Assembly (NCBI GenBank): GCA_030706745.1
Contig: JAUZNX010000019.1
Location: forward strand, 1 to 53,587
DNA length: 53,587 nt
Direction: 5' to 3'
DNA from: Bacteroidota bacterium
GTDB lineage: Bacteria > Bacteroidota > Ignavibacteria > Palsa-1295
In this document: piece by piece, positions 1-53,587 of the stretch
How the letters are laid out: each line of letters begins with the position of its first letter
Numbering within the stretch: the first letter of the stretch is position 1
The notes under the pieces: model-generated
What the model was told of the DNA's origin: nothing
Seen by the model: the letters and a program-made list of their open reading frames with translations, nothing else
The model's database searches: none
Translations under genes and position numbers: made by a program

Positions 1-126
1 AAGCCCATGGTCTTACAGATGGCCGTCGCTCGAAAACTCATACATCTCCTCTATGCGATGGAAAAGCATCAACGGGCATATGACCCTAAATATCAAAAAT
101 CACAACGGAACGGAGGAACGAACTAA
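1..126 (+). CDS. IS110-family transposase, C-terminal fragment (5' end outside window)
   Basis: The window opens inside a reading frame in frame 1 that encodes 41 residues and stops at TAA 124-126. The stretch VARKLIHLLYAMEKHQRAYD resembles the C-terminal end of the transposase_20 domain of IS110/IS116/IS902 transposases, where a basic RKL helix is followed by hydrophobic residues and a short basic tail. Those enzymes recombine circular IS intermediates and use a DEDD catalytic domain at the N-terminus, which would lie upstream of the window. Whether the element is intact cannot be told here. It lies directly upstream of a repeat and a restriction-like gene, which fits a mobile accessory region. 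The assignment rests on a short segment only. Confidence 0.55.
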   Translation, partial: KPMVLQMAVARKLIHLLYAMEKHQRAYDPKYQKSQRNGGTN

Positions 127-139
127 TACGGTATCTCCG

Positions 140-205
140 GAGGGAAGCCGCGCAAGCGGTGCAGTACCCGCCAGCTCAGGGTGGAGCGAAGAGGAACCTT
201 GAGTA
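140..205. repeat. GC-rich dispersed repeat fragment
   Basis: This intergenic stretch carries the pattern GCCGCGCAAGCGGTG, then GTACCCGCC, then CAGGGTGGAGCGAAG. The same order of motifs (CCGCGAAGCGGCGGCG, GTACTCG, CAGGGTGGAGCGAGC) occurs at about 53145-53200 and 53445-53500. I read it as a degenerate copy of that dispersed family. It sits between the transposase fragment and the promoter of the next gene. Confidence 0.5.
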
Positions 206-228
206 AAAGTTTGCTGAGGGTGTGGCAT

Positions 229-260
229 TTTGCAAGCCAAGGAATTAGGCCGTATCTTTG
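229..260 (+). promoter_or_regulatory. Bacteroidota-type promoter of the DUF262 gene
   Basis: TTTG at 229-232 is followed after 20 bases by TATCTTTG at 253-260. This matches the Bacteroidota sigma-factor consensus TTTG-N17-23-TAnnTTTG in every specified base. Transcription would start around 266-270, giving a leader of about 30 nt before the GTG start at 297. It is the cleanest such promoter I found in the window. Confidence 0.65.
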
Positions 261-296
261 TCAGATGTTTATCACCATTTGAATGGAGTTTGATAC

Positions 297-1982
297 GTGG
301 CAAATGCGGATATTGGAATCAAAGACCTAAAGCAGGAAGCTGTCCTCAGGATTCTCGAGGATAGCGCGACTTATCGAGTACCATATTTCCAAAGAGAGTA
401 CTCGTGGAGATCTGATGATTGGACTGCTTTTTATGAGGATTTGGAAGCAGTCAGAAGTAGTAAGGAAGGTCATTTTTTCGGTTTCATGACCTTCAGGACT
501 GCAGTCGATGGCGATATTGAAATAATCGAAGGTCAACAGCGACTGTCAACAGTCTGCATTTTTCTGGCAGTGGTTCGTGATATTTATTACGCGGTAAACG
601 ACCTTGATTGGAAGGACTTGGACAAGTACATTAATCGCCAGCCCGGATTCAAGAGTACCGATTTGGTAACCCCACGTTTGAGGCTATCAAGAATGAATGC
701 GGATTACTTTCAGACCTTTATTCAGAAGGCAAGCGCCCCAGAAACCAAGCTTGCCAACCAAAAGAAGAGCAAGTTGAGCGTCACTAACCAATTGATACTT
801 GGCGCATATAAATATTTTTATGATCAACTCCAATTAGCGTCCTCACGACTTAGTAAAGATGAAAGTGATGGCTTCTATTCATCAATGGTTGAGGCTTGCA
901 CTAGTAAACTTGTAATTGTCACAACCTACGTCACAGATGAAATCGTCGCTTACAACATTTTCCAGACGCTTAATGGACGGGGCCTAGACTTGACGTTGAC
1001 TGACTTGCTAAAAGTCTATCTCTTTGAAATGGTAGGTAAAGCGAAGACCAACGTAGCCCTAGAACGTTGGGATATTATCAGAGAAACACTAAGTTCTGTC
1101 AACACCAATGCTTTTCTTAGGCATTTCTGGCTTTCGACCCGATCATTGGTGCAGGAGCAAAAGCTCTTAACCGAAGTCAAGAAGTCTGTTCACACGGGGC
1201 GGCAAGCTCTAAGCCTTCTGGATGAGTTGAAGGAAGAGGCTGGTGTTTATGACTCACTTCTGAATCCAAATCCTGAGGACTGGTCGGACCCGGAAATAGC
1301 CGATCTTCTTGAAGAACTTCAGATTCTCTCGACGCAACAACCCCTGCCTCTTCTACTTGCGGGGCAGAAGAGGTTTCCACTTTCAGAGTTTAAGAAGCTT
1401 ATCCGTTTATGCATTGCTTTCGTCTTCAGATATCAAACGATAGGCGAACTTGAGAATAAGGAAATGGAACGCCTATTCAGTGGCCTCGCTATTGACATTA
1501 GGAAGAAAAGTGTGAAAAATACCGCTGAGGTCTCGGAGCGAATGCAGGCCTTGTACCCGCGAGATGATGCTTTTAAAGCACAATTTCTTGGCAAGACAGT
1601 CAAAGCTAGGCAGGTTGCAAAATATATTCTGAGTCGCATAGAAGACCACCTTGGCGGAGATACCGAGAAGGTCGCGAAAACAATCACTCTTGAACACATC
1701 CTTCCTCTTAGTCCGGACGATGAATGGAAAGCTTATCTTTTTTCAGAAGGGATGAAGAAGGACGAACTTGTACATCGCTTGGGTAACTATACCCTCCTCA
1801 CTGGGAAAGTGAACAAGGCAGCTCAGAGTAAGTTTTTTACGAAGAAGCGAGATGAGAATTATAAGAATTCAAACCTCAAGATCAATACCTCGCTACAAAC
1901 TATCAAATCCTGGACTGAAAAAGACATCGCCCACAGACAGAGTTGGCTTGCGTCGATTGCATTGCGGATTTGGAAGATTTGA
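297..1982 (+). CDS. GmrSD-like DUF262/DUF1524 protein (type IV restriction-like nuclease)
   Basis: The product is 561 residues and starts at GTG 297. The N-terminal DUF262 (GmrS-like, ParB/Srx-fold NTPase) domain shows QREYSW at residues 32-37 and the signature EGQQRLST at 78-85. The C-terminal DUF1524 (GmrD-like, HNH nuclease) domain shows LEHILPL with the E-H pair near residues 466-467, then GNYTLLTGKVNKAAQSKFF. Single-chain GmrSD enzymes are NTP-dependent nucleases that cut modified, often glucosylated, phage DNA; related DUF262 proteins act in other phage-defence systems. The length is normal for the family and no key motif is missing. The gene is alone behind its own promoter and next to a transposase remnant, as expected of a mobile defence gene. 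Its last 80 bases overlap a small gene on the opposite strand. Target specificity cannot be inferred. Confidence 0.85.
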   Translation: MANADIGIKDLKQEAVLRILEDSATYRVPYFQREYSWRSDDWTAFYEDLEAVRSSKEGHFFGFMTFRTAVDGDIEIIEGQQRLSTVCIFLAVVRDIYYAVNDLDWKDLDKYINRQPGFKSTDLVTPRLRLSRMNADYFQTFIQKASAPETKLANQKKSKLSVTNQLILGAYKYFYDQLQLASSRLSKDESDGFYSSMVEACTSKLVIVTTYVTDEIVAYNIFQTLNGRGLDLTLTDLLKVYLFEMVGKAKTNVALERWDIIRETLSSVNTNAFLRHFWLSTRSLVQEQKLLTEVKKSVHTGRQALSLLDELKEEAGVYDSLLNPNPEDWSDPEIADLLEELQILSTQQPLPLLLAGQKRFPLSEFKKLIRLCIAFVFRYQTIGELENKEMERLFSGLAIDIRKKSVKNTAEVSERMQALYPRDDAFKAQFLGKTVKARQVAKYILSRIEDHLGGDTEKVAKTITLEHILPLSPDDEWKAYLFSEGMKKDELVHRLGNYTLLTGKVNKAAQSKFFTKKRDENYKNSNLKINTSLQTIKSWTEKDIAHRQSWLASIALRIWKI

Positions 1983-2175
1983 CGGCCATCGAGGATTTGC
2001 CGAGGAAGCGGCAGTCCTTGCTGTGATAGCATTTGCCGTGGCGAGTGATGTAGACGGTCTTCTCGTTCTTCTGCGAGATCGCGGTAGTGTCGGTGGGTTT
2101 GTTTTGCGCGGGCGCGGCAATCGGTAGCGCGATGAGCGCGCAGAGAATGACAAGCGATGTGAGACGTGGGAGCAT
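1903..2175 (-). CDS. small secreted protein with Cys/His motif
   Basis: The 90-residue product starts at ATG 2175. A longer open frame exists upstream, but it runs through GC-rich repeats, and this ATG places a good signal peptide first: MLPR, a hydrophobic core, then AAPAQ with cleavage likely after APA. The mature part has VYITRHGKCYHSKDCRFL and ends in CGRC. This pattern, YH-x3-C-x2-L followed by CxxC about 30 residues later, resembles the small putative metal-binding module found at the ends of some secreted nucleases and in Ada-like zinc sites. It is therefore probably a periplasmic or secreted metal-binding protein of unknown function. Its 3' end, including CGRC, is encoded antisense to the C-terminus of the DUF262 gene. 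Confidence 0.65.
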   Translation of the reverse strand: MLPRLTSLVILCALIALPIAAPAQNKPTDTTAISQKNEKTVYITRHGKCYHSKDCRFLGKSSMAVKSSKSAMQSTQANSVCGRCLFQSRI

Positions 2176-2241
2176 GGTGCGCGGTGTAACGATGGGGAGG
2201 GGAGTGTCGTGTCGGGCGAGAACATTGGTGTGTGGTAGAAG

Positions 2242-2478
2242 GGCGGCCGCTCCGCGGCGCCGAACATAAAATGATTGCCCCGCAACCCCGGCCCTCCCGG
2301 GCCGGGCTACCCAGCGCAGCGGCTCCGCCGCGAATTCGGATTCTGGCGGTTCGACGGCGGCCGCTTCGCGGCGCGAATAAAAAAAATGATTGGGGCGCCA
2401 TCCCCGGCCCTTCCGGGCCGGGCTACAACAGCGCAGCCCACTTCGGTGGCGGAACACGGAATTCGCGGCGGAGCCGCT
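2242..2478. repeat. two copies of a GC-rich palindromic repeat
   Basis: GGCGGCCGC recurs at 2242 and 2356, each followed by a CGCGGCGC motif and then AAAATGATTG. CCCCGGCCC-TCC/TTCC-GGGCCGGGCTAC recurs at 2286-2310 and 2402-2426, followed by AGCGCAGC. The two units are about 115 bases apart and each contains self-complementary segments. A partly inverted copy of the GCGGCTCCGCCGCGAATTC motif lies at 2458-2480. Open frames across this block are by-products of its composition. Confidence 0.7.
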
Positions 2479-2688
2479 GCGCTGTGTAGCACGGCGCGGA
2501 AGCGCCAAGTTATTAACAAAATGAAAATAATTCATCAGATTTAAGATGTTGAGGTGGTGATTTGTTGTTATATAGGGTGAAGGGGTGTCTCTTTATTTGC
2601 GCATTATGTTTCCATGGGCATAAATGGAAAATGGCCCAGGCCATCTGGAAATTGCGCTGTGGGGCCTCAATAACCAAAGAAATAGATC
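2479..2688. other. intergenic region, no gene seen
   Basis: AT-richer sequence between the palindromic repeats and the next gene. I see no convincing open frame, terminator or promoter; TTTATTTG at 2591-2598 is one base off the Bacteroidota -7 motif and has no partner box. Confidence 0.4.
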
Positions 2689-3753
2689 ATGATCGAATAC
2701 AAACAGGGAGCGTATCGGGAATTCAATCTGGAGACGATCTTCTCGGACGAGGTCCAGGTACCGGATAACAAGATCATTTGGAGGTCTCGTCATCTTTTGG
2801 CGGACGGCCGACCGGACCCGGAGAACGAAGAGCTGATCCAGATCGCGCAGAACGGGATCAATGTCGTGTCCTCGCGTGACGTGCGGCGAAACGTGCGGAC
2901 TTCGCTGCGGATCGGTCTCGATCTTGCGGCGAGTGGGTTGAGGGTGCTTTATGTCAATAGCTATGCGGGTGTTGCGCTGTTGCGGGAGAGCTTGCAGTCG
3001 GAGTTGAATGCGGGTGGGAGTCGGGTCAACCACCCCCTTATCGTGGGCGATGACCCCGCCTTGAAAAGGCGGGGGAATCTAATTGACGAAAGGCGGGGGA
3101 ATCTCACTGATGAAGGGCGGGTGGATTATTTGAAATCAAATTTCCGCATTCTCGACTGCAAGATGGGGACGTGGGGTGTGTGCGCCGGGGTCGTCCGGAA
3201 CATGCTTTCGACGACGCGGCGTGTGGATGGCGTGGATCATCGCGAGGCGAAGATCGATGTCCTGATCCTGAACTCGTTCGAGTTTTCGGGTTTGTACTAC
3301 TACGAGAAGCGTTGGGTCGCGCTGGACGTCAACGATTGGGTCAACGAGATTTCACTGACGGCGATCGTCTTCACGCAGGAGGTCCGGGCCGTCATGGGTG
3401 CCGGGATTCCGGTTCGGGGGCCGGTCGGGCTTCTCACAGCATGGGCTATGACCGTTTCAAAAGTGGATGAGCCACTTGTGGGTAGGAATTCGCCGGTTCA
3501 TGAAAAACTTCCGAAAATCAACAACAAAAAAATATATACTGACGCGGTGCCCCTGGAAATATCGGGTTGCGAGGACGAACAGGGAGAGGACGACCCGGAT
3601 GAGCCGACGCCTTATGGAGGTCCTTATGACGAAGAGGGCAGGCCGCTGCGGTATGAGTGGGAGGGGAAATTATCGCCGGAATACCCTCAGCCGCCGGAAT
3701 GGCCGGGGGGAATTACGAATGATGAGCGAGGAATGGGGTGCCGGAAACCGTGA
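2689..3753 (+). CDS. unknown protein, possibly a degenerate RecA/KaiC-like ATPase fold
   Basis: The 354-residue product is not recognised as a named family. Residues 54-87 (INVVSSRDVRRNVRTSLR, then IGLDLAASGLRVLYVNS) have the layout of a RecA/DnaB/KaiC-type P-loop strand and helix followed by the second strand. However, the GxxxxGK[ST] Walker A motif is absent and SSRDVRRNVRT stands in its place. KIDVLILNSFEF near residue 190 resembles a Walker B strand without the usual acidic residues. The C-terminus is acidic and proline-rich (EDEQGEDDPDEPTPYGG). An in-frame repeat insertion interrupts residues 122-145. It lies 248 bases upstream of rplJ on the same strand. A nucleotide-binding-fold protein that has lost catalysis is a fair guess; function is unknown. 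Confidence 0.6.
   Translation: MIEYKQGAYREFNLETIFSDEVQVPDNKIIWRSRHLLADGRPDPENEELIQIAQNGINVVSSRDVRRNVRTSLRIGLDLAASGLRVLYVNSYAGVALLRESLQSELNAGGSRVNHPLIVGDDPALKRRGNLIDERRGNLTDEGRVDYLKSNFRILDCKMGTWGVCAGVVRNMLSTTRRVDGVDHREAKIDVLILNSFEFSGLYYYEKRWVALDVNDWVNEISLTAIVFTQEVRAVMGAGIPVRGPVGLLTAWAMTVSKVDEPLVGRNSPVHEKLPKINNKKIYTDAVPLEISGCEDEQGEDDPDEPTPYGGPYDEEGRPLRYEWEGKLSPEYPQPPEWPGGITNDERGMGCRKP
3054..3122 (+). repeat. in-frame hairpin plus 24-bp tandem repeat inside a gene
   Basis: CCCCGCCTT (3054-3062), loop GAA, AAGGCGGGG (3066-3074) form a perfect 9-bp hairpin. AAAGGCGGGGGAATCT then recurs with a 24-base period, near 3065 and 3089, with a weaker third copy near 3113. Because 24 is a multiple of three, the host reading frame is kept and encodes KRRGNLID, ERRGNLTD, EGRVDYLK. 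Confidence 0.75.
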
Positions 3754-4001
3754 AGGGGGTATCTTCGTTACGGGCGGGCTATTTGGCAGGGGCGGATTGC
3801 CGGAGTCTCCGGCGATTGAGGTCCACGCGGGGAGTAACGTTCGCTGGTTATTACGGACCAGGAAGGCGCAACCATGGTTGCGCCGGAACGCTGCGCGAGA
3901 TGGCGAATATTGGAGAGCTTCAAACTCCGATGATTGCAAGATGCTGCCAAAAGCGATGTTGGGATCATCGATGATCTCATCAAACACAACACAATCAATC
4001 A
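3754..4001. promoter_or_regulatory. rplJ upstream region with three palindromes
   Basis: No gene is visible in this 248-base gap. It contains GCCGGAG-T-CTCCGGC at 3799-3813, a perfect 20-base palindrome GGCGCAACCATGGTTGCGCC at 3865-3884, and a perfect 14-base palindrome GATCATCGATGATC at 3963-3976, about 25 bases before the rplJ start. L10 operons are commonly autoregulated by L10 binding to leader RNA, so these structures could belong to such a leader, but I did not recognise the L10 kink-turn consensus. No Shine-Dalgarno sequence precedes rplJ. Confidence 0.4.
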
Positions 4002-4556
4002 ATGACACGCGAAGAAAAAACGCAAGTCGTTGCTGAACTGAAGGAAGTCATCGGCCGCTCGACGGGCATGTACTTCACCGACTTCGAAGGGCTGACGGTC
4101 GAGCAGACCACGCGTCTGCGCGCCGAGCTCCGCAAAGCCGGTCTGACCTATAAGGTCGCGAAGAACACGCTGCTGAAGCGCGCGCTGGATGAGTCGGGAC
4201 GGCTCTCTCCGGAACTGAGTGCGGCACTCGTCAGACAGACGGGCGTTGCGTTCGGGTTCGACGATCCGGTCGCACCGGCGCGCATCCTCCAGGAGTTTGT
4301 CGGAAAAAATCAAGATAAACCAGCGCTCAAGCTGGCGTATCTCGAAGGCACGACCTATCCTGGGACCGACCTGAAGAAGGTCGCCGCGCTGCCGAGTAAG
4401 AAAGAAGTGATGGCGAGCATCGTCGGAAGCTTGGAGTCGCCTATGCGCGGCATCGTAAGCGTCCTCGGCGCGCTGCAACGCGACATCGTCTATCTTATGG
4501 ACGCGATCGAGAAGAAGAAGGGCGAAGGCACACCCGCTGAACCCGCAGCCGCATAG
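4002..4556 (+). CDS. rplJ: 50S ribosomal protein L10
   Basis: This is the 184-residue stalk-base protein that anchors L7/L12 dimers to 23S rRNA. The N-terminus MTREEKTQVVAELKEVIGRS and the following segment FTDFEGLTVEQ, with LRAELRKAGLTYKVAKNTLL, are the typical rRNA-binding part. The alanine-rich C-terminal helix (MDAIEKKKGEGTPAEPAAA) is where L7/L12 N-termini bind. Length is slightly above the usual 165-175. The start at ATG 4002 fits the family N-terminus, and the upstream AATCAATCA has no Shine-Dalgarno, as in many Bacteroidota. rplL follows after 39 bases, so the two form an operon. The usual upstream rplK-rplA pair is absent here. Confidence 0.96.
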   Translation: MTREEKTQVVAELKEVIGRSTGMYFTDFEGLTVEQTTRLRAELRKAGLTYKVAKNTLLKRALDESGRLSPELSAALVRQTGVAFGFDDPVAPARILQEFVGKNQDKPALKLAYLEGTTYPGTDLKKVAALPSKKEVMASIVGSLESPMRGIVSVLGALQRDIVYLMDAIEKKKGEGTPAEPAAA

Positions 4557-4595
4557 TTCAACAACAACTTTTAACAACGTAACCGTAATAAGATC

Positions 4596-4976
4596 ATGGC
4601 AGATATTAATGCAATCGTAGATCAGATCAGCGCATTGACGCTGGGTGAAGCAGCGGACCTGAAGAAGGCGCTCGAAGAGAAGTTCGGCGTAACGGCTTCG
4701 GCCCCGATGATGATGGGGATGATGCCGGCGGCCGGCGGCGCTGCTCCGGCAGCCGTCGAAGAGAAGACCGAGTTCGACGTCGTGCTTACCGATGGTGGCG
4801 CTTCGAAGATCAACGTCATCAAGGCCGTCCGCGAAGCGACGGGTCTTGGCCTCAAGGAGGCAAAGGACCTTGTCGATGGCGCGCCGAAGGTCGTCAAGGA
4901 AGCACAGCCGAAGGCCGATGCCGAGGCCCTCAAGAAGAAACTCGAGGAAGCCGGCGCAAAGGTCGAGCTGAAATAA
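4596..4976 (+). CDS. rplL: 50S ribosomal protein L7/L12
   Basis: This 126-residue protein forms the flexible ribosomal stalk that recruits translation GTPases. The N-terminal dimerisation and L10-binding part (residues 1-35) is followed by a methionine- and alanine-rich hinge ([16 protein letters not shown]) and the conserved C-terminal domain, with [33 protein letters not shown] and [11 protein letters not shown]. Length and domain order are normal. It is co-transcribed with rplJ and followed 25 bases later by a strong intrinsic terminator. rpoB, its usual downstream neighbour, is therefore not in this operon. Confidence 0.97.
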
Positions 4977-5000
4977 GTGAGTTACGAGAATGTACTCAGC

Positions 5001-5027
5001 AAGCCCCGGCAAATTGCCGGGGCTTTT
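5001..5027 (+). terminator. intrinsic terminator of rplJ-rplL
   Basis: AAGCCCCGGC (5001-5010), loop AAATT, GCCGGGGCTT (5016-5025), then TT. The stem is a perfect 10 bp, GC-rich and ends in a short T-run 25 bases after the rplL stop. It is the clearest rho-independent terminator in the window. Confidence 0.9.
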
Positions 5028-5153
5028 GCGTTTATTGCATACGAATTCACACCCTGGCTCCTGTAACAAAATGAAGATTCGGAAGTTATTCGCCCAGAAG
5101 GCTGTTACCTTTTCGGAGTTGAGTGGTCATCTTAGAATAGAACCGAACCAACC

Positions 5154-8100
5154 ATGATGAAGCGCGCGGTCCCGACAGTTCTCTATCTTCTGCTGCTGTC
5201 AAGCCAACTTAGTGCTCAGGTGCCAAGCGGTCTCTCGTCCGATGGGCGTGATTTCTACTTAGGCTTCATTCGAACGAGCTTCAACTGCACGACAGTCATG
5301 CCGTATCAGTCCTACTGGATACTCATTAGCTCGTATTACGACTGTAACGTCACGGTTGGCTACTTCGACCACCAAACCGGTGCGGAAGTGATCGGTAGTC
5401 AGGTGCACATTACGGCAAAGAATTACGCGCAGGTTCCGATAAATCTCTCGTATGTCATTGTCTCCGATGGCAACAACGGCAACCTCAACGTTAATGGTGA
5501 AGTGGCCGAATACACAGGCATCCACGTCCATGCCGACCGCCCGATCAGTGTTCAATACTTCTCAGCAGGTCCAGACAACTCCGAGATGTATCTGGCGTTG
5601 CCGACCAGCGCGCTTGGAAAAGAATATGTCGTTGCTGCCGCGCCAAACGACGATGGGACCGGTGCTCCATCGCCCGCACGCTTTTGTAACAACGGCGGCG
5701 AGCCGTCGAGCTCGTTCTTCGGAGTGATTGCCGTTAAGGACGGAACACACGTAAAAATCTTCCCAGCGGGGACGACCCGTAATGGTATCCACGGCGCGAC
5801 CTCTGGCCCGAATAACGGAAACGGCACGCCTTCGGAACTCGATGTCACATTACAGCGTGGCCAGGTTTACTGGGTGAAGTCCGAGATCAAAACAAGTCCA
5901 GGCCCGGGGAATATAGACGAGACAGGATCTCAGATTGAGGCGGACCAGGCAGTTGGCGTGCTTGCCGGCTGCGAAAATGCGCTTAATGGCACGACTCAAC
6001 TCAACTTTGCCGACATGAGAAATCTCAATCTTGAGATGATGATCCCGACCCAATATTGGACCGACGGAGGGTATCTCGTGATGCCGATGTTCGATTCTCC
6101 TGGCATCAATCCGAATGATTACAGTGCCGGGGACCAGGTCAAGATGATCGTGGCCGACCTGGGCGGTTGCCGGGTTACGGGGGACCTCGCGACTGGAACC
6201 AGCCTGTATGACGTTCCACTCTATGGGTCCGCCACAGAGAACAACGTCGAGCAGGGAGCGCATTTCTATTCGGACTGTGGCCATAAATTCGCTGTCGAGC
6301 AGTACGATTACCGCGGTGCGGGTGGATCCGCGAGCCCGCAGGGGCCATTTACCGCCCCAGCACAGATGAATGTTGTCTCTGCCTCGCGCTATCGCACCAG
6401 TTTCATGTGGACCGTCCCGGATGATGTGAAGCAGGTGGCAAAACACCGTTATATTAACGTGATTGCGCGCAGCGATCAGTTATCCAAAATTAAGGTTTGG
6501 AAAAACGGAAATCCGATTGGCACGATTGGCAATATAGGGACTCCATTAGGAACGACCACGTTTCCAGACTATCCCCCGTTGACCGGTCTCCGGTACGAAC
6601 TAGGTGTTGGGTGTTACTATGCGACCGCCGATAGCGCGTTTGCCGTGTATCAGTATGGAGTGTCCGGATTCGATTACGATAACGATCTTGGCGACATGGA
6701 TGCGGATGACTTTTTCAACGAGTACGCTGCACCATGTGGACAGTCATTCGGTATCGAAGGTGCATACTCGCCGAAGTGTACCGTCGATACTAATTGCACC
6801 AGTTGGACGATCCACGTGCATGACTCGAATCCTCTCGATCGGTCCATCTCAGCGGTTGACATCTTGAACGATCCGATGGGTGTCCAGAAGCGAAGACTGG
6901 GTATGGATTCAGGATATGTCAGTTCGAATGTCAGCTTCAATCCCGTGAATTTTACGGTCATACCGGGCATCGATACGGTGATCACGGTCGAGCTCGATGT
7001 CATTAATCCGTTGAAGAATGCGGAGGCATGGGTTTGGGCGGTCAATGGCGCGGGCAACGACACGGTGATCCATTTACTTTATGCCGCTCCGGCATTAGCA
7101 TTCGGGGCCCTCACCCCTAACGGCCCTGATAGTCTGACCTTCCTAAATGCACAAGAGGGGGTGGACACTTGCTCCTACTTTGTATTCAAGAATAATGGTG
7201 CTCCCGGCTCGTGGAATTACAGTCTTAAGAGTATAAGCTTCCGGATGGGCAATCAAGGCTTTTCGGCTACGACGGATCCGATGCTACCAGCCAGATTGCA
7301 TCCTGGTGATTCTGTGATTATTACAGTATGCTTTAATGCTACAGAAGCCGGTAGAGTCTTTTTAGATACGCTCGTTGCCCAGACGGACTGCCCAACTGTG
7401 CTTGGCGCGCTCATTGGCTCGACGACGCTCCCGGAGATCAATGCCAGCGATTGGGACTTCGGATCGCAGAATCTGGTCGGCAAGACGGTTTGCCATACGG
7501 TTCGTGTTTGGAATTCGGGCAAGGCTCCATTTACTCTAACCAATAATTGGGTTATGGAGAACTACGGTGCCGGAGACTTTACATTCCAGGATCAGAACAA
7601 GTTACCGGTGGTGCTCAAGCCGGGCGATGCCATTAATCTGCAAGTCTGCTTCACCCCCAGCGGCCCCGTTCGCGATTCATCGATTCTGCGATGGGCGTCG
7701 AATATCCCTGAGCCATTTACTCATACCAAGAAGGACTATAGTATCCTGGTGGGAAGTGGCATTCAGCCAGAACTTTCGTGGGACCGGCCAAGCGTACATG
7801 TTAAGACGCAATTTGGGACGGTGTGGACCGACACATTGTATCTGCGCGATCTTGGAACGGCTTCGGTCATGGTCGATAGTCTCGGAATCGTTGGTCCCAC
7901 TAGTAGCGAATGGACAATTGATGCAGTCCAGCACGGTCATTCGACCAACTTCGTGATTGGCCAGGAAACATTGCCAGATAGCGCTTATGTGGTGATATCC
8001 TTCACGCCCGACCCCAAATTCGGAGTGTCATCAACCGATACATTGATTGCTTACGATGAGGATGGTTTTTATCCGAAGGTCATTTTGCGCGCTGACACGA

Positions 8101-8393
8101 CCAGTAGCTCGGTCGCCGCGATGGCGCCGGATGGGGGTGCCAGCTTGCTGGTCTCACCGAATCCGTTCGAAGATCGCGGCCTGGTCGCGTTGGTCATGTC
8201 GCGGACCGCGAGAGCTTCCATTACGATACTGGATATCCTTGGGCACCAGATGGCGACGTTGCTGAATTCAGCAATTGGGCCGGGCACATACCAGTATACG
8301 TTTGACGCAAGTCCCTGGCCGGATGGGGTCTATTTCGTCCGACTTGAGTCTGGGGAGCAGACGCTCACAAAGAGAGTGATGAAGAAGAACTAA
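5154..8393 (+). CDS. large secreted protein: IgGFc-binding-like domain plus T9SS sorting domain
   Basis: The 1079-residue product begins with a signal peptide (MMKRAVPTVLYLLLLSSQLSAQ). The N-terminal third, from GRDFYLGFIRTSF through VQYFSAGPDNSEMYLALP and VGVLAGCENALNG, resembles the IgGFc-binding protein N-terminal domain found in many bacterial surface proteins. The middle has beta-sandwich-like segments such as DWDFGSQNLVGKT and LKPGDAINLQVCFTPSG, of the ASPM/choice-of-anchor type. The C-terminus from about residue 997 (LLVSPNPFEDRG ... GVYFVRLESGEQTLTKRVMKKN) is a classic type A T9SS sorting domain. The protein should cross the outer membrane by T9SS and be attached or released. It stands alone behind the rplL terminator. 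What it binds is unknown; the family name comes from mucosal proteins and says little about function here. Confidence 0.85.
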   Translation: MMKRAVPTVLYLLLLSSQLSAQVPSGLSSDGRDFYLGFIRTSFNCTTVMPYQSYWILISSYYDCNVTVGYFDHQTGAEVIGSQVHITAKNYAQVPINLSYVIVSDGNNGNLNVNGEVAEYTGIHVHADRPISVQYFSAGPDNSEMYLALPTSALGKEYVVAAAPNDDGTGAPSPARFCNNGGEPSSSFFGVIAVKDGTHVKIFPAGTTRNGIHGATSGPNNGNGTPSELDVTLQRGQVYWVKSEIKTSPGPGNIDETGSQIEADQAVGVLAGCENALNGTTQLNFADMRNLNLEMMIPTQYWTDGGYLVMPMFDSPGINPNDYSAGDQVKMIVADLGGCRVTGDLATGTSLYDVPLYGSATENNVEQGAHFYSDCGHKFAVEQYDYRGAGGSASPQGPFTAPAQMNVVSASRYRTSFMWTVPDDVKQVAKHRYINVIARSDQLSKIKVWKNGNPIGTIGNIGTPLGTTTFPDYPPLTGLRYELGVGCYYATADSAFAVYQYGVSGFDYDNDLGDMDADDFFNEYAAPCGQSFGIEGAYSPKCTVDTNCTSWTIHVHDSNPLDRSISAVDILNDPMGVQKRRLGMDSGYVSSNVSFNPVNFTVIPGIDTVITVELDVINPLKNAEAWVWAVNGAGNDTVIHLLYAAPALAFGALTPNGPDSLTFLNAQEGVDTCSYFVFKNNGAPGSWNYSLKSISFRMGNQGFSATTDPMLPARLHPGDSVIITVCFNATEAGRVFLDTLVAQTDCPTVLGALIGSTTLPEINASDWDFGSQNLVGKTVCHTVRVWNSGKAPFTLTNNWVMENYGAGDFTFQDQNKLPVVLKPGDAINLQVCFTPSGPVRDSSILRWASNIPEPFTHTKKDYSILVGSGIQPELSWDRPSVHVKTQFGTVWTDTLYLRDLGTASVMVDSLGIVGPTSSEWTIDAVQHGHSTNFVIGQETLPDSAYVVISFTPDPKFGVSSTDTLIAYDEDGFYPKVILRADTTSSSVAAMAPDGGASLLVSPNPFEDRGLVALVMSRTARASITILDILGHQMATLLNSAIGPGTYQYTFDASPWPDGVYFVRLESGEQTLTKRVMKKN

Positions 8394-8441
8394 CCGGAAG
8401 GTGGAAGGACTTTTGCATGAGCTTTCTGTGTTCAAAAATAG

Positions 8442-10136
8442 GTGAGCATACCTCCTTCCCTAAAGAAAGCCTCTCAAAATGGCCATTCGGCCACGAAGGG
8501 CATATCGAAGCGGCCGTTACCGACCAAAGCTGATCTTTTGCGCGATCCGACCCTGAACAAGGGCCGAGCCTTTACGGCCGAGGAGCGCGTTGCGCTCGGA
8601 CTGCGCGGGCTTCTGCCGCCACGGATCATCTCTCTGGATGAGCAGGCCGCGCGGGTCATCGCTACTGTCCGTGCGAAAAAGAACGATCTCGATAGGTACA
8701 ATAGCCTCATCGGCCTGCAGGACCGCAATGAGACGCTGTTCTACCATGTGCTGATCCATCACCTCGAAGAGCTGATGCCGATCATCTATACGCCGACGAT
8801 CGGGCAGGCGTGTCAAGAATATGGCCATATTTTCCGCCGCTCGCGTGGGATGTATATATCGGATGCTGACCGCGGGCAAATCCGGTCAATCCTTGCTAAT
8901 TGGCCGCGTGACGATGTTCGCGTCATCGTCGTAACCGATGGCGAACGCGTTCTCGGTTTGGGCGACCTCGGTGCGCACGGCATGGGCATTCCGGTCGGTA
9001 AGCTCTCGCTCTATGTCGCTTGCGCCGGTGTCAAGCCCGAGCAATGTCTACCGATCACGCTCGATGTTGGTACGAATAACGAAGTGTTACTTTCGGATCC
9101 TGCTTATCTGGGATTGCCACACGAGCGCGTTCGCGGTGAAGAATATGATAGTTTCATCGAAGAATTTCTACACGCCGCGAACGACCGATTTCCGAATGTG
9201 CTGATTCAACTCGAGGATTTTGGAAACGCGAATGCCTTCCGGCTACTTGAGAAATACCGCGACCAGTATTGTCTGTTCAATGATGATATTCAGGGCACGG
9301 CGGCTGTGACGTTGTCGGGTTTATTTTCGGCGCTTCGAATTACAGGTGGGAAGCTCTGCGATCAGACTATCGTACTCTTCGGTGCTGGTGAAGCTGCGAC
9401 GGGCATCAGCAATCTCATCGTGCTTGCCATGACGAAGGAAGGAATGCCCGAAGAGGAAGCTCGCAAGCATTGCTGGCTGATGGATTCGAAAGGACTTGTC
9501 GTGAAGAGCCGGACTGATCTTGCTGAGCACAAGAAGCCGTATGCGCATCAGCACGAACCGCTACCGGATCTTTTTTCGGCCGTGCAATCGCTACGGCCAA
9601 CCGTATTGATTGGTGCTTCGGGACAGTGCGGGGCGTTTACGCATGCGGTGCTGTCACAGATGGCCGGCGAACAGGTACACCCGATTATTTTCGCGCTTTC
9701 GAATCCGACGTCGCAATCCGAATGCACCGCGGAAGAAGCCTATCGTTACACCGAGGGTCGCGCGATCTTCGCGAGCGGCAGTCCATTCCCGGATGTCCGG
9801 TATGGTGGCCGTGTCATTTCTCCCGGTCAGGCGAATAATGCGTATGTATTTCCGGGCATCGGACTTGGTGTCATTTCCTCGGGTTCGACGCGCGTAACGC
9901 AAGAGATGTTTTACTCGGCAGCTCGTGCGCTCGCGGATGAAGTCTCGCCGGATGACTTGAAGATTGGGCGGGTATTTCCTTCGCTCTCCAAAGTCCGGCA
10001 ACTTTCCGCGTGCATCGCCACCGCTGTGGCGAACGTTGCATTCCAAACGGGACTCGCGACGGTCGAGCAACCGGCTGATGTGCGAGGCTGGCTCGAATCG
10101 CTGATGTATGTGCCAGATTATTCGTCATATGTTTAG
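8442..10136 (+). CDS. maeA: NAD-dependent malic enzyme (malate to pyruvate and CO2)
   Basis: This 564-residue protein belongs to the long (eukaryote/SfcA-type) malic enzyme family, which oxidatively decarboxylates malate to pyruvate with NAD. Visible motifs are YTPTIGQAC at residues 116-124 with the catalytic Tyr, DGERVLGLGDLGAHGMGIPVG at 166-186, QLEDFGNANAF with metal-binding Glu/Asp at 256-266, FNDDIQGTAAV at 280-289 and the dinucleotide-binding GAGEAATG at 314-321. The GTG start at 8442 gives a lysine-rich extension before the conserved RGLLPP. The downstream secreted protein gene overlaps its end by 8 bases. NAD rather than NADP is inferred from family membership only. It links the TCA cycle to pyruvate. 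Confidence 0.93.
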   Translation: MSIPPSLKKASQNGHSATKGISKRPLPTKADLLRDPTLNKGRAFTAEERVALGLRGLLPPRIISLDEQAARVIATVRAKKNDLDRYNSLIGLQDRNETLFYHVLIHHLEELMPIIYTPTIGQACQEYGHIFRRSRGMYISDADRGQIRSILANWPRDDVRVIVVTDGERVLGLGDLGAHGMGIPVGKLSLYVACAGVKPEQCLPITLDVGTNNEVLLSDPAYLGLPHERVRGEEYDSFIEEFLHAANDRFPNVLIQLEDFGNANAFRLLEKYRDQYCLFNDDIQGTAAVTLSGLFSALRITGGKLCDQTIVLFGAGEAATGISNLIVLAMTKEGMPEEEARKHCWLMDSKGLVVKSRTDLAEHKKPYAHQHEPLPDLFSAVQSLRPTVLIGASGQCGAFTHAVLSQMAGEQVHPIIFALSNPTSQSECTAEEAYRYTEGRAIFASGSPFPDVRYGGRVISPGQANNAYVFPGIGLGVISSGSTRVTQEMFYSAARALADEVSPDDLKIGRVFPSLSKVRQLSACIATAVANVAFQTGLATVEQPADVRGWLESLMYVPDYSSYV

Positions 10137-10626
10137 GCGGTACGCAGGAGTTGTTCTTGTTGGGCTGGTGTCATTTTGCACGGCAAATGCGCACGCAGTT
10201 GCTTCTTCGGTCTTGAAGCCAGTTACAGTTTCGCAGTTGCTCAAGCGGATGTCTCGTACCGAGTTGTTCGCGCTGCTCGGTCGAGAAACGCTGACGGACT
10301 CCGCCAATTCGCAGAGCCCTGATTCAGGCCTTCGAATCGTGATGCTCAATTTCAAGCCTGTTTTATTCGAGGGACAGCAGGCGGCCGTCAGCGCGATGCT
10401 GAAGGACGATACGCTTATCACTGTCGCCGTTTCAATCCCGCGTCGGGGTATGGCGACAATCGACGATTTCACGAAGTTGAAATCAGATATTGTTCGTGAG
10501 ATCGGTGATCCAACAGCTTACACCGATACCTACATCGACTATATGATGAAAGGGATGCAATCGGTCTTCGGATCGTTTAAAGATGGGAAAATCAAGGTCG
10601 ATATTTTGACCAAGCTCGGGTCGTAA
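10129..10626 (+). CDS. small secreted protein of unknown function
   Basis: The 165-residue product starts at ATG 10129, chosen because it begins a clean signal peptide (MFRRYAGVVLVGLVSFCTANAHA); an in-frame start also exists at 10108. The mature protein has no motif I recognise. It is mixed alpha/beta in composition, with the pattern SIPRRGMATIDDFTKLKSDI and a Lys-rich end. It overlaps the malic enzyme stop by 8 bases and is followed 11 bases later by msrA, so the three may be co-transcribed. It is probably periplasmic. Confidence 0.7.
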   Translation: MFRRYAGVVLVGLVSFCTANAHAVASSVLKPVTVSQLLKRMSRTELFALLGRETLTDSANSQSPDSGLRIVMLNFKPVLFEGQQAAVSAMLKDDTLITVAVSIPRRGMATIDDFTKLKSDIVREIGDPTAYTDTYIDYMMKGMQSVFGSFKDGKIKVDILTKLGS

Positions 10627-10637
10627 TTTCTTGCGTT

Positions 10638-11108
10638 ATGGAAAAAGCAACATTTGGAGCCGGCTGCTTCTGGGGCGTCGAAGCAGAATTCCGGAAGATA
10701 AAAGGTGTCAAGCGGACGGACGTCGGATATGAAGGCGGCCACACGGACCAGCCAACGTATCAGGATGTCTGCACAGACAAAACCGGCCATGCCGAAGTCG
10801 TGCAGGTCGAGTTCGATCCAGCGGAAGTCGCCTATCAGGATTTATTGAATGTTTTTTGGGAGAACCACGATCCGACGCAGGTAAATCGGCAAGGCCCGGA
10901 TGTCGGCACGCAGTATCGCTCGGTCGTCTTCTATCACAATGATGAGCAGAAGCTTACTGCCGAGCAATCAAAGCGCGAGCGATCGGAGTCAGGCAAGTAC
11001 CGTCGTCCGATTGCGACCGAGGTTGTACCGGCTACCGATTTCTGGCGCGCCGAAGAATATCATCAGCAATATCTGGAGAAGCGCGGTTTGGCGAGTTGCC
11101 ACATTTGA
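10638..11108 (+). CDS. msrA: peptide methionine sulfoxide reductase A
   Basis: The 156-residue enzyme reduces methionine-S-sulfoxide in proteins back to methionine, using thioredoxin. FGAGCFWGVEAEF carries the catalytic Cys10 in the invariant GCFW motif. VGYEGGHTDQPTYQDVCTDKTGHAEVVQVEFDP and the later FWENHDPTQVNRQGPDVGTQYRS are family-typical, the last being the substrate pocket. The protein is short at the C-terminus and ends LASCHI, where C154 may act as a resolving cysteine. It has no signal peptide and is cytoplasmic. It ends 8 bases before the convergent lipoprotein gene. Confidence 0.95.
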   Translation: MEKATFGAGCFWGVEAEFRKIKGVKRTDVGYEGGHTDQPTYQDVCTDKTGHAEVVQVEFDPAEVAYQDLLNVFWENHDPTQVNRQGPDVGTQYRSVVFYHNDEQKLTAEQSKRERSESGKYRRPIATEVVPATDFWRAEEYHQQYLEKRGLASCHI

Positions 11109-11115
11109 GCTGGCG

Positions 11116-11487
11116 TTAATAGCCCAACTTCCAGCCTTCTCCTTCGAGATACACATTGGCGATCAATGAGTCCTCGGTTTTTGGCGTGCGGCCGCTAACT
11201 TTCAAGTCGTAAACGACCATTGCTGTGTCATTGTGGCGATTCACCTCGCGAACGGTCACCGCCACACTGTCACCCCGCCAATGATTAAACAAGCTATCGA
11301 GTGCGCCCGGAATTGATTCATAGACTTCGCGCCGGTCGCGAGCCAGAGTGTTCACATAGGCAAACGAATCCTGCCTGCTGAGCGCTCGATAACTACTGAG
11401 GATGGCATTGCCTGGTGTATTCGGCAGTCCCTGCTGGGCGCAGGAAGCCAGCAGGGGAAAGAAGATTAGAGGTAGTATCTTTGTCAT
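11116..11487 (-). CDS. small lipoprotein, paralogue 1
   Basis: The 123-residue product starts at ATG 11487 and has a lipoprotein signal peptide (MTKILPLIFFPLLASC) with lipobox L-A-S-C. The mature domain reads like a small alpha+beta fold of the kind that averages stress or nutrient proteins (NTF2/DUF4878-like): NAILSSYRALSRQDSFAYVNTLARDRREVY, then VVYDLKVSG and VYLEGEGWKLGY at the end. It is paralogous to the adjacent gene at 11591-11977. The DNA of the last 12 codons is identical in both genes. It is convergent with msrA. Its function is unknown; DUF4878 is a pattern guess. Confidence 0.7.
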   Translation of the reverse strand: MTKILPLIFFPLLASCAQQGLPNTPGNAILSSYRALSRQDSFAYVNTLARDRREVYESIPGALDSLFNHWRGDSVAVTVREVNRHNDTAMVVYDLKVSGRTPKTEDSLIANVYLEGEGWKLGY

Positions 11488-11590
11488 TGTACACAAGATA
11501 AGCGACACTAACAATTCATGCAAAAAGTATGCGACGATGAAAGGCACACTGCCATATTCATTGAACTGTCATTATCCCGAACGCACTCGC

Positions 11591-11977
11591 TCAATAGCCC
11601 AACTTCCAGCCTTCTCCTTCGAGATACACAGTCGCAATGAGTGAATCCGATTTGATCTGGTTTGGGCCGGATGCACGAAGGTTATAAACGACAGTTGCCA
11701 CGTCATTTCGTTTCTGAATCGAGAGGACCTTCACATCGGCGTGCTCACCTTTCCATTGCTGAAGGAGCGCGTGTGCCGCCGCTGGAAGCGCTTCATAGAC
11801 GCCCCGTTTATCACGCGTGAGTGATTGAAGGTATCCAATAGAATCCTGGTTCGTAAGCGCCACATAGCTTCGGACAACCGCGTTCGCAGGCGTGTCTTTA
11901 TCCTGTGGCCCCACACATGAACTTAGAATCAGAGAAGGCGTGAAGAGAGCGAGAAGAATGACGAATGATTGGCGCAT
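11591..11977 (-). CDS. small lipoprotein, paralogue 2
   Basis: The 128-residue product has a lipoprotein signal peptide (MRQSFVILLALFTPSLILSSC) with lipobox L-S-S-C. The mature part parallels its neighbour: NAVVRSYVALTNQDSIGYLQSLTRDKRGVYEALP, a central KVLSIQKRNDVATVVYNLRASG, and the ending ATVYLEGEGWKLGY. Both proteins would be anchored in a periplasmic membrane leaflet. It lies 104 bases upstream of the other copy on the same strand, so tandem duplication is the simple explanation. It is divergent from the GNAT gene. Function unknown. Confidence 0.72.
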   Translation of the reverse strand: MRQSFVILLALFTPSLILSSCVGPQDKDTPANAVVRSYVALTNQDSIGYLQSLTRDKRGVYEALPAAAHALLQQWKGEHADVKVLSIQKRNDVATVVYNLRASGPNQIKSDSLIATVYLEGEGWKLGY

Positions 11978-12055
11978 AGTACAATAGAATTGTCCAATGC
12001 TACAAGACGCAAACCCCGTGCTGAATTATTTCCCCGGGGATTTGTATTCCATTGG

Positions 12056-12571
12056 GTGCAGAATGTGAAGCCGGACTCATTGAATCGCGAGGACAGAATC
12101 GTCTTACGCGCTCCACGTGCAGGGGATATAGGCCTGGTCATTCATCGTCATGGAGTCCTCTATGCTGAGGAGTACGGCTGGAACGAGCAGTTCGAAGCAC
12201 TCGTGGCGGAAGTCGCTGCGAAATTCCTGAAGCGACATGATTCCGTGAAGGAGCGGTGCTGGATCGCTGAGTTGGATGGCGAGTTCGCGGGATGTATCTT
12301 CATCGTTCGGGAATCTGAGAAGGTTGCGAAGCTCAGGCTTCTGCTCGTCGAGCCGAAAGCACGCGGTTTTGGACTTGGCAGACGATTGATTCAGGAGTGC
12401 ATCGACTTCGCAACTAATGCCGGCTACGAAAAGATGGTCCTCTGGACAAACGATGTCCTTCATGCCGCGCGGCATCTTTATGAGGAGTTCGGCTTCCATC
12501 TCATCCATGAAGAGCCAAACACGCTCTTCGGTCCGCTGACGACGGCGCAGACGTGGGAGCGGTCATTGTGA
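12056..12571 (+). CDS. GNAT-family N-acetyltransferase
   Basis: The core shows LRAPRAGDIGLVIHRHGVLYAEEYGW, CWIAELDGEFAGCIFIVRE, and the acetyl-CoA loop LVEPKARGFGLGRRLIQECIDFA (R/Q-x-x-G-x-G/A pattern). It ends with ATNAGYEKMVLWTNDVLHAARHLYEEFGF. The N-terminal part resembles the acetyltransferase half of MarR-GNAT fusion proteins, but no MarR domain is present. The frame stays open to TTG 11969, but that would overlap the divergent lipoprotein start. GTG 12056, or 12065, begins just before the conserved part; the start is uncertain. The substrate is unknown, and small molecules or protein N-termini are both possible. Confidence 0.85.
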   Translation: MQNVKPDSLNREDRIVLRAPRAGDIGLVIHRHGVLYAEEYGWNEQFEALVAEVAAKFLKRHDSVKERCWIAELDGEFAGCIFIVRESEKVAKLRLLLVEPKARGFGLGRRLIQECIDFATNAGYEKMVLWTNDVLHAARHLYEEFGFHLIHEEPNTLFGPLTTAQTWERSL

Positions 12572-12644
12572 CAGACGGAACTCATCAAATGCCCACTCGG
12601 TCTTAGCCTATCCAATCGATCCTGTTACTAAACGTTGTCCTGCA

Positions 12645-13031
12645 ATGGAAAACAAAAATGTGAAGTCCGATAATACTGCGGCCGCGATCCTGACTGACGG
12701 AGGAGAACCGGAAACAGAGACTGCTGCCGGAACGCCGTTCCCGTTCCTGACGGGATTCTGGAGCAAGGGTGATGAGATCGCAATCACCGGAGGGGTGCTC
12801 TTCGCCCTGGGAATGATCCTGATCACCGCAATCAAGACGGACGTCTCACCGACGGGTCTGCTCATCGGACTTCTCTTCGGCGGTCTCTATGGCCTCATTA
12901 TCTGGCTGGCCTTGAAGCTCTACTCTGAAATGGCCGGGGTCTGGCTCAACGTGGAGGAGAGTACTCGTATCGTCGCAGATATTATGTCCCGCAAAGAGGC
13001 GCAAGAACTTCAGGAAGCTGGTCGTGAGTAG
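12645..13031 (+). CDS. small membrane protein with two transmembrane segments
   Basis: The 128-residue product has a charged, disordered N-terminus (about residues 1-38, rich in E, T and N), then two hydrophobic segments: GGVLFALGMILITAI and GLLIGLLFGGLYGLIIWLAL. A conserved-looking tail, WLNVEESTRIVADIMSRKEAQEL, follows and probably faces the cytoplasm. The double-helix layout with a xNxE/ST tail recalls the DUF4282 family, but I am not sure. It stands alone between the GNAT gene and the convergent lipoprotein cluster. Confidence 0.65.
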   Translation: MENKNVKSDNTAAAILTDGGEPETETAAGTPFPFLTGFWSKGDEIAITGGVLFALGMILITAIKTDVSPTGLLIGLLFGGLYGLIIWLALKLYSEMAGVWLNVEESTRIVADIMSRKEAQELQEAGRE

Positions 13032-13086
13032 AAAATAAAAGTGTTTCCACGACCAATCGCATCCTCGGGCTCCTCTTAGGCAATCT

Positions 13087-13992
13087 CTAATTTCTCGGTC
13101 CCGTCACAAGTGTATCCAGAAAAACTTGGTTGGGCCAGCGCCAGACAGTATAAATCATCCGACGACCCACATCGGATTTCATGCGATGCATGGTCTCGAC
13201 GATGTCAATGTTCTGCATACTCCGGCCATCAATTTCGAGGATTTCATCGTCAGTCTTCAAACCGCTCGCCGCTGCTGGCGTATTTGGAAAAACATAAATG
13301 GCGGGCCAGAAGTTGAGTCCGTCACTTGTCCAAATAGTTGGTCTTATACCCGATTGTCCCTTCCCGACAGGAAGCGCAATTGGCGTGGGATTGAAGAACG
13401 GGTGAAAAAATGATTCAGGTAGAAGAAGCTGAGATGCAACCAATGCATTCTGCGAGCTTGCCACCCCGCCGGCCTGATATTGACCGATTTCCTTCAACGT
13501 TCTTGCATCGTAAACAATAATTGTTAATTCCGGAAAAGCCCGAGATCTTGAATCGTATCGCGGAATACGAGGTTTATGATCCAACGATCCAAAAGACGAC
13601 GAGATGAAGGAGAATGGTAGCACCCGCTTCATAGGAACCGTAACAAATCTCGTTGAGTCGAATTTCTCGCGCAAATTGAAATCAGTTCTCACACATTCAG
13701 TCACGATGAAATCTGCTGAATCAATATCGTCCACATAACGGTATCCGCGACTAATAAGCTTATTGACGAGAGCAAACAACATTGCATTTTCATCATTGCC
13801 GGACAATTGTACCGAAGCTGAATCCAATTCGGAATAAGGGATGGCAGTGAAAGAACGGTAGAGGCTTGGACCGAAACGAGAAAGAGAATCAATTCTTTGG
13901 ATCGAGCGAGGACCATCGATCCAGTATGTTGGCTGACAACTGGCGATTCCAATTGAGGCAAGTAGAATGTAGAGGAGTATGTATCGGCGCAT
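13087..13992 (-). CDS. lipoprotein with C-terminal PDZ-like domain, copy A
   Basis: Starting at ATG 13992 gives a 301-residue protein with lipoprotein signal MRRYILLYILLASIGIASC. The N-terminal half (YRSFTAIPYSELDSA ... LVNKLISRGYRYVDDIDSADFIVTEC) resembles DUF4136-type lipoproteins, which share the pattern of a Y/F-rich strand, a helix ending SRGY and DADFIV. The C-terminus (VFPNTPAAASGLKTDDEILEIDGRSM) is a PDZ-like module with the usual P-A-xx-GL-xx-GD/DE-I turn. It is one of three tandem paralogues and is most like the copy at 15102-16010. The family context suggests an envelope protein; no enzymatic motif is seen. Confidence 0.75.
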   Translation of the reverse strand: MRRYILLYILLASIGIASCQPTYWIDGPRSIQRIDSLSRFGPSLYRSFTAIPYSELDSASVQLSGNDENAMLFALVNKLISRGYRYVDDIDSADFIVTECVRTDFNLREKFDSTRFVTVPMKRVLPFSFISSSFGSLDHKPRIPRYDSRSRAFPELTIIVYDARTLKEIGQYQAGGVASSQNALVASQLLLPESFFHPFFNPTPIALPVGKGQSGIRPTIWTSDGLNFWPAIYVFPNTPAAASGLKTDDEILEIDGRSMQNIDIVETMHRMKSDVGRRMIYTVWRWPNQVFLDTLVTGPRN

Positions 13993-14139
13993 TATTAGTT
14001 TTGAGATCAATCAGTCGAAAAATAACCGCAGACCCCACTCATGGCATTTCCCGGTACTTCGCTCATAATCAATCGGAAAAAAGATTCTCCTCATCCGACC
14101 ACTTGCACGTTTGAATGGCAGGCAAACTTCTGCAAGTCA

Positions 14140-15054
14140 CTATCGAATGCGGCGCTCGTAGACCAGCGTATCCCTAATCAGCCTTTTGCCGCGCAACGCT
14201 TCGAGTGTGATGCGGCGGCCAACATCACCTTTCATCCGTTTGTAGAAATCAACGTAGCTAATGCCATCGAGAGATTCGCCATCCAGATTCGTGAGTAAAT
14301 CTCCGAGTTTGAGTCTGCTGTGGCCTGCGGCGGAATTGATCGTGATAGAGACAATCTCCGGGAAGATGTGCGGGTAGTCAGCACGCGAAATCTTAACAGC
14401 AAATCCCGCCGAGCCAGGACCGAGGACGGAATCCCAAAGGTTGATCTCGAGATTCTCGGAGAGCCGGTATTCGACAAGCGTAGGGAGCATCTTCTCAGCG
14501 ATTGCGACCCGACTGAAGTCAGAATCAATGGCTGCGCCTACAAACTGTCCGGCGCACTCCGAACTCCGCACATCATAAACGAAAAGCTCGAGGCGGGTCG
14601 GTAATCTCTTTCGACTCACTCGTTCGCGGACAGAATCCAACGGATTTAGTATGTATGGCTGGATATTCTCAAGAGCGGGTGGCAAAAACGTCACATGCGG
14701 ATAATCGTTGGTTTGGATTTCGTCGGAAAGCTTTGCCGTAACTATGAAGTCCAGCGAATCCAGATCGGTGGAATAATGGTATCCTCGTGATCGCAACTCG
14801 CGTACGACGGAGTATAGTATCTTCCGTTCGTCCGAATCTGCCGGTTGTTGTGTGAGAGCGGAAGAAGGGACTGCTGCAAATGTGTGGCATGCGTCGAAGT
14901 TCGGCTCGTAGTCGTAGCTGTATTTCTTGAGGCGTGTAGTGAAGCGGGGTTCGTCGTACAGGTAGGTGGAGTTGCAGCCAACCAGGAATGCCAGCGCTCC
15001 CAGAATCGCCAGCACGCGGGACAGAACTGATATAGCATTTGCTTTTGAAGCCAT
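14140..15054 (-). CDS. lipoprotein with C-terminal PDZ-like domain, divergent copy B
   Basis: Starting at ATG 15054 gives 304 residues with lipoprotein signal MASKANAISVLSRVLAILGA followed by LAFLVGC. An upstream in-frame start at 15159 would add a non-hydrophobic extension and overlap the next gene, so I reject it. The N-terminal part has FAAVPSSALTQQPADSDERKILYSVVRELRSRGYHYSTDLDSLDFIV, matching the DUF4136-like layout of its neighbours. The PDZ-like end reads NSAAGHSRLKLGDLLTNLDGESLDGI and then the family-specific DFYKRMKGDVGRRITLEALRGKRLIRDTL. It is clearly more divergent than the two flanking copies are from one another. Function unknown. Confidence 0.75.
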   Translation of the reverse strand: MASKANAISVLSRVLAILGALAFLVGCNSTYLYDEPRFTTRLKKYSYDYEPNFDACHTFAAVPSSALTQQPADSDERKILYSVVRELRSRGYHYSTDLDSLDFIVTAKLSDEIQTNDYPHVTFLPPALENIQPYILNPLDSVRERVSRKRLPTRLELFVYDVRSSECAGQFVGAAIDSDFSRVAIAEKMLPTLVEYRLSENLEINLWDSVLGPGSAGFAVKISRADYPHIFPEIVSITINSAAGHSRLKLGDLLTNLDGESLDGISYVDFYKRMKGDVGRRITLEALRGKRLIRDTLVYERRIR

Positions 15055-15101
15055 TGTAGAGTTAACCCGGGCAGTGTTCGGACTATTGCACCCCATGAGC
15101 A

Positions 15102-16010
15102 CTAATTTCTCGGCCCCATCACTATCGTGTCTAAGAAGACGGTGCCAGGCCATCGCCAAGCGGTGAGAATCAGTCTGTGTCCGACTTCTCCCTTCATGCG
15201 ACGCCGGAATTCAATTAAGTCAATGTTTTGTGTGCTGCGGCCATCAATTTCTAGTATGAGATCATAGTCTTTCAAGTGGCTTGATGCTGCAGGTGAATTT
15301 GGGTAGATAGTGACTGTGGGCCAGAAATTAAGGGCATCGAAAGTCCATATGGATGGTCGTAGGCCAGCTTGCCCCTTCCCTGAGGGAAAAGTCATTGGCA
15401 CTGGATTGTAGAACGCGCGAAAGAACGATGCAGGAATAAGATGCTGAGAAGCGACCAAGACATTCCCTGCATTTGCAATACCACCGGACTGATATTGGCC
15501 GATTTCTTTCAAGGTTTTCGAATCGTAAACGACAATTGTCAATTTCGGGGAAACTCGAGCATTTCGATCATATTGAGGAATCAGAGGTTCGTGATCCAAG
15601 GATCCGAAAGGAGAGGAGTTGAGGGAAAATGGCAAGACACGCTTCATGGGGAGAGCAATATACTTGGTTGAATCCACTTCTTCGTGCCATTTGAAATCCC
15701 TTCTTATGCATTCAGTCACGATGAAATCCGCTGAGTCAAGATCGTCCACATATTGAAACCCCTGTCCTAGAAGCTCATTGACAAGTGCAAACAACATTGC
15801 ATTTTCATCTCTACCGAACACCTGCGCAGCTGCCGAATCCAGCTCTGAATAGGGAATAGCAGTGAACGAATGATAAAGGCTGGGACCAAACCGGGCCAGC
15901 GAATCAACGCTTTGGATCGATCGCGGTCCATCGATCCAGTACCAAGACTGGTGGCAACTCGTAATGCTAAGCGAGGAAAGAAAGACGGCGAGAAATGTGA
16001 ATCGGCCCAT
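15102..16010 (-). CDS. lipoprotein with C-terminal PDZ-like domain, copy A'
   Basis: Starting at ATG 16010 gives 302 residues with lipoprotein signal MGRFTFLAVFLSSLSITSC. It matches copy A nearly segment by segment: YWIDGPRSIQ, DSLARFGPSLY, SFTAIPYSELDSA, DSADFIVTEC, TLKEIGQYQSGG, GKGQAGLRPSIWTFDALNFWP, and the PDZ-like NSPAASSHLKDYDLILEIDGRSTQNID. It precedes copies B and A on the same strand with gaps of 47 and 147 bases, so the three are probably one transcription unit. The head-to-head neighbour is lepA. The protein should sit in the periplasm; its role is unknown. Confidence 0.77.
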   Translation of the reverse strand: MGRFTFLAVFLSSLSITSCHQSWYWIDGPRSIQSVDSLARFGPSLYHSFTAIPYSELDSAAAQVFGRDENAMLFALVNELLGQGFQYVDDLDSADFIVTECIRRDFKWHEEVDSTKYIALPMKRVLPFSLNSSPFGSLDHEPLIPQYDRNARVSPKLTIVVYDSKTLKEIGQYQSGGIANAGNVLVASQHLIPASFFRAFYNPVPMTFPSGKGQAGLRPSIWTFDALNFWPTVTIYPNSPAASSHLKDYDLILEIDGRSTQNIDLIEFRRRMKGEVGHRLILTAWRWPGTVFLDTIVMGPRN

Positions 16011-16117
16011 TGTAGGTTCTAATGTCAATCGTTACCAATGAACACAGACCCTGCTCGGAGCATTTCCCGGCCTTCCACTGTTCCCGTCCCTCTTAATCAA
16101 AAGGAAAGCAATTATAG

Positions 16118-17932
16118 GTGGCCGAACCGCTGACGTTAGCCCGCATTCGCAATTTTTCGATCATCGCGCACATCGATCATGGCAAGTCTACGCTTGCCGA
16201 TAAGCTGCTGCTGGAAACCCATACGATCGAAGCTCGCGAGATGACCAGCAATCAGGTCCTCGACGATATGGCGCTCGAGCAGGAGCGTGGCATTACGATC
16301 AAGCTGCACGCCATTCAGATGAAGTATCGGGGCGGCGATGGCGAGGACTACATCTACAACCTGATCGATACACCCGGTCACGTCGATTTCACATACGAAG
16401 TGAGCCGGAGCCTTGCCGCCTGCGAGGGCGCGCTACTTGTTGTGGACGCCACCCAGGGTGTTGAAGCACAGACCATCGCCAACCTCTATCTGGCCATCGA
16501 TGCGGGACTCGAAATCATCCCGGTCCTGAACAAAGTCGACTTGCAGTCTGCGATGGTGGAGGAAGTAAGCCACCAAATCATGGAGTTGCTTGGGTGCAAA
16601 CAGGAGGATATCATCCTTGCCAGCGCCAAAGCGGGAATTGGGATCAAGGAGGTGCTGGAGGCGATCCGTCTTAAGATTCGTCCTCCGAAAGGAGATGTTA
16701 CTGCGCCGCTCCGCTGCCTGATTTTCGATTCGATTTTCGATTCGTATCGTGGCTCGGTCGTCTATATGCGTGTCTTTGATGGCACGATCAAAGAAGGCGA
16801 CGAAATCCTCTTCATGGCGACCAAGCAGAAATACCGCGTGGAAGAACTCGGTACTCTGCGGATGGGCCGCGAGAAGAAGTCATCCCTTTCGGCGGGGGAT
16901 GTCGGCTATCTAATCGCCGGTGTCAAAGATGTGAAGGACACGCGCGTGGGTGATACGGTCACCAGTTTCCGCGGTGGAGCGACCGAGCCGATCTCTGGCT
17001 TCAAAGTTTCGAAGCCGATGGTCTTTGCCGGCGTCTATCCGCAATCGGCCGAGGACTTTGCGATGCTCAGGGACGCGCTGGATAAGCTTTCGCTCAATGA
17101 CTCCTCACTGATCTACGAACCCGAAAGCTCCGTGGCGCTTGGCTTTGGTTTTCGATGTGGATTTTTGGGTCTGCTTCACATGGAGATCATCCAGGAGCGA
17201 CTGGACCGCGAGTTCAACCAGAACATTGTCACCACGGTGCCGAACGTAGAGTACCACGTTCTGACGACGAAGGGCGATGTCGTCGTTGTCGATAACCCCT
17301 CGGCGATGCCTGAGCCGGGGAGGATTGAAGGGGTGGAGGAGCCGTTCATCAAGGCGCAGATTATCTGCCCCTCGGAGTACGTCGGCTCGATCATGAAGCT
17401 TTCGAATGAACGGCGCGGCGTTTACAAGACGACGACTTATATCGATCCAACCCGCGCCGACATTCACTATGAGTTTCCGCTCTCAGAGATCATTTTCGAT
17501 TTCTACGACAAGCTGAAATCCATCTCGCGCGGCTATGCATCACTCGATTATGAATTCCTCGAGTATCGCATGAATGACCTCGTGAAGCTCGATATTCTGC
17601 TCAATGGCGATCCGGTCGATGCGTTCTCGACGATTGTTCATCGGGATAAGTCGTTCGAGTGGGGTAAGAAACTTTGCTCGAAACTTCGGGAGCTGATTCC
17701 ACGTCAAATGTTCGATATTGCCATTCAGGCAGCCATCGGACAGAAGGTCATCGCACGCGAGACGGTCAAGGCGCTCCGTAAGGACGTAACTGCAAAGTGC
17801 TACGGCGGTGATATCTCACGCAAACGGAAGTTGCTCGAAAAGCAAAAAGAAGGCAAAAAGCGGATGAAGCAAGTGGGCCGAATCGAAGTCCCGCAGGAAG
17901 CCTTCATGGCCGTATTGCAAATTTCGGATTAG
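16118..17932 (+). CDS. lepA: translation elongation factor 4 (LepA/EF4)
   Basis: This 604-residue GTPase back-translocates or remodels ribosomes and is often cotranscribed with lepB. The G1 loop AHIDHGKST is at residues 17-25; [13 protein letters not shown] and SAKAGIGI follow as G3, G4 and G5. EF-G-like domains II, III and V are followed by the LepA-specific C-terminal domain ([13 protein letters not shown] ... [29 protein letters not shown]). Length is the usual 595-605. The GTG start at 16118 is preceded by AAAAGGAAAG about 10 bases upstream, one of the few Shine-Dalgarno-like sequences here. lepB starts 5 bases after its stop. Confidence 0.98.
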
Positions 17933-17937
17933 CATAC

Positions 17938-18915
17938 ATGGCAGATAATACAAATACAGGAAATCGTACTCGCAGCTATGCGGAGATTCGCGCGGCGCGC
18001 GACGCGAAACAACAGTCCGATCCGCCAAGCGCGAATGGTAAACCCGTGCGGAAGAAAGAGAGCTGGTGGCGTTCACTGCTCATCGCGTTTTTAATCGCGG
18101 GTGTCCTGCGAACCTTCTTCATCGAAGCATTTCGTATTCCTACTGGCTCGATGAAGAACACGCTCCTCGTGGGTGATCATCTGTTTGTCAACAAGATTGG
18201 GTACTTCATCGAAAGTCCGAAGTACATTCCGTTTACGACGATCGAGATTCCCCATGTTCATATCAAGACCTGGGGCATTCATCGTGGTGATGTCGTCGTG
18301 TTTGAATATCCCGGCGATCGCGACGATGTGGTGCCTCGCGAGAAAGACGTGAAGTACATTAAGCGTTGCATAGGCGAGCCCGGCGATGTGATTCAGATCG
18401 TCAATAAGCAAGTATATGTGAACGGCAGGATCTTCCCGAATCCCAAGGAATCGATTCTTGAGCCCGATACACAGAAGGTTGGTTTTGTAGAGGCAAATAT
18501 CTTTCCGAAAGGTGCGCAGTGGAACCGCGATAACTTCGGACCGCTTCGGGTGCCTAAGGCAGGCGACACAATCATGCTGACGAAAGAGAGCCTCGATCGC
18601 TGGCAAGTCTTTATCGAACGCGAAGGTCACAAGGTCGAGCTCGCATCGAACGATCAGGTATTGGTCGATGGCAAGCCGACACTCGAGTACCGTGTCCAGC
18701 GCGATTATCTTTGGATGATGGGCGATAATCGGGATGACTCCGAAGATTCTCGATTCTGGGGTTTCGCGCCAGTCGATAACGTTGTCGGTTCCGGCTTGAT
18801 TATCTATTGGTCATGGTACAATCCGCCGTCATCGGGCAATGGCGATGGCTACGATCCGGATGAAGTTCAGAACACCCACGTCCGATGGGGCCGGATGGGC
18901 AGAATCATCCATTAA
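17938..18915 (+). CDS. lepB: signal peptidase I
   Basis: The 325-residue inner-membrane serine protease removes Sec signal peptides from exported proteins, including the many envelope proteins in this window. An N-terminal charged region is followed by one membrane segment (residues about 45-62, SLLIAFLIAGVLRTFFI). Catalytic Ser71 lies in PTGSMKNTLLVGDHLFVNK; the general-base Lys142 lies in YIKRCIGEPGD. The GDNRDDSEDSRFWG box near residues 261-274 is the substrate-binding motif. The loop between the boxes is long, as in Bacteroidota enzymes. It is in an operon with lepA (5-base gap). The C-terminal WSWYNPPSSGNGDGYDPDEVQN region looks like a lineage extension. Confidence 0.95.
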   Translation: MADNTNTGNRTRSYAEIRAARDAKQQSDPPSANGKPVRKKESWWRSLLIAFLIAGVLRTFFIEAFRIPTGSMKNTLLVGDHLFVNKIGYFIESPKYIPFTTIEIPHVHIKTWGIHRGDVVVFEYPGDRDDVVPREKDVKYIKRCIGEPGDVIQIVNKQVYVNGRIFPNPKESILEPDTQKVGFVEANIFPKGAQWNRDNFGPLRVPKAGDTIMLTKESLDRWQVFIEREGHKVELASNDQVLVDGKPTLEYRVQRDYLWMMGDNRDDSEDSRFWGFAPVDNVVGSGLIIYWSWYNPPSSGNGDGYDPDEVQNTHVRWGRMGRIIH

Positions 18916-18930
18916 TGCTCTCTAAGGGCT

Positions 18931-19036
18931 GTCATTGCGAGGAGCGGCAAAGGAGCGACAAAGCAATCCCTTCCAGGAATGGATCGGACTTCGTGTTAGA
19001 GATTGCTTCGTCGGGCTCTGCCCTCCTCGCAACGAC
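18931..19036. repeat. long imperfect inverted repeat (REP/MITE-like)
   Basis: GTCATTGCGAGGAGCGGCA at 18931 pairs with the complementary arm that ends CCTCCTCGCAACGAC at 19036, and AGCAATC pairs with GATTGCTTCG inside. The result is a 106-base foldback that fills the gap between lepB and hemW. Such GTCATTGCGAG hairpins are familiar dispersed repeats in several bacterial phyla. It has no coding content and no T-run, though it may still affect transcript ends. Confidence 0.75.
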
Positions 19037-19050
19037 GGCACAGTTGAACG

Positions 19051-20250
19051 ATGAGTCAGCAACCCCTTAGCGCCTATCTCCACATTCCGTTCTGCGAACG
19101 GAAGTGCGTATACTGCGACTTCTATTCGATAGAAAACCTCTCGCTTCGGTCGGAGTTCGTCGATCTCTTGATCCGCGAAATCGATATGAAGCTAACGCGC
19201 TATCCTGAGTTGGCGCGCAGGCCGCTTCAGACCATATTCTTTGGTGGTGGAACACCATCATTGCTCACTTCCACTGAGTTGGAGCATATCGTTGCAAAAC
19301 TCGATTCTCACTTCGGAATTGCGAACGAATGCGAGTTTACACTTGAATGCAATCCAGGCACAATTACGATTGAAAAGCTGCGCGGCTATCGCGAACTCGG
19401 TGTCAATCGACTGAGCTTTGGAGTGCAGTCGTTCGATGCGGATGAGCTTCGCTTTCTGGGCCGTATCCACGATGCTGATGAGTCGCGCGCGGCCATTCGA
19501 TTGGCGCGTGAAGCCGGATTTGACAATGTCAGTCTCGATCTCATATTCGCATTGCCAGGTCAAACAGAAGTAACACTCCGGAACACGCTTCGCGAGGCGA
19601 TTGCTCTGGAGACGGATCACATCAGCGCCTACAACCTGACTGTCGAGCATGGCACGCCACTCTATCGGCTGGTGAAACAGAAGAAGGTGATCGAGCTCGA
19701 TCCAGATCGAGCGGCAGGACTGTTCGATCTTGTGCAACAGACTCTTTCAGACGCAGGCTTCGAACAGTATGAGATTTCAAATTATGCCCGGAGCCCCGAG
19801 ACCAGAGCCAAGCACAATCTTGTCTATTGGGATGGCTTCAAGGACTACGTTAGCTTTGGTCCATCCGCCCACGAGTTCGTTAGTGGCGAGCGTGCGTGGA
19901 ATGTATCATCACTCGAACAATATGGGAAGATGATCGAGCGCGGCGAGTTGCCTCGCATCAATTCCGAGCGGCCGTCACTCGATGAACGCCGGATCGAAGT
20001 TCTCTACGTTCAGCTTCGCTCGACAGGTATCCGGCTTGCGGAATTCGAGGAAGCATTCAGGGAGGCTCTGCTGTTGCATCCCGAAGTCCAGTACTTCCTC
20101 GGAGATGGATTGCTGCGAGTGGATGGCGATCTGCTTCGCCTGACCCCTCAGGGCTACCGATTCTGCGATGGTATTGTGACGAAACTCGTATCCCACCCGC
20201 AAGGGCAACCGAGCTATACATTGCCGGTCGTATCCGCCGAGGCACTTTAG
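19051..20250 (+). CDS. hemW: radical SAM protein HemW (heme chaperone)
   Basis: The 399-residue protein is a HemN-related radical SAM protein of the HemW type, which transfers heme to respiratory enzymes rather than oxidising coproporphyrinogen. C15, C19 and C22 in CERKCVYC bind the 4Fe-4S cluster. HIPFC, FGGGTPSLL, CNPGTIT, LSFGVQSFD, DLIFALPGQT and the HemW-type C-terminal region (HNLVYWDGFKDYVSFGPSAHEF) are in the usual order. It lacks the extra N-terminal residues of HemN, and its length fits HemW (370-400). It starts 15 bases after the long inverted repeat. The next gene begins 41 bases downstream on the same strand. Confidence 0.93.
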   Translation: MSQQPLSAYLHIPFCERKCVYCDFYSIENLSLRSEFVDLLIREIDMKLTRYPELARRPLQTIFFGGGTPSLLTSTELEHIVAKLDSHFGIANECEFTLECNPGTITIEKLRGYRELGVNRLSFGVQSFDADELRFLGRIHDADESRAAIRLAREAGFDNVSLDLIFALPGQTEVTLRNTLREAIALETDHISAYNLTVEHGTPLYRLVKQKKVIELDPDRAAGLFDLVQQTLSDAGFEQYEISNYARSPETRAKHNLVYWDGFKDYVSFGPSAHEFVSGERAWNVSSLEQYGKMIERGELPRINSERPSLDERRIEVLYVQLRSTGIRLAEFEEAFREALLLHPEVQYFLGDGLLRVDGDLLRLTPQGYRFCDGIVTKLVSHPQGQPSYTLPVVSAEAL

Positions 20251-20254
20251 AAAT

Positions 20255-20280
20255 TTAGCACGTTAGCGTTAGCACGTTAG
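20255..20280 (+). repeat. direct repeat of 12 bp in the hemW-DUF2723 gap
   Basis: TTAGCACGTTAG occurs at 20255-20266 and again at 20269-20280, separated by CG. It occupies most of the 41-base gap upstream of the first DUF2723 start. A binding site or a simple-repeat expansion are both possible; no -7 promoter box is clear nearby. Confidence 0.45.
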
Positions 20281-20290
20281 TATTTTCAAA

Positions 20291-23152
20291 ATGCGCCCAG
20301 AATTCAAACGCATACACTATTATCTGGCCGGCTTCACGTTCGTTGTCGGCTTCCTGACGTATCTCCTCACGATGCAGCCGACGATCCCGTTCTGGGATTG
20401 TGGCGAGTTCGCTGCCGCCGCGAGTGCCTTGCAGGTGCCGCATCCGCCGGGCGCGCCACTCTGGACCGTCGTTGGTCGCATTGCGATGTTGCTGCCGACC
20501 TTCGCAGATCCGGCCGCACGTTACAATCTTTTTTCCGTGCTGAGTTCCGCACTCTCGATCCTATTGCTCTATCTCACCCTGGTCCGTTTGCTCCGCATGT
20601 GGCGGGGCAATCCGAAATCGGCACAGGATGCCATTGTTACATTTGGTGGTGCACTCATTGGGGCATTGGCCTATTGCTGGACTGATAGCTTCTGGTTCAA
20701 TGCGCTCGAGTGCGAAGTGTATGCATTCGGTTCACTCTTTATCTCCTTGGTGCCTTGGTTGATTCTTGTCTGGCATGAGCATGCCGATGAACCACACAAT
20801 GAGCGATACCTGCTACTGATCGCGTTTGTGATTGGCCTGTCACTCGGGGTCCATCAGCTCGCGTTGCTCACGATGTTTCCGGTTTTTATGATCGTCTATT
20901 ATAAGAAGCGGAAGATTGTTACGCTAATGAGTTGGCTTGGGATGGTCGGCTTATCGGTCGCGATGTTCGTATTGGTATTTTACGTAATCTTGTCCAAACT
21001 GGTCGATTGGGCCGGCAGTGGCAATTGGGTCTTATCCGTGGCGATCCTCGTAGCGATTGTCGGAGTAATCATATATGGTCAGCGAAAGAGGAACGCTCGC
21101 GTCGCACTCGCCGGATGGTCGCTTGCGATGGTATTTCTTGGCTATACAACTTATATGTTCGTGATGGTCCGCGCCGCGCAGAATCCACCGATGAACGAGA
21201 ATGCGCCCTCGACATTCTCGAAGCTTTCGGGATATATTAATCGCGATCAATACGGCCAGATGAGCATTGCCGATGAGTTTACACACCGCCGATTGCCGCA
21301 GCAGCGAGATGACCACGGGAACACATGGAATAACTATACAAGCGACGGAGATTTCTTCTGGCGCTACCAGACCAACTGGATGTTCCATCGCTATCTCGGG
21401 TGGAATTTCATTGGCCGCGATGGTGACTTCATGGGCGCTGGTGTTGATTTTTCCAAGACCTGGGCGATTCCATTTTTCCTCGGTCTGTTCGGGATATACT
21501 GGCACTTCAAGCGCGACCCCAAGCGAGGTTTGACGCTGCTCGGTGCTTTTATCATTATGGGGTACTTGGTTGACTGGTACCAGAACCAGCAAGACCCACA
21601 GCCACGCGAGCGAGATTACTTCTATGTCGGTGCTTTCTATATTTTCGCGATGTGGGTCGGCATTGGAGCGGTTGGCATCATGGAGATCGTCAAGGAAAAG
21701 TGGGCCGATTGGGACAAGCGCAAGATGACCTTCGCGCTCGGAATATCCGCTGCACTGTTGCTGATCCTTGGTCCGATCAATCAGTGCATCGGACTTGCTG
21801 GACTGGCTTCCGGCCAAAGCTTCGCAAAGTCAAGTAAGTGGGCAGAATACTCGCGCAAAAACAACTGGGTGCCATGGGAATACGCTTATAATATCCTGCA
21901 AAGTTGTGATGCGAATGCAATCCTATTCACATGGGGCGATAACGACACCTTTCCACTCTGGTGCCTACAGGATTCCTATGGCATTCGGAGGGATGTACGA
22001 ATCGTCCAGCTCCAGCTCGCCACGATGATGTGGAACGCCGAACAAGTCGCGCAGAAGAACGATTGGGGATCCGAGGGAGTACGGCTCCAAATCTATACGC
22101 CTGCGCGAATGCAGCTTCCATCGGACAATGAAGCGTACGAAGCCATTCAGCAAGCTCGGGACTGGAAAGCGCCATTCATCATACCGGTTAATGACGCACA
22201 GGCGCGATGGATTTCAGGCGATTCCACCGCACATGCGACTACTATGACCTGGGCACCGAAGATTGTGAACTTCAGCGATTTTCTGGTCGCTGATATTGTC
22301 AACTCCAATCTTGGTACGCGCCCAATCTGCTATTCTGTGACGGTACCCGAGAATGCGCGCGCGGGTCTGAATAAATTCCTGATTTATGAAGGCCTCGTTG
22401 CGCGCGTGACGCCGTTCCAACAGCCGGAGGACATGACCGGTCTCGCTGGGAGCGTTCAGCCCGTTCGCTATAGCGAGATGATGTTCCAACGTCCACAGCA
22501 GCCGCACGCCGAACCGTTTCGCGGGTTGATTCTTCACTCCTATGCTGATCCCACTTCACATCTGAGCGGTATGGATGAGGATTACGCAATGACCTATCGG
22601 TATGATTTCATGCGTCTTGCCGATTGGGATGTTAGTCACGCCGATTTTCTCGGTGCACGTCGGACATTGGACTCCATGGAGGCCCTCATCCCGGTCCATC
22701 GGATTGGAATGGATTTCTCCTTTGCGTCATTCATCGCCGACTTGGCGGATAAAGCCGGTGACTGGCCACTGACACAGAAATATGCCGCGTATGGCGCTGC
22801 CAAACTGCGCGAGCAAATGCAGAATCCGGACTGGACGGAAAGTAACTCGCAGTCCCACCCGGATGTCCAGCTTGCGAACCTGGAAATGCGTGCTGGTGAA
22901 TTCGCCAGAGCTCGGAAGGACTTTGAAGCGATCCGTGGGCAATCCAAGCCGGATCAGCAAGGATTCGCAGATTTGAAGCTTCTGGAAGTCGATGCCCGAA
23001 GGCTTGAATCGGAGAAGAAATATGACTCGGCCTACCACAAGTACAATGAAATTCTCCAAGCCTATGCTCCCTCCGCCACGCGTGGGGCGGACCTGCAGGA
23101 TCTGAAGAATCGGGCTTGGTTTGATTCGGTCAACATGGCGAAGCCTCGCTAA
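20291..23152 (+). CDS. DUF2723 membrane protein (GT-C fold, O-mannosyltransferase-like), first copy
   Basis: The 953-residue protein has an N-terminal membrane domain of roughly ten or more helices (residues about 10-530) and a soluble periplasmic or C-terminal domain with TPR-like helices. IPFWDCGEFAAAA with an acidic pair near residues 37-40, and VPHPPGAPLW, are the family signatures of DUF2723, which is grouped with TMEM260-type O-mannosyltransferases (GT-C fold, polyprenyl-phosphate sugar donors). A conserved WYQNQQDPQPRERDYFYVGAF loop and FTWGDNDTFPLWCLQ follow. A paralogue lies immediately downstream, and a GT2 polyprenyl-phosphate sugar synthase is two genes further. This supports a role in protein or lipid O-glycosylation at the inner membrane. 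The acceptor is not known. Confidence 0.85.
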   Translation: MRPEFKRIHYYLAGFTFVVGFLTYLLTMQPTIPFWDCGEFAAAASALQVPHPPGAPLWTVVGRIAMLLPTFADPAARYNLFSVLSSALSILLLYLTLVRLLRMWRGNPKSAQDAIVTFGGALIGALAYCWTDSFWFNALECEVYAFGSLFISLVPWLILVWHEHADEPHNERYLLLIAFVIGLSLGVHQLALLTMFPVFMIVYYKKRKIVTLMSWLGMVGLSVAMFVLVFYVILSKLVDWAGSGNWVLSVAILVAIVGVIIYGQRKRNARVALAGWSLAMVFLGYTTYMFVMVRAAQNPPMNENAPSTFSKLSGYINRDQYGQMSIADEFTHRRLPQQRDDHGNTWNNYTSDGDFFWRYQTNWMFHRYLGWNFIGRDGDFMGAGVDFSKTWAIPFFLGLFGIYWHFKRDPKRGLTLLGAFIIMGYLVDWYQNQQDPQPRERDYFYVGAFYIFAMWVGIGAVGIMEIVKEKWADWDKRKMTFALGISAALLLILGPINQCIGLAGLASGQSFAKSSKWAEYSRKNNWVPWEYAYNILQSCDANAILFTWGDNDTFPLWCLQDSYGIRRDVRIVQLQLATMMWNAEQVAQKNDWGSEGVRLQIYTPARMQLPSDNEAYEAIQQARDWKAPFIIPVNDAQARWISGDSTAHATTMTWAPKIVNFSDFLVADIVNSNLGTRPICYSVTVPENARAGLNKFLIYEGLVARVTPFQQPEDMTGLAGSVQPVRYSEMMFQRPQQPHAEPFRGLILHSYADPTSHLSGMDEDYAMTYRYDFMRLADWDVSHADFLGARRTLDSMEALIPVHRIGMDFSFASFIADLADKAGDWPLTQKYAAYGAAKLREQMQNPDWTESNSQSHPDVQLANLEMRAGEFARARKDFEAIRGQSKPDQQGFADLKLLEVDARRLESEKKYDSAYHKYNEILQAYAPSATRGADLQDLKNRAWFDSVNMAKPR

Positions 23153-23209
23153 GCCGCTATTTTTCAGGAGTTTTCCCCACTGTTCATGAGTTCATTGTCG
23201 CTCAGTATG

Positions 23210-23233
23210 GCACCGGAGGCCTGCCTCCGGTGC
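23210..23233. other. 11-bp inverted repeat between the DUF2723 genes
   Basis: GCACCGGAGGC (23210-23220), CT, GCCTCCGGTGC (23223-23233) is a perfect foldback in the 126-base gap between the two DUF2723 genes. No T-run follows, so it is not a standard terminator. It may be another dispersed palindrome. Confidence 0.5.
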
Positions 23234-23278
23234 TGCCCGAGGTTCTCTTCAGAACGATCAAGGTTTTAGACGATACAA

Positions 23279-26200
23279 ATGCAGATAAAACGCATCCATT
23301 ACGTCCTCGCCGCGCTCAGCTTTCTGGTGCCGCTGATCACCTATGTTACGACGATGCAACCCTCGATCCCGTTTTGGGATTGCGGCGAGTTCATCTCCGC
23401 TGCCTCACAATTAGGGGTGACGCATCCGCCGGGCGATCCTACGTGGACGCTTTTGGGACGCGTCGGTGGGATGCTACCCTTTTTCAGCGATCTGGCCGCC
23501 CGCTACAATTTTCTTTCTGCATTGTGCGGGGCTATCTCAGTGATGTTGCTGTATCTTATTGCCGTCCGCGTGATCAAGATTTGGCGTGGCACTCCGCAGA
23601 CGCTTTCGGATGCGATCACGCACATGGGTGGGGCATTCGTTGCCGCACTCGCGTTCACATGGAGCGATAGTTTGTGGTTCAACTCCAGCGAGTTTATCGT
23701 CTTTTCGCCCGGTCTCCTGTTTATCATGCTCATCCTCTGGATCGCAATGCTGTGGCATGAACGCGCCGAGGAAAAAGGCAACGAGCGATATTTGATGTTA
23801 ATCTTTTATCTGCTTGGACTTTCGATCGGCGCCCACCAAATGTCAATGCTGGCATTTTTCCCCGTGTGGGTTATCGTATTCTACAAGCATTGGAAGAAAG
23901 TGACGTGGGGGCACTGGTTCGCGATGTTCGTCGCTGGTGTGCTCTCCTTCCTTTATATTTACAAAGTCGTTCTGACCGGCCTTGTTGGCTGGGCTGGTTC
24001 GGGCCTTGGCATCATTTCAGCGCTCATCGTCATCGGCTTGATAGGTGGTACGATTTACACGATGAAGGAGAAGAAGGCGTTCGCCAATCTTTTGTTGTGG
24101 GGTGGTTTGCTCGTGCTGCTTGGATACACGACATACACCTTGCTGATGATCCGTGGCGTGCAAGACCCGCCGATGAACCAGCACCGCCCGACCACATTTG
24201 CCGCGCTGCATGAATATGTTGCGCGTGAGCAATATGGCGAGGCACGCGAATTCCCTCGTCGTGACGATCGGCCTGAAGTCAAAGGCGACCCGCTGCACAA
24301 TCCGACGTGGGATCCAAACAAATCATCGTCTGGCGCGGCCTATACGAGCGATATTGATTTCTGGTGGCGCTACCAGACAGTACACATGTACCTTCGCTAT
24401 CTGGGATGGAGCTATATTGGAAGGGCCAATGACAGTCAGGATGCTACTACCGATTGGACGAAGACGTTTGGCATTCCCATTATACTTGGAATGTTTGGGC
24501 TGTTCTGGCATTTCAAGCGGGATCCGAAACGAGCCCTAGCGTTTCTTGCGGCGTTCCTCGTCATGGGCCTGCTTACCGATTGGTACCAGAATCAGCAGGA
24601 CGCGCAGCCTCGTGAGCGCGACTACTTCTATGTCGGATCGTTTGCGGTATACGCCATGTGGATCGGCATAGGTGCGACGGGGCTAATGGAATTGCTGCGA
24701 GCGCGGCTTGCGAAGAAACAAAATCTGCCGATGCAGGATGCTGGTCCGAAAGACCGGGAAGTCATGGAGAAGCCGGACGAAAAGGTCCCGGTCCTCCGAG
24801 GCGAGGGACCACTCGGCCTGCTGGCTGGCACTTTCGCACTTGCGCTTGTTCTCGTGCCAATCAATCAATGCATTGGCCTGGTTGGCATGGGCGTGTTTGG
24901 TCAGAGCTTTCATCAAGCCTCAAAATGGGGCGAATACTCACGCCAGCATAATAACGTCCCGCTTGAATACGCATATAATATTCTTCAAAGCTGCGATCAG
25001 GATGGTATCCTGTTCACGGCCGGCGATAACGATACCTTCCCACTTTGGTGTATTCAGGATCTCTATGGGGTTCGGCGCGATGTGCGTATCGTGAACCTCT
25101 CGCTGGGCAATATGGGATGGTATGTCAAGAAGTTGAAAGATGATGGTCCGTGGGGTTCCAAGAAAGTGAACTTGCCTTCGTTTACGGAAGAGCAGTTGAA
25201 CAATCCTGACGAGACGGCCGCCGGTATTCATTATACGGTCGGACCGCCATCCACGGTGACGGTTAACGTATCCGCCCCGGCCATGCAGCGATTCACCGGC
25301 GTTGCTCAGCCCGGCTCGTTTAGCTGGAAGTACGTGAGCCAGCATAAGCAGGAAGGCAGCGATCAGTATGTGTATCAGGTTGCAGATCAGTTGGTCCGAG
25401 ATATTGTCGCGAGCAACTTCAACGATCGGCCAATCTATTTTGCAGTGGCCGTGCCGCCGAGCTATTGGGTCGGTCTGGACGAGCACATCCTGTTCGAAGG
25501 TCTGACCGCGCGTGTCGTACCAACGATCCATAAAGCATCTCGACAACTGATCGATGGTGATATCAACGAAGGACCATACGAGGAAACCGCGTATCGCACG
25601 GTTCCAATGGTCTATACCACCCCGTATCGTGGAATGCTGTTGAATAGCTATCGCGACCCACGTTCGAATCGTAGTTCGCTTGATGATAAGTATGGAACGA
25701 CGACGTACTTCGAACTGTACGCGCGCATGGCGAACTACTTCATTCAACGCAACCGTATGGCGGATGCTCATCGGGCGCTCGATACGTTGAGCGCGAGAAT
25801 GCCTCCGGCGCTCGTCGACTGGGATTATACGTTGCTCCAGTTTATCGGACAGCTGTATCAGGCGACCGGCGATCCGAAGAGTGCATTACACTATACGCAA
25901 CTCGCGGCTGCAAAGCTCAGCTCGCTGCCGCAAGAAGAAGCGGCGGATGTCGGCACCCAGTTGCAGAATGACTTCCGAAGAGGCGATTTATACTACAGCG
26001 CACAACAGTACGACTCGGCACGAGCGATATTCTCTGCCTTGCGTCCCCAGGTCGAAGGCGGCAATAAACTGTTTATTGATTTCCGCCTCGAGCAAATCGA
26101 TGTAAAGCTTTTGGAAAACAAAGGCGATAAACGCGGGGCGCTGGCCAAGATGAGCAGCATGCTCACCAAGTATCAGGGCCTCAGTCAGATGGGCGTCGGC

Positions 26201-26365
26201 AATGAGCTTCAGTCACTTCAGCAGGAGCGCGATCGCTTGGCTGCCGAGCTGGGCATGACTGATTCCGTAAAGGATTCTCCCGCATCGCCGGTAGTCCCGA
26301 ATCCGGATATCAACAGAGCGCCCAACGATACTGGTGGCACCAAGCCAAAGCCTTCGAAAAAGTAA
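23279..26365 (+). CDS. DUF2723 membrane protein (GT-C fold, O-mannosyltransferase-like), second copy
   Basis: The 1028-residue paralogue shows the same order of signatures: MQPSIPFWDCGEFISAASQLG near residues 27-47, VTHPPGDPTW, WYQNQQDAQPRERDYFYVGSF, and FTAGDNDTFPLWCIQDLYGVRRDVRIVNLS. An extra cytoplasmic-looking insertion (KKQNLPMQDAGPKDREVMEKPDEKVPVLRG region) distinguishes it from the first copy. The C-terminal third has TPR-like helices and ends in a Pro/Lys-rich tail (NDTGGTKPKPSKK). Tandem paralogues of this family are common in Bacteroidota and Chlorobiota genomes. The two probably act on different acceptors or sugars; this is inference. Confidence 0.85.
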   Translation: MQIKRIHYVLAALSFLVPLITYVTTMQPSIPFWDCGEFISAASQLGVTHPPGDPTWTLLGRVGGMLPFFSDLAARYNFLSALCGAISVMLLYLIAVRVIKIWRGTPQTLSDAITHMGGAFVAALAFTWSDSLWFNSSEFIVFSPGLLFIMLILWIAMLWHERAEEKGNERYLMLIFYLLGLSIGAHQMSMLAFFPVWVIVFYKHWKKVTWGHWFAMFVAGVLSFLYIYKVVLTGLVGWAGSGLGIISALIVIGLIGGTIYTMKEKKAFANLLLWGGLLVLLGYTTYTLLMIRGVQDPPMNQHRPTTFAALHEYVAREQYGEAREFPRRDDRPEVKGDPLHNPTWDPNKSSSGAAYTSDIDFWWRYQTVHMYLRYLGWSYIGRANDSQDATTDWTKTFGIPIILGMFGLFWHFKRDPKRALAFLAAFLVMGLLTDWYQNQQDAQPRERDYFYVGSFAVYAMWIGIGATGLMELLRARLAKKQNLPMQDAGPKDREVMEKPDEKVPVLRGEGPLGLLAGTFALALVLVPINQCIGLVGMGVFGQSFHQASKWGEYSRQHNNVPLEYAYNILQSCDQDGILFTAGDNDTFPLWCIQDLYGVRRDVRIVNLSLGNMGWYVKKLKDDGPWGSKKVNLPSFTEEQLNNPDETAAGIHYTVGPPSTVTVNVSAPAMQRFTGVAQPGSFSWKYVSQHKQEGSDQYVYQVADQLVRDIVASNFNDRPIYFAVAVPPSYWVGLDEHILFEGLTARVVPTIHKASRQLIDGDINEGPYEETAYRTVPMVYTTPYRGMLLNSYRDPRSNRSSLDDKYGTTTYFELYARMANYFIQRNRMADAHRALDTLSARMPPALVDWDYTLLQFIGQLYQATGDPKSALHYTQLAAAKLSSLPQEEAADVGTQLQNDFRRGDLYYSAQQYDSARAIFSALRPQVEGGNKLFIDFRLEQIDVKLLENKGDKRGALAKMSSMLTKYQGLSQMGVGNELQSLQQERDRLAAELGMTDSVKDSPASPVVPNPDINRAPNDTGGTKPKPSKK

Positions 26366-26388
26366 CCTGCGTAGCGGAGTTCAGACTG

Positions 26389-27126
26389 GTGTTCTTATCA
26401 CTTATTATTCCGGCCTACAACGAGGCCGGGCGGATTGGGCCTTCTTTGGAGAAGGCCTTCCGGTATTTTGAGAGCAAAGACTACGATGTCGAACTCATTG
26501 TCGTCGACGATGGATCGAGCGATAACACGATCCAGGCCGTCGATATAGCATTTGCAAAAAAGCCGCCGATGCTCGAGCGTGTAAGTACGCGACTCATTCC
26601 ACTTGGCGTGAACACGGGCAAGGGTGCGGCGGTGAAGCGTGGGATGCTTGCCGCGTCCGGCGCGGTTCGAATCTTTACGGATGCCGATTTTTCCACGCCC
26701 ATTGCGGAAGTGGGGAAGATCATTCAACCGATTGCGTCTGGCGAATGTGATATCGTGATCGGCAGCCGGGCTGCGGAAGGTCGAGCGCTGGTCAAGAAAC
26801 ACCAGCCCTGGCATCGCGAGATGATGGGGCGGTTCTATAATGTCCTCGTGCAGTTGTTAGTCTTTCGAGGGATTAAAGATACACAGTGTGGATTTAAGGG
26901 CTTTAGCGCAGCGGCGGCCGAAAAGGTTTTTGCGAAGCAGCAGGTCATGGGATTTTCATTCGATGTCGAAATTCTCTATCTCGCGCATCGATACGGATTT
27001 CGCATCCGCGAAATCGCCATTGAATGGTACAACGACGAGCGGACTACAGTCGGTGCAGTAACCGATTCTGCGAGAATGTTCTGGGAATTGCTTCGCATTC
27101 GAAACCTGCATCGGAACGACCGATAA
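26389..27126 (+). CDS. GT2 family polyprenyl/dolichyl-phosphate sugar synthase-like glycosyltransferase
   Basis: The 245-residue GT-A protein begins FLSLIIPAYNEAGRIGPSL, followed by ELIVVDDGSSDNTIQ and the metal-binding FTDADFSTPIAEV (D-x-D). NTGKGAAVKRGMLAASGAVRIF and QCGFKGFSAAAAEKVF are typical of the ALG5/DPM1 group that makes dolichyl-phosphate glucose or mannose. No C-terminal membrane helices follow, as in the short forms. It starts at GTG 26389, 24 bases after the DUF2723 stop. In this setting it could supply the polyprenyl-phosphate sugar used by the flanking GT-C proteins; the exact sugar cannot be read from sequence. Confidence 0.88.
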   Translation: MFLSLIIPAYNEAGRIGPSLEKAFRYFESKDYDVELIVVDDGSSDNTIQAVDIAFAKKPPMLERVSTRLIPLGVNTGKGAAVKRGMLAASGAVRIFTDADFSTPIAEVGKIIQPIASGECDIVIGSRAAEGRALVKKHQPWHREMMGRFYNVLVQLLVFRGIKDTQCGFKGFSAAAAEKVFAKQQVMGFSFDVEILYLAHRYGFRIREIAIEWYNDERTTVGAVTDSARMFWELLRIRNLHRNDR

Positions 27127-27248
27127 GACCGGATTATGGAGAACCGATAGAGAGCAAGAGGCAATAATTGGCTGCAACAGTTAAGTCGACAGGGCAAAAA
27201 GCAAAACATGCTACCGAGCGGAGTCGCCCGCTCGCGGCGGGTGGTAGT

Positions 27249-29507
27249 ATGTCAAAAGCTGCAGTGCTTCGCAGCTTCTCTCCATGGTATGTTGTTGGTT
27301 TCTTCGTCCTGCTCACCATTATTTTCCACTCGGATATTCTTCTCGGTGGCAAATTCTTATGGGAAGATTTCGTCGAGCAGGAATTTCCATTCCGCACGCT
27401 GGCAGCAAGTTCGCTTGCACAAGGTATCCTCCCACAATGGAACCCGTATGTTTTCGCCGGAATGCCATTCATGGCCGATATTCAAGTCGCATTCTGGTAT
27501 CCATTCAATATGGTGCAAGCACTGTTCGTATCGGACGGGTTTCTTTCACCAAATGTGATGCAGTGGTTCAGCCTCATGCACTTCGCGATCGCGGGGATTG
27601 GGATGTACTGGTTCGCGAAGAAAATTCTTGCCGTCGATGATTGGTCCGCCGTCTTTGCTGGCATTGCATACGCATTTGGCGGATACATTACAGCTCAGGC
27701 GATCCACCAGATGATCGTCTATCATATTGCACTTTTTCCGTGGGTTGCATACTTCTTCGTTCGCGGGTTCGATTCATGGCGGCATGCTATCATTGCGGGA
27801 CTTGTGCTCGGTGTGATGTATCTTGCGGGACATCCGCAGTCAACCCTTTATTTCACATTCCTTCTCGCACTGCTCGCAGTCTATGAGATCGTCCATCGGC
27901 TAAGAACTAAGACCGAACAGGAGGGGCCAGGTGAATCGAATGTGTTGCCCGTCGTGAGAATGGTGCTTCCAATTGTGATCGGCCTCGGCATCTTTGCGAT
28001 TCAGTACTTGCCATCACAAGAGTTGGCCGATCTCTCGCGCCGCGATACCATCACATACGAGAAGTCGCTCGACGGCTCGCTTTCATGGGGTCATCTATAC
28101 ACTTTTGTTTTGCCACGGCTTTTTGGCGTCACGACTGGCGATCCTTCGAACGCAAAAGTCCCATATTGGAACGGGGCTTACTACAACTCGTGGGAGACAT
28201 CAATCTACATTGGCATACTGCCGCTGTTTTTTGCGATCATGGCCGGGCTTATTGCTCGCAAGCGGAAATACGTGCCATTCCTGGCCGGCATTGGCCTTTT
28301 AGCTGTCCTGTTTGCGCTGGGCGATCACTTCTTCTTATACAAGCTGTTTTTCCAGCTTCCGCTCTTCAGCAAATTTCGTACGCCCGCGCGTATGATGATG
28401 CTCTTTAGCTTTGCGGCGAGCGCACTCGGAGGAATCGGTCTTTCCGAAGCCCTGAAATCGGAACGCCCCAAATGGGGCGCGAATGGGGGATGGATTATTC
28501 GAGGTCTTCTCACGCTGCCATGGCTGCTGGCCATTGCAGGAATGCTGCATGCCACCAGCTTTTTCAAGGGAGCACCTGCCGAATCACAGGCCTCAATTCC
28601 CTGGGCGGCCGGACTGGCCACCTTCCCAGTGCTTGCAATGCTGGCCGTAACAGGTTTGCACTATTTGGGTAAATTGCGTGGCAATATGCTGGCTACGCTG
28701 ACCATCGGCGTCACGATCATCGAACTGTTTACTTATGGCATGTCCTTGAACGCGAGTCCGACTGATCCACGCGAGGCTTATCGCGAGCAGCCACAACTGA
28801 TCGACATGCTCAAGCAGGATCAGGCGAAAGAACTTAGCCGTGCGCGAACACGGATTGGTGGGCAGATGCTCGTCCGCCGAAACCAGGGCGCATACGACCG
28901 CATCCAACTTGTCGAGGGATATGATCCGCTCGTGTTACAGCGGGTCTTCCCAGAAATGGCAAATCCGGAAGCAAGCGCCGATTTGATGAACATCAAGTGG
29001 TCGATCATGCCAGGGAAGCAGCCTGGATTCGGTCCGAGGCCAGGCTATATGCCGCGTGTCAAGCTCTATTACCAGTCAGTGGTCCTACCAGACAGTCAGG
29101 CGCTCACGAGATTGAAGCAAGATTCCAATTTCGACTACCGGAACACGATCCTGCTTGAAGAGCAACCAACATCAGCGATCGGTCCTGCTGACGCCGCCGG
29201 CGTTGCGACCGTCTCCAAGTATGGTGACAATGAAATTACTGTTTCGGTAACGACGGGTGCGAACGCGATGCTATTTCTTTCGGAGATCTACTATCCGGCA
29301 TGGAACGCCTATCTCGATGGCAAGCCTGTGAAGCTCTATCGTGCGTTCACGTCATTACGGGCGGTCGAGGTGCCGAAAGGCGTTCACACTGTGACGCTCC
29401 GGTACGAATCGCAAGCATTTGCGCGCGGTAGTTGGATTACGATTGCTACGCTAGTGCTGAGCCTCGGAGCATTGGGCTTCCTCAAGCTTAGGAAGAGAAG
29501 CACATAG
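27249..29507 (+). CDS. YfhO-like polytopic membrane protein (GT-C fold)
   Basis: Starting at ATG 27249 gives 752 residues; a TTG start at 27168 would add 27 Lys/Arg-rich residues. The protein has about 12-13 membrane segments, beginning FSPWYVVGFFVLLTIIFHSDIL. LWEDFVEQEFPFRTLAASSLAQGILPQWNPYVFAGMPFMAD is the conserved first periplasmic loop of the YfhO/GT-C family, with the acidic residues expected to bind substrate. In Bacillus, YfhO transfers GlcNAc or related sugars onto lipoteichoic acid and other membrane-linked acceptors. The C-terminal soluble domain contains LFLSEIYYPAWNAYLDGKPVKLYRAF, the usual YfhO ending. It follows GT2 and precedes GT9 with a 2-base gap, so it belongs to the glycosylation group. 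Confidence 0.85.
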   Translation: MSKAAVLRSFSPWYVVGFFVLLTIIFHSDILLGGKFLWEDFVEQEFPFRTLAASSLAQGILPQWNPYVFAGMPFMADIQVAFWYPFNMVQALFVSDGFLSPNVMQWFSLMHFAIAGIGMYWFAKKILAVDDWSAVFAGIAYAFGGYITAQAIHQMIVYHIALFPWVAYFFVRGFDSWRHAIIAGLVLGVMYLAGHPQSTLYFTFLLALLAVYEIVHRLRTKTEQEGPGESNVLPVVRMVLPIVIGLGIFAIQYLPSQELADLSRRDTITYEKSLDGSLSWGHLYTFVLPRLFGVTTGDPSNAKVPYWNGAYYNSWETSIYIGILPLFFAIMAGLIARKRKYVPFLAGIGLLAVLFALGDHFFLYKLFFQLPLFSKFRTPARMMMLFSFAASALGGIGLSEALKSERPKWGANGGWIIRGLLTLPWLLAIAGMLHATSFFKGAPAESQASIPWAAGLATFPVLAMLAVTGLHYLGKLRGNMLATLTIGVTIIELFTYGMSLNASPTDPREAYREQPQLIDMLKQDQAKELSRARTRIGGQMLVRRNQGAYDRIQLVEGYDPLVLQRVFPEMANPEASADLMNIKWSIMPGKQPGFGPRPGYMPRVKLYYQSVVLPDSQALTRLKQDSNFDYRNTILLEEQPTSAIGPADAAGVATVSKYGDNEITVSVTTGANAMLFLSEIYYPAWNAYLDGKPVKLYRAFTSLRAVEVPKGVHTVTLRYESQAFARGSWITIATLVLSLGALGFLKLRKRST

Positions 29508-29509
29508 CG

Positions 29510-30616
29510 ATGCGCCGCGAAAAGATCGTCCTGCTCGCCATGCCCGGCATCGGAGACGCCTTGCTCTCGACGCCGATGATCGAGCTGCTGCGTCGCGCGA
29601 AACCGGAGGCCGAAATCCATGCCTTCGTCATGTTTGCGGCGACACGCGAAATGTTCGAGCAGGATCCCTACATCGACCGCGTTCATCATTACGATTTCTT
29701 AAATGGGTCGAAGTCGGGGGCGCTGAAGTTTGTCTCCGATCTGCGCAAAATGCGGTTTGACATTTCGATCAACATCTATCCGCAAAACCGGCGCGAGTAC
29801 AATCTGATCGCATTCCTGATCGGTGCGAAGCAGCGCATCGGCGTCCGCTATCGCCGGCGCGATCCGCAAAACCTGAGCTGGCTGAATACGAAGACGATTC
29901 TCGAAGATGATACGCTGCATTGTGTCGAGGAGAACGTTCGTCTTCTTTCGCTCATCGACATTCCGCACGAGCTTGGCGAATCCTCACTTCCGCCGCTTCG
30001 ATTAACCCTTAGTGAGAAGCATCTGGCGTTCGCTGATCAGTGGTGCAAGAGTCACCTTCGTGGTGACGAGCAATTGCTGATCGGCTTCCATGCTGGCACC
30101 GCACTCTTCAAAAATCACATTCGCCGACGCTGGGCGCCGGAGAAATTCGCGGAGTTGGCAAAGCGGCTGACGTCGGATTTAGGTGCTCGCGTTCTGCTGT
30201 TCGGAGGACCCGATGACTCGGATGCGAACCGGGAGATTCTCTCGCTGGCAGGGGAGTGCATCACGATGGTCGAGACGAAGAGTATACTCGATTCCGTGGC
30301 AGTTATGCGGCGATTGAATATGTTCGTCTCGAATGATTCAGCGCTGATGCACATCGCCGGTGCGCTTGAACTGCCAACAGTCGCGATCTTCGGCCCGACG
30401 AACGAGACATACGTCCATCCCTGGCGGACGCGCTACACTATCGTCCATACGGGCATCGAATGCAGGCCGTGTTTCATCTATTCCCCCAAGCCGCTGACCT
30501 GCTACCGTAAGGACCCGTCGGAGCACTTTATCTGTATACGCGCGATAGAAGTGGCGAGAGTCTTCAATGAAGCGAAGATGATGGCGAAGCCGGATCCTAT
30601 GCCGCCTGCGGCGTAA
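29510..30616 (+). CDS. GT9 family glycosyltransferase (heptosyltransferase-like)
   Basis: The 368-residue protein has the ADP-heptose:LPS heptosyltransferase layout. The N-terminus KIVLLAMPGIGDALLSTPMIELLRRAKPEAEIHAFV is the donor/acceptor entrance motif with GDALLSTP. The C-terminal half has IGFHAGTALFKNHIRRRWAPEKFAELAKRL, VLLFGGPDDSDANREIL, and FVSNDSALMHIAGALELPTVAIFGPTNETYVHPW, which bind the nucleotide sugar. Members build inner-core LPS or related surface glycans. It is separated from the YfhO stop by 2 bases and overlaps the convergent DHH gene by 20 bases. A specific sugar cannot be assigned. Confidence 0.88.
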   Translation: MRREKIVLLAMPGIGDALLSTPMIELLRRAKPEAEIHAFVMFAATREMFEQDPYIDRVHHYDFLNGSKSGALKFVSDLRKMRFDISINIYPQNRREYNLIAFLIGAKQRIGVRYRRRDPQNLSWLNTKTILEDDTLHCVEENVRLLSLIDIPHELGESSLPPLRLTLSEKHLAFADQWCKSHLRGDEQLLIGFHAGTALFKNHIRRRWAPEKFAELAKRLTSDLGARVLLFGGPDDSDANREILSLAGECITMVETKSILDSVAVMRRLNMFVSNDSALMHIAGALELPTVAIFGPTNETYVHPWRTRYTIVHTGIECRPCFIYSPKPLTCYRKDPSEHFICIRAIEVARVFNEAKMMAKPDPMPPAA

Positions 30617-31637
30617 GCAGCCCCGCAGCCGCCAGCACCGTCTCCGCATTTGCGACAATCCGCTCGTGCATCTCGGCCAGCGTATGCTCGCCATGCACGC
30701 GAGCACCAGCAGCATTGAAGTGTCCGTTGCCACCAAACGACTGTGCAAACATCGCCGCTGATACGGGGTCTTTCGAGCGTGTCGAAATCTTCCAACCCTC
30801 CTTCAATTCGAGAAGGAATACCGAAAGCACAATGCCACCAACCTGAAATGGCATTTGCACGAACCCATCGACATCCTCTTCGTCCGCGTTAGCAGCATGA
30901 AGCTGAGCCTGCATGATACATTGGAACGCCATGTGGCCATCGTAGTGATACTCGAGGGAATTCAACGCATCACGCAGCAACAACAGTCGTCCCGCCGGCG
31001 ATGTATTATACACTTCGTGGTATGTCCGCACCGGATCGGCGCCAAGATCGATTAGGTCAGCGCACATGCGGAGCAGTTCGGAATCCGTTCTCGGAAAGCG
31101 GAAGCTTCCGCTATCGGTCATGATCGCGACATAAAGCGCATTCGCCGCCTTCTTGCTGATTGTACCACCCAATTCTGGCTGCGCCGCGCGAACAAGGCGC
31201 ACAATCATCTCGCCCGTTGACGATGCATCGGTATCGAGGAAATATTCCTTTGCGAACGGCTTGGGGTTCAGGTGATGATCGATGACCGCAACGTGCTGTG
31301 TCCCGCCGGTAAGATATTTTCCCAGCGAGCGCGTGCGTTCGGGATCATTGACATCGAGCACGAGAATTACATCTACACCGTGGACAATGCCCTCGTGCTT
31401 TTGGGGATCGTGCTGCTCAATAATGGGCCGCTCCTCATCGAAGAACATGTAATTGTAGGGAGTTGGCGAGTGATTGATGACCCGAACCGATTTGCCGATG
31501 GAGAGGAGCCATTCGGCCAGGCCGATTTCGGAGCCGAGGGCGTCGCCATCGGGATTGACGTGCGTGGTGATCCCGAACGACTGGTGCTCGCGAATCAAGC
31601 GTATAAAAGAAGCGACATCGAGTATTTGTTCTGCCAT
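30597..31637 (-). CDS. nrnA: DHH/DHHA1 phosphoesterase (NrnA-like oligoribonuclease/pAp phosphatase)
   Basis: Starting at ATG 31637 gives 346 residues; an in-frame upstream start at 31676 adds 13 Gly/Pro-rich residues and is less likely. The DHH domain shows THVNPDGDALGSE (residues about 25-37), LVLDVNDPERTRS and the name-giving DHH in VAVIDHHLNPKP, which together bind two metals. The DHHA1 domain ends with FGGNGHFNAAGA, the GGGH-type substrate motif. NrnA proteins degrade short RNAs and dephosphorylate 3'-phosphoadenosine 5'-phosphate. Bacteria without Orn often use them, and no Orn is seen here. It is convergent with GT9 (20-base overlap) and divergent from the M1 peptidase. Confidence 0.9.
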   Translation of the reverse strand: MAEQILDVASFIRLIREHQSFGITTHVNPDGDALGSEIGLAEWLLSIGKSVRVINHSPTPYNYMFFDEERPIIEQHDPQKHEGIVHGVDVILVLDVNDPERTRSLGKYLTGGTQHVAVIDHHLNPKPFAKEYFLDTDASSTGEMIVRLVRAAQPELGGTISKKAANALYVAIMTDSGSFRFPRTDSELLRMCADLIDLGADPVRTYHEVYNTSPAGRLLLLRDALNSLEYHYDGHMAFQCIMQAQLHAANADEEDVDGFVQMPFQVGGIVLSVFLLELKEGWKISTRSKDPVSAAMFAQSFGGNGHFNAAGARVHGEHTLAEMHERIVANAETVLAAAGLLTPQAA

Positions 31638-31720
31638 AAGAGAGCCGTGAACACCGCCTGCCGCCGGAGGATTCATCCGGCTCGAATTATTCGTGTGTCA
31701 TTCGTTTTTGATTCGTTACT

Positions 31721-33637
31721 ATGAAACTCTCGGCTATCATTGGTATTACCTTGATTATACTCGCACCGCTGCATTTTGTCCGCGGTCAGTCAGTCACGTA
31801 TATTGATACAGATTCGACGTTCCGTGTGACTTACGTTCGATTTGAGCTTACCGTGCGTCCTGACACAGAATACCTCATCGGCAAAGTGACGCTCCGTTGC
31901 GTTGCTCGTGCAATGCCTGCCGGCCATCCGATGCGTCTGAGCATGCGCTCGGTGCTTTCGATCGATACCTTAACCGCCGGCGGAGTAGCAGCAGCATACA
32001 ATCACGTGGACGATACACTCTATCTCACTCCATCGGCAGCATACAGTCCCGGTGAGGTCTTTGATGTTGCCATCGCTTATCATGGTTACTCGTATGGTGC
32101 GTATATTCACACTTTCCAGGATTGGCAACCGACAGGAATTCCAATCATCTGGACTGCGAGTGAGCCATTCGGATCGAAGCAGTGGTGGCCCTGCAAAGAT
32201 AATCCCGCGGAAAAGGTGGATTCGGCCGATCTATTAATTACATGCGATCTGCGCTATTCCATTGCTTCCAATGGCACGCTTCGGGCCGTAATCGATCATG
32301 ATACCTCACATACATTTTGGTGGCACGAATCATATCCAATCGACCACTACTTGCTTGCATTTGCGTGCACCGAGTTCGACACGCTAACACACTGGCACCG
32401 CTGGGCCGATGGCGACAGCACGCGTATTCTGAATTATGTCTTCCCGGTCTCGACAGATACAATGCGCACCGATCTGCTATTGATCGATACGATTATCGAT
32501 CAATATGAAGCATGGTTCGGGCCTTATCCATTCCGGCGAGAGAAATACGGCACATGTCAATGGCATGGCGGCGGAATGGAGAATCAAACCCTCTCATTCT
32601 GTAACGATGCGGATTGGAGTCTCCTCGCACACGAAACGGCACACCAGTGGTTCGGCGATGGTATTACTTGCAAAACGTGGAATGATTGCTGGCTCAATGA
32701 AGGCTTTGCGACTTATGTAACGGATCTATTTGGAAGGCGGCGCTTTGGACAGTCATGGGTGGACACTGATTTCTCCCTCGCGGAAGCGTACGTGACCGAA
32801 GTGACGGATGGCAGGGTCCACCAGACGGATAGTGTGTTCCAGAATGCTCCGGATGATTACCAGCGCGGTAAACGCGTGTTGGATGGCCGATTGGTGTACG
32901 CAAAACCGGGTCTCGTTCTTCACATGCTGAATTACGTTCTCGGAAGCGACACTGCCTTCTATCGCTGCGTCCGCGAATATATGATGGGTCCCCTGCGGTA
33001 TGGCGTCGCCTCAACGGAGGACTTTCGAGCTGCCATCGAAAGAGCTAGCGGCAAAGATCTCAAGTGGTTTTTCGATGAATGGATCTATGGAGATGGTTTC
33101 CCACAATACTCCATCGCGTGGTCCGAGCAAGATTCTCTTGTTTCGGTCGCGATCAGTCAGCGCGGGTCATCACCGAATAGTCCGTTCTTTGTCATGCCGA
33201 TCGAGTTGCGGTTTACCGGCCCTGGGCTCGATACGATGGTTCAGGTATGGAATAACCATCCTCTTCAGTCGTATGTTTTTCAACTATCAAAACCAGCTTC
33301 CCTGATCACGTTCGACCCACATAATTGGCTGCTTGATGGCGCTTCACCGCGGAGCATGCTGGTCCAGTCGTCGCCAAACAACCCTGCTAGACTATCTGTA
33401 ATGCGGGAAAGCAACGGAACGTATCAATTTACTTTCAATCTATTCGGTGCACCGAATGTCTGGCTTGAAATCTATGACGTAATGGGCCGGAGTGTCGGGT
33501 TTGTCGATGGCGGGATGATGGCAAACGGCACGGAGTCACTCCAATGGATTCCCAATGGTCTCGCAAGTGGCGTTTACTTTGGCAGGCTGACCACAGGATC
33601 GGGCATATCCACGATCCCGTTCGTGCTTGCTCCTTAA
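31721..33637 (+). CDS. secreted M1-family metallopeptidase with T9SS-like C-terminus
   Basis: The 638-residue protein begins with a signal peptide (MKLSAIIGITLIILAPLHFVRGQ). GGMENQT at 284-290 is the exopeptidase motif (GAMEN type), and HETAH at 304-308 with Glu327 in NEGFATY form the zinc site and catalytic Glu. KPGLVLHML carries the region of the transition-state Tyr. The last 80 residues (LEIYDVMGRSVGFVDGG ... LQWIPNGLASGVYFGRL) fit a T9SS type A sorting domain, although the usual final Lys/Arg tail is lost and it ends FVLAP. It is predicted to be an aminopeptidase acting outside the cell on peptides. Its stop overlaps the convergent DUF5723 gene by 3 bases. Confidence 0.9.
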   Translation: MKLSAIIGITLIILAPLHFVRGQSVTYIDTDSTFRVTYVRFELTVRPDTEYLIGKVTLRCVARAMPAGHPMRLSMRSVLSIDTLTAGGVAAAYNHVDDTLYLTPSAAYSPGEVFDVAIAYHGYSYGAYIHTFQDWQPTGIPIIWTASEPFGSKQWWPCKDNPAEKVDSADLLITCDLRYSIASNGTLRAVIDHDTSHTFWWHESYPIDHYLLAFACTEFDTLTHWHRWADGDSTRILNYVFPVSTDTMRTDLLLIDTIIDQYEAWFGPYPFRREKYGTCQWHGGGMENQTLSFCNDADWSLLAHETAHQWFGDGITCKTWNDCWLNEGFATYVTDLFGRRRFGQSWVDTDFSLAEAYVTEVTDGRVHQTDSVFQNAPDDYQRGKRVLDGRLVYAKPGLVLHMLNYVLGSDTAFYRCVREYMMGPLRYGVASTEDFRAAIERASGKDLKWFFDEWIYGDGFPQYSIAWSEQDSLVSVAISQRGSSPNSPFFVMPIELRFTGPGLDTMVQVWNNHPLQSYVFQLSKPASLITFDPHNWLLDGASPRSMLVQSSPNNPARLSVMRESNGTYQFTFNLFGAPNVWLEIYDVMGRSVGFVDGGMMANGTESLQWIPNGLASGVYFGRLTTGSGISTIPFVLAP

Positions 33638-35085
33638 AAGAGTATCTTCATTCCAGCGGCGAAATCTGGTCGACCCGTGCTGCTGAAAAGACCGGATATA
33701 TTCGATGTTCCTAAATCCAAAAAGAACGCATTCCCGATCCCGGCTCCGAGGGCAACCGTCAGTGACGTTGTTCCTTCTTGCGTGGTGATTCCTACTGCGG
33801 TGTGGAATGCGATCGAGGTACTGGGACGGTCAAAGATCGCCGCGAGACCAAAACGTCCCTTTTGCGGCGAACCTACGACATCGGTAAATCCGTAGGCAAA
33901 TTCGGACGCTACCGAAAGCGAGGAGTTTGGGATGTCAATTCCAAGAACACTAAGATCAAGCGCGGCGGCGATGTGCAAGGTGGTTGGCAAGGACGAGGTA
34001 AATGGTGCGTCCGTTGTATCGAGCTTACCACCAAGCTGTTTCAAATAGGAGCGGATCGAATCCTCACTGAATGATCCGCCGCCTTGTGGCTGGGTATATA
34101 TGATAACATTCGCACTGTCCTGCCTCCTGACATCGGTATGGCTCGTCCAACGGATCGACCCGATGTCAGTAACACTGAGGCCAAATCGCCAACGAGGAGA
34201 CTGTCCCGCCACCGGCGTTTCCGAAACGGCAATAGCCGGACTGACCCCGATTCCGGAACCAGCGGTCGAACCACTCAGCAAATCAAGACTCAATCCGTTC
34301 GGGAGCTTTCCATTGAAGGCATCCGAGGTCGAGAATTGGATGGAGTACTGCGTTTGGATATTGGTGTGTGATTGCGGCGGGTTCGGAATCCCTGGCTCAT
34401 GGAAGCTTACGAACGACGATGGATTGACTCGCATGTATGCGATGCCCTGCACGTAGCTCAGTGTAAGTCCCCCCGCGATGTCAGCATCTCCTGGCTCACT
34501 GCCTGCAAAGAATGTCTTGCCATAACTGATACCGTATTCATTATACCACACGCCTTGCACGTCGACTTGCTGAGGTGGTAATATGGTGCCGAGCACGAAG
34601 TTTGCGGTATCCTGGGGCGGATGCACATAGTTGAGAAGGGCGTCCGGTATGACAGACCGAAATGCTGCGTGGACATCCCAGGTAACAGCGAATGTTCCAA
34701 TGGATGCGGTGGAAAAGGAAAGTCCGAAAATTCGAGCGCTTAGATCAGCGGAAACTTGATTGTGATAGAATTGATCCAGCAGCGTGCTATTGCCAGTGAC
34801 AGAATCGGTTTTAAAGGCGCTCGAAATATTATTGATGGAAGAAAGACTCGATCCGCTGCTAATCCCAAAAGAGGAAATAGGCGCGATCACCAATTCAAAT
34901 GCTCTTGGAGTGCCATAGGCAAGGAGCGCGGGATTCAGTCCGACGGCGTCAAGGCCTCGAGCCGTGACGGCATACGTTCGCCCGGCGCCATGAGCGAACG
35001 GTGCGAGCCGTTCCACGCCCTCCTGGGCGTTAGCCGATAGAGCGATACAGAGAAGCGGGAGCAAGAGAACAAGTCGTTTGACCAT
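33634..35085 (-). CDS. PorV/DUF5723-like outer-membrane barrel protein
   Basis: The 483-residue product has a signal peptide (MVKRLVLLLPLLCIALSANAQ) and a sequence of alternating hydrophobic/polar strands typical of an outer-membrane barrel. TYAVTARGLDAVGLNPALLAYGTPRAFELVIAP near the start is the DUF5723 and FadL/PorV-type entry, where an A-x-G-x-x-A-x-x-NPA motif is conserved. It ends FAAGMKILF, with the terminal Phe used by the Bam machinery. DUF5723 members are common in Chlorobiota and Bacteroidota, and some work with T9SS; this one might be a shuttle for T9SS cargo such as the M1 peptidase. It is 6 bases downstream of the M24 peptidase gene and probably co-transcribed with it. Confidence 0.78.
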   Translation of the reverse strand: MVKRLVLLLPLLCIALSANAQEGVERLAPFAHGAGRTYAVTARGLDAVGLNPALLAYGTPRAFELVIAPISSFGISSGSSLSSINNISSAFKTDSVTGNSTLLDQFYHNQVSADLSARIFGLSFSTASIGTFAVTWDVHAAFRSVIPDALLNYVHPPQDTANFVLGTILPPQQVDVQGVWYNEYGISYGKTFFAGSEPGDADIAGGLTLSYVQGIAYMRVNPSSFVSFHEPGIPNPPQSHTNIQTQYSIQFSTSDAFNGKLPNGLSLDLLSGSTAGSGIGVSPAIAVSETPVAGQSPRWRFGLSVTDIGSIRWTSHTDVRRQDSANVIIYTQPQGGGSFSEDSIRSYLKQLGGKLDTTDAPFTSSLPTTLHIAAALDLSVLGIDIPNSSLSVASEFAYGFTDVVGSPQKGRFGLAAIFDRPSTSIAFHTAVGITTQEGTTSLTVALGAGIGNAFFLDLGTSNISGLFSSTGRPDFAAGMKILF

Positions 35086-35091
35086 AATCAG

Positions 35092-36510
35092 TTATCGTGT
35101 GCGAACCATTAATCGTTCGAGTTCAGGAATCGTCCGGGGCGAGTTTCGAGACAAAATTTCCGGGCCCGTTGGTGTGATCAAGATGTCATCTTCAATGCGG
35201 CACCCAATGTTCCACCATTTTCGGTCGCAAGGACTTCCTTCCGGAATATAGATTCCCGGTTCAACGGTTAGTACATTCCCTGACCGAAGTGGTCCTCCGG
35301 TCCCTGCATCATGTACATCGAGCCCGAGGTAATGGGATGTGCCATGCATGAAGTATTGACGATACTCGTTGGAATCCTTGATGATTCCAAGTCGCAAAAG
35401 TCCGCGAACAATTACGCGGCGCGCGGCGAAATGCGCGGCCCAAAACGCAGCGCCAGCCTGACACGCCTGAATGCCGCTATCTTGAGCTTCGAGCACGAGC
35501 GAATATATGGTGCGCTGCTCCGGCGTGAACTGTCCCGATATGGGAAAGCTCCGCGTTACATCCGCGGCATAGCCGTGATATTCCGCGCCCATATCCATCT
35601 CGATAAAATCGCCGGGCTGTGTCTGCCGGCGGTTTGTCTCATAGTGGAGAATCGTGGAGTTCGGTCCACTTCCAACAATGCAAGGATATGCGGTATACTC
35701 CGCGCCATTCTCCGTAAAGATCGACTCCGCGAGTCCCTGAATCTGATATTCGTACCATCCCGGACGCGCCTTGCGAATCACTGCATTATGCGCCTCATTT
35801 GAAATGGCAATTGCTCGCCGCATCAGGCGAAGTTCCTCTGGCATTTTCACTTCGCGTAATTCCGCAAGGACTTTCGAAAGCCGAGTACTTGTGATTACTT
35901 TGTAGGGATTCTCAACAGAGGGCATAGACTCATTCGGGGCACTCATGTAAACAGGATCGCTCTCCGGCTTCAGTCCAATAGGTCGATAATACAGTGAATC
36001 AGAATGAGGGAGGAGTCTCTGCAAGTAGTCATTTAGGCTGTCAATCGGCAATGCAGATTCCGGACGGAGTACGGCCAATGCGCCTTCCGGTCCGAGCCGC
36101 TTGCCAGTCCATGTCTCTTGCTTCGGATCGCGCTGCTGAACAAACAGAATTTCGTGGACCCCGTGTCCAGCGACTGAGATCGGATCTTTGCTCAGAATGA
36201 GAGCGCTCTTTGGCTCCAGACAACCGGTGAGATAATAGAAATTTGGGTCTTCATGGAATTCGTAGTCGATGTCATTGGAGCGTACCTTTTCACGGGTGGA
36301 TAATAGGACTGCAACCGAATGTGGCGCCATCGAATCGAGCACGCACTTCCGCCGGTTGGCATGAAACGAGGGTGGCAGACGGTCCACATCGTACAAACCA
36401 TACTTATGCAAAGTATCGAGCGATACTTCATGCCCCAGGTCCTGGGCAATGCTCATACCAGGAACAAGAAGCAAAAACTGTAATACCAGGAGGGCGGAGA
36501 GACGCTGCAT
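35092..36510 (-). CDS. secreted M24B aminopeptidase P-like Xaa-Pro peptidase
   Basis: The 472-residue enzyme has a signal peptide (MQRLSALLVLQFLLLVPGMSIAQ), a creatinase-type N-terminal domain (HSVAVLLSTREKVRSNDIDYEFHEDPNFYYLTG), and the pita-bread catalytic domain. The metal ligands are visible as D in EMDMGAEYHGYAADVTRSFP, H in FMHGTSHYLGLDVHD, and E in TVEPGIYIPEG and CRIEDDILIT. Enzymes of this type cleave N-terminal residues before proline. The periplasmic location suggests use in peptide nutrition. It lies 3 bases after phhB and 6 bases before the DUF5723 gene, on one leftward transcript. Confidence 0.92.
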   Translation of the reverse strand: MQRLSALLVLQFLLLVPGMSIAQDLGHEVSLDTLHKYGLYDVDRLPPSFHANRRKCVLDSMAPHSVAVLLSTREKVRSNDIDYEFHEDPNFYYLTGCLEPKSALILSKDPISVAGHGVHEILFVQQRDPKQETWTGKRLGPEGALAVLRPESALPIDSLNDYLQRLLPHSDSLYYRPIGLKPESDPVYMSAPNESMPSVENPYKVITSTRLSKVLAELREVKMPEELRLMRRAIAISNEAHNAVIRKARPGWYEYQIQGLAESIFTENGAEYTAYPCIVGSGPNSTILHYETNRRQTQPGDFIEMDMGAEYHGYAADVTRSFPISGQFTPEQRTIYSLVLEAQDSGIQACQAGAAFWAAHFAARRVIVRGLLRLGIIKDSNEYRQYFMHGTSHYLGLDVHDAGTGGPLRSGNVLTVEPGIYIPEGSPCDRKWWNIGCRIEDDILITPTGPEILSRNSPRTIPELERLMVRTR

Positions 36511-36513
36511 GGA

Positions 36514-36819
36514 TTAGGATGGAATGCGATCGATTTCTTGAGCGACATCGAAATCGCTCTGCGTGATTCCACCGGCCGAATGTGTCGATAGCATGACCTG
36601 AACGTATTTATAATCATGCAACAGAAGATCGGGATGATGATCGTGGCGCTCAGCTATTTCCGCGATCTCTTGAATGAAGCTTGTGGAATCCACGAAGTCT
36701 TTGCGCTCGAAATTCTTCTCGATCTGTGGCTTCGCGGAGTTGTAGCTCCAACCCGTCAATGGTGTGAGCTTCGCCGTGATTTGCTCGGTGCTTAATCGGT
36801 CTTTTGGGGTCAGCGGCAT
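36514..36819 (-). CDS. phhB: pterin-4a-carbinolamine dehydratase
   Basis: The 101-residue PCD/DCoH protein dehydrates 4a-hydroxytetrahydropterin, normally regenerating the cofactor of phenylalanine hydroxylase. ERHDHHPDLLLHDYKYVQVMLSTHSAGGITQSDFDVAQEID is the complete active-site signature with the H-H-P and TH residues. No aromatic amino-acid hydroxylase is present in the window. Some bacterial PCDs are used with molybdopterin-like or other pterin cofactors. It starts the tight leftward group phhB, pepP-like, DUF5723 (3- and 6-base gaps), with kdsC 117 bases upstream. Confidence 0.93.
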   Translation of the reverse strand: MPLTPKDRLSTEQITAKLTPLTGWSYNSAKPQIEKNFERKDFVDSTSFIQEIAEIAERHDHHPDLLLHDYKYVQVMLSTHSAGGITQSDFDVAQEIDRIPS

Positions 36820-36936
36820 AATGTTCGAAATAGAAGTGCGAATAATTGATAAACCTACTCTGTGTAAGAAGAATCCAGGTACTTTGTGCGTTCAAGGATC
36901 TTCGGAGCCTTACCTTTGTCGAAGTCGATTGAATCG

Positions 36937-37461
36937 CTATTTCCGATTTTTCAGAATCCACTCAGCAAAATCTCGAAAGGCACCGTTTCCCCCAGTGGCC
37001 TTCGCAATATAGTGGGCCACGGCCTTTGCTTCTGGCATGGCATCCGCCGGAGAACATGTCAATCCTTCCTGGCGGATTACGGCCATAACTTCCACGTCAT
37101 TCAGATCATCACCGATGTATGCCAGTTGGCTGACTTCAAACCCGGTCTCACTGAGCACTCGGGATAGCTCCTCGCGCTTATTCCAGATTCCAGGAAAATA
37201 GAATGGAAGTTTCAATTGCTTCGAGCGCGCCTCGACACGCGGAGATGCCTCGCGAGTCATCATCGCCGTTGAGATACCCATATCACGCAGCCGTTCCATC
37301 CCCATTCCGTCCCGAATACTGAAGCGCTTGAGTTCCTCACCCATCGCCGAGTAATAGACGCCAGTATCGGTAAGGACACCGTCGACATCCGTAAGCACGA
37401 GCTTTATCTGTCGCGCTCGGCGGCGAATTTCAGCAAGGGTCAGCTTCTTAGATTGTGGCAT
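36937..37461 (-). CDS. kdsC: KdsC-type HAD phosphatase (KDO-8-phosphate phosphatase)
   Basis: Starting at ATG 37461 gives 174 residues, normal for KdsC; a TTG three codons upstream is also in frame. LVLTDVDGVLTDTG contains the nucleophile Asp25 and acid/base Asp27. FSIRDGMGMERLRDMGISTAMMTRE, with the HAD motif II Thr, and LAYIGDDLNDVEVM, the motif IV acidic pair, follow in order. The lack of a cap domain is typical of the tetrameric C0 KdsC subfamily. It removes the phosphate from KDO-8-phosphate in lipid A-KDO biosynthesis. kdsA and kdsD are about 6 kb away at 42.8-44.7 kb. Cytidylyltransferase fusions (NeuA/KdsC) are not seen. Confidence 0.9.
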   Translation of the reverse strand: MPQSKKLTLAEIRRRARQIKLVLTDVDGVLTDTGVYYSAMGEELKRFSIRDGMGMERLRDMGISTAMMTREASPRVEARSKQLKLPFYFPGIWNKREELSRVLSETGFEVSQLAYIGDDLNDVEVMAVIRQEGLTCSPADAMPEAKAVAHYIAKATGGNGAFRDFAEWILKNRK

Positions 37462-37550
37462 GTACTGCAACAGGGTTCAGTCGATCGAAGCCTCAACACA
37501 ATCCTGGAATATCGAGTGTCTCATGTGCGGCCCGTAGACCTGACCGCAGT

Positions 37551-37835
37551 CTAGTCGTTCTTGCGATTCCGCTTACTTTTGGATTCACTGCCCATAGAGC
37601 CTTGGCGTCGGGATTCCGTTCGGCGGTTTGTGCTTCGGTCAGTATGCAGCCCGTGGCGGTTGTCCTTCGTCGCAGCGCCGATTGCACGTCCAACCGCACC
37701 ACTGCGAGCATCGCCTCGGGTAGTGTCACGAGGGGCTCTACTCAACATTCGCCCTTCTTCGGATTGTGGACCGTGGGGTTGTCGGGCCGATTTAGTGGAT
37801 TTGGGGTTCATTCCTCGCTTTGCGTCGTTAATCAT
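37551..37835 (-). CDS. small basic, disordered hypothetical protein
   Basis: A 94-residue frame starts at ATG 37835 with GAAGGA 8-9 bases upstream. The product is rich in Arg, Lys, Ser, Gly and Asn and ends SKSKRNRKND. It has no hydrophobic core and would be disordered with a very high pI. It lies on the same strand as kdsC, 89 bases upstream of it. No family was recognised. A competing frame on the other strand (37561-37887) gives a much less protein-like hydrophobic/Arg mix, so I favour the leftward one, but it may also be non-coding. Confidence 0.4.
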   Translation of the reverse strand: MINDAKRGMNPKSTKSARQPHGPQSEEGRMLSRAPRDTTRGDARSGAVGRAIGAATKDNRHGLHTDRSTNRRTESRRQGSMGSESKSKRNRKND

Positions 37836-37909
37836 AAGTATTCCTTCAATTGTTGTCAGCCGTATTCCTATCCCACCTATTTGTTGAACAAAGTGCGTTC
37901 CGAAAATTC

Positions 37910-38944
37910 GTGAAATCCAGAATTCAGAGGCTCAAAGCGGAATATTCGCAGATCATTTTGCGGCAACCGTTCATTCTTTCCATCCGGAGTGCAACCCATG
38001 CGAATATTATTCGATGGACTTTGACGACCGAAGCGGGGGAGTCTTTTCCTGGAGAGTCCGTACCGGTGCAATATGTGACCGGCGAGACTCCTGAGTCCGT
38101 GCTCGAGCTTGCACCGAAGCTCGATGCGATGGTTCGAGGCGAGCAAATTGGCGATTGGCTTGCGATCAGTCGCGGAATGGAGCGGGCTTTCCCGGAGCAT
38201 CCGGCCGCTCGTGCTGGTGTCGAAATCGCACTGCTAAATGCCTTTGCTGCAAAGGCTGGGATTTCCGCACAGACATTACTCGGCGCCGCAAAGGCAGAGG
38301 TTGAAACGGACATCACGATCTCGCGGCTTCCGAACGCCCTTGAGGTTGCTTGCGAAGCCTACAATGATGACTTTCGGATTTTTAAGCTCAAGGTTGGGGG
38401 CGGTAGCGTGGAAGAAGACTTGGACCGCATTGCTGGCATAGCGAATGCGCTCCCCGACGCCAGGTTCCGGTTGGATGCGAATCAATCATTGACTGTTAGG
38501 AGTACCATGGATCTGCTGGATTCTCTGCAGCACGCCGGAATCGAAATTGAACTTATGGAACAGCCTGTCCCAAAGGAGGATATCCGAGCACTCGACGAGG
38601 TTTCGCGTCTCACAGCAGTGCCCATTATTGCCGATGAAGGATGCCGCAATGCTCGCGAGGCCTATCGGCTATTCGCGGAGACCAACGTACAAGGAGTGAA
38701 TATCAAATTGATGAAGTCCGGCATCCTCGGTGCGCTCGATACGATTGCCATCGCGAAGGCCGCAAATCGGAAGCTGATGATCGGTTGCATGCTCGAAGGC
38801 GAAATCGGAATGGCGGCGAGTGTAGCGCTCGCGTGTGGATCTGGCATGTTCGACTACATCGATCTCGATGGTCATCTCTTGGTGGACTATGGTCATAGGA
38901 CGTCCTTGTTCCGGGCCAATGGTCCGAAGCTCTCCACGTGGTGA
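37910..38944 (+). CDS. enolase-superfamily dipeptide (L-Ala-D/L-Glu) epimerase
   Basis: The 344-residue product starts at GTG 37910, chosen because the family begins close to RIQRLKAEYSQIILRQPFILS; the frame stays open to TTG 37850. FKLKVGGG carries the KxK catalytic lysine motif. FRLDANQSL, LMEQPVPKEDI and IIADEGC supply the three metal-binding acids, and NIKLMKSGILGALDTIAIA supplies the opposite lysine. GCMLEGEIGMAASVALA with the DxD-like IDLDGHLLV end is characteristic of the YcjG/dipeptide epimerase branch. The role is probably recycling of murein dipeptides. The exact dipeptide specificity is not readable. Confidence 0.87.
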   Translation: MKSRIQRLKAEYSQIILRQPFILSIRSATHANIIRWTLTTEAGESFPGESVPVQYVTGETPESVLELAPKLDAMVRGEQIGDWLAISRGMERAFPEHPAARAGVEIALLNAFAAKAGISAQTLLGAAKAEVETDITISRLPNALEVACEAYNDDFRIFKLKVGGGSVEEDLDRIAGIANALPDARFRLDANQSLTVRSTMDLLDSLQHAGIEIELMEQPVPKEDIRALDEVSRLTAVPIIADEGCRNAREAYRLFAETNVQGVNIKLMKSGILGALDTIAIAKAANRKLMIGCMLEGEIGMAASVALACGSGMFDYIDLDGHLLVDYGHRTSLFRANGPKLSTW

Positions 38945-38995
38945 CCCTAAAAGACTTCCTGGAAATAGAATATCGATTCCCGACGTTCACAGATC

Positions 38996-39457
38996 ATGCG
39001 AATTGCCATTGGCTCCGATACAGCGACAGAGTTAACAGAAGCACTCATTCTCGAACTTGAAAAGCGAGGGCATGAAAGAATCGAATTCGGTCCACTGAAC
39101 AAAGGCGACGCTGGACGTGACTGGCCGCTTGTCGCCGAGGATGTTGCGCGGGCTGTTGCCGAACAACGAGCCGATGAAGGCATTGTTTGCTGCTGGACCG
39201 GAACGGGTGTTGCGATCGCGGCGAACAAGATTGCCGGCATTCGCGCGGCGCTGATTGCCGATGCCGAAACAGCTCGCGGCGCTCGAATCTTCAATCACGC
39301 CAATATCCTCGCGCTTAGTCTCCGCTCTACGACCGTCCCAATCATGCAGGAGATTTTGGACGCATGGTTTTCTACGCCAGTCAACGAGGGCGAAGCACAG
39401 ACCGAATGGAATCGGGCACAGATCGAACGAATCCGCGCGATGGAGCAGACACTATAG
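38996..39457 (+). CDS. RpiB/LacAB-family protein with altered active site
   Basis: The 153-residue product has the RpiB layout: RIAIGSDTATELTEALILELEKRGHE, then DWPLVAEDVARAVAEQRADEGIVCCWTGTGVAIAANKIAGIRAAL. Relative to ribose-5-phosphate isomerase B, the Cys of the C-G-T-G loop is kept, but the following Gly is Trp, the His of the N-terminal D-H pair is Thr, and the ring-opening His of RxHND is Phe (ARIFNHANILAL). It is therefore a family member that may act on another sugar phosphate or a non-phosphorylated ligand. It sits between the dipeptide epimerase (51-base gap) and the convergent uvrD, whose stop it overlaps by 6 bases. Confidence 0.8.
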   Translation: MRIAIGSDTATELTEALILELEKRGHERIEFGPLNKGDAGRDWPLVAEDVARAVAEQRADEGIVCCWTGTGVAIAANKIAGIRAALIADAETARGARIFNHANILALSLRSTTVPIMQEILDAWFSTPVNEGEAQTEWNRAQIERIRAMEQTL

Positions 39458-41743
39458 AAGTTTTAGGTTCGCGAATTTCAGCATCAGGTTTTTGCGCCCG
39501 AACTTGGCAAACTCGACAGTTGCTTTTGCCTTTTCGCCTCGTCCGGCAACTTCCAGGACCCGGCCCTCGCCAAACGTCTCATGGTAGACGCGGACGCCGC
39601 GATGAATAGTCTCTTCGGTCTGCGAATAGTTGGTCGGACTATCCCCATCGATGTAAGGTCCAGCAGCAGTCTCCTGCCGCGATAATGGATCGCGTTCGCG
39701 GCGCTTGCGAGTGAAGGTTCGGCCATTGACTTGCGGTGAGCCGGAGAGCAGGTAAGAGGTCTCGCGCTGGTATTCGGTCGCCGGCTGCCGCTCGCGTGGC
39801 TTCGTCCCGTAACTTGTCACCCGCTCAGTTGAGCCCGATGGCTCCAATTCTTCGACGAATCGCGAGGGCATTTCGCGGACGGTTTCGCCAAATCGCAAGC
39901 GCGCCAGTGCATAATAAATGTAGCACTTGCTCTTTGCGCGTGTAATACCCACATAGAGCAATCGGCGCTCTTCCTCCAGGGCCTTTGCGTCATCTTTGGA
40001 TGCCTGACTTGGAAACAGCCCCTCCTCGAGTCCCGTGATGCAAACGACAGGGAATTCCAGACCCTTAGCTGCGTGCAGTGTCATCATGGTGACGGTATTC
40101 TTCGAACCATCGACAGTGTCGACTTCACTGACCAGTGCGACTTCTTCTAGGAAGGTCTCGAGCTTGGCTTCCGGTTTTTCGTGAAAGTAGTCGGTGATCG
40201 CCGAAAGGAATTCCTGAATGTTCTCGCGGCGGGCCAGCGAGTCCATTGTGTTCTCGAGCTTCAGGTCCTGGAGAATATTTGTCTCATCGATCAGCGCCCG
40301 CATCAGCTCGCCCGGAGACATCTGTTCCTTGAGGGCAGAGTAGCGCTGAATCAGGCGGACAAATTCACGGATCTTGCCGGCGATTCGGGGCTGAATCGCA
40401 GTGACGAAATCAATCGATTCCAGCGCGGCAAGCATTGTGATTCCGTGATCTCGCGCGTACGCCTGGATACGCTCGAGCGTCGTCTGACCAATGCCGCGCG
40501 CCGGGTAATTAATGACGCGCATGAGACTCTCGGTATCGGTCGGATTCACAAGCAGCCGCACGTAGCCCAGGACATCTTTAATTTCCTTGCGCTTGTAGAA
40601 TGCCGTGCCGCCTACAATCGTATATGGAATTCCTTGGCGTCTCAGGGCATCTTCGAGGGCGCGGCTCTGGGCATTTGTCCGGTAGAGAATCGCGAAATCT
40701 CGAAGATCGAGTTTCTCCTTTCGCGCTTCATCCTCGATTGCTCGGACGACCGCGCTTGCCTCATCGCGTTCGTCCATGCACTCGATGATGCGCACGGGAT
40801 CGCCGTGTGGATTATTGGTAAAGAGGGTCTTGGGAATTTGGCCCTTGTTGTTCTTGATCAGCTCGCCGGCCGTGGCGAGGATGTTCTTCGTTGAACGGTA
40901 ATTTTGTTCCAACCGGAAGATCTTGGCTTCGGGCCAGTCACGTTCGAAATCGAGGATATTTCCGATGTCCGCACCCCGAAAGGCATAGATCGATTGTGCG
41001 TCATCGCCGACCACGGTAAGATTTCTGCTTTGCGCCGCCAGTCGCTTGATGATCGCATACTGTGCGCGGTTCGTGTCCTGATACTCATCGACGAGGACAT
41101 ATCGAAATTTGTTTTGGTATTCGATCAGGACCTCGGGATGCGCATCGAAGAGATCGATCGTTTTGAGAAGCAGGTCGTCGAAATCCATCGCATTCGATGA
41201 TTTCAGCACCCGGACATATTCGGGATAGATCTGGGCGACCTGCTCTGCAAAAAAATCGCGCGCCAGTCGTTGATACTCTTCGGGATACACCAACTGGTTC
41301 TTTGCACTTGAAATGCGGGAGCGAACCGCATTGGGATTGAATTGCTCTTTCGAAATCGAAAGGCCATTCATGACCTGCTTGATTGCCGAAAGCGAGTCGT
41401 CTGAATCGTAGATCGTAAAGCTGGAAGTGTACCCGATTTCCTTCGCATGGCGCCTAAGCAGCCTGGCGAACACGGAGTGGAATGTACCCATCCACAGCGC
41501 CGACGCCCATTCTGGCTCGACCATTCCGGAAATTCGCTCCTTCATCTCTCGCGCCGCTTTATTAGTGAAGGTCAGTGAGAGGATTTGCCATGGTTTTACC
41601 CCATTTTCCAGCAGGAAGGCGATTCGATGGGTAAGCACGCGGGTTTTTCCCGAACCGGCACCGGCCACGATCATCGTGGGGCCATTCGAGTTACGGACTG
41701 CTTCTAATTGGGCCTCGTTCAGGCCGGATAAAATATTGGGCAT
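39452..41743 (-). CDS. pcrA: UvrD/PcrA-type superfamily 1A DNA helicase
   Basis: The 763-residue helicase works in nucleotide-excision and mismatch repair and in removing RecA or replication blocks. The N-terminus LNEAQLEAVRNSNGPTMIVAGAGSGKTRVLTHR contains the Q motif and Walker A (28-34). YVLVDEYQDTNRAQY is motif II, VVGDDAQSIYAFRGAD motif III, IFRLEQNYRSTKNIL motif IV, and VTMMTLHAAKGLEFPVV motif V, with VGITRAKSKCYI as motif VI. The C-terminal TERVTSYGTKPRERQ region and the final Tudor-like GVRVYHETFGEGRVLEVAGRGEKAKATVEF are as in PcrA. Length is normal. A foldback precedes its start by 24 bases. Confidence 0.95.
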   Translation of the reverse strand: MPNILSGLNEAQLEAVRNSNGPTMIVAGAGSGKTRVLTHRIAFLLENGVKPWQILSLTFTNKAAREMKERISGMVEPEWASALWMGTFHSVFARLLRRHAKEIGYTSSFTIYDSDDSLSAIKQVMNGLSISKEQFNPNAVRSRISSAKNQLVYPEEYQRLARDFFAEQVAQIYPEYVRVLKSSNAMDFDDLLLKTIDLFDAHPEVLIEYQNKFRYVLVDEYQDTNRAQYAIIKRLAAQSRNLTVVGDDAQSIYAFRGADIGNILDFERDWPEAKIFRLEQNYRSTKNILATAGELIKNNKGQIPKTLFTNNPHGDPVRIIECMDERDEASAVVRAIEDEARKEKLDLRDFAILYRTNAQSRALEDALRRQGIPYTIVGGTAFYKRKEIKDVLGYVRLLVNPTDTESLMRVINYPARGIGQTTLERIQAYARDHGITMLAALESIDFVTAIQPRIAGKIREFVRLIQRYSALKEQMSPGELMRALIDETNILQDLKLENTMDSLARRENIQEFLSAITDYFHEKPEAKLETFLEEVALVSEVDTVDGSKNTVTMMTLHAAKGLEFPVVCITGLEEGLFPSQASKDDAKALEEERRLLYVGITRAKSKCYIYYALARLRFGETVREMPSRFVEELEPSGSTERVTSYGTKPRERQPATEYQRETSYLLSGSPQVNGRTFTRKRRERDPLSRQETAAGPYIDGDSPTNYSQTEETIHRGVRVYHETFGEGRVLEVAGRGEKAKATVEFAKFGRKNLMLKFANLKLL

Positions 41744-41766
41744 TCGTTAGGGGAGTGCAAAATAAC

Positions 41767-41791
41767 TTCCGGGCAAGTCGAGTGCCCGGAA
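41767..41791. other. hairpin upstream of the helicase gene
   Basis: TTCCGGGCA (41767-41775), loop AGTCGAG, TGCCCGGAA (41783-41791): a perfect 9-bp stem in the 124-base divergent gap between the helicase and the small gene at 41868. It could lie in the helicase 5' leader, which is read leftward. No T-run on either side. Confidence 0.5.
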
Positions 41792-41867
41792 CTCGCTACT
41801 ATTCTTGAGTGATTTCAGGATTTCACGCGAATTCATCTCTAATGGTTCTGATCAATAACCAGGCAGG

Positions 41868-42119
41868 ATGCTCTCCTCTATGAATACTCAAGCAGATTCC
41901 GATGATCGGACCGGCATCGAGCGGGCGTTCGATGTCATTCGCCATCATACCGTCCACACTCGTGGGTACGTTCTCACAGCACTGAAGCTCATCGATGAGT
42001 TCGGCACCGAAGAAGATAAAGCATTGCTGAGTGATCTCTTGCGCAATGGGCCCCCCGCACCACCTCTGCCACCGGCAAATTCTCGCTCGAAGAAACAGAA
42101 AGCAACTCAAGCGAGCTAA
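41868..42119 (+). CDS. small soluble protein of unknown function
   Basis: The 83-residue frame starts at ATG 41868 (a second ATG lies at 41880). TGIERAFDVIRHHTVHTRGYVLTALKLIDEFGTEEDKALLSDLLRN is an amphipathic helical part of protein-like composition, followed by a Pro-rich linker (PPAPPLPPAN) and a basic tail ending KKQKATQAS. No family is recognised. It is convergent with lptC and overlaps its stop by 4 bases. It may be real, given its compact helical pattern and charge balance. Confidence 0.55.
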   Translation: MLSSMNTQADSDDRTGIERAFDVIRHHTVHTRGYVLTALKLIDEFGTEEDKALLSDLLRNGPPAPPLPPANSRSKKQKATQAS

Positions 42120-42805
42120 TCACGATGGATCGTGTCTACGGGTAGTTGAACTCGCGGAGCTCCGCCAAACGCTCCCGCGCCAGGTATCGGCTGCTCCTGC
42201 GGCTTCAAGGTCTTTTCGTTCGTGCGAGAGCCCGATTCCAACGCTCCGCTGGGCGCCAGGATTACGGGGTGCAGAATGTGATAATGCTCGAGATTTTGAT
42301 CGCTTTCAAATCCAACGCCGTCCGTTATTCGCCCGTTGGGCTCGACAATGTGAACGGCGGCATCCGAATGAAGTGTCTGCTCCTTGTTGAGCCACTCGAG
42401 CGAATCGGTATCGACAACCGTCCCTGAGTCACTCACGATATGGACATGCCCGTAGGCCGTCATATTGTTTGTCAGTTGATTGACCCTTGCACTCATGCTT
42501 GTAAGAATTGTCGAGTGCTTCCCATCGCGATTGTAAAAATCGACCTTGACGCTGCTATCGAGCCAGGTATAGCGCTTGGTATCGAACTGCTGGATGCGGC
42601 CCGCGTGCAGAATCGCTCGGAGCATCCCGCTGGAAGAAAAATTCATCGAGGTGTTATAGCTCACCTGGGTCGGCTTATCTAAACCGACAGGGACACGAAT
42701 GCCATTCTGTGTCGTACCCGGCATCACCTTCGGACCTTCATCGCAACTCCCAAGAGTCAGCGAGAGCCCCACAACGCAGCCAACGATGATCGAAAGCCTT
42801 CTCAC
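42116..42805 (-). CDS. lptC: LptC-like LPS export lipoprotein
   Basis: The 229-residue product starts at GTG 42805, which overlaps the kdsD stop as GTGA. A lipoprotein signal (MRRLSIIVGCVVGLSLTLGSC, C21) is followed by a beta-jellyroll-like domain: LRAILHAGRIQQFDTKRYTWLDSSVKVDFYNRDGKHSTILTSMSARVNQLTNNMTAYGHVHIVSDSG. This matches the LptC/OstA-like pattern in which short strands repeat with G-x-V and D-T-D-S-L-x-W motifs. Bacteroidota LptC proteins are often lipoproteins rather than TM-anchored. Membership with kdsA and kdsD supports LPS transport. The tail from residue 185 is Pro/Gly-rich. Confidence 0.8.
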   Translation of the reverse strand: MRRLSIIVGCVVGLSLTLGSCDEGPKVMPGTTQNGIRVPVGLDKPTQVSYNTSMNFSSSGMLRAILHAGRIQQFDTKRYTWLDSSVKVDFYNRDGKHSTILTSMSARVNQLTNNMTAYGHVHIVSDSGTVVDTDSLEWLNKEQTLHSDAAVHIVEPNGRITDGVGFESDQNLEHYHILHPVILAPSGALESGSRTNEKTLKPQEQPIPGAGAFGGAPRVQLPVDTIHRD

Positions 42806-43794
42806 GAACTAATACCTGCCTTCACGAGATCGTGCATGTGAATGATACCAGTGAGCTCGCCGGACTCGCTCAGTACCAGAAGTTGCATCACCTTGGGAGT
42901 AGTGTCCTCCATTTGATGCAGTGCTTCGATCGCCAGCGCTTCAGCACCAATGGTACGCGGCGAAGGAGACATCAGATTCGTCGCACGAACTTCTCGCGAA
43001 TCGACAGACGGATTTGCAAGAAAATGCCTTCGTAAGTCACCGTCGGTAATAATCCCGGCAAGCTCGCCATCCACGGTTACTGCAGTCGCGCCATAGCGTT
43101 TCCGCGACATTTCAAGCATGACCTCATTGAGTGTTGCAGAGGCCGGCACGACCGGAAGCTGTGGCCCGCTGCCCATGAGGTCCCGCACTGAAAAGGTTAG
43201 CTTGCGTCCCAATGCACCAGCGGGATGCAGGCGGGCGAAATCTTGCGGGGAGAACTGACGAGCCTCCAGCAGCGCGATTGCCAACGCATCGCCGAGCGCA
43301 AGCGAAGCGGTCGTGGATGCCGTCGGGGCCAGGTCATGCGGGCAAGCTTCTTCCATGCAGTGCACAAGCAAGAGTGCCCCACCTGAGTCATGAGCCGCCT
43401 GCGTCAATTTTGAATCCGTCGAACAGGTGATGGCGATGATGGCAACGTGGATGCGATCCAGCGCCGGAAGTAACATCAGCAGTTCATCTGACGCCCCGCT
43501 CTTGCTGAGGATGATCGCAATGTCTCCAGGTTGCACGAGCCCGACATCACCGTGTGCAGCTTCGGCGGGATGAAGAAAGAATGCTGGTGTTCCGGTCGAG
43601 GTCAGGGTGGAAGCGATCTTATTGGCGATATGACCGGATTTGCCGACACCGGTCACAATCACACGACCCTTGGTATTGATAAGCAGCTCGCAGGCATGAG
43701 AAAAGGCAGCGCCATCGAGTGAGGAGCCGGTCGCATGCAATGCCCGTTCTTCTATTTCAAACGTTCGGGCGGCGCTTTTTGAGAAATCGTACAC
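42802..43794 (-). CDS. kdsD: arabinose-5-phosphate isomerase (KdsD type, SIS plus two CBS)
   Basis: The 330-residue enzyme converts ribulose-5-phosphate into arabinose-5-phosphate, the first committed step to KDO. The SIS domain has VIVTGVGKSGHIANKIASTLTSTGTPAFFLHPAEAAHGDVGLV, IILSKSGASDELL, and the catalytic-region HPAGALGRKL. Two CBS modules follow (SVRDLMGSGPQLPVV, ATAVTVDGELAGIITDGDLRRH, MSPSPRTIGAEALAIEALHQM). It starts at GTG 43794, 2 bases after the kdsA stop, and overlaps lptC by GTGA. Length and order are normal. Confidence 0.94.
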   Translation of the reverse strand: MYDFSKSAARTFEIEERALHATGSSLDGAAFSHACELLINTKGRVIVTGVGKSGHIANKIASTLTSTGTPAFFLHPAEAAHGDVGLVQPGDIAIILSKSGASDELLMLLPALDRIHVAIIAITCSTDSKLTQAAHDSGGALLLVHCMEEACPHDLAPTASTTASLALGDALAIALLEARQFSPQDFARLHPAGALGRKLTFSVRDLMGSGPQLPVVPASATLNEVMLEMSRKRYGATAVTVDGELAGIITDGDLRRHFLANPSVDSREVRATNLMSPSPRTIGAEALAIEALHQMEDTTPKVMQLLVLSESGELTGIIHMHDLVKAGISS

Positions 43795-43796
43795 AG

Positions 43797-44693
43797 TCAG
43801 ACGGTTCTTGTTACTGAATCCCGGACGGCGAGTAGACGTTCGAGCAGCGATTCGAGTTCGTCAAGCGGAAGCTGCGAATCCCGGTCGCTGAGCGCTTCGG
43901 CAGGATTTGGGTGTGTCTCGAGAAACAACCCGTCAATTCCGACAGCCACCGCTGCGCGAGCCAATGGGGCAAGGAAGCGCCGATCGCCACCGCTCACACC
44001 ATTCTGGCTCGGACGCTGGATGGAGTGCGTAGCATCGTAGATGACCGGACATCCAAACGAACGCATGTGCACCAATGAACGGAAATCAACGACGAGATCG
44101 CCATAGCCAAAGAACGTCCCTCGTTCGGCGAGGATTACTCGGTTGTTGCCAGTCTCCTCAATCTTGGCCTTGGCATGGCGCATGTCCTCGGCAGACATGA
44201 ATTGTCCCTTTTTAACTTCAACGATTTTACCGGTTTTGCCAGCAGCTTGGAGCAGCTCGGTTTGACGTGAGAGGAAAGCTGGAATTTGAATAATATCAAT
44301 GACTTGTGAGGCTGATGCAATCTCTAACGCATCATGCACATCACTCAGAATTGGCAGATCATAATCCGCCCGAATCTTGGCCAGAAGTGTCAGGGCCTTC
44401 TCATCGCCAATGCCGGTAAAACTGGTAGAACTCGTTCGGTTTGCCTTCCGGTAGGATGACTTGAAAATGAAGTCAACTGGCAGCGAGGATTGAATCTCGA
44501 GCAGCCTTTCGGCGACTGTCCTCAGGAGCGGCTCAGACTCAACAACACATGGCCCTGCAATGACAGCCAGCCGATCAGAATTGCCAAAGATGATCTCCCG
44601 TCCAACAGGTGAGAATACCGATACGGGGCGGGTCACAGCGTCCAAGTTGGTTTGCACAGGAGCGAAGAACAGTTGATCGGTCAGAATACTCAC
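43797..44693 (-). CDS. kdsA: 3-deoxy-8-phosphooctulonate synthase (KDO-8-P synthase)
   Basis: The 298-residue product starts at GTG 44693, which overlaps the preceding TGA as GTGA. The longer open frame to 45086 is rejected because its N-terminal part is not protein-like and runs antisense-style through the methyltransferase. LAVIAGPCVVESEPLLRTVAERL, DFIFKSSYRKANRTSSTSFTGIG and DVHDALEIASASQVIDIIQIPAFLSRQTELLQAAGKTGKIVEVKKGQF are all KdsA signatures, and GLFLETHPNPAEALSDRDSQLPL is the C-terminal loop. It condenses arabinose-5-phosphate with phosphoenolpyruvate. N-terminal residues before LAVIAG form a longer strand than in E. coli. Confidence 0.95.
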   Translation of the reverse strand: MSILTDQLFFAPVQTNLDAVTRPVSVFSPVGREIIFGNSDRLAVIAGPCVVESEPLLRTVAERLLEIQSSLPVDFIFKSSYRKANRTSSTSFTGIGDEKALTLLAKIRADYDLPILSDVHDALEIASASQVIDIIQIPAFLSRQTELLQAAGKTGKIVEVKKGQFMSAEDMRHAKAKIEETGNNRVILAERGTFFGYGDLVVDFRSLVHMRSFGCPVIYDATHSIQRPSQNGVSGGDRRFLAPLARAAVAVGIDGLFLETHPNPAEALSDRDSQLPLDELESLLERLLAVRDSVTRTV

Positions 44694-45481
44694 CCCAAAC
44701 TTGCCGTGCGCTGACGGGTAGCCTCGGCCAGGATGATCGCCGCGCTGATCGCGACATTCAATGATTCGCCTTCGCCATATCGCGGAATTACAATCTCGCC
44801 ATCCGTCAGTGGAAGGAGTCCTTGACGAATTCCTCGGGCTTCGCTCCCAAAGACCAGCAGAGTCTTGCTCGGGAATTCGGTATCGAAAATCGACTTCGCA
44901 TGCTTTGAGACCATCGTCGCAAATACTTTCCAACCGGCAAACCGAAGCTTGGCAATCCGACGAGAGAGATCGATTCCCGATTCGAGGCCAACGCTGAAGA
45001 TTGCACCCTGTGTTGCCCGAATGACTTTGGGGGCATAGGGATCTGCTGTTCCCTCGCCAAGGAATACCGACTTCACACCAAACCACGCGGCAGTCCGGAT
45101 GATCGTGCCGACGTTGCCAGGATCTTGCACACCGTCAAGGGCAAGAGCAAAATCTCCGCTCGCTTCGATCTTCGGTTCAGGGATGCGAAGCACACCGAGG
45201 ATTCCCTGCGATTCCTCTGTATCGCTCAGACGACTCGCGAGTTTATCGGAAATGGAATAGAGCGCCGCTCCATGATGTATGCAACGATCGAGTAATCCTG
45301 CGAATCGCTCTGCGGCATGACTCGTAATTGCGATCCGCGCGATCAGCTCGGGGGCCTTGTCCAATGCCGCTTCAAGCAAGTGCGGGCCTTCGATGATGAA
45401 CTGCCCCTGATTGCTCCGCATCCGAGGACGTGTCAGCAGTCCTCGGATCTCTTTGGCCTGAGCTTCGGTCAGGGGCTTCAC
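44690..45481 (-). CDS. TrmH/SpoU-family RNA 2'-O-methyltransferase
   Basis: The 263-residue SPOUT-fold protein has the substrate-binding N-terminal part ([18 protein letters not shown]) and the SpoU motifs: [34 protein letters not shown] and [21 protein letters not shown], which form the trefoil knot that binds S-adenosylmethionine. Members methylate rRNA or tRNA riboses; RlmB-like 23S rRNA modification is likely, but the target cannot be decided from sequence. It starts at GTG 45481 inside the mutB stop (GTGA) and overlaps kdsA in the same way. Confidence 0.92.
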
Positions 45482-47028
45482 TCGTGATATTCTCCAAATA
45501 CTCGCCGCATCGTGTCTGAAATTTCACCCAATGTGGCGAAGGCTTCGACAGCGCTGATGATGAGCGGCATAAGATTCTCGCCGCTGCGGGCGGCTTGCTC
45601 CACTGCCGCAATTGCCCGGTCTGTTGCCGCTTGATTTCGCTTTGCGCGGAGCGCCTGAACGCGCTCGGCTTGCTCGTGCTCCAGATTCGGGTCGATCCGA
45701 AGCACGTCCGGCGGGTTCAACTCTTCGGTCACAAACTCGTTGACGCCGACGACGATCTCCTGTTTGGACTCAACTTTCTTCTGCCACTCGTAGGCGCTTC
45801 GAGCGATCTGGTCCTGATAGAATCCATGCTCGATTGCACGCACCGCACCACCCACAGCATCGATCTCGCCAATCAGTTCAAGGCTCCGACGTCGCAGCTC
45901 GCTTGTGAGATACTCCACATAATAGCTGCCCGCCATCGGGTCGACAGTGTCCGCGATGCCCGACTCGTAGGCGATAATTTGCTGCGTCCGGAGCGCGGTG
46001 CGAGCCGAAGATTCCGTTGGCAGGGCCAGCGCCTCGTCCTTGCCGTTCGTGTGCAGTGATTGCGTGCCACCAAGCACGGCAGCCATCGCCTCGATCGTCG
46101 TCCGGACGACATTGTTCTCGATCTGCTGCGCCGTCAGCGTTGAGCCTGCGGTCTGCGAGTGAAACCGGAGCTTCATCGACTCCTGGCTCTTCGCATGAAA
46201 CCGATCGCGCATGATTTCGGCCCACAGCGTTCGCGCCGCACGGAATTTCGCGATCTCCTCGAAGAAATTCGAATGCGCATTGAAGAAGAATGAGAGTCGC
46301 GGCGCAAACCGATCGACATCGAGGCCCGCATCCAGTGCAGCTTGGACATATGCGATGCCATTCGAAAGCGTGAACGCGATCTCCTCGACGGCCGTCGCGC
46401 CGGCTTCCCGGATGTGGTAGCCCGAGATCGAGATCGTGTTCCACGTCGGCAGCTCCTCCGCGCACCAGCGAAAGAGATCGGTCACGATCCGCATCGATGG
46501 CGTCGGCGGATAGATGTAGGTCCCGCGCGCCGCGTACTCCTTCAGGATGTCATTCTGCACCGTCCCCGAGAGCTTTCGCAGCTCTGCGCCCTGCTTCTTG
46601 GCCTTCGCCACATACAGCGCCAACAGGATGGAGGCCGTCGCGTTGATCGTCATCGAGGTCGAGACCTTCGCCATCTCGATGCCATCGAACAGCACGTCAA
46701 AATCCTCGAGCGAGTCGATGGCGACGCCGACGCGCCCGACCTCACCGCTTGCCATCGGGTGGTCCGAGTCGTACCCGATTTGCGTCGGCAGGTCGAAGGC
46801 AATCGACAGCCCCGTTGTCCCCGAAGCCAGCAAATACTTATATCGCTTGTTCGACTCCGCCGCCGAGCCAAAACCGGCATACTGGCGCATCGTCCAGAGA
46901 CGCGACCGGTACATTTCCGGGTAAATCCCGCGGGTAAACGGAAACTCCCCGGGCGATTCTTTTTCGGAATACACCCGCCCGATCTCGATTCCCGAAGTCG
47001 TTTCGAACTGCTCTTTGCGCAATGGCAT
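45478..47028 (-). CDS. methylmalonyl-CoA mutase, large (catalytic) subunit
   Basis: The 516-residue protein belongs to the acyl-CoA mutase large-subunit family. [101 protein letters not shown], and [19 protein letters not shown] are in order. The last ~130-residue B12-binding domain is absent, so this is the two-protein (MutB-like split) arrangement and needs a separate B12-binding subunit that is not in the window. It interconverts methylmalonyl-CoA and succinyl-CoA, used in propionate metabolism. Isobutyryl-CoA mutase cannot be fully excluded. It heads the leftward operon leading to kdsA. Confidence 0.9.
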
Positions 47029-47085
47029 GCTACAAAAATACGTCCGGGCACGTCATTGGCTATGAGATGAGCTATATTGCACACG

Positions 47086-48177
47086 ATGAAACACCCGCTC
47101 ATCCGTCTTTTCATCACGATCCTCATTACCGGAGGGGCGCTGTACCTCGCGTTCCGAGGGGTCCATCTCAGCGCATTGCTCGATGAACTGGCCCGCACGA
47201 ACATCCTGCTTATCCTGGTGGGGGTGGCTTTGCTGTTCTGCTCCCACGTCTTCCGCGCATGGCGCTGGACGGTCATTGCGCGACCCATGAAGCCCGGCAC
47301 CAGCATTCTCATCGCATTCAAAGCCATCATGGGTGCGTATGCCATGAACAACGTTATCCCGCGCTCCGGAGAGCTTGTCCGACCGTATATTTTCGCAAAG
47401 CACGAGAAGGTCTTTATGAGCGGCACGATTGCCACGATCCTGATCGAGCGCGTCGTCGATCTCATCGCCAATGTGCTGGTCATGATGCTGGCGCTCGTCG
47501 TATTCCCGCGGGAGATCACCAACGCGTTTCCGTCACTGGCCGGTGAAACGCTCCCGATCATGGCCGGTATGGTCCTGCTCATGGCGCTCGTCATCACGAT
47601 GATCTTCAGCGCGGGCAAGACCGAACGCGTCATCCACCGCATCATCCGCAACTGGCCCGCGAAGCTCGAAGGCCCGATCGGACGGGCCGCCACCGAGTTC
47701 GCCAGCGGACTCCGCGGCGTCCGCGCCAGCGGGGCAGTACCGGTCGTCATCGGTACCGTCGGCATCTGGATTTTTTATGTACTCAGCATGTACGCATGGC
47801 TCTTCGCATTTCCGGAGCCGCAGATCATGGCGGTCGGAATCGTCGGCGCGTTTTTTCTCCGCGTCGTCTCCGGCATCGCGTTTCTCGTGCCGACTCCGGG
47901 TGGCGTCGGGTCGTACCACTACCTGATCAGCCAGGCGCTGTTCCGGATCTTCAGCGTGCCGCTGGCGGCGGCCATCACGTATGCCACGCTGACACACGCC
48001 GCGTTCGATATCCTCACCACCGTCACCGGACTCATCATCGTTATGACCGAAGGCATCTCATTCCGCAACTTCAAGGAGGTCGTTCGCGCCTCCGAGGATC
48101 ACTCGCCGCAAGAGCTGGCGACCGCGCTCAAGCAACCCATCGCGGAGGTCGGCGGGCTTGGCCTGGGAGAACACTGA
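47086..48177 (+). CDS. LPG-synthase-type/UPF0104 flippase-like membrane protein
   Basis: Starting at ATG 47086 (a TTG also lies 9 bases upstream) gives 363 residues with about eight membrane segments. LIRLFITILITGGALYLAFRGVHLSALLDEL begins the UPF0104 (lysylphosphatidylglycerol synthase N-terminal-like) domain, with FCSHVFRAWRWTVIARPM and GAYAMNNVIPRSGELVRPYIFAKHEKV as its conserved loops and PTPGGVGSYHYLISQAL the glycine-rich motif. Members act as flippases or lipid transporters in envelope synthesis. It is divergent from mutB. The C-terminal cytoplasmic tail ends in QPIAEVGGLGLGEH. Confidence 0.88.
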   Translation: MKHPLIRLFITILITGGALYLAFRGVHLSALLDELARTNILLILVGVALLFCSHVFRAWRWTVIARPMKPGTSILIAFKAIMGAYAMNNVIPRSGELVRPYIFAKHEKVFMSGTIATILIERVVDLIANVLVMMLALVVFPREITNAFPSLAGETLPIMAGMVLLMALVITMIFSAGKTERVIHRIIRNWPAKLEGPIGRAATEFASGLRGVRASGAVPVVIGTVGIWIFYVLSMYAWLFAFPEPQIMAVGIVGAFFLRVVSGIAFLVPTPGGVGSYHYLISQALFRIFSVPLAAAITYATLTHAAFDILTTVTGLIIVMTEGISFRNFKEVVRASEDHSPQELATALKQPIAEVGGLGLGEH

Positions 48178-48212
48178 GAACCGGAATGCGCCCGACGAAT
48201 CCAATGTTTACC

Positions 48213-48317
48213 ATGCAGTCTACGCCTTCGACTCCGGAGCGCGAGATTGTGCAGGCGGCCCCCTCCGCTACTCCGCCCGCGATCCTCCACGGCTCATCCG
48301 ACTGGCGCGAAGGGTGA
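48213..48317 (+). other. short open frame, 34 codons, upstream of the GDPD-like gene
   Basis: ATG 48213 to TGA 48317 encodes MQSTPSTPEREIVQAAPS, then ATPPAILHGSSDWREG. Its first 18 residues resemble the short frame at 49465-49524 (MPSTPEREFVSADPSTPSR). It lies 30 bases before the next gene. It could be a uORF, a decayed gene, or the 5' part of a duplicated leader; translation is unproven. Confidence 0.35.
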
Positions 48318-48346
48318 GTGGATGGCAACCTTCTTTCACCGCGGCC

Positions 48347-49135
48347 ATGAAGAGAAAATTTTATATTATCGGTCACAATCCGAACACCAGCTATGAGGCA
48401 TACGAATGCCTCGCGCAGGGAGCGAATGCCATCGAACCCGATGTCCACTACGACGCACCCAGCGCGACATTCTATGTGAGTCATAGCTCCGGCGATCCGG
48501 AGGACTATCCTTTGCTCAAACAGTATCTCAACGACTTAGGCGATCTGATTCGCGACGGGAGCATCCCGAATCTCGCGCTCGCTGCGTTTGACTTGAAACC
48601 ACCTTACGCGTACGACATCAAAGATCTCTACAAGCTCATTCGCAATGAATTTGCCTATGAGTTCAGCGACATCCCAATCCTGACGACGATTGGCGAACCC
48701 TCGGCGATGGCGTTCTTAGATGGAGTCCGGGGCGATCAACGGCCCAATGAAGCTGTCGGTGTCGATGAAGGAGTCGCGCCGACACGGGTGTACGAACACT
48801 TCCGGACGCTCGGCATCAACTACACGTATGGCGCGGGTCTCACGAATTTGCTCTGGAGGGGATTCTATGATGCGTATGCCGATTGGGTCCGCGAAGCGAT
48901 TCGATTCCGGGGAATTGCCGGCGGACTCAAAATGACCTACGCCTGGGTCATCGATAACGAAAGTTATATGAGGGATTACCTCGACATGGGAGCCGACGGA
49001 ATTATTACCGAGGATATCCCGCTCATCAGCCAGTTGATCGGATCGACCTACGCCGATGGCTACGAACTCGCAGCGCGTGGCGATAATCCGTTCGCCGATA
49101 ACATGCCAGCCATATCGAGTGCCGAGCAGCCGTAG
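48347..49135 (+). CDS. GDPD-like/SMaseD-type phosphodiesterase
   Basis: The 262-residue product starts at ATG 48347; a frame open 63 codons further upstream is not part of the family. FYIIGHNPNTSYEAYECLAQGANAIEPDVHYD carries H10-N11 and E30, D32, the catalytic pair of the GDPD/sphingomyelinase D fold. The C-terminal LDMGADGIITEDIPL closes the TIM barrel. In the SMaseD/phospholipase D branch these enzymes cleave sphingomyelin-like or glycerophosphodiester substrates. No signal peptide is seen, so it is probably cytoplasmic and acts on glycerophosphodiesters. A perfect hairpin follows the stop codon directly. Confidence 0.82.
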   Translation: MKRKFYIIGHNPNTSYEAYECLAQGANAIEPDVHYDAPSATFYVSHSSGDPEDYPLLKQYLNDLGDLIRDGSIPNLALAAFDLKPPYAYDIKDLYKLIRNEFAYEFSDIPILTTIGEPSAMAFLDGVRGDQRPNEAVGVDEGVAPTRVYEHFRTLGINYTYGAGLTNLLWRGFYDAYADWVREAIRFRGIAGGLKMTYAWVIDNESYMRDYLDMGADGIITEDIPLISQLIGSTYADGYELAARGDNPFADNMPAISSAEQP

Positions 49136-49391
49136 GGACGTGCCGCGCACGTCCTGCCGCGATTGACGAAGATCATTCCGTCATCGCTCCGGCAGGAGCG
49201 TAATAGTTGTAGCCGTGGGTTTCAACCCACGGTGTTGTGATCGGAGAGAATTTCAAGCTCCGTCAGGAGCGCAATATTTTCTTTTGGGATGGAGCCTAAT
49301 ATGTCGCTCCGATGGAGCTTGATTGTGCTGGCGGCCTCGCACCCGCCGGTTAAAACCGGCGGCTACAAATATCTCGCTCCTCTGGAGCGAG
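49136..49391. repeat. array of at least seven short hairpins
   Basis: Perfect foldbacks follow one another: GGACGTGC-CGC-GCACGTCC (49136-49154), CGCTCC-GGCA-GGAGCG (49185-49200), CCGTGGGTT-TC-AACCCACGG (49213-49232), GCTCC-GTCA-GGAGC (49257-49270), GCTCC-GAT-GGAGC (49306-49318), CCGCCGGTT-AA-AACCGGCGG (49343-49362) and CTCGCTCC-TCT-GGAGCGAG (49373-49391). They resemble several distinct dispersed intergenic palindromes collected at one place. None is followed by a clear T-run. No gene is visible between 49136 and 49616 apart from the tiny frame at 49465-49524. Confidence 0.75.
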
Positions 49392-49464
49392 GCGCCGGAG
49401 CGGGGCGCGAAAACCGCTTCGCCGGGAATGCCACCGACCAACCCCGCGTTCGCATTCACGTTCT

Positions 49465-49524
49465 ATGCCCTCGACTCCCGAGCGTGAGTTCGTTTCTGCG
49501 GACCCCTCCACTCCCAGCCGATGA
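49465..49524 (+). other. 19-codon frame similar to the one at 48213
   Basis: ATG 49465 to TGA 49524 encodes MPSTPEREFVSADPSTPSR. The DNA CCTCGACTCCCGAGCGTGAG matches CCTTCGACTCCGGAGCGCGAG at about 48223, and the downstream CCCCTCCACTCC matches CCCCTCCGCTACTCC. Probably a partial duplicate of the region before the GDPD-like gene. Confidence 0.35.
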
Positions 49525-49616
49525 TGAAAAGATCTTAGAATTTGAACAACCAACTTGCCATCAGACGATGCGAATGGTTTTTTCGTTTTGAATATTTAAG
49601 TTCATCTGCACAATCA

Positions 49617-50666
49617 ATGCCTAGCCAAGAGCATCAAGTAGTGTTTAGCTTCGCCGCCTCTGTTCCTCCTGGGAAAGACGCGATGCGAGAAGTGGCCCAC
49701 GTCCCGCAGATTCGCTACAGTCAGCCTCAGATGGGGACAACTGCACAGACCTATTTTAAGGAGCTCTTTAATAAGTCTGCAGAAGAATGCAAGGTCGAAA
49801 TCCAATTTAGAAGTGGAGGAAGTCAGGACAACCTAGTTCGAGACACGCTGGTCGCAATATGCGGTACAGAGGACATTGATGAAAAAAGAAGGCTTGCTAC
49901 CGGGCTTGCCCATCGGCTGTATTCGGTAACAGACCATAGAAATAAGACTGGCTTATTCACGATCATTGAAGGGAAGCGGGGTAATAAGCACAGAGTACTT
50001 TTGACGCGGTTTAGGGAAGATGAGGTAATCACGACTAATCCCAGGAACGACGGTACGATTGACCTCGAAGTGATAATGGAGGCCTTTACGAAGAAGTCCC
50101 AATTTTATAAGTCGGCGCTATTCGAGGATGAACACAGCAGGTCAATGTTTTGGAACGGTCGTATCGTCGATAAGCAAATCACCAAGACTCATAATGACGT
50201 ATCGCGTTACTGGATGAGCGATTTTCTCAATGCGCAGTCATCACTCACATCAAGGCAAGGCACAACAAATCTTGCAAGATATATTAAGACCGCAATTGAG
50301 AAAGAGGAATCGGTTAATGGCAAACAAGCACTCATTGCTGCGTCTGTTCTATTGAATCAGCGGGCTGGCGAGAACTTTAGCGTAAGGCAGTTTTGTGAGA
50401 CCTATCTGTCTGACGATATTGCACGAAGATTCAGAAGTGTGGTGAAGTCTGAACTTGAATTCGAGAGCATGTTCGAGATTAATGCCGAAGTTCTCGATAG
50501 TGAGATTGGGAGCACGCTGCTGAGTCTGGCCAATGGAATTCAGTTGAGCGTCCCAACTTTCCTTTACTCGAACAGCGTACACGAGGTCCGCATGGATGAC
50601 GGCGGGACAGAGGTGACAGTTACAGGCAAGGTAGTCAATAAAAAGCTAAGAAAAAAGACGAAATAG
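49617..50666 (+). CDS. unknown protein, possibly NdpA/YejK-like nucleoid-associated, paired with a RelA/SpoT protein
   Basis: Starting at ATG 49617 gives 349 residues; a TTG start at 49542 would add 25 aromatic-rich residues. No family is certain. The segment LAHRLYSVTDHRNKTGLFTIIEGK, with HRVLLTRF, then FWNGRIVDKQ...VSRYWMSDFLNA and LARYIKTAIEKE, then FSVRQFCETYLSDDIARRF, has the same order as 37-kDa nucleoid-associated proteins (NA37/NdpA/YejK): a strand-rich N-part, a G-R-V/F-D-K-x motif, a F-F-x-x-F-L-G/A motif and a helical end. The basic tail (VVNKKLRKKTK) fits nucleic-acid binding. The gene is followed after 6 bases by the RelA/SpoT protein. It may be an antitoxin, sensor or effector for that enzyme. 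The NA37 resemblance is tentative. Confidence 0.55.
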   Translation: MPSQEHQVVFSFAASVPPGKDAMREVAHVPQIRYSQPQMGTTAQTYFKELFNKSAEECKVEIQFRSGGSQDNLVRDTLVAICGTEDIDEKRRLATGLAHRLYSVTDHRNKTGLFTIIEGKRGNKHRVLLTRFREDEVITTNPRNDGTIDLEVIMEAFTKKSQFYKSALFEDEHSRSMFWNGRIVDKQITKTHNDVSRYWMSDFLNAQSSLTSRQGTTNLARYIKTAIEKEESVNGKQALIAASVLLNQRAGENFSVRQFCETYLSDDIARRFRSVVKSELEFESMFEINAEVLDSEIGSTLLSLANGIQLSVPTFLYSNSVHEVRMDDGGTEVTVTGKVVNKKLRKKTK

Positions 50667-50672
50667 AAGAAC

Positions 50673-51311
50673 GTGGAAAGTGAAGCCGCACCAACCATCA
50701 GTGCAACATATGACAGCATTTTCAATAGCCTTAGGTTGCTCTGCGATAAGACGCACGAAGAGCTTAGTGCGATATTAGAAGGTTTCCGCGAAAGCTATAA
50801 TATCGATTCGATCACAAGGCGCGTGAAGTCCAAAAAGAGCTTTCTTGATAAAGCGGAGAGAGCAGATGGTGAGAGAAGGGCGTATCCTGATCCTTTCAGG
50901 GACATCCAGGATCTCATCGGCATCAGGGTAGTTGTGTATTATAAGCACAACCTGGTTGATGTCAGAGATAAGGTGCTTGAACACTTGCATCCAATCGAAC
51001 TCGTTGAAAAGAAGCCAGCGTCTCCTTCTGAATTTGATTATGAAGGAGTGCACCTCATCCTCCCGCTGTCCGTGGCAGTCAGAGGGCAAAATGAATCGGC
51101 GGTTTCTGCGATGAGTGGTCTGTTTGAACTTCAGATCAAAACATTATTTCAGCACTCATGGTCGCAAACCGAGCACAATCTCGGTTATAAAACGGCTGGA
51201 GCGAAACTGGACCCGATGATAAAGCGAAAACTGGCATTCGTTGCAGCCCAATCCTGGGGTGCGGATCACATCCTTGAGGAACTGGCAAGCGCAGCGGTTG
51301 CGGCTAGCTGA
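50673..51311 (+). CDS. stand-alone RelA/SpoT synthetase-domain protein
   Basis: The 212-residue product starts at GTG 50673. SITRRVKSKKSFLDKAER (about 46-63) has the R-x-x-K-x-K-xS substrate-binding stretch, FRDIQDLIGIRVVVYY (75-90) the D77 metal ligand and the I-G-I-R-V core, FDYEGVHLIL (121-130) replaces the usual G-Y-R-S-x-H G-loop with Tyr123 and His127 retained, and FELQIKTLFQHSWSQTEHNLGYK (151-173) has catalytic Glu152. It has only the synthetase domain and a short helical tail. This architecture is shared by small alarmone synthetases and by ToxSAS toxins (FaRel/PhRel/CapRel-like) that make (pp)pApp or pyrophosphorylate tRNA. The adjacent upstream gene and lack of a metabolic neighbour favour the toxin or defence reading. 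Confidence 0.85.
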   Translation: MESEAAPTISATYDSIFNSLRLLCDKTHEELSAILEGFRESYNIDSITRRVKSKKSFLDKAERADGERRAYPDPFRDIQDLIGIRVVVYYKHNLVDVRDKVLEHLHPIELVEKKPASPSEFDYEGVHLILPLSVAVRGQNESAVSAMSGLFELQIKTLFQHSWSQTEHNLGYKTAGAKLDPMIKRKLAFVAAQSWGADHILEELASAAVAAS

Positions 51312-51469
51312 CTAATTCGAACTCCTTCCAAGTTCTGTTCAGTATCTCGACGCCCCGCAGACCTCGAATCGCAAGGTCTGAAGTCGGAAAATTCCCTTCT
51401 ATTAGCGAATTGAACTCTCGCCCTTTCACCCTCTGTGTACTAGTAAGCCTAGTTCACTTGCCATAACGC

Positions 51470-51601
51470 ATGTTTGAGCAACAGCTTACTCACAATTTCC
51501 GAAAAGCAGTGGATAACCCGTCTATCGCTCTGCAAAGAATGTGGGAAGAATTGGGGCTAAAAGGTGAACAATCCGAGCCTATTTTTCGTAAGTTTGAGTG
51601 A
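51470..51601 (+). CDS. 43-residue hypothetical small protein
   Basis: ATG 51470 to TGA 51601 encodes MFEQQLTHNFRKAVDNPSIA, then LQRMWEELGLKGEQSEPIFRKFE. The composition is protein-like: two predicted amphipathic helices, balanced charge and no low-complexity run. It is followed 13 bases later by a hairpin. It lies in the 437-base gap between the RelA/SpoT gene and the KTSC gene. A short frame on the other strand (51304-51429, 41 codons) also exists in the same gap and is weaker. No homologue recognised. Confidence 0.4.
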   Translation: MFEQQLTHNFRKAVDNPSIALQRMWEELGLKGEQSEPIFRKFE

Positions 51602-51613
51602 CTAGAAAAGCAA

Positions 51614-51684
51614 ACGGGCAACGATCAATTGCCCGTCTGCCGATAGATGAGTGGCTCGGTCGTTTGGCAACTCCCAAGTTGCCC
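51614..51684. other. two hairpins after the 43-codon frame
   Basis: ACGGGCAA (51614-51621), loop CGATCAA, TTGCCCGT (51629-51636) is a perfect 8-bp stem. TGGCAAC-...-GTTGCCCA (51665-51684) folds back with a 6-bp GGCAAC/GTTGCC stem. Both carry GGCAA/TTGCC cores and share the element in alternate orientation. Neither is followed by a T-run, so termination is possible but unproven. Confidence 0.55.
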
Positions 51685-51749
51685 ATCATTAGTATCGATG
51701 CAAATATACGACTGAGTTACCATCTGTCATTGGTCATGTACTAAGAACG

Positions 51750-51772
51750 TGCATAATTTAAGAAATTGTGCA
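51750..51772. promoter_or_regulatory. operator-like inverted repeat upstream of the KTSC gene
   Basis: TGCATAATTT (51750-51759), AAG, AAATTGTGCA (51763-51772) is an imperfect inverted repeat with one mismatch. It lies 31 bases before the ATG at 51803 in an AT-rich stretch. It could be a binding site for a dimeric regulator. Confidence 0.45.
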
Positions 51773-51802
51773 TATATTATCACTTATTCACACGTTTTAT
51801 CA

Positions 51803-52033
51803 ATGACAAGATATCTGAACCGAAATGGAAACTCTGGAGTGACAGCATTCGAAATCGAACCGGAGGGCATCTGGATACAATTCCGAGGGGGAACGTCCTA
51901 TCTCTATCCCGCCTCGCGTGTCGGATTTGGCAACTTCCAAACAATGTGCGGTTTCGCGACCAGAGGTCAGGGGTTAGGAACGTTCATCAATACGACTCCG
52001 ACGGTCAAGAACGGCTACACCTTGAAACGCTAA
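51803..52033 (+). CDS. small KTSC-domain-like protein
   Basis: Starting at ATG 51803 gives 76 residues. GIWIQFRGGTSYLYPASRVGFGNFQTMCGFATRGQGLGTFINT matches the KTSC pattern (aromatic Y-x-Y strand, then a helix and an A/G-x-G-x-F-N-x turn), a small lysyl-tRNA-synthetase C-terminal-like domain that also occurs alone in small proteins encoded near phage and defence genes. The frame has an upstream in-frame start at 51749, but this ATG follows the operator-like repeat. A 36-base gap separates it from the DUF2188 gene. Exact function unknown. Confidence 0.65.
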   Translation: MTRYLNRNGNSGVTAFEIEPEGIWIQFRGGTSYLYPASRVGFGNFQTMCGFATRGQGLGTFINTTPTVKNGYTLKR

Positions 52034-52052
52034 CTTCAATTCGAACAATTTG

Positions 52053-52063
52053 AAAGGAGGTGA
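52053..52063 (+). promoter_or_regulatory. strong Shine-Dalgarno site for the DUF2188 gene
   Basis: AAAGGAGGTGA lies 5 bases before ATG 52069. This is a full-length match to the 3' end of typical 16S rRNA. It decides the start against an upstream in-frame codon at 52060. Almost no other gene in the window has a comparable site. Confidence 0.8.
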
Positions 52064-52068
52064 GAGTC

Positions 52069-52284
52069 ATGAGCGATCAAAACTCAAACCACTACTACGT
52101 CGAACGACGACCGGACGGCAGCTATGCAGCGACGAGGGGCGGAGCCGAACGTGCTGGATTTACAGGTCCCACTCAGGGCAACGTTATCGAGCAAGTAAGG
52201 CAGAACAATCCGGATGCTCCAATCCACGTTGAGCGGCAGCGTCATACGACGGATGGTAATCCCGATAAGTGGCGTTCGGCCTAA
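52069..52284 (+). CDS. DUF2188-like small protein
   Basis: The 71-residue product begins MSDQNSNHYYVERRPDGSYA. The pattern HYYVERRPDGSYAATRGGAERAGFTGPTQGNVIEQVRQNNPDAPIHVERQ corresponds to DUF2188: a V-x-P/R-x-DG-x-W/Y-A-V strand pair, then a T-Q-x-x-A/V-I helix and a final I-H strand. The family is small, soluble and of unknown function, often found beside toxin-antitoxin or mobile genes. The start is fixed by its Shine-Dalgarno site. It is followed by a 79-base repeat and then the DUF433 antitoxin gene. Confidence 0.75.
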   Translation: MSDQNSNHYYVERRPDGSYAATRGGAERAGFTGPTQGNVIEQVRQNNPDAPIHVERQRHTTDGNPDKWRSA

Positions 52285-52328
52285 TTGGGCATTGACTACA
52301 AGTATCCGTGGTCTGGGTGCGGCTTCAG

Positions 52329-52407
52329 CCTGGGCTGCGGGTACTCCGTGCCTTCGGCACTATGTTGGTAGCGGTGGCTTCGCGCAAGCTGAGGCGCGCG
52401 CGCTACA
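52329..52407. repeat. dispersed GC-rich repeat, copy in the DUF2188-DUF433 gap
   Basis: The segment beginning CCTGGGCTGCGGGTACTCCG and continuing to the GCGCTACA motif matches 53325-53401 at most positions, with GCCTTCGGCACT and GGCTTCGCGCAAGCTGAGGC shared. It fills most of the 173-base gap before the toxin-antitoxin pair. The whole gap 52285-52457 has no gene. Confidence 0.75.
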
Positions 52408-52457
52408 CGGCGCCATTGGGTGGAAACGTTGCTGCGGCGGTACTGTTGTGAATTATT

Positions 52458-52694
52458 ATGGAACAGCAGCTAATCGTGAGCGATCCTGAAATTCTGGGTG
52501 GCACACCGGTCTTCCGAGGTACTCTAGTGCCGGTCAAGAATCTCTTTGATTATCTGGAGACGGGCGAAACGATCGAGGCGTTTCTCCATTCCTTCCCATC
52601 GGTCTCGCGGGAACAGGCAATAAGCGCGCTGGAGCTTTCGGAGCAGTTGCTCACTCATTCCAACTCGTCGCTCGATGAAGTTGCTGCTGGATGA
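52458..52694 (+). CDS. DUF433 antitoxin-like protein
   Basis: The 78-residue product MEQQLIVSDPEILGGTPVFRG, with TLVPVKNLFDYLETGETIEAFLHSFPSVSREQAISALEL, is a textbook DUF433 protein, with the G-G-T-P-x-F/x-x-G-T-R/L-V turn and a winged-helix-like helical end. DUF433 proteins are the usual antitoxin partners of DUF5615 PIN-like toxins. The following gene overlaps its end by 20 bases and is exactly such a protein. Translational coupling is likely. Confidence 0.9.
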   Translation: MEQQLIVSDPEILGGTPVFRGTLVPVKNLFDYLETGETIEAFLHSFPSVSREQAISALELSEQLLTHSNSSLDEVAAG

Positions 52695-52992
52695 ACGGGT
52701 CCCGGAGGACCTGAAAGATTTCATGGTCGGTCACGATGTGGCAACCACCGGCGAAATGGGGTGGAAGGGGATCAAGAACGGAGACCTAATGAACCGAGCG
52801 GTCACGGCAGGATTGGATGTCTTTTTGACTTCAGATAAGAATCTCCGTCACCAGCAGAACATCGGCAAGTATCAGGTCGCGGTAATTGTCTTCGATGTCC
52901 TCCGCAACACGTTGCCGGAATTGCGGCAGAAGCTTCCGAAGTTGTACGAGTTGCTCCGAACCGTGGAGAAGGCGAAACTATATCTCTGCTGA
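52675..52992 (+). CDS. DUF5615 PIN-like toxin
   Basis: The 105-residue product begins MKLLLDERVPEDLKDFMVGHDVATTGEMGWKGIKNGDLMNRAV, with the D6-E7 acidic pair in LLLDERVP and LTSDKNLRHQQNIGKY carrying another Asp of the PIN-like site. This is the DUF5615/Mut7-C-type nuclease fold used as the toxin in DUF433-DUF5615 modules, which probably cleaves RNA. It overlaps the antitoxin gene by 20 bases. RNA target unknown. A tandem repeat begins about 80 bases downstream. Confidence 0.9.
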   Translation: MKLLLDERVPEDLKDFMVGHDVATTGEMGWKGIKNGDLMNRAVTAGLDVFLTSDKNLRHQQNIGKYQVAVIVFDVLRNTLPELRQKLPKLYELLRTVEKAKLYLC

Positions 52993-53069
52993 TTATCAGC
53001 TTCGGCGGACCGCACACATTGACGAGCATGTGTGCCGGGCTATGAGCCATCTTGTGCGCTTGCTTCCCG

Positions 53070-53587
53070 GTGGCTTCGCGCAAGCTGAATCGTGCGCTAC
53101 AATGCAAGACCGAGGAATGCGGTGAAGGCCGAAGTGTTTAGCCGCGAAGCGGCGGCGTACTCGCTGCCCAGGGTGGAGCGAGCTTGCGAGCGAAACCCTG
53201 GGTTAGCATCGTGCGGAAGTTCTGTAGCCCTGAAAGGGCGGAGTACATCGCCCTTTCAGGGCTACATATTCTTTTCGCGTCTGCAACCCAGGGTTCCGCT
53301 CCGCCGCAAGCGGCTACGCTCCACCCTGGGCTGCGGGTACTCCGTGCCTTCGGCACTTTGTCGGGAGCGGCGGCTTCGTGCAAGCTGAGGCGTGCGCTAC
53401 AACGCGCGACCGAGGAGTGCGGTGAAGGCCGAAGTGTTTAGCCGCGGAGCGGCGGCGTACTCGCAGGCCAGGGTGGAGCGAGCTTGCGAGCGTAACCCTG
53501 GGTTAGCGTCGTGCGGAAGTTCTGTAGCCCTGAAAGGGCGGAGTACATCGCCCTTTCAGGGCTACATATTCTTTTCGCGTCTGCAAC
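53070..53587. repeat. tandem repeat with 300-base period, cut by the window end
   Basis: The segments TCTGTAGCCCTGAAAGGGCG at 53221 and 53521 are exactly 300 bases apart, and the following bases to CTTTTCGCGTCTGCAAC are identical. CCAGGGTGGAGCGAGCTTGC and GGTTAGC also recur at this distance. From about 53070 the next unit begins with the CTTCGCGCAAGCTGA motif seen at 52380 and 53375. The unit contains a CCCTGAAAGGGCG-CGCCCTTTCAGGG foldback. No convincing gene lies in 52993-53587; open frames there follow the repeat on both strands. Confidence 0.85.

Follow-up and report, generated by a model that had tools for sequence, protein, structure and literature searches.

A row of five glycosyltransferase-type genes in a bacterium of the phylum Bacteroidota raises the question of which sugar its products transfer, from which donor and to which acceptor. 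In the 53,587-nucleotide stretch analysed here (the window), the row spans 20291–30616 and follows a kept upstream flank (Table 1). The original prediction described a complete-looking glycosylation module with all genes rightward and gaps of 0 to 126 bases. All five open reading frames were confirmed on the + strand at their predicted places, and the quoted gaps were essentially right, at 126, 23, 41 and 2 bases. Pfam matches of all five cassette proteins exceed their cut-offs, and their assignment to glycosylation is supported. A coding artefact was rejected because all five frames are conserved at the protein level. The DHH/DHHA1 gene at the cassette end also stands after GT9 in several congeneric genomes. 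The window also holds kdsA-, kdsD- and lptC-type genes, and its base composition resembles that of the cassette.

Table 1. Genes of the cassette and its flanks, in window coordinates.
Feature	Position	Strand	Evidence and remarks
lepA	16118..17932	+	PF06421 LepA_C 3e-52; kept upstream flank
lepB signal peptidase	17938..18915	+	PF10502 6.2e-42; kept upstream flank
hemW radical-SAM	19051..20250	+	PF04055 2.8e-30 and PF06969; kept upstream flank
D1, DUF2723/TMEM260-like (GT117-type) GT-C, C-terminal TPR	20291..23152	+	PF11028 4e-58; 953 aa
D2, DUF2723/TMEM260-like paralogue of D1	23279..26365	+	PF11028 2.1e-49; 1028 aa
GT2, soluble, ALG5/DPM1-type polyprenyl-P-hexose synthase	26389..27126	+	PF00535 3.3e-25; GTG start, 245 aa
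YfhO-type GT-C, C-terminal beta domain	27168..29507	+	PF09586 1.9e-13; TTG start, 779 aa
GT9 cytoplasmic glycosyltransferase, heptosyltransferase superfamily	29510..30616	+	PF01075 3.8e-31; 368 aa
DHH/DHHA1 (NrnA-like), cassette end	30597..31676	-	PF01368 2.5e-16

The two DUF2723 proteins belong to the TMEM260-like family, with PF11028 scores of 196.6 bits for D1 and 168.2 for D2 against a cut-off of 24.2. D1 alone matches human TMEM260 at 2.8e-15, and a profile of 64 bacterial homologues matches it (9rql) at an E-value of 5.7e-34 over two co-linear segments, the GT-C module and a luminal segment; the D/E residues and HPPG are common to the bacterial and human sequences. Homology of DUF2723 to a protein O-mannosyltransferase is supported by these matches. 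The WDxGE...HPPG loop is nearly invariant across the 64 homologues; residues W35, D36, E39, H51, P53, G54 and P56 of D1 are invariant, with D36, E39 and H51 found in 64 of 64; D36 and E39 supply the acidic residues expected in the first periplasmic loop of a GT-C enzyme. The AF2 model of D1 (pLDDT 92.8) has the GT-C fold and ends in a TPR tail, and residues 806–952 align to HOP TPR2A (Z 9.6), with TPR matches also returned by profile comparison. D2 is 43% identical to D1 and retains the invariant residues. In the DUF2723 tree the two copies of genome G009 fall one into each of the two clades, and D2 arose by duplication within the family. Recent horizontal acquisition is unsupported, given a tree that follows taxonomic groups, this duplication inside the family and a window-like composition. 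No match to PMT (PF02366) over the cut-off occurs in the genome. No paper on a bacterial DUF2723/PF11028 member was found in a literature search that covered a minority of subscription papers and no preprints.

A structural search with the D1 model returned GT-C enzymes at Z of about 20–22. ArnT (Z 20) and STT3/OST chains (Z 19–22) were among the best matches; TMEM260 (9rql) was absent from the structural matches, and D1 is therefore compared with TMEM260 by sequence only. Neither the GT-C fold nor the homology to TMEM260 settles the donor or the acceptor; ArnT, with lipid A, and STT3, with an oligosaccharide, are equal in structure score. DUF2723 could be the oligosaccharyltransferase or ligase of the Bacteroidota O-glycan, moving a lipid-linked core oligosaccharide rather than a single mannose to D(S/T) sites. 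The published two-step model requires such an enzyme and leaves it unnamed (PMC12871550), and the near-universal distribution of DUF2723 would suit that role. We nevertheless regard this as improbable, given the sequence kinship to TMEM260, an O-Man-initiating enzyme that uses Dol-P-Man (PMC11292533), and the equal universality of the lone-sugar donor enzyme of DPM1 type.

We propose instead that DUF2723 proteins transfer mannose from a lipid to Ser/Thr. In full, the reading, which has about an even chance of being right, is that polyprenyl-P-mannose donates the mannose that DUF2723 attaches to exported proteins at Ser/Thr, and that the neighbouring GT2, YfhO and GT9 form a lineage-specific add-on. 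This reading is based on homology, fold, conserved residues, gene order and distribution, from which we infer the donor, the acceptor, the order of steps and a flippase. DUF2723 would be an inner-membrane GT-C enzyme of the TMEM260 (GT117) kind, its periplasmic WDxGE...HPPG loop would be catalytic, and the sugar moved would most likely be mannose. Its presumed acceptors, Ser/Thr of exported proteins, would be chosen by the C-terminal TPR domain. In this lineage DUF2723 was duplicated (D1, D2) and would have been joined by the add-on set: the ALG5-type GT2, with UDP-Glc as its predicted substrate, may charge the lipid carrier with a further hexose; YfhO may draw on this charged lipid in the periplasm to attach a branch or outer sugar; and GT9 may act in the cytoplasm, adding a sugar to a lipid-linked or envelope glycan. 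The mannose lipid itself would most likely come from an unlinked, phylum-wide DPM1-type GT2 rather than from the cassette GT2.

Distribution bears directly on this last step. The cassette GT2 has conserved DDG and DAD motifs and no TM segment. Among solved structures, the set compared, it comes nearest to a Dol-P-Man synthase at 3e-13, a weaker match than that of the unlinked DPM1-type synthase (L162) to the Pyrococcus-type Dol-P-Man synthase 5mlz, at 3.9e-30. The genome's own DPM1-type GT2 (G000:C4:167365-168105) lies on another contig than the cassette and is 34% identical to the cassette GT2. PF11028 occurs in 197/198 Bacteroidota genomes and in one of 14 control genomes, that one being a Bacteroides. 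The unlinked DPM1-type synthase is likewise found in 117/118 Bacteroidota genomes, the cassette GT2 in only 14/118. A lipid-phosphate-sugar-fed GT-C pathway remains plausible, but the idea that the linked GT2 supplies DUF2723 in general was rejected because GT2 is lineage-restricted while DUF2723 is phylum-wide. The universality of DPM1 and DUF2723 is itself weak evidence for a functional link because universal genes co-occur trivially. In genome G109, which has DUF2723, no DPM1 match is better than 1e-16, and G221 has DPM1 but lacks a DUF2723 match; both exceptions may be assembly gaps.

YfhO scores 50.1 bits against the PF09586 cut-off of 28.5, and its AF2 model (pLDDT 87.1) resembles AftD (Z 21.9 over 565 residues), which indicates a GT-C fold; the three GT-C-like proteins originally predicted are borne out, D1 and YfhO by model and D2 by its likeness to D1. 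The genome, 99.5% complete, yielded no GtrA/GtcA-type flippase (PF04138), and 7/14 control genomes have one. The module was therefore judged not complete, since this flippase is absent and the conserved mannose-lipid synthase is located elsewhere. The same absence weighs against the proposal that the cassette is a CsbB/GtcA/YfhO- or Pgf-like unit, in which GT2 loads a lipid, a flippase turns it and YfhO transfers the sugar, with DUF2723 adjoining by an accident of operon history. GT2 and YfhO are adjacent in families f1 and f6, and they resemble PgfS and PgfM1/2, respectively, weakly: scores are far below the NCBIfam equivalog cut-offs (PgfS 48.7 vs 500; PgfM1 and PgfM2 28.9 vs 1500 and 25.2 vs 1400). 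Units of this kind have been reported for lipoteichoic acid (PMC5836110, PMC7389260). DUF2723, however, pairs with GT2 without YfhO in f4 and f15 and with GT9 without GT2 in f8, f10 and f11, which argues for DUF2723 as the hub and makes the three-component unit a very improbable account.

Conservation of gene order in related genomes had been suggested as a check on the module, and the five-gene row is indeed kept in the genus and partly in the family. A related-locus search of genome contigs returned no more than four loci, each from a close relative, so synteny was drawn from the regions of the genome searches. The order lepA-lepB-hemW-DUF2723 recurs in class families f1, f3, f12, f15, f16 and f17 and, outside the class, in f21; hemW-DUF2723 adjacency extends to f21, f24, f26 and f39. 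A sugar gene stands first or second after DUF2723 in 12 of the 15 class families, for which the chance probability is about 6e-7 if 10% of genes are sugar genes and 6e-4 if 20% are, with the background rate assumed and the criteria set after looking. The usual next gene across the class is GT9, GT4, GT2, a GDP-mannose dehydratase or a methyltransferase-GT pair; outside it, DUF2723 mostly lacks sugar neighbours. The cassette can be read as a lineage adding transferases to one hub gene.

Several of these neighbours would also fit an envelope glycolipid. DUF2723 might be ArnT-like, as the structure scores allow, and transfer a polyprenyl-P-borne sugar not to proteins but to lipid A or the LPS core, which GT9 and YfhO would build or decorate. 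GT9 belongs to the PF01075 superfamily, its best match is LPS heptosyltransferase II (TIGR02195, 114.1 bits, below the cut-off of 134.6), and six families (f1, f6, f8, f10, f11, f13) have it downstream of DUF2723. The kdsA and kdsD types seen in the window recur 5–8 kb after DUF2723 in loci L053, L061 and L063, and an LpxA-like acyltransferase directly follows DUF2723 in f26 and f39. This role is nonetheless unlikely, since sequence homology reaches TMEM260 over two segments while ArnT likeness was seen at fold level only, and a TPR tail suits a protein acceptor.

Bacteroidota in general, gut and oral species included, O-glycosylate proteins, and their O-glycans have a common reducing-end hexose, mannose (PMC12871550, PMC10897501). 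A 2025 review lists the transferase, the ligase and the core flippase as yet to be discovered (PMC12871550), and the mannose-transfer reading fits the documented gap of a transferase that starts these glycans. It is possible, though we hold this only tentatively, that across the phylum DUF2723 starts the general O-glycan at D(S/T) sites, taking the mannose from polyprenyl-P-mannose that the near-universal DPM1-type GT2 makes, with the cassette as a lineage-specific extension. Counting against the mannose-transfer reading, the published model assembles a core disaccharide on Und-P for transfer by an oligosaccharyltransferase (PMC12871550), whereas we propose a lone mannose. The near-universal TMEM260-like enzyme and the mannose-lipid synthase provide two named candidate genes in any tractable Bacteroidota. 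If the proposal is true, the O-glycan initiator of a whole phylum is a bacterial enzyme related to human TMEM260, and the human disease gene family is linked to a more easily studied bacterial system. The genome carries at least 150 T9SS tails, and in Cytophaga hutchinsonii a T9SS cargo tail is glycosylated (PMC11858162); that the cassette glycosylates T9SS cargo, as originally suggested, is speculation.

Four known systems offer comparison. The cassette GT2 is like ALG5/DPM1 synthases in its DDG and DAD motifs and its solubility, and differs by its narrow distribution. CsbB-GtcA-YfhO glycosylation of LTA and streptococcal Pgf likewise place a GT2 beside a YfhO GT-C protein, although CsbB-GtcA-YfhO includes a GtcA flippase of the type that this genome lacks. 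Teichoic acids are not expected in the phylum Bacteroidota. General O-glycosylation of the LFG type has in common with the cassette the phylum, near-universal candidate enzymes and the literature's reducing-end hexose/mannose. It differs in that its described outer-glycan genes (metG, wzx, GTs) form another locus, and the cassette adjoins lepA-lepB-hemW. Human TMEM260, an O-mannosyltransferase for plexin/IPT domains, differs in length (729 aa in the solved construct, 953–1028 aa in D1/D2), in the GDNDTFP-like luminal motif that is invariant in the bacterial proteins, and in that bacterial DUF2723 sits in a glycan gene row. TMEM260 and D1 nevertheless share the PF11028 module, the catalytic-loop motif (GGDSGEL...HPPGYPL vs FWDCGEF...HPPGAPL) and a second luminal segment. 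TMEM260, classified as GT117, also shares with the D1 model a GT-C fold and a TPR tail, whose TPRs are thought to recruit substrates in TMEM260 (PMC11292533).

The five-gene cassette is real and conserved. All five open reading frames of the original prediction are present, with gaps of 126, 23, 41 and 2 bases between them, in a Bacteroidota host genome (G000) of 3.81 Mb (30 contigs, 99.5% complete) in which the window is contig C19, and they belong to already known families: TMEM260-like (DUF2723 paralogues D1 and D2, 43% identical), Glycos_transf_2, YfhO and Glyco_transf_9. Conservation of gene order holds in the genus and partly in the family. The row lepA-lepB-hemW-D1-D2-GT2-YfhO-GT9 is intact in four genomes of the genus (G002, G003, G005, G006), spans a contig break in G001 and lies in two pieces (hemW-D1 and D2-GT2-YfhO-GT9-DHH-M1) on separate contigs in G004, both distant from contig ends. 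In the family, the entire row occurs in G009, and D2-GT2-YfhO-GT9 is retained in G007, G008 and G011; an opposite-strand insert of ~4 kb with ORFs separates GT2 from YfhO in G008. The DUF2723 tree clusters by family, and the D1 clade and the D2 clade each contain one G009 copy, which dates the duplication to their split within the family or earlier.

Coordinates of the cassette and of related features
Feature	Location	Strand
Cassette (D1, D2, GT2, YfhO, GT9)	window 20291-30616	+
M1-family peptidase	window 31721-33637	+
kdsA-like (DAHP_synth_1), kdsD-like (SIS+CBS), lptC-like genes	window 42116-45086	-
Unlinked DPM1-type GT2	G000:C4:167365-168105	
Wzz/Wzy/Wzx/GT polysaccharide or O-glycan locus (L214)	G000:C4:152000-171999	
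Third DUF2723 (696 aa)	L076:7560-9647; G000:C1 about 534,000-536,000	-
Insert between GT2 and YfhO, G008	G008:C117; L046 about 3452-6884	
DPM1-type gene and dihydroorotase-like gene, G083	L218:8479-10920	
LpxA-like acyltransferase, f26 and f39	L125:4919-5713; L148:11873-12751	

Within the class, DUF2723 is a hub with differing cargo genes, and a sugar gene is among the first two genes after it in 12 of 15 families. The probability of such a count by chance would be about 6e-7 at a sugar-gene background of 10% and 6e-4 at 20%, where the background is an assumption and the criteria followed inspection of the data. These genes are GT2 (methyltransferase fusion)-YfhO-GT9 in f6; a lone GT9 in f10 and f11; methyltransferase-GT9 in f8, and likewise in f13 behind a 667-aa protein with a TPR end; GT4, or GDP-mannose dehydratase-epimerase-GT4, in f12; methyltransferase-GT4 in f3 and f17; GT20 in one of the two genomes of f16; NAD-epimerase in f2; and GT2 in f4 and f15. 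Neither f7 (sigma factor) nor f14 (rhomboid) follows this pattern. Beyond the class, f21, f24, f26 and f39 keep hemW next to DUF2723, and adjoining sugar genes are mostly absent, one exception being a GT2 in f21; an LpxA-like acyltransferase gene follows the pair in f26 and f39. About 12 kb rightward of the cassette come the kdsA-like, kdsD-like and lptC-like genes, and kdsA/kdsD-like genes occur 5-8 kb past DUF2723 in other families (regions L053, L061, L063), hinting at a wider envelope neighbourhood.

Sequence and modelling identify DUF2723 as a TMEM260-like GT-C protein, with a fold that does not fix donor or acceptor. D1 by itself matches solved human TMEM260 (9rql) at E 2.8e-15, and a 64-homologue profile does so at 5.7e-34 in two co-linear segments. 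Forty alignment positions are invariant (including W35, D36, E39, H51, P53, G54 and P56 in the first loop), and TMEM260 has the D, E and H-P-P-G residues in common with the bacterial homologues. The AlphaFold2 model of D1 (mean pLDDT 92.8, pTM 0.92) best matches STT3/OST, ALG12, Pmt1-Pmt2, Pmt4 and ArnT (Z about 20-22); at the C-terminus it matches TPR domains. TMEM260 is GT117, and its TPRs are thought to recruit substrates (PMC11292533). The YfhO protein is likewise GT-C: its model (pLDDT 87.1) matches AftD (Z 21.9 across 565 residues) and OST chains (about 20). The short third DUF2723 of the host matches human TMEM260 at 2e-30 in two segments; similar second-type proteins (600-720 aa) occur in many genomes of the class.

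Two GT2 enzymes could supply the donor lipid. In the window GT2, the DDG and DAD motifs are conserved, no TM segment is predicted, and one stretch (KDTQCGFKGF...GFSFDVE) probably resembles ALG5, dolichyl-P-glucose synthase. The unlinked GT2 is nearer Dol-P-Man synthase (3.9e-30). Relatives of the window GT2 (E 1e-20 or better) occur in 14/118 Bacteroidota genomes, the DPM1-type gene in 117/118 and DUF2723 in 197/198; the unlinked enzyme is therefore more likely the general donor enzyme for DUF2723, and the window GT2 an add-on. Neighbours of the host DPM1-type gene in L214 are Wzz, Wzy_C, Polysacc_synt (Wzx-like), GT4, a bacterial sugar transferase and the aminotransferase DegT. A dihydroorotase-like amidohydrolase gene follows the DPM1-type gene in G083, a distant Bacteroidota genome. 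A search of the host genome for a GtrA/GtcA flippase found none.

A glycosylation role for the cassette is well supported; protein O-mannosylation specifically is likely, at roughly even confidence. At least 150 T9SS tails were counted in the host genome, none tied here to cassette genes. The M1-family peptidase adjoining the cassette has a C-terminus resembling a T9SS sorting tail and is a possible local cargo. In Cytophaga hutchinsonii, a T9SS cargo tail carries glycosylation (PMC11858162). Bacteroidota O-glycans share a hexose (mannose)-deoxyhexose-hexuronate reducing end, with Tannerella a stated exception (PMC12871550), and their common first residue is probably an O-linked mannose or other hexose (PMC10897501). 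Final glycans are frequently methylated (PMC12871550), which methyltransferases adjoining DUF2723 would fit. Machinery lying outside the described locus makes the core; the OTase, the ligase and the core flippase “remain undiscovered” (PMC12871550). What merits testing is the place of DUF2723 as a hub, its joint occurrence with the near-universal, unlinked DPM1-type gene and the match to this named O-glycosylation gap.
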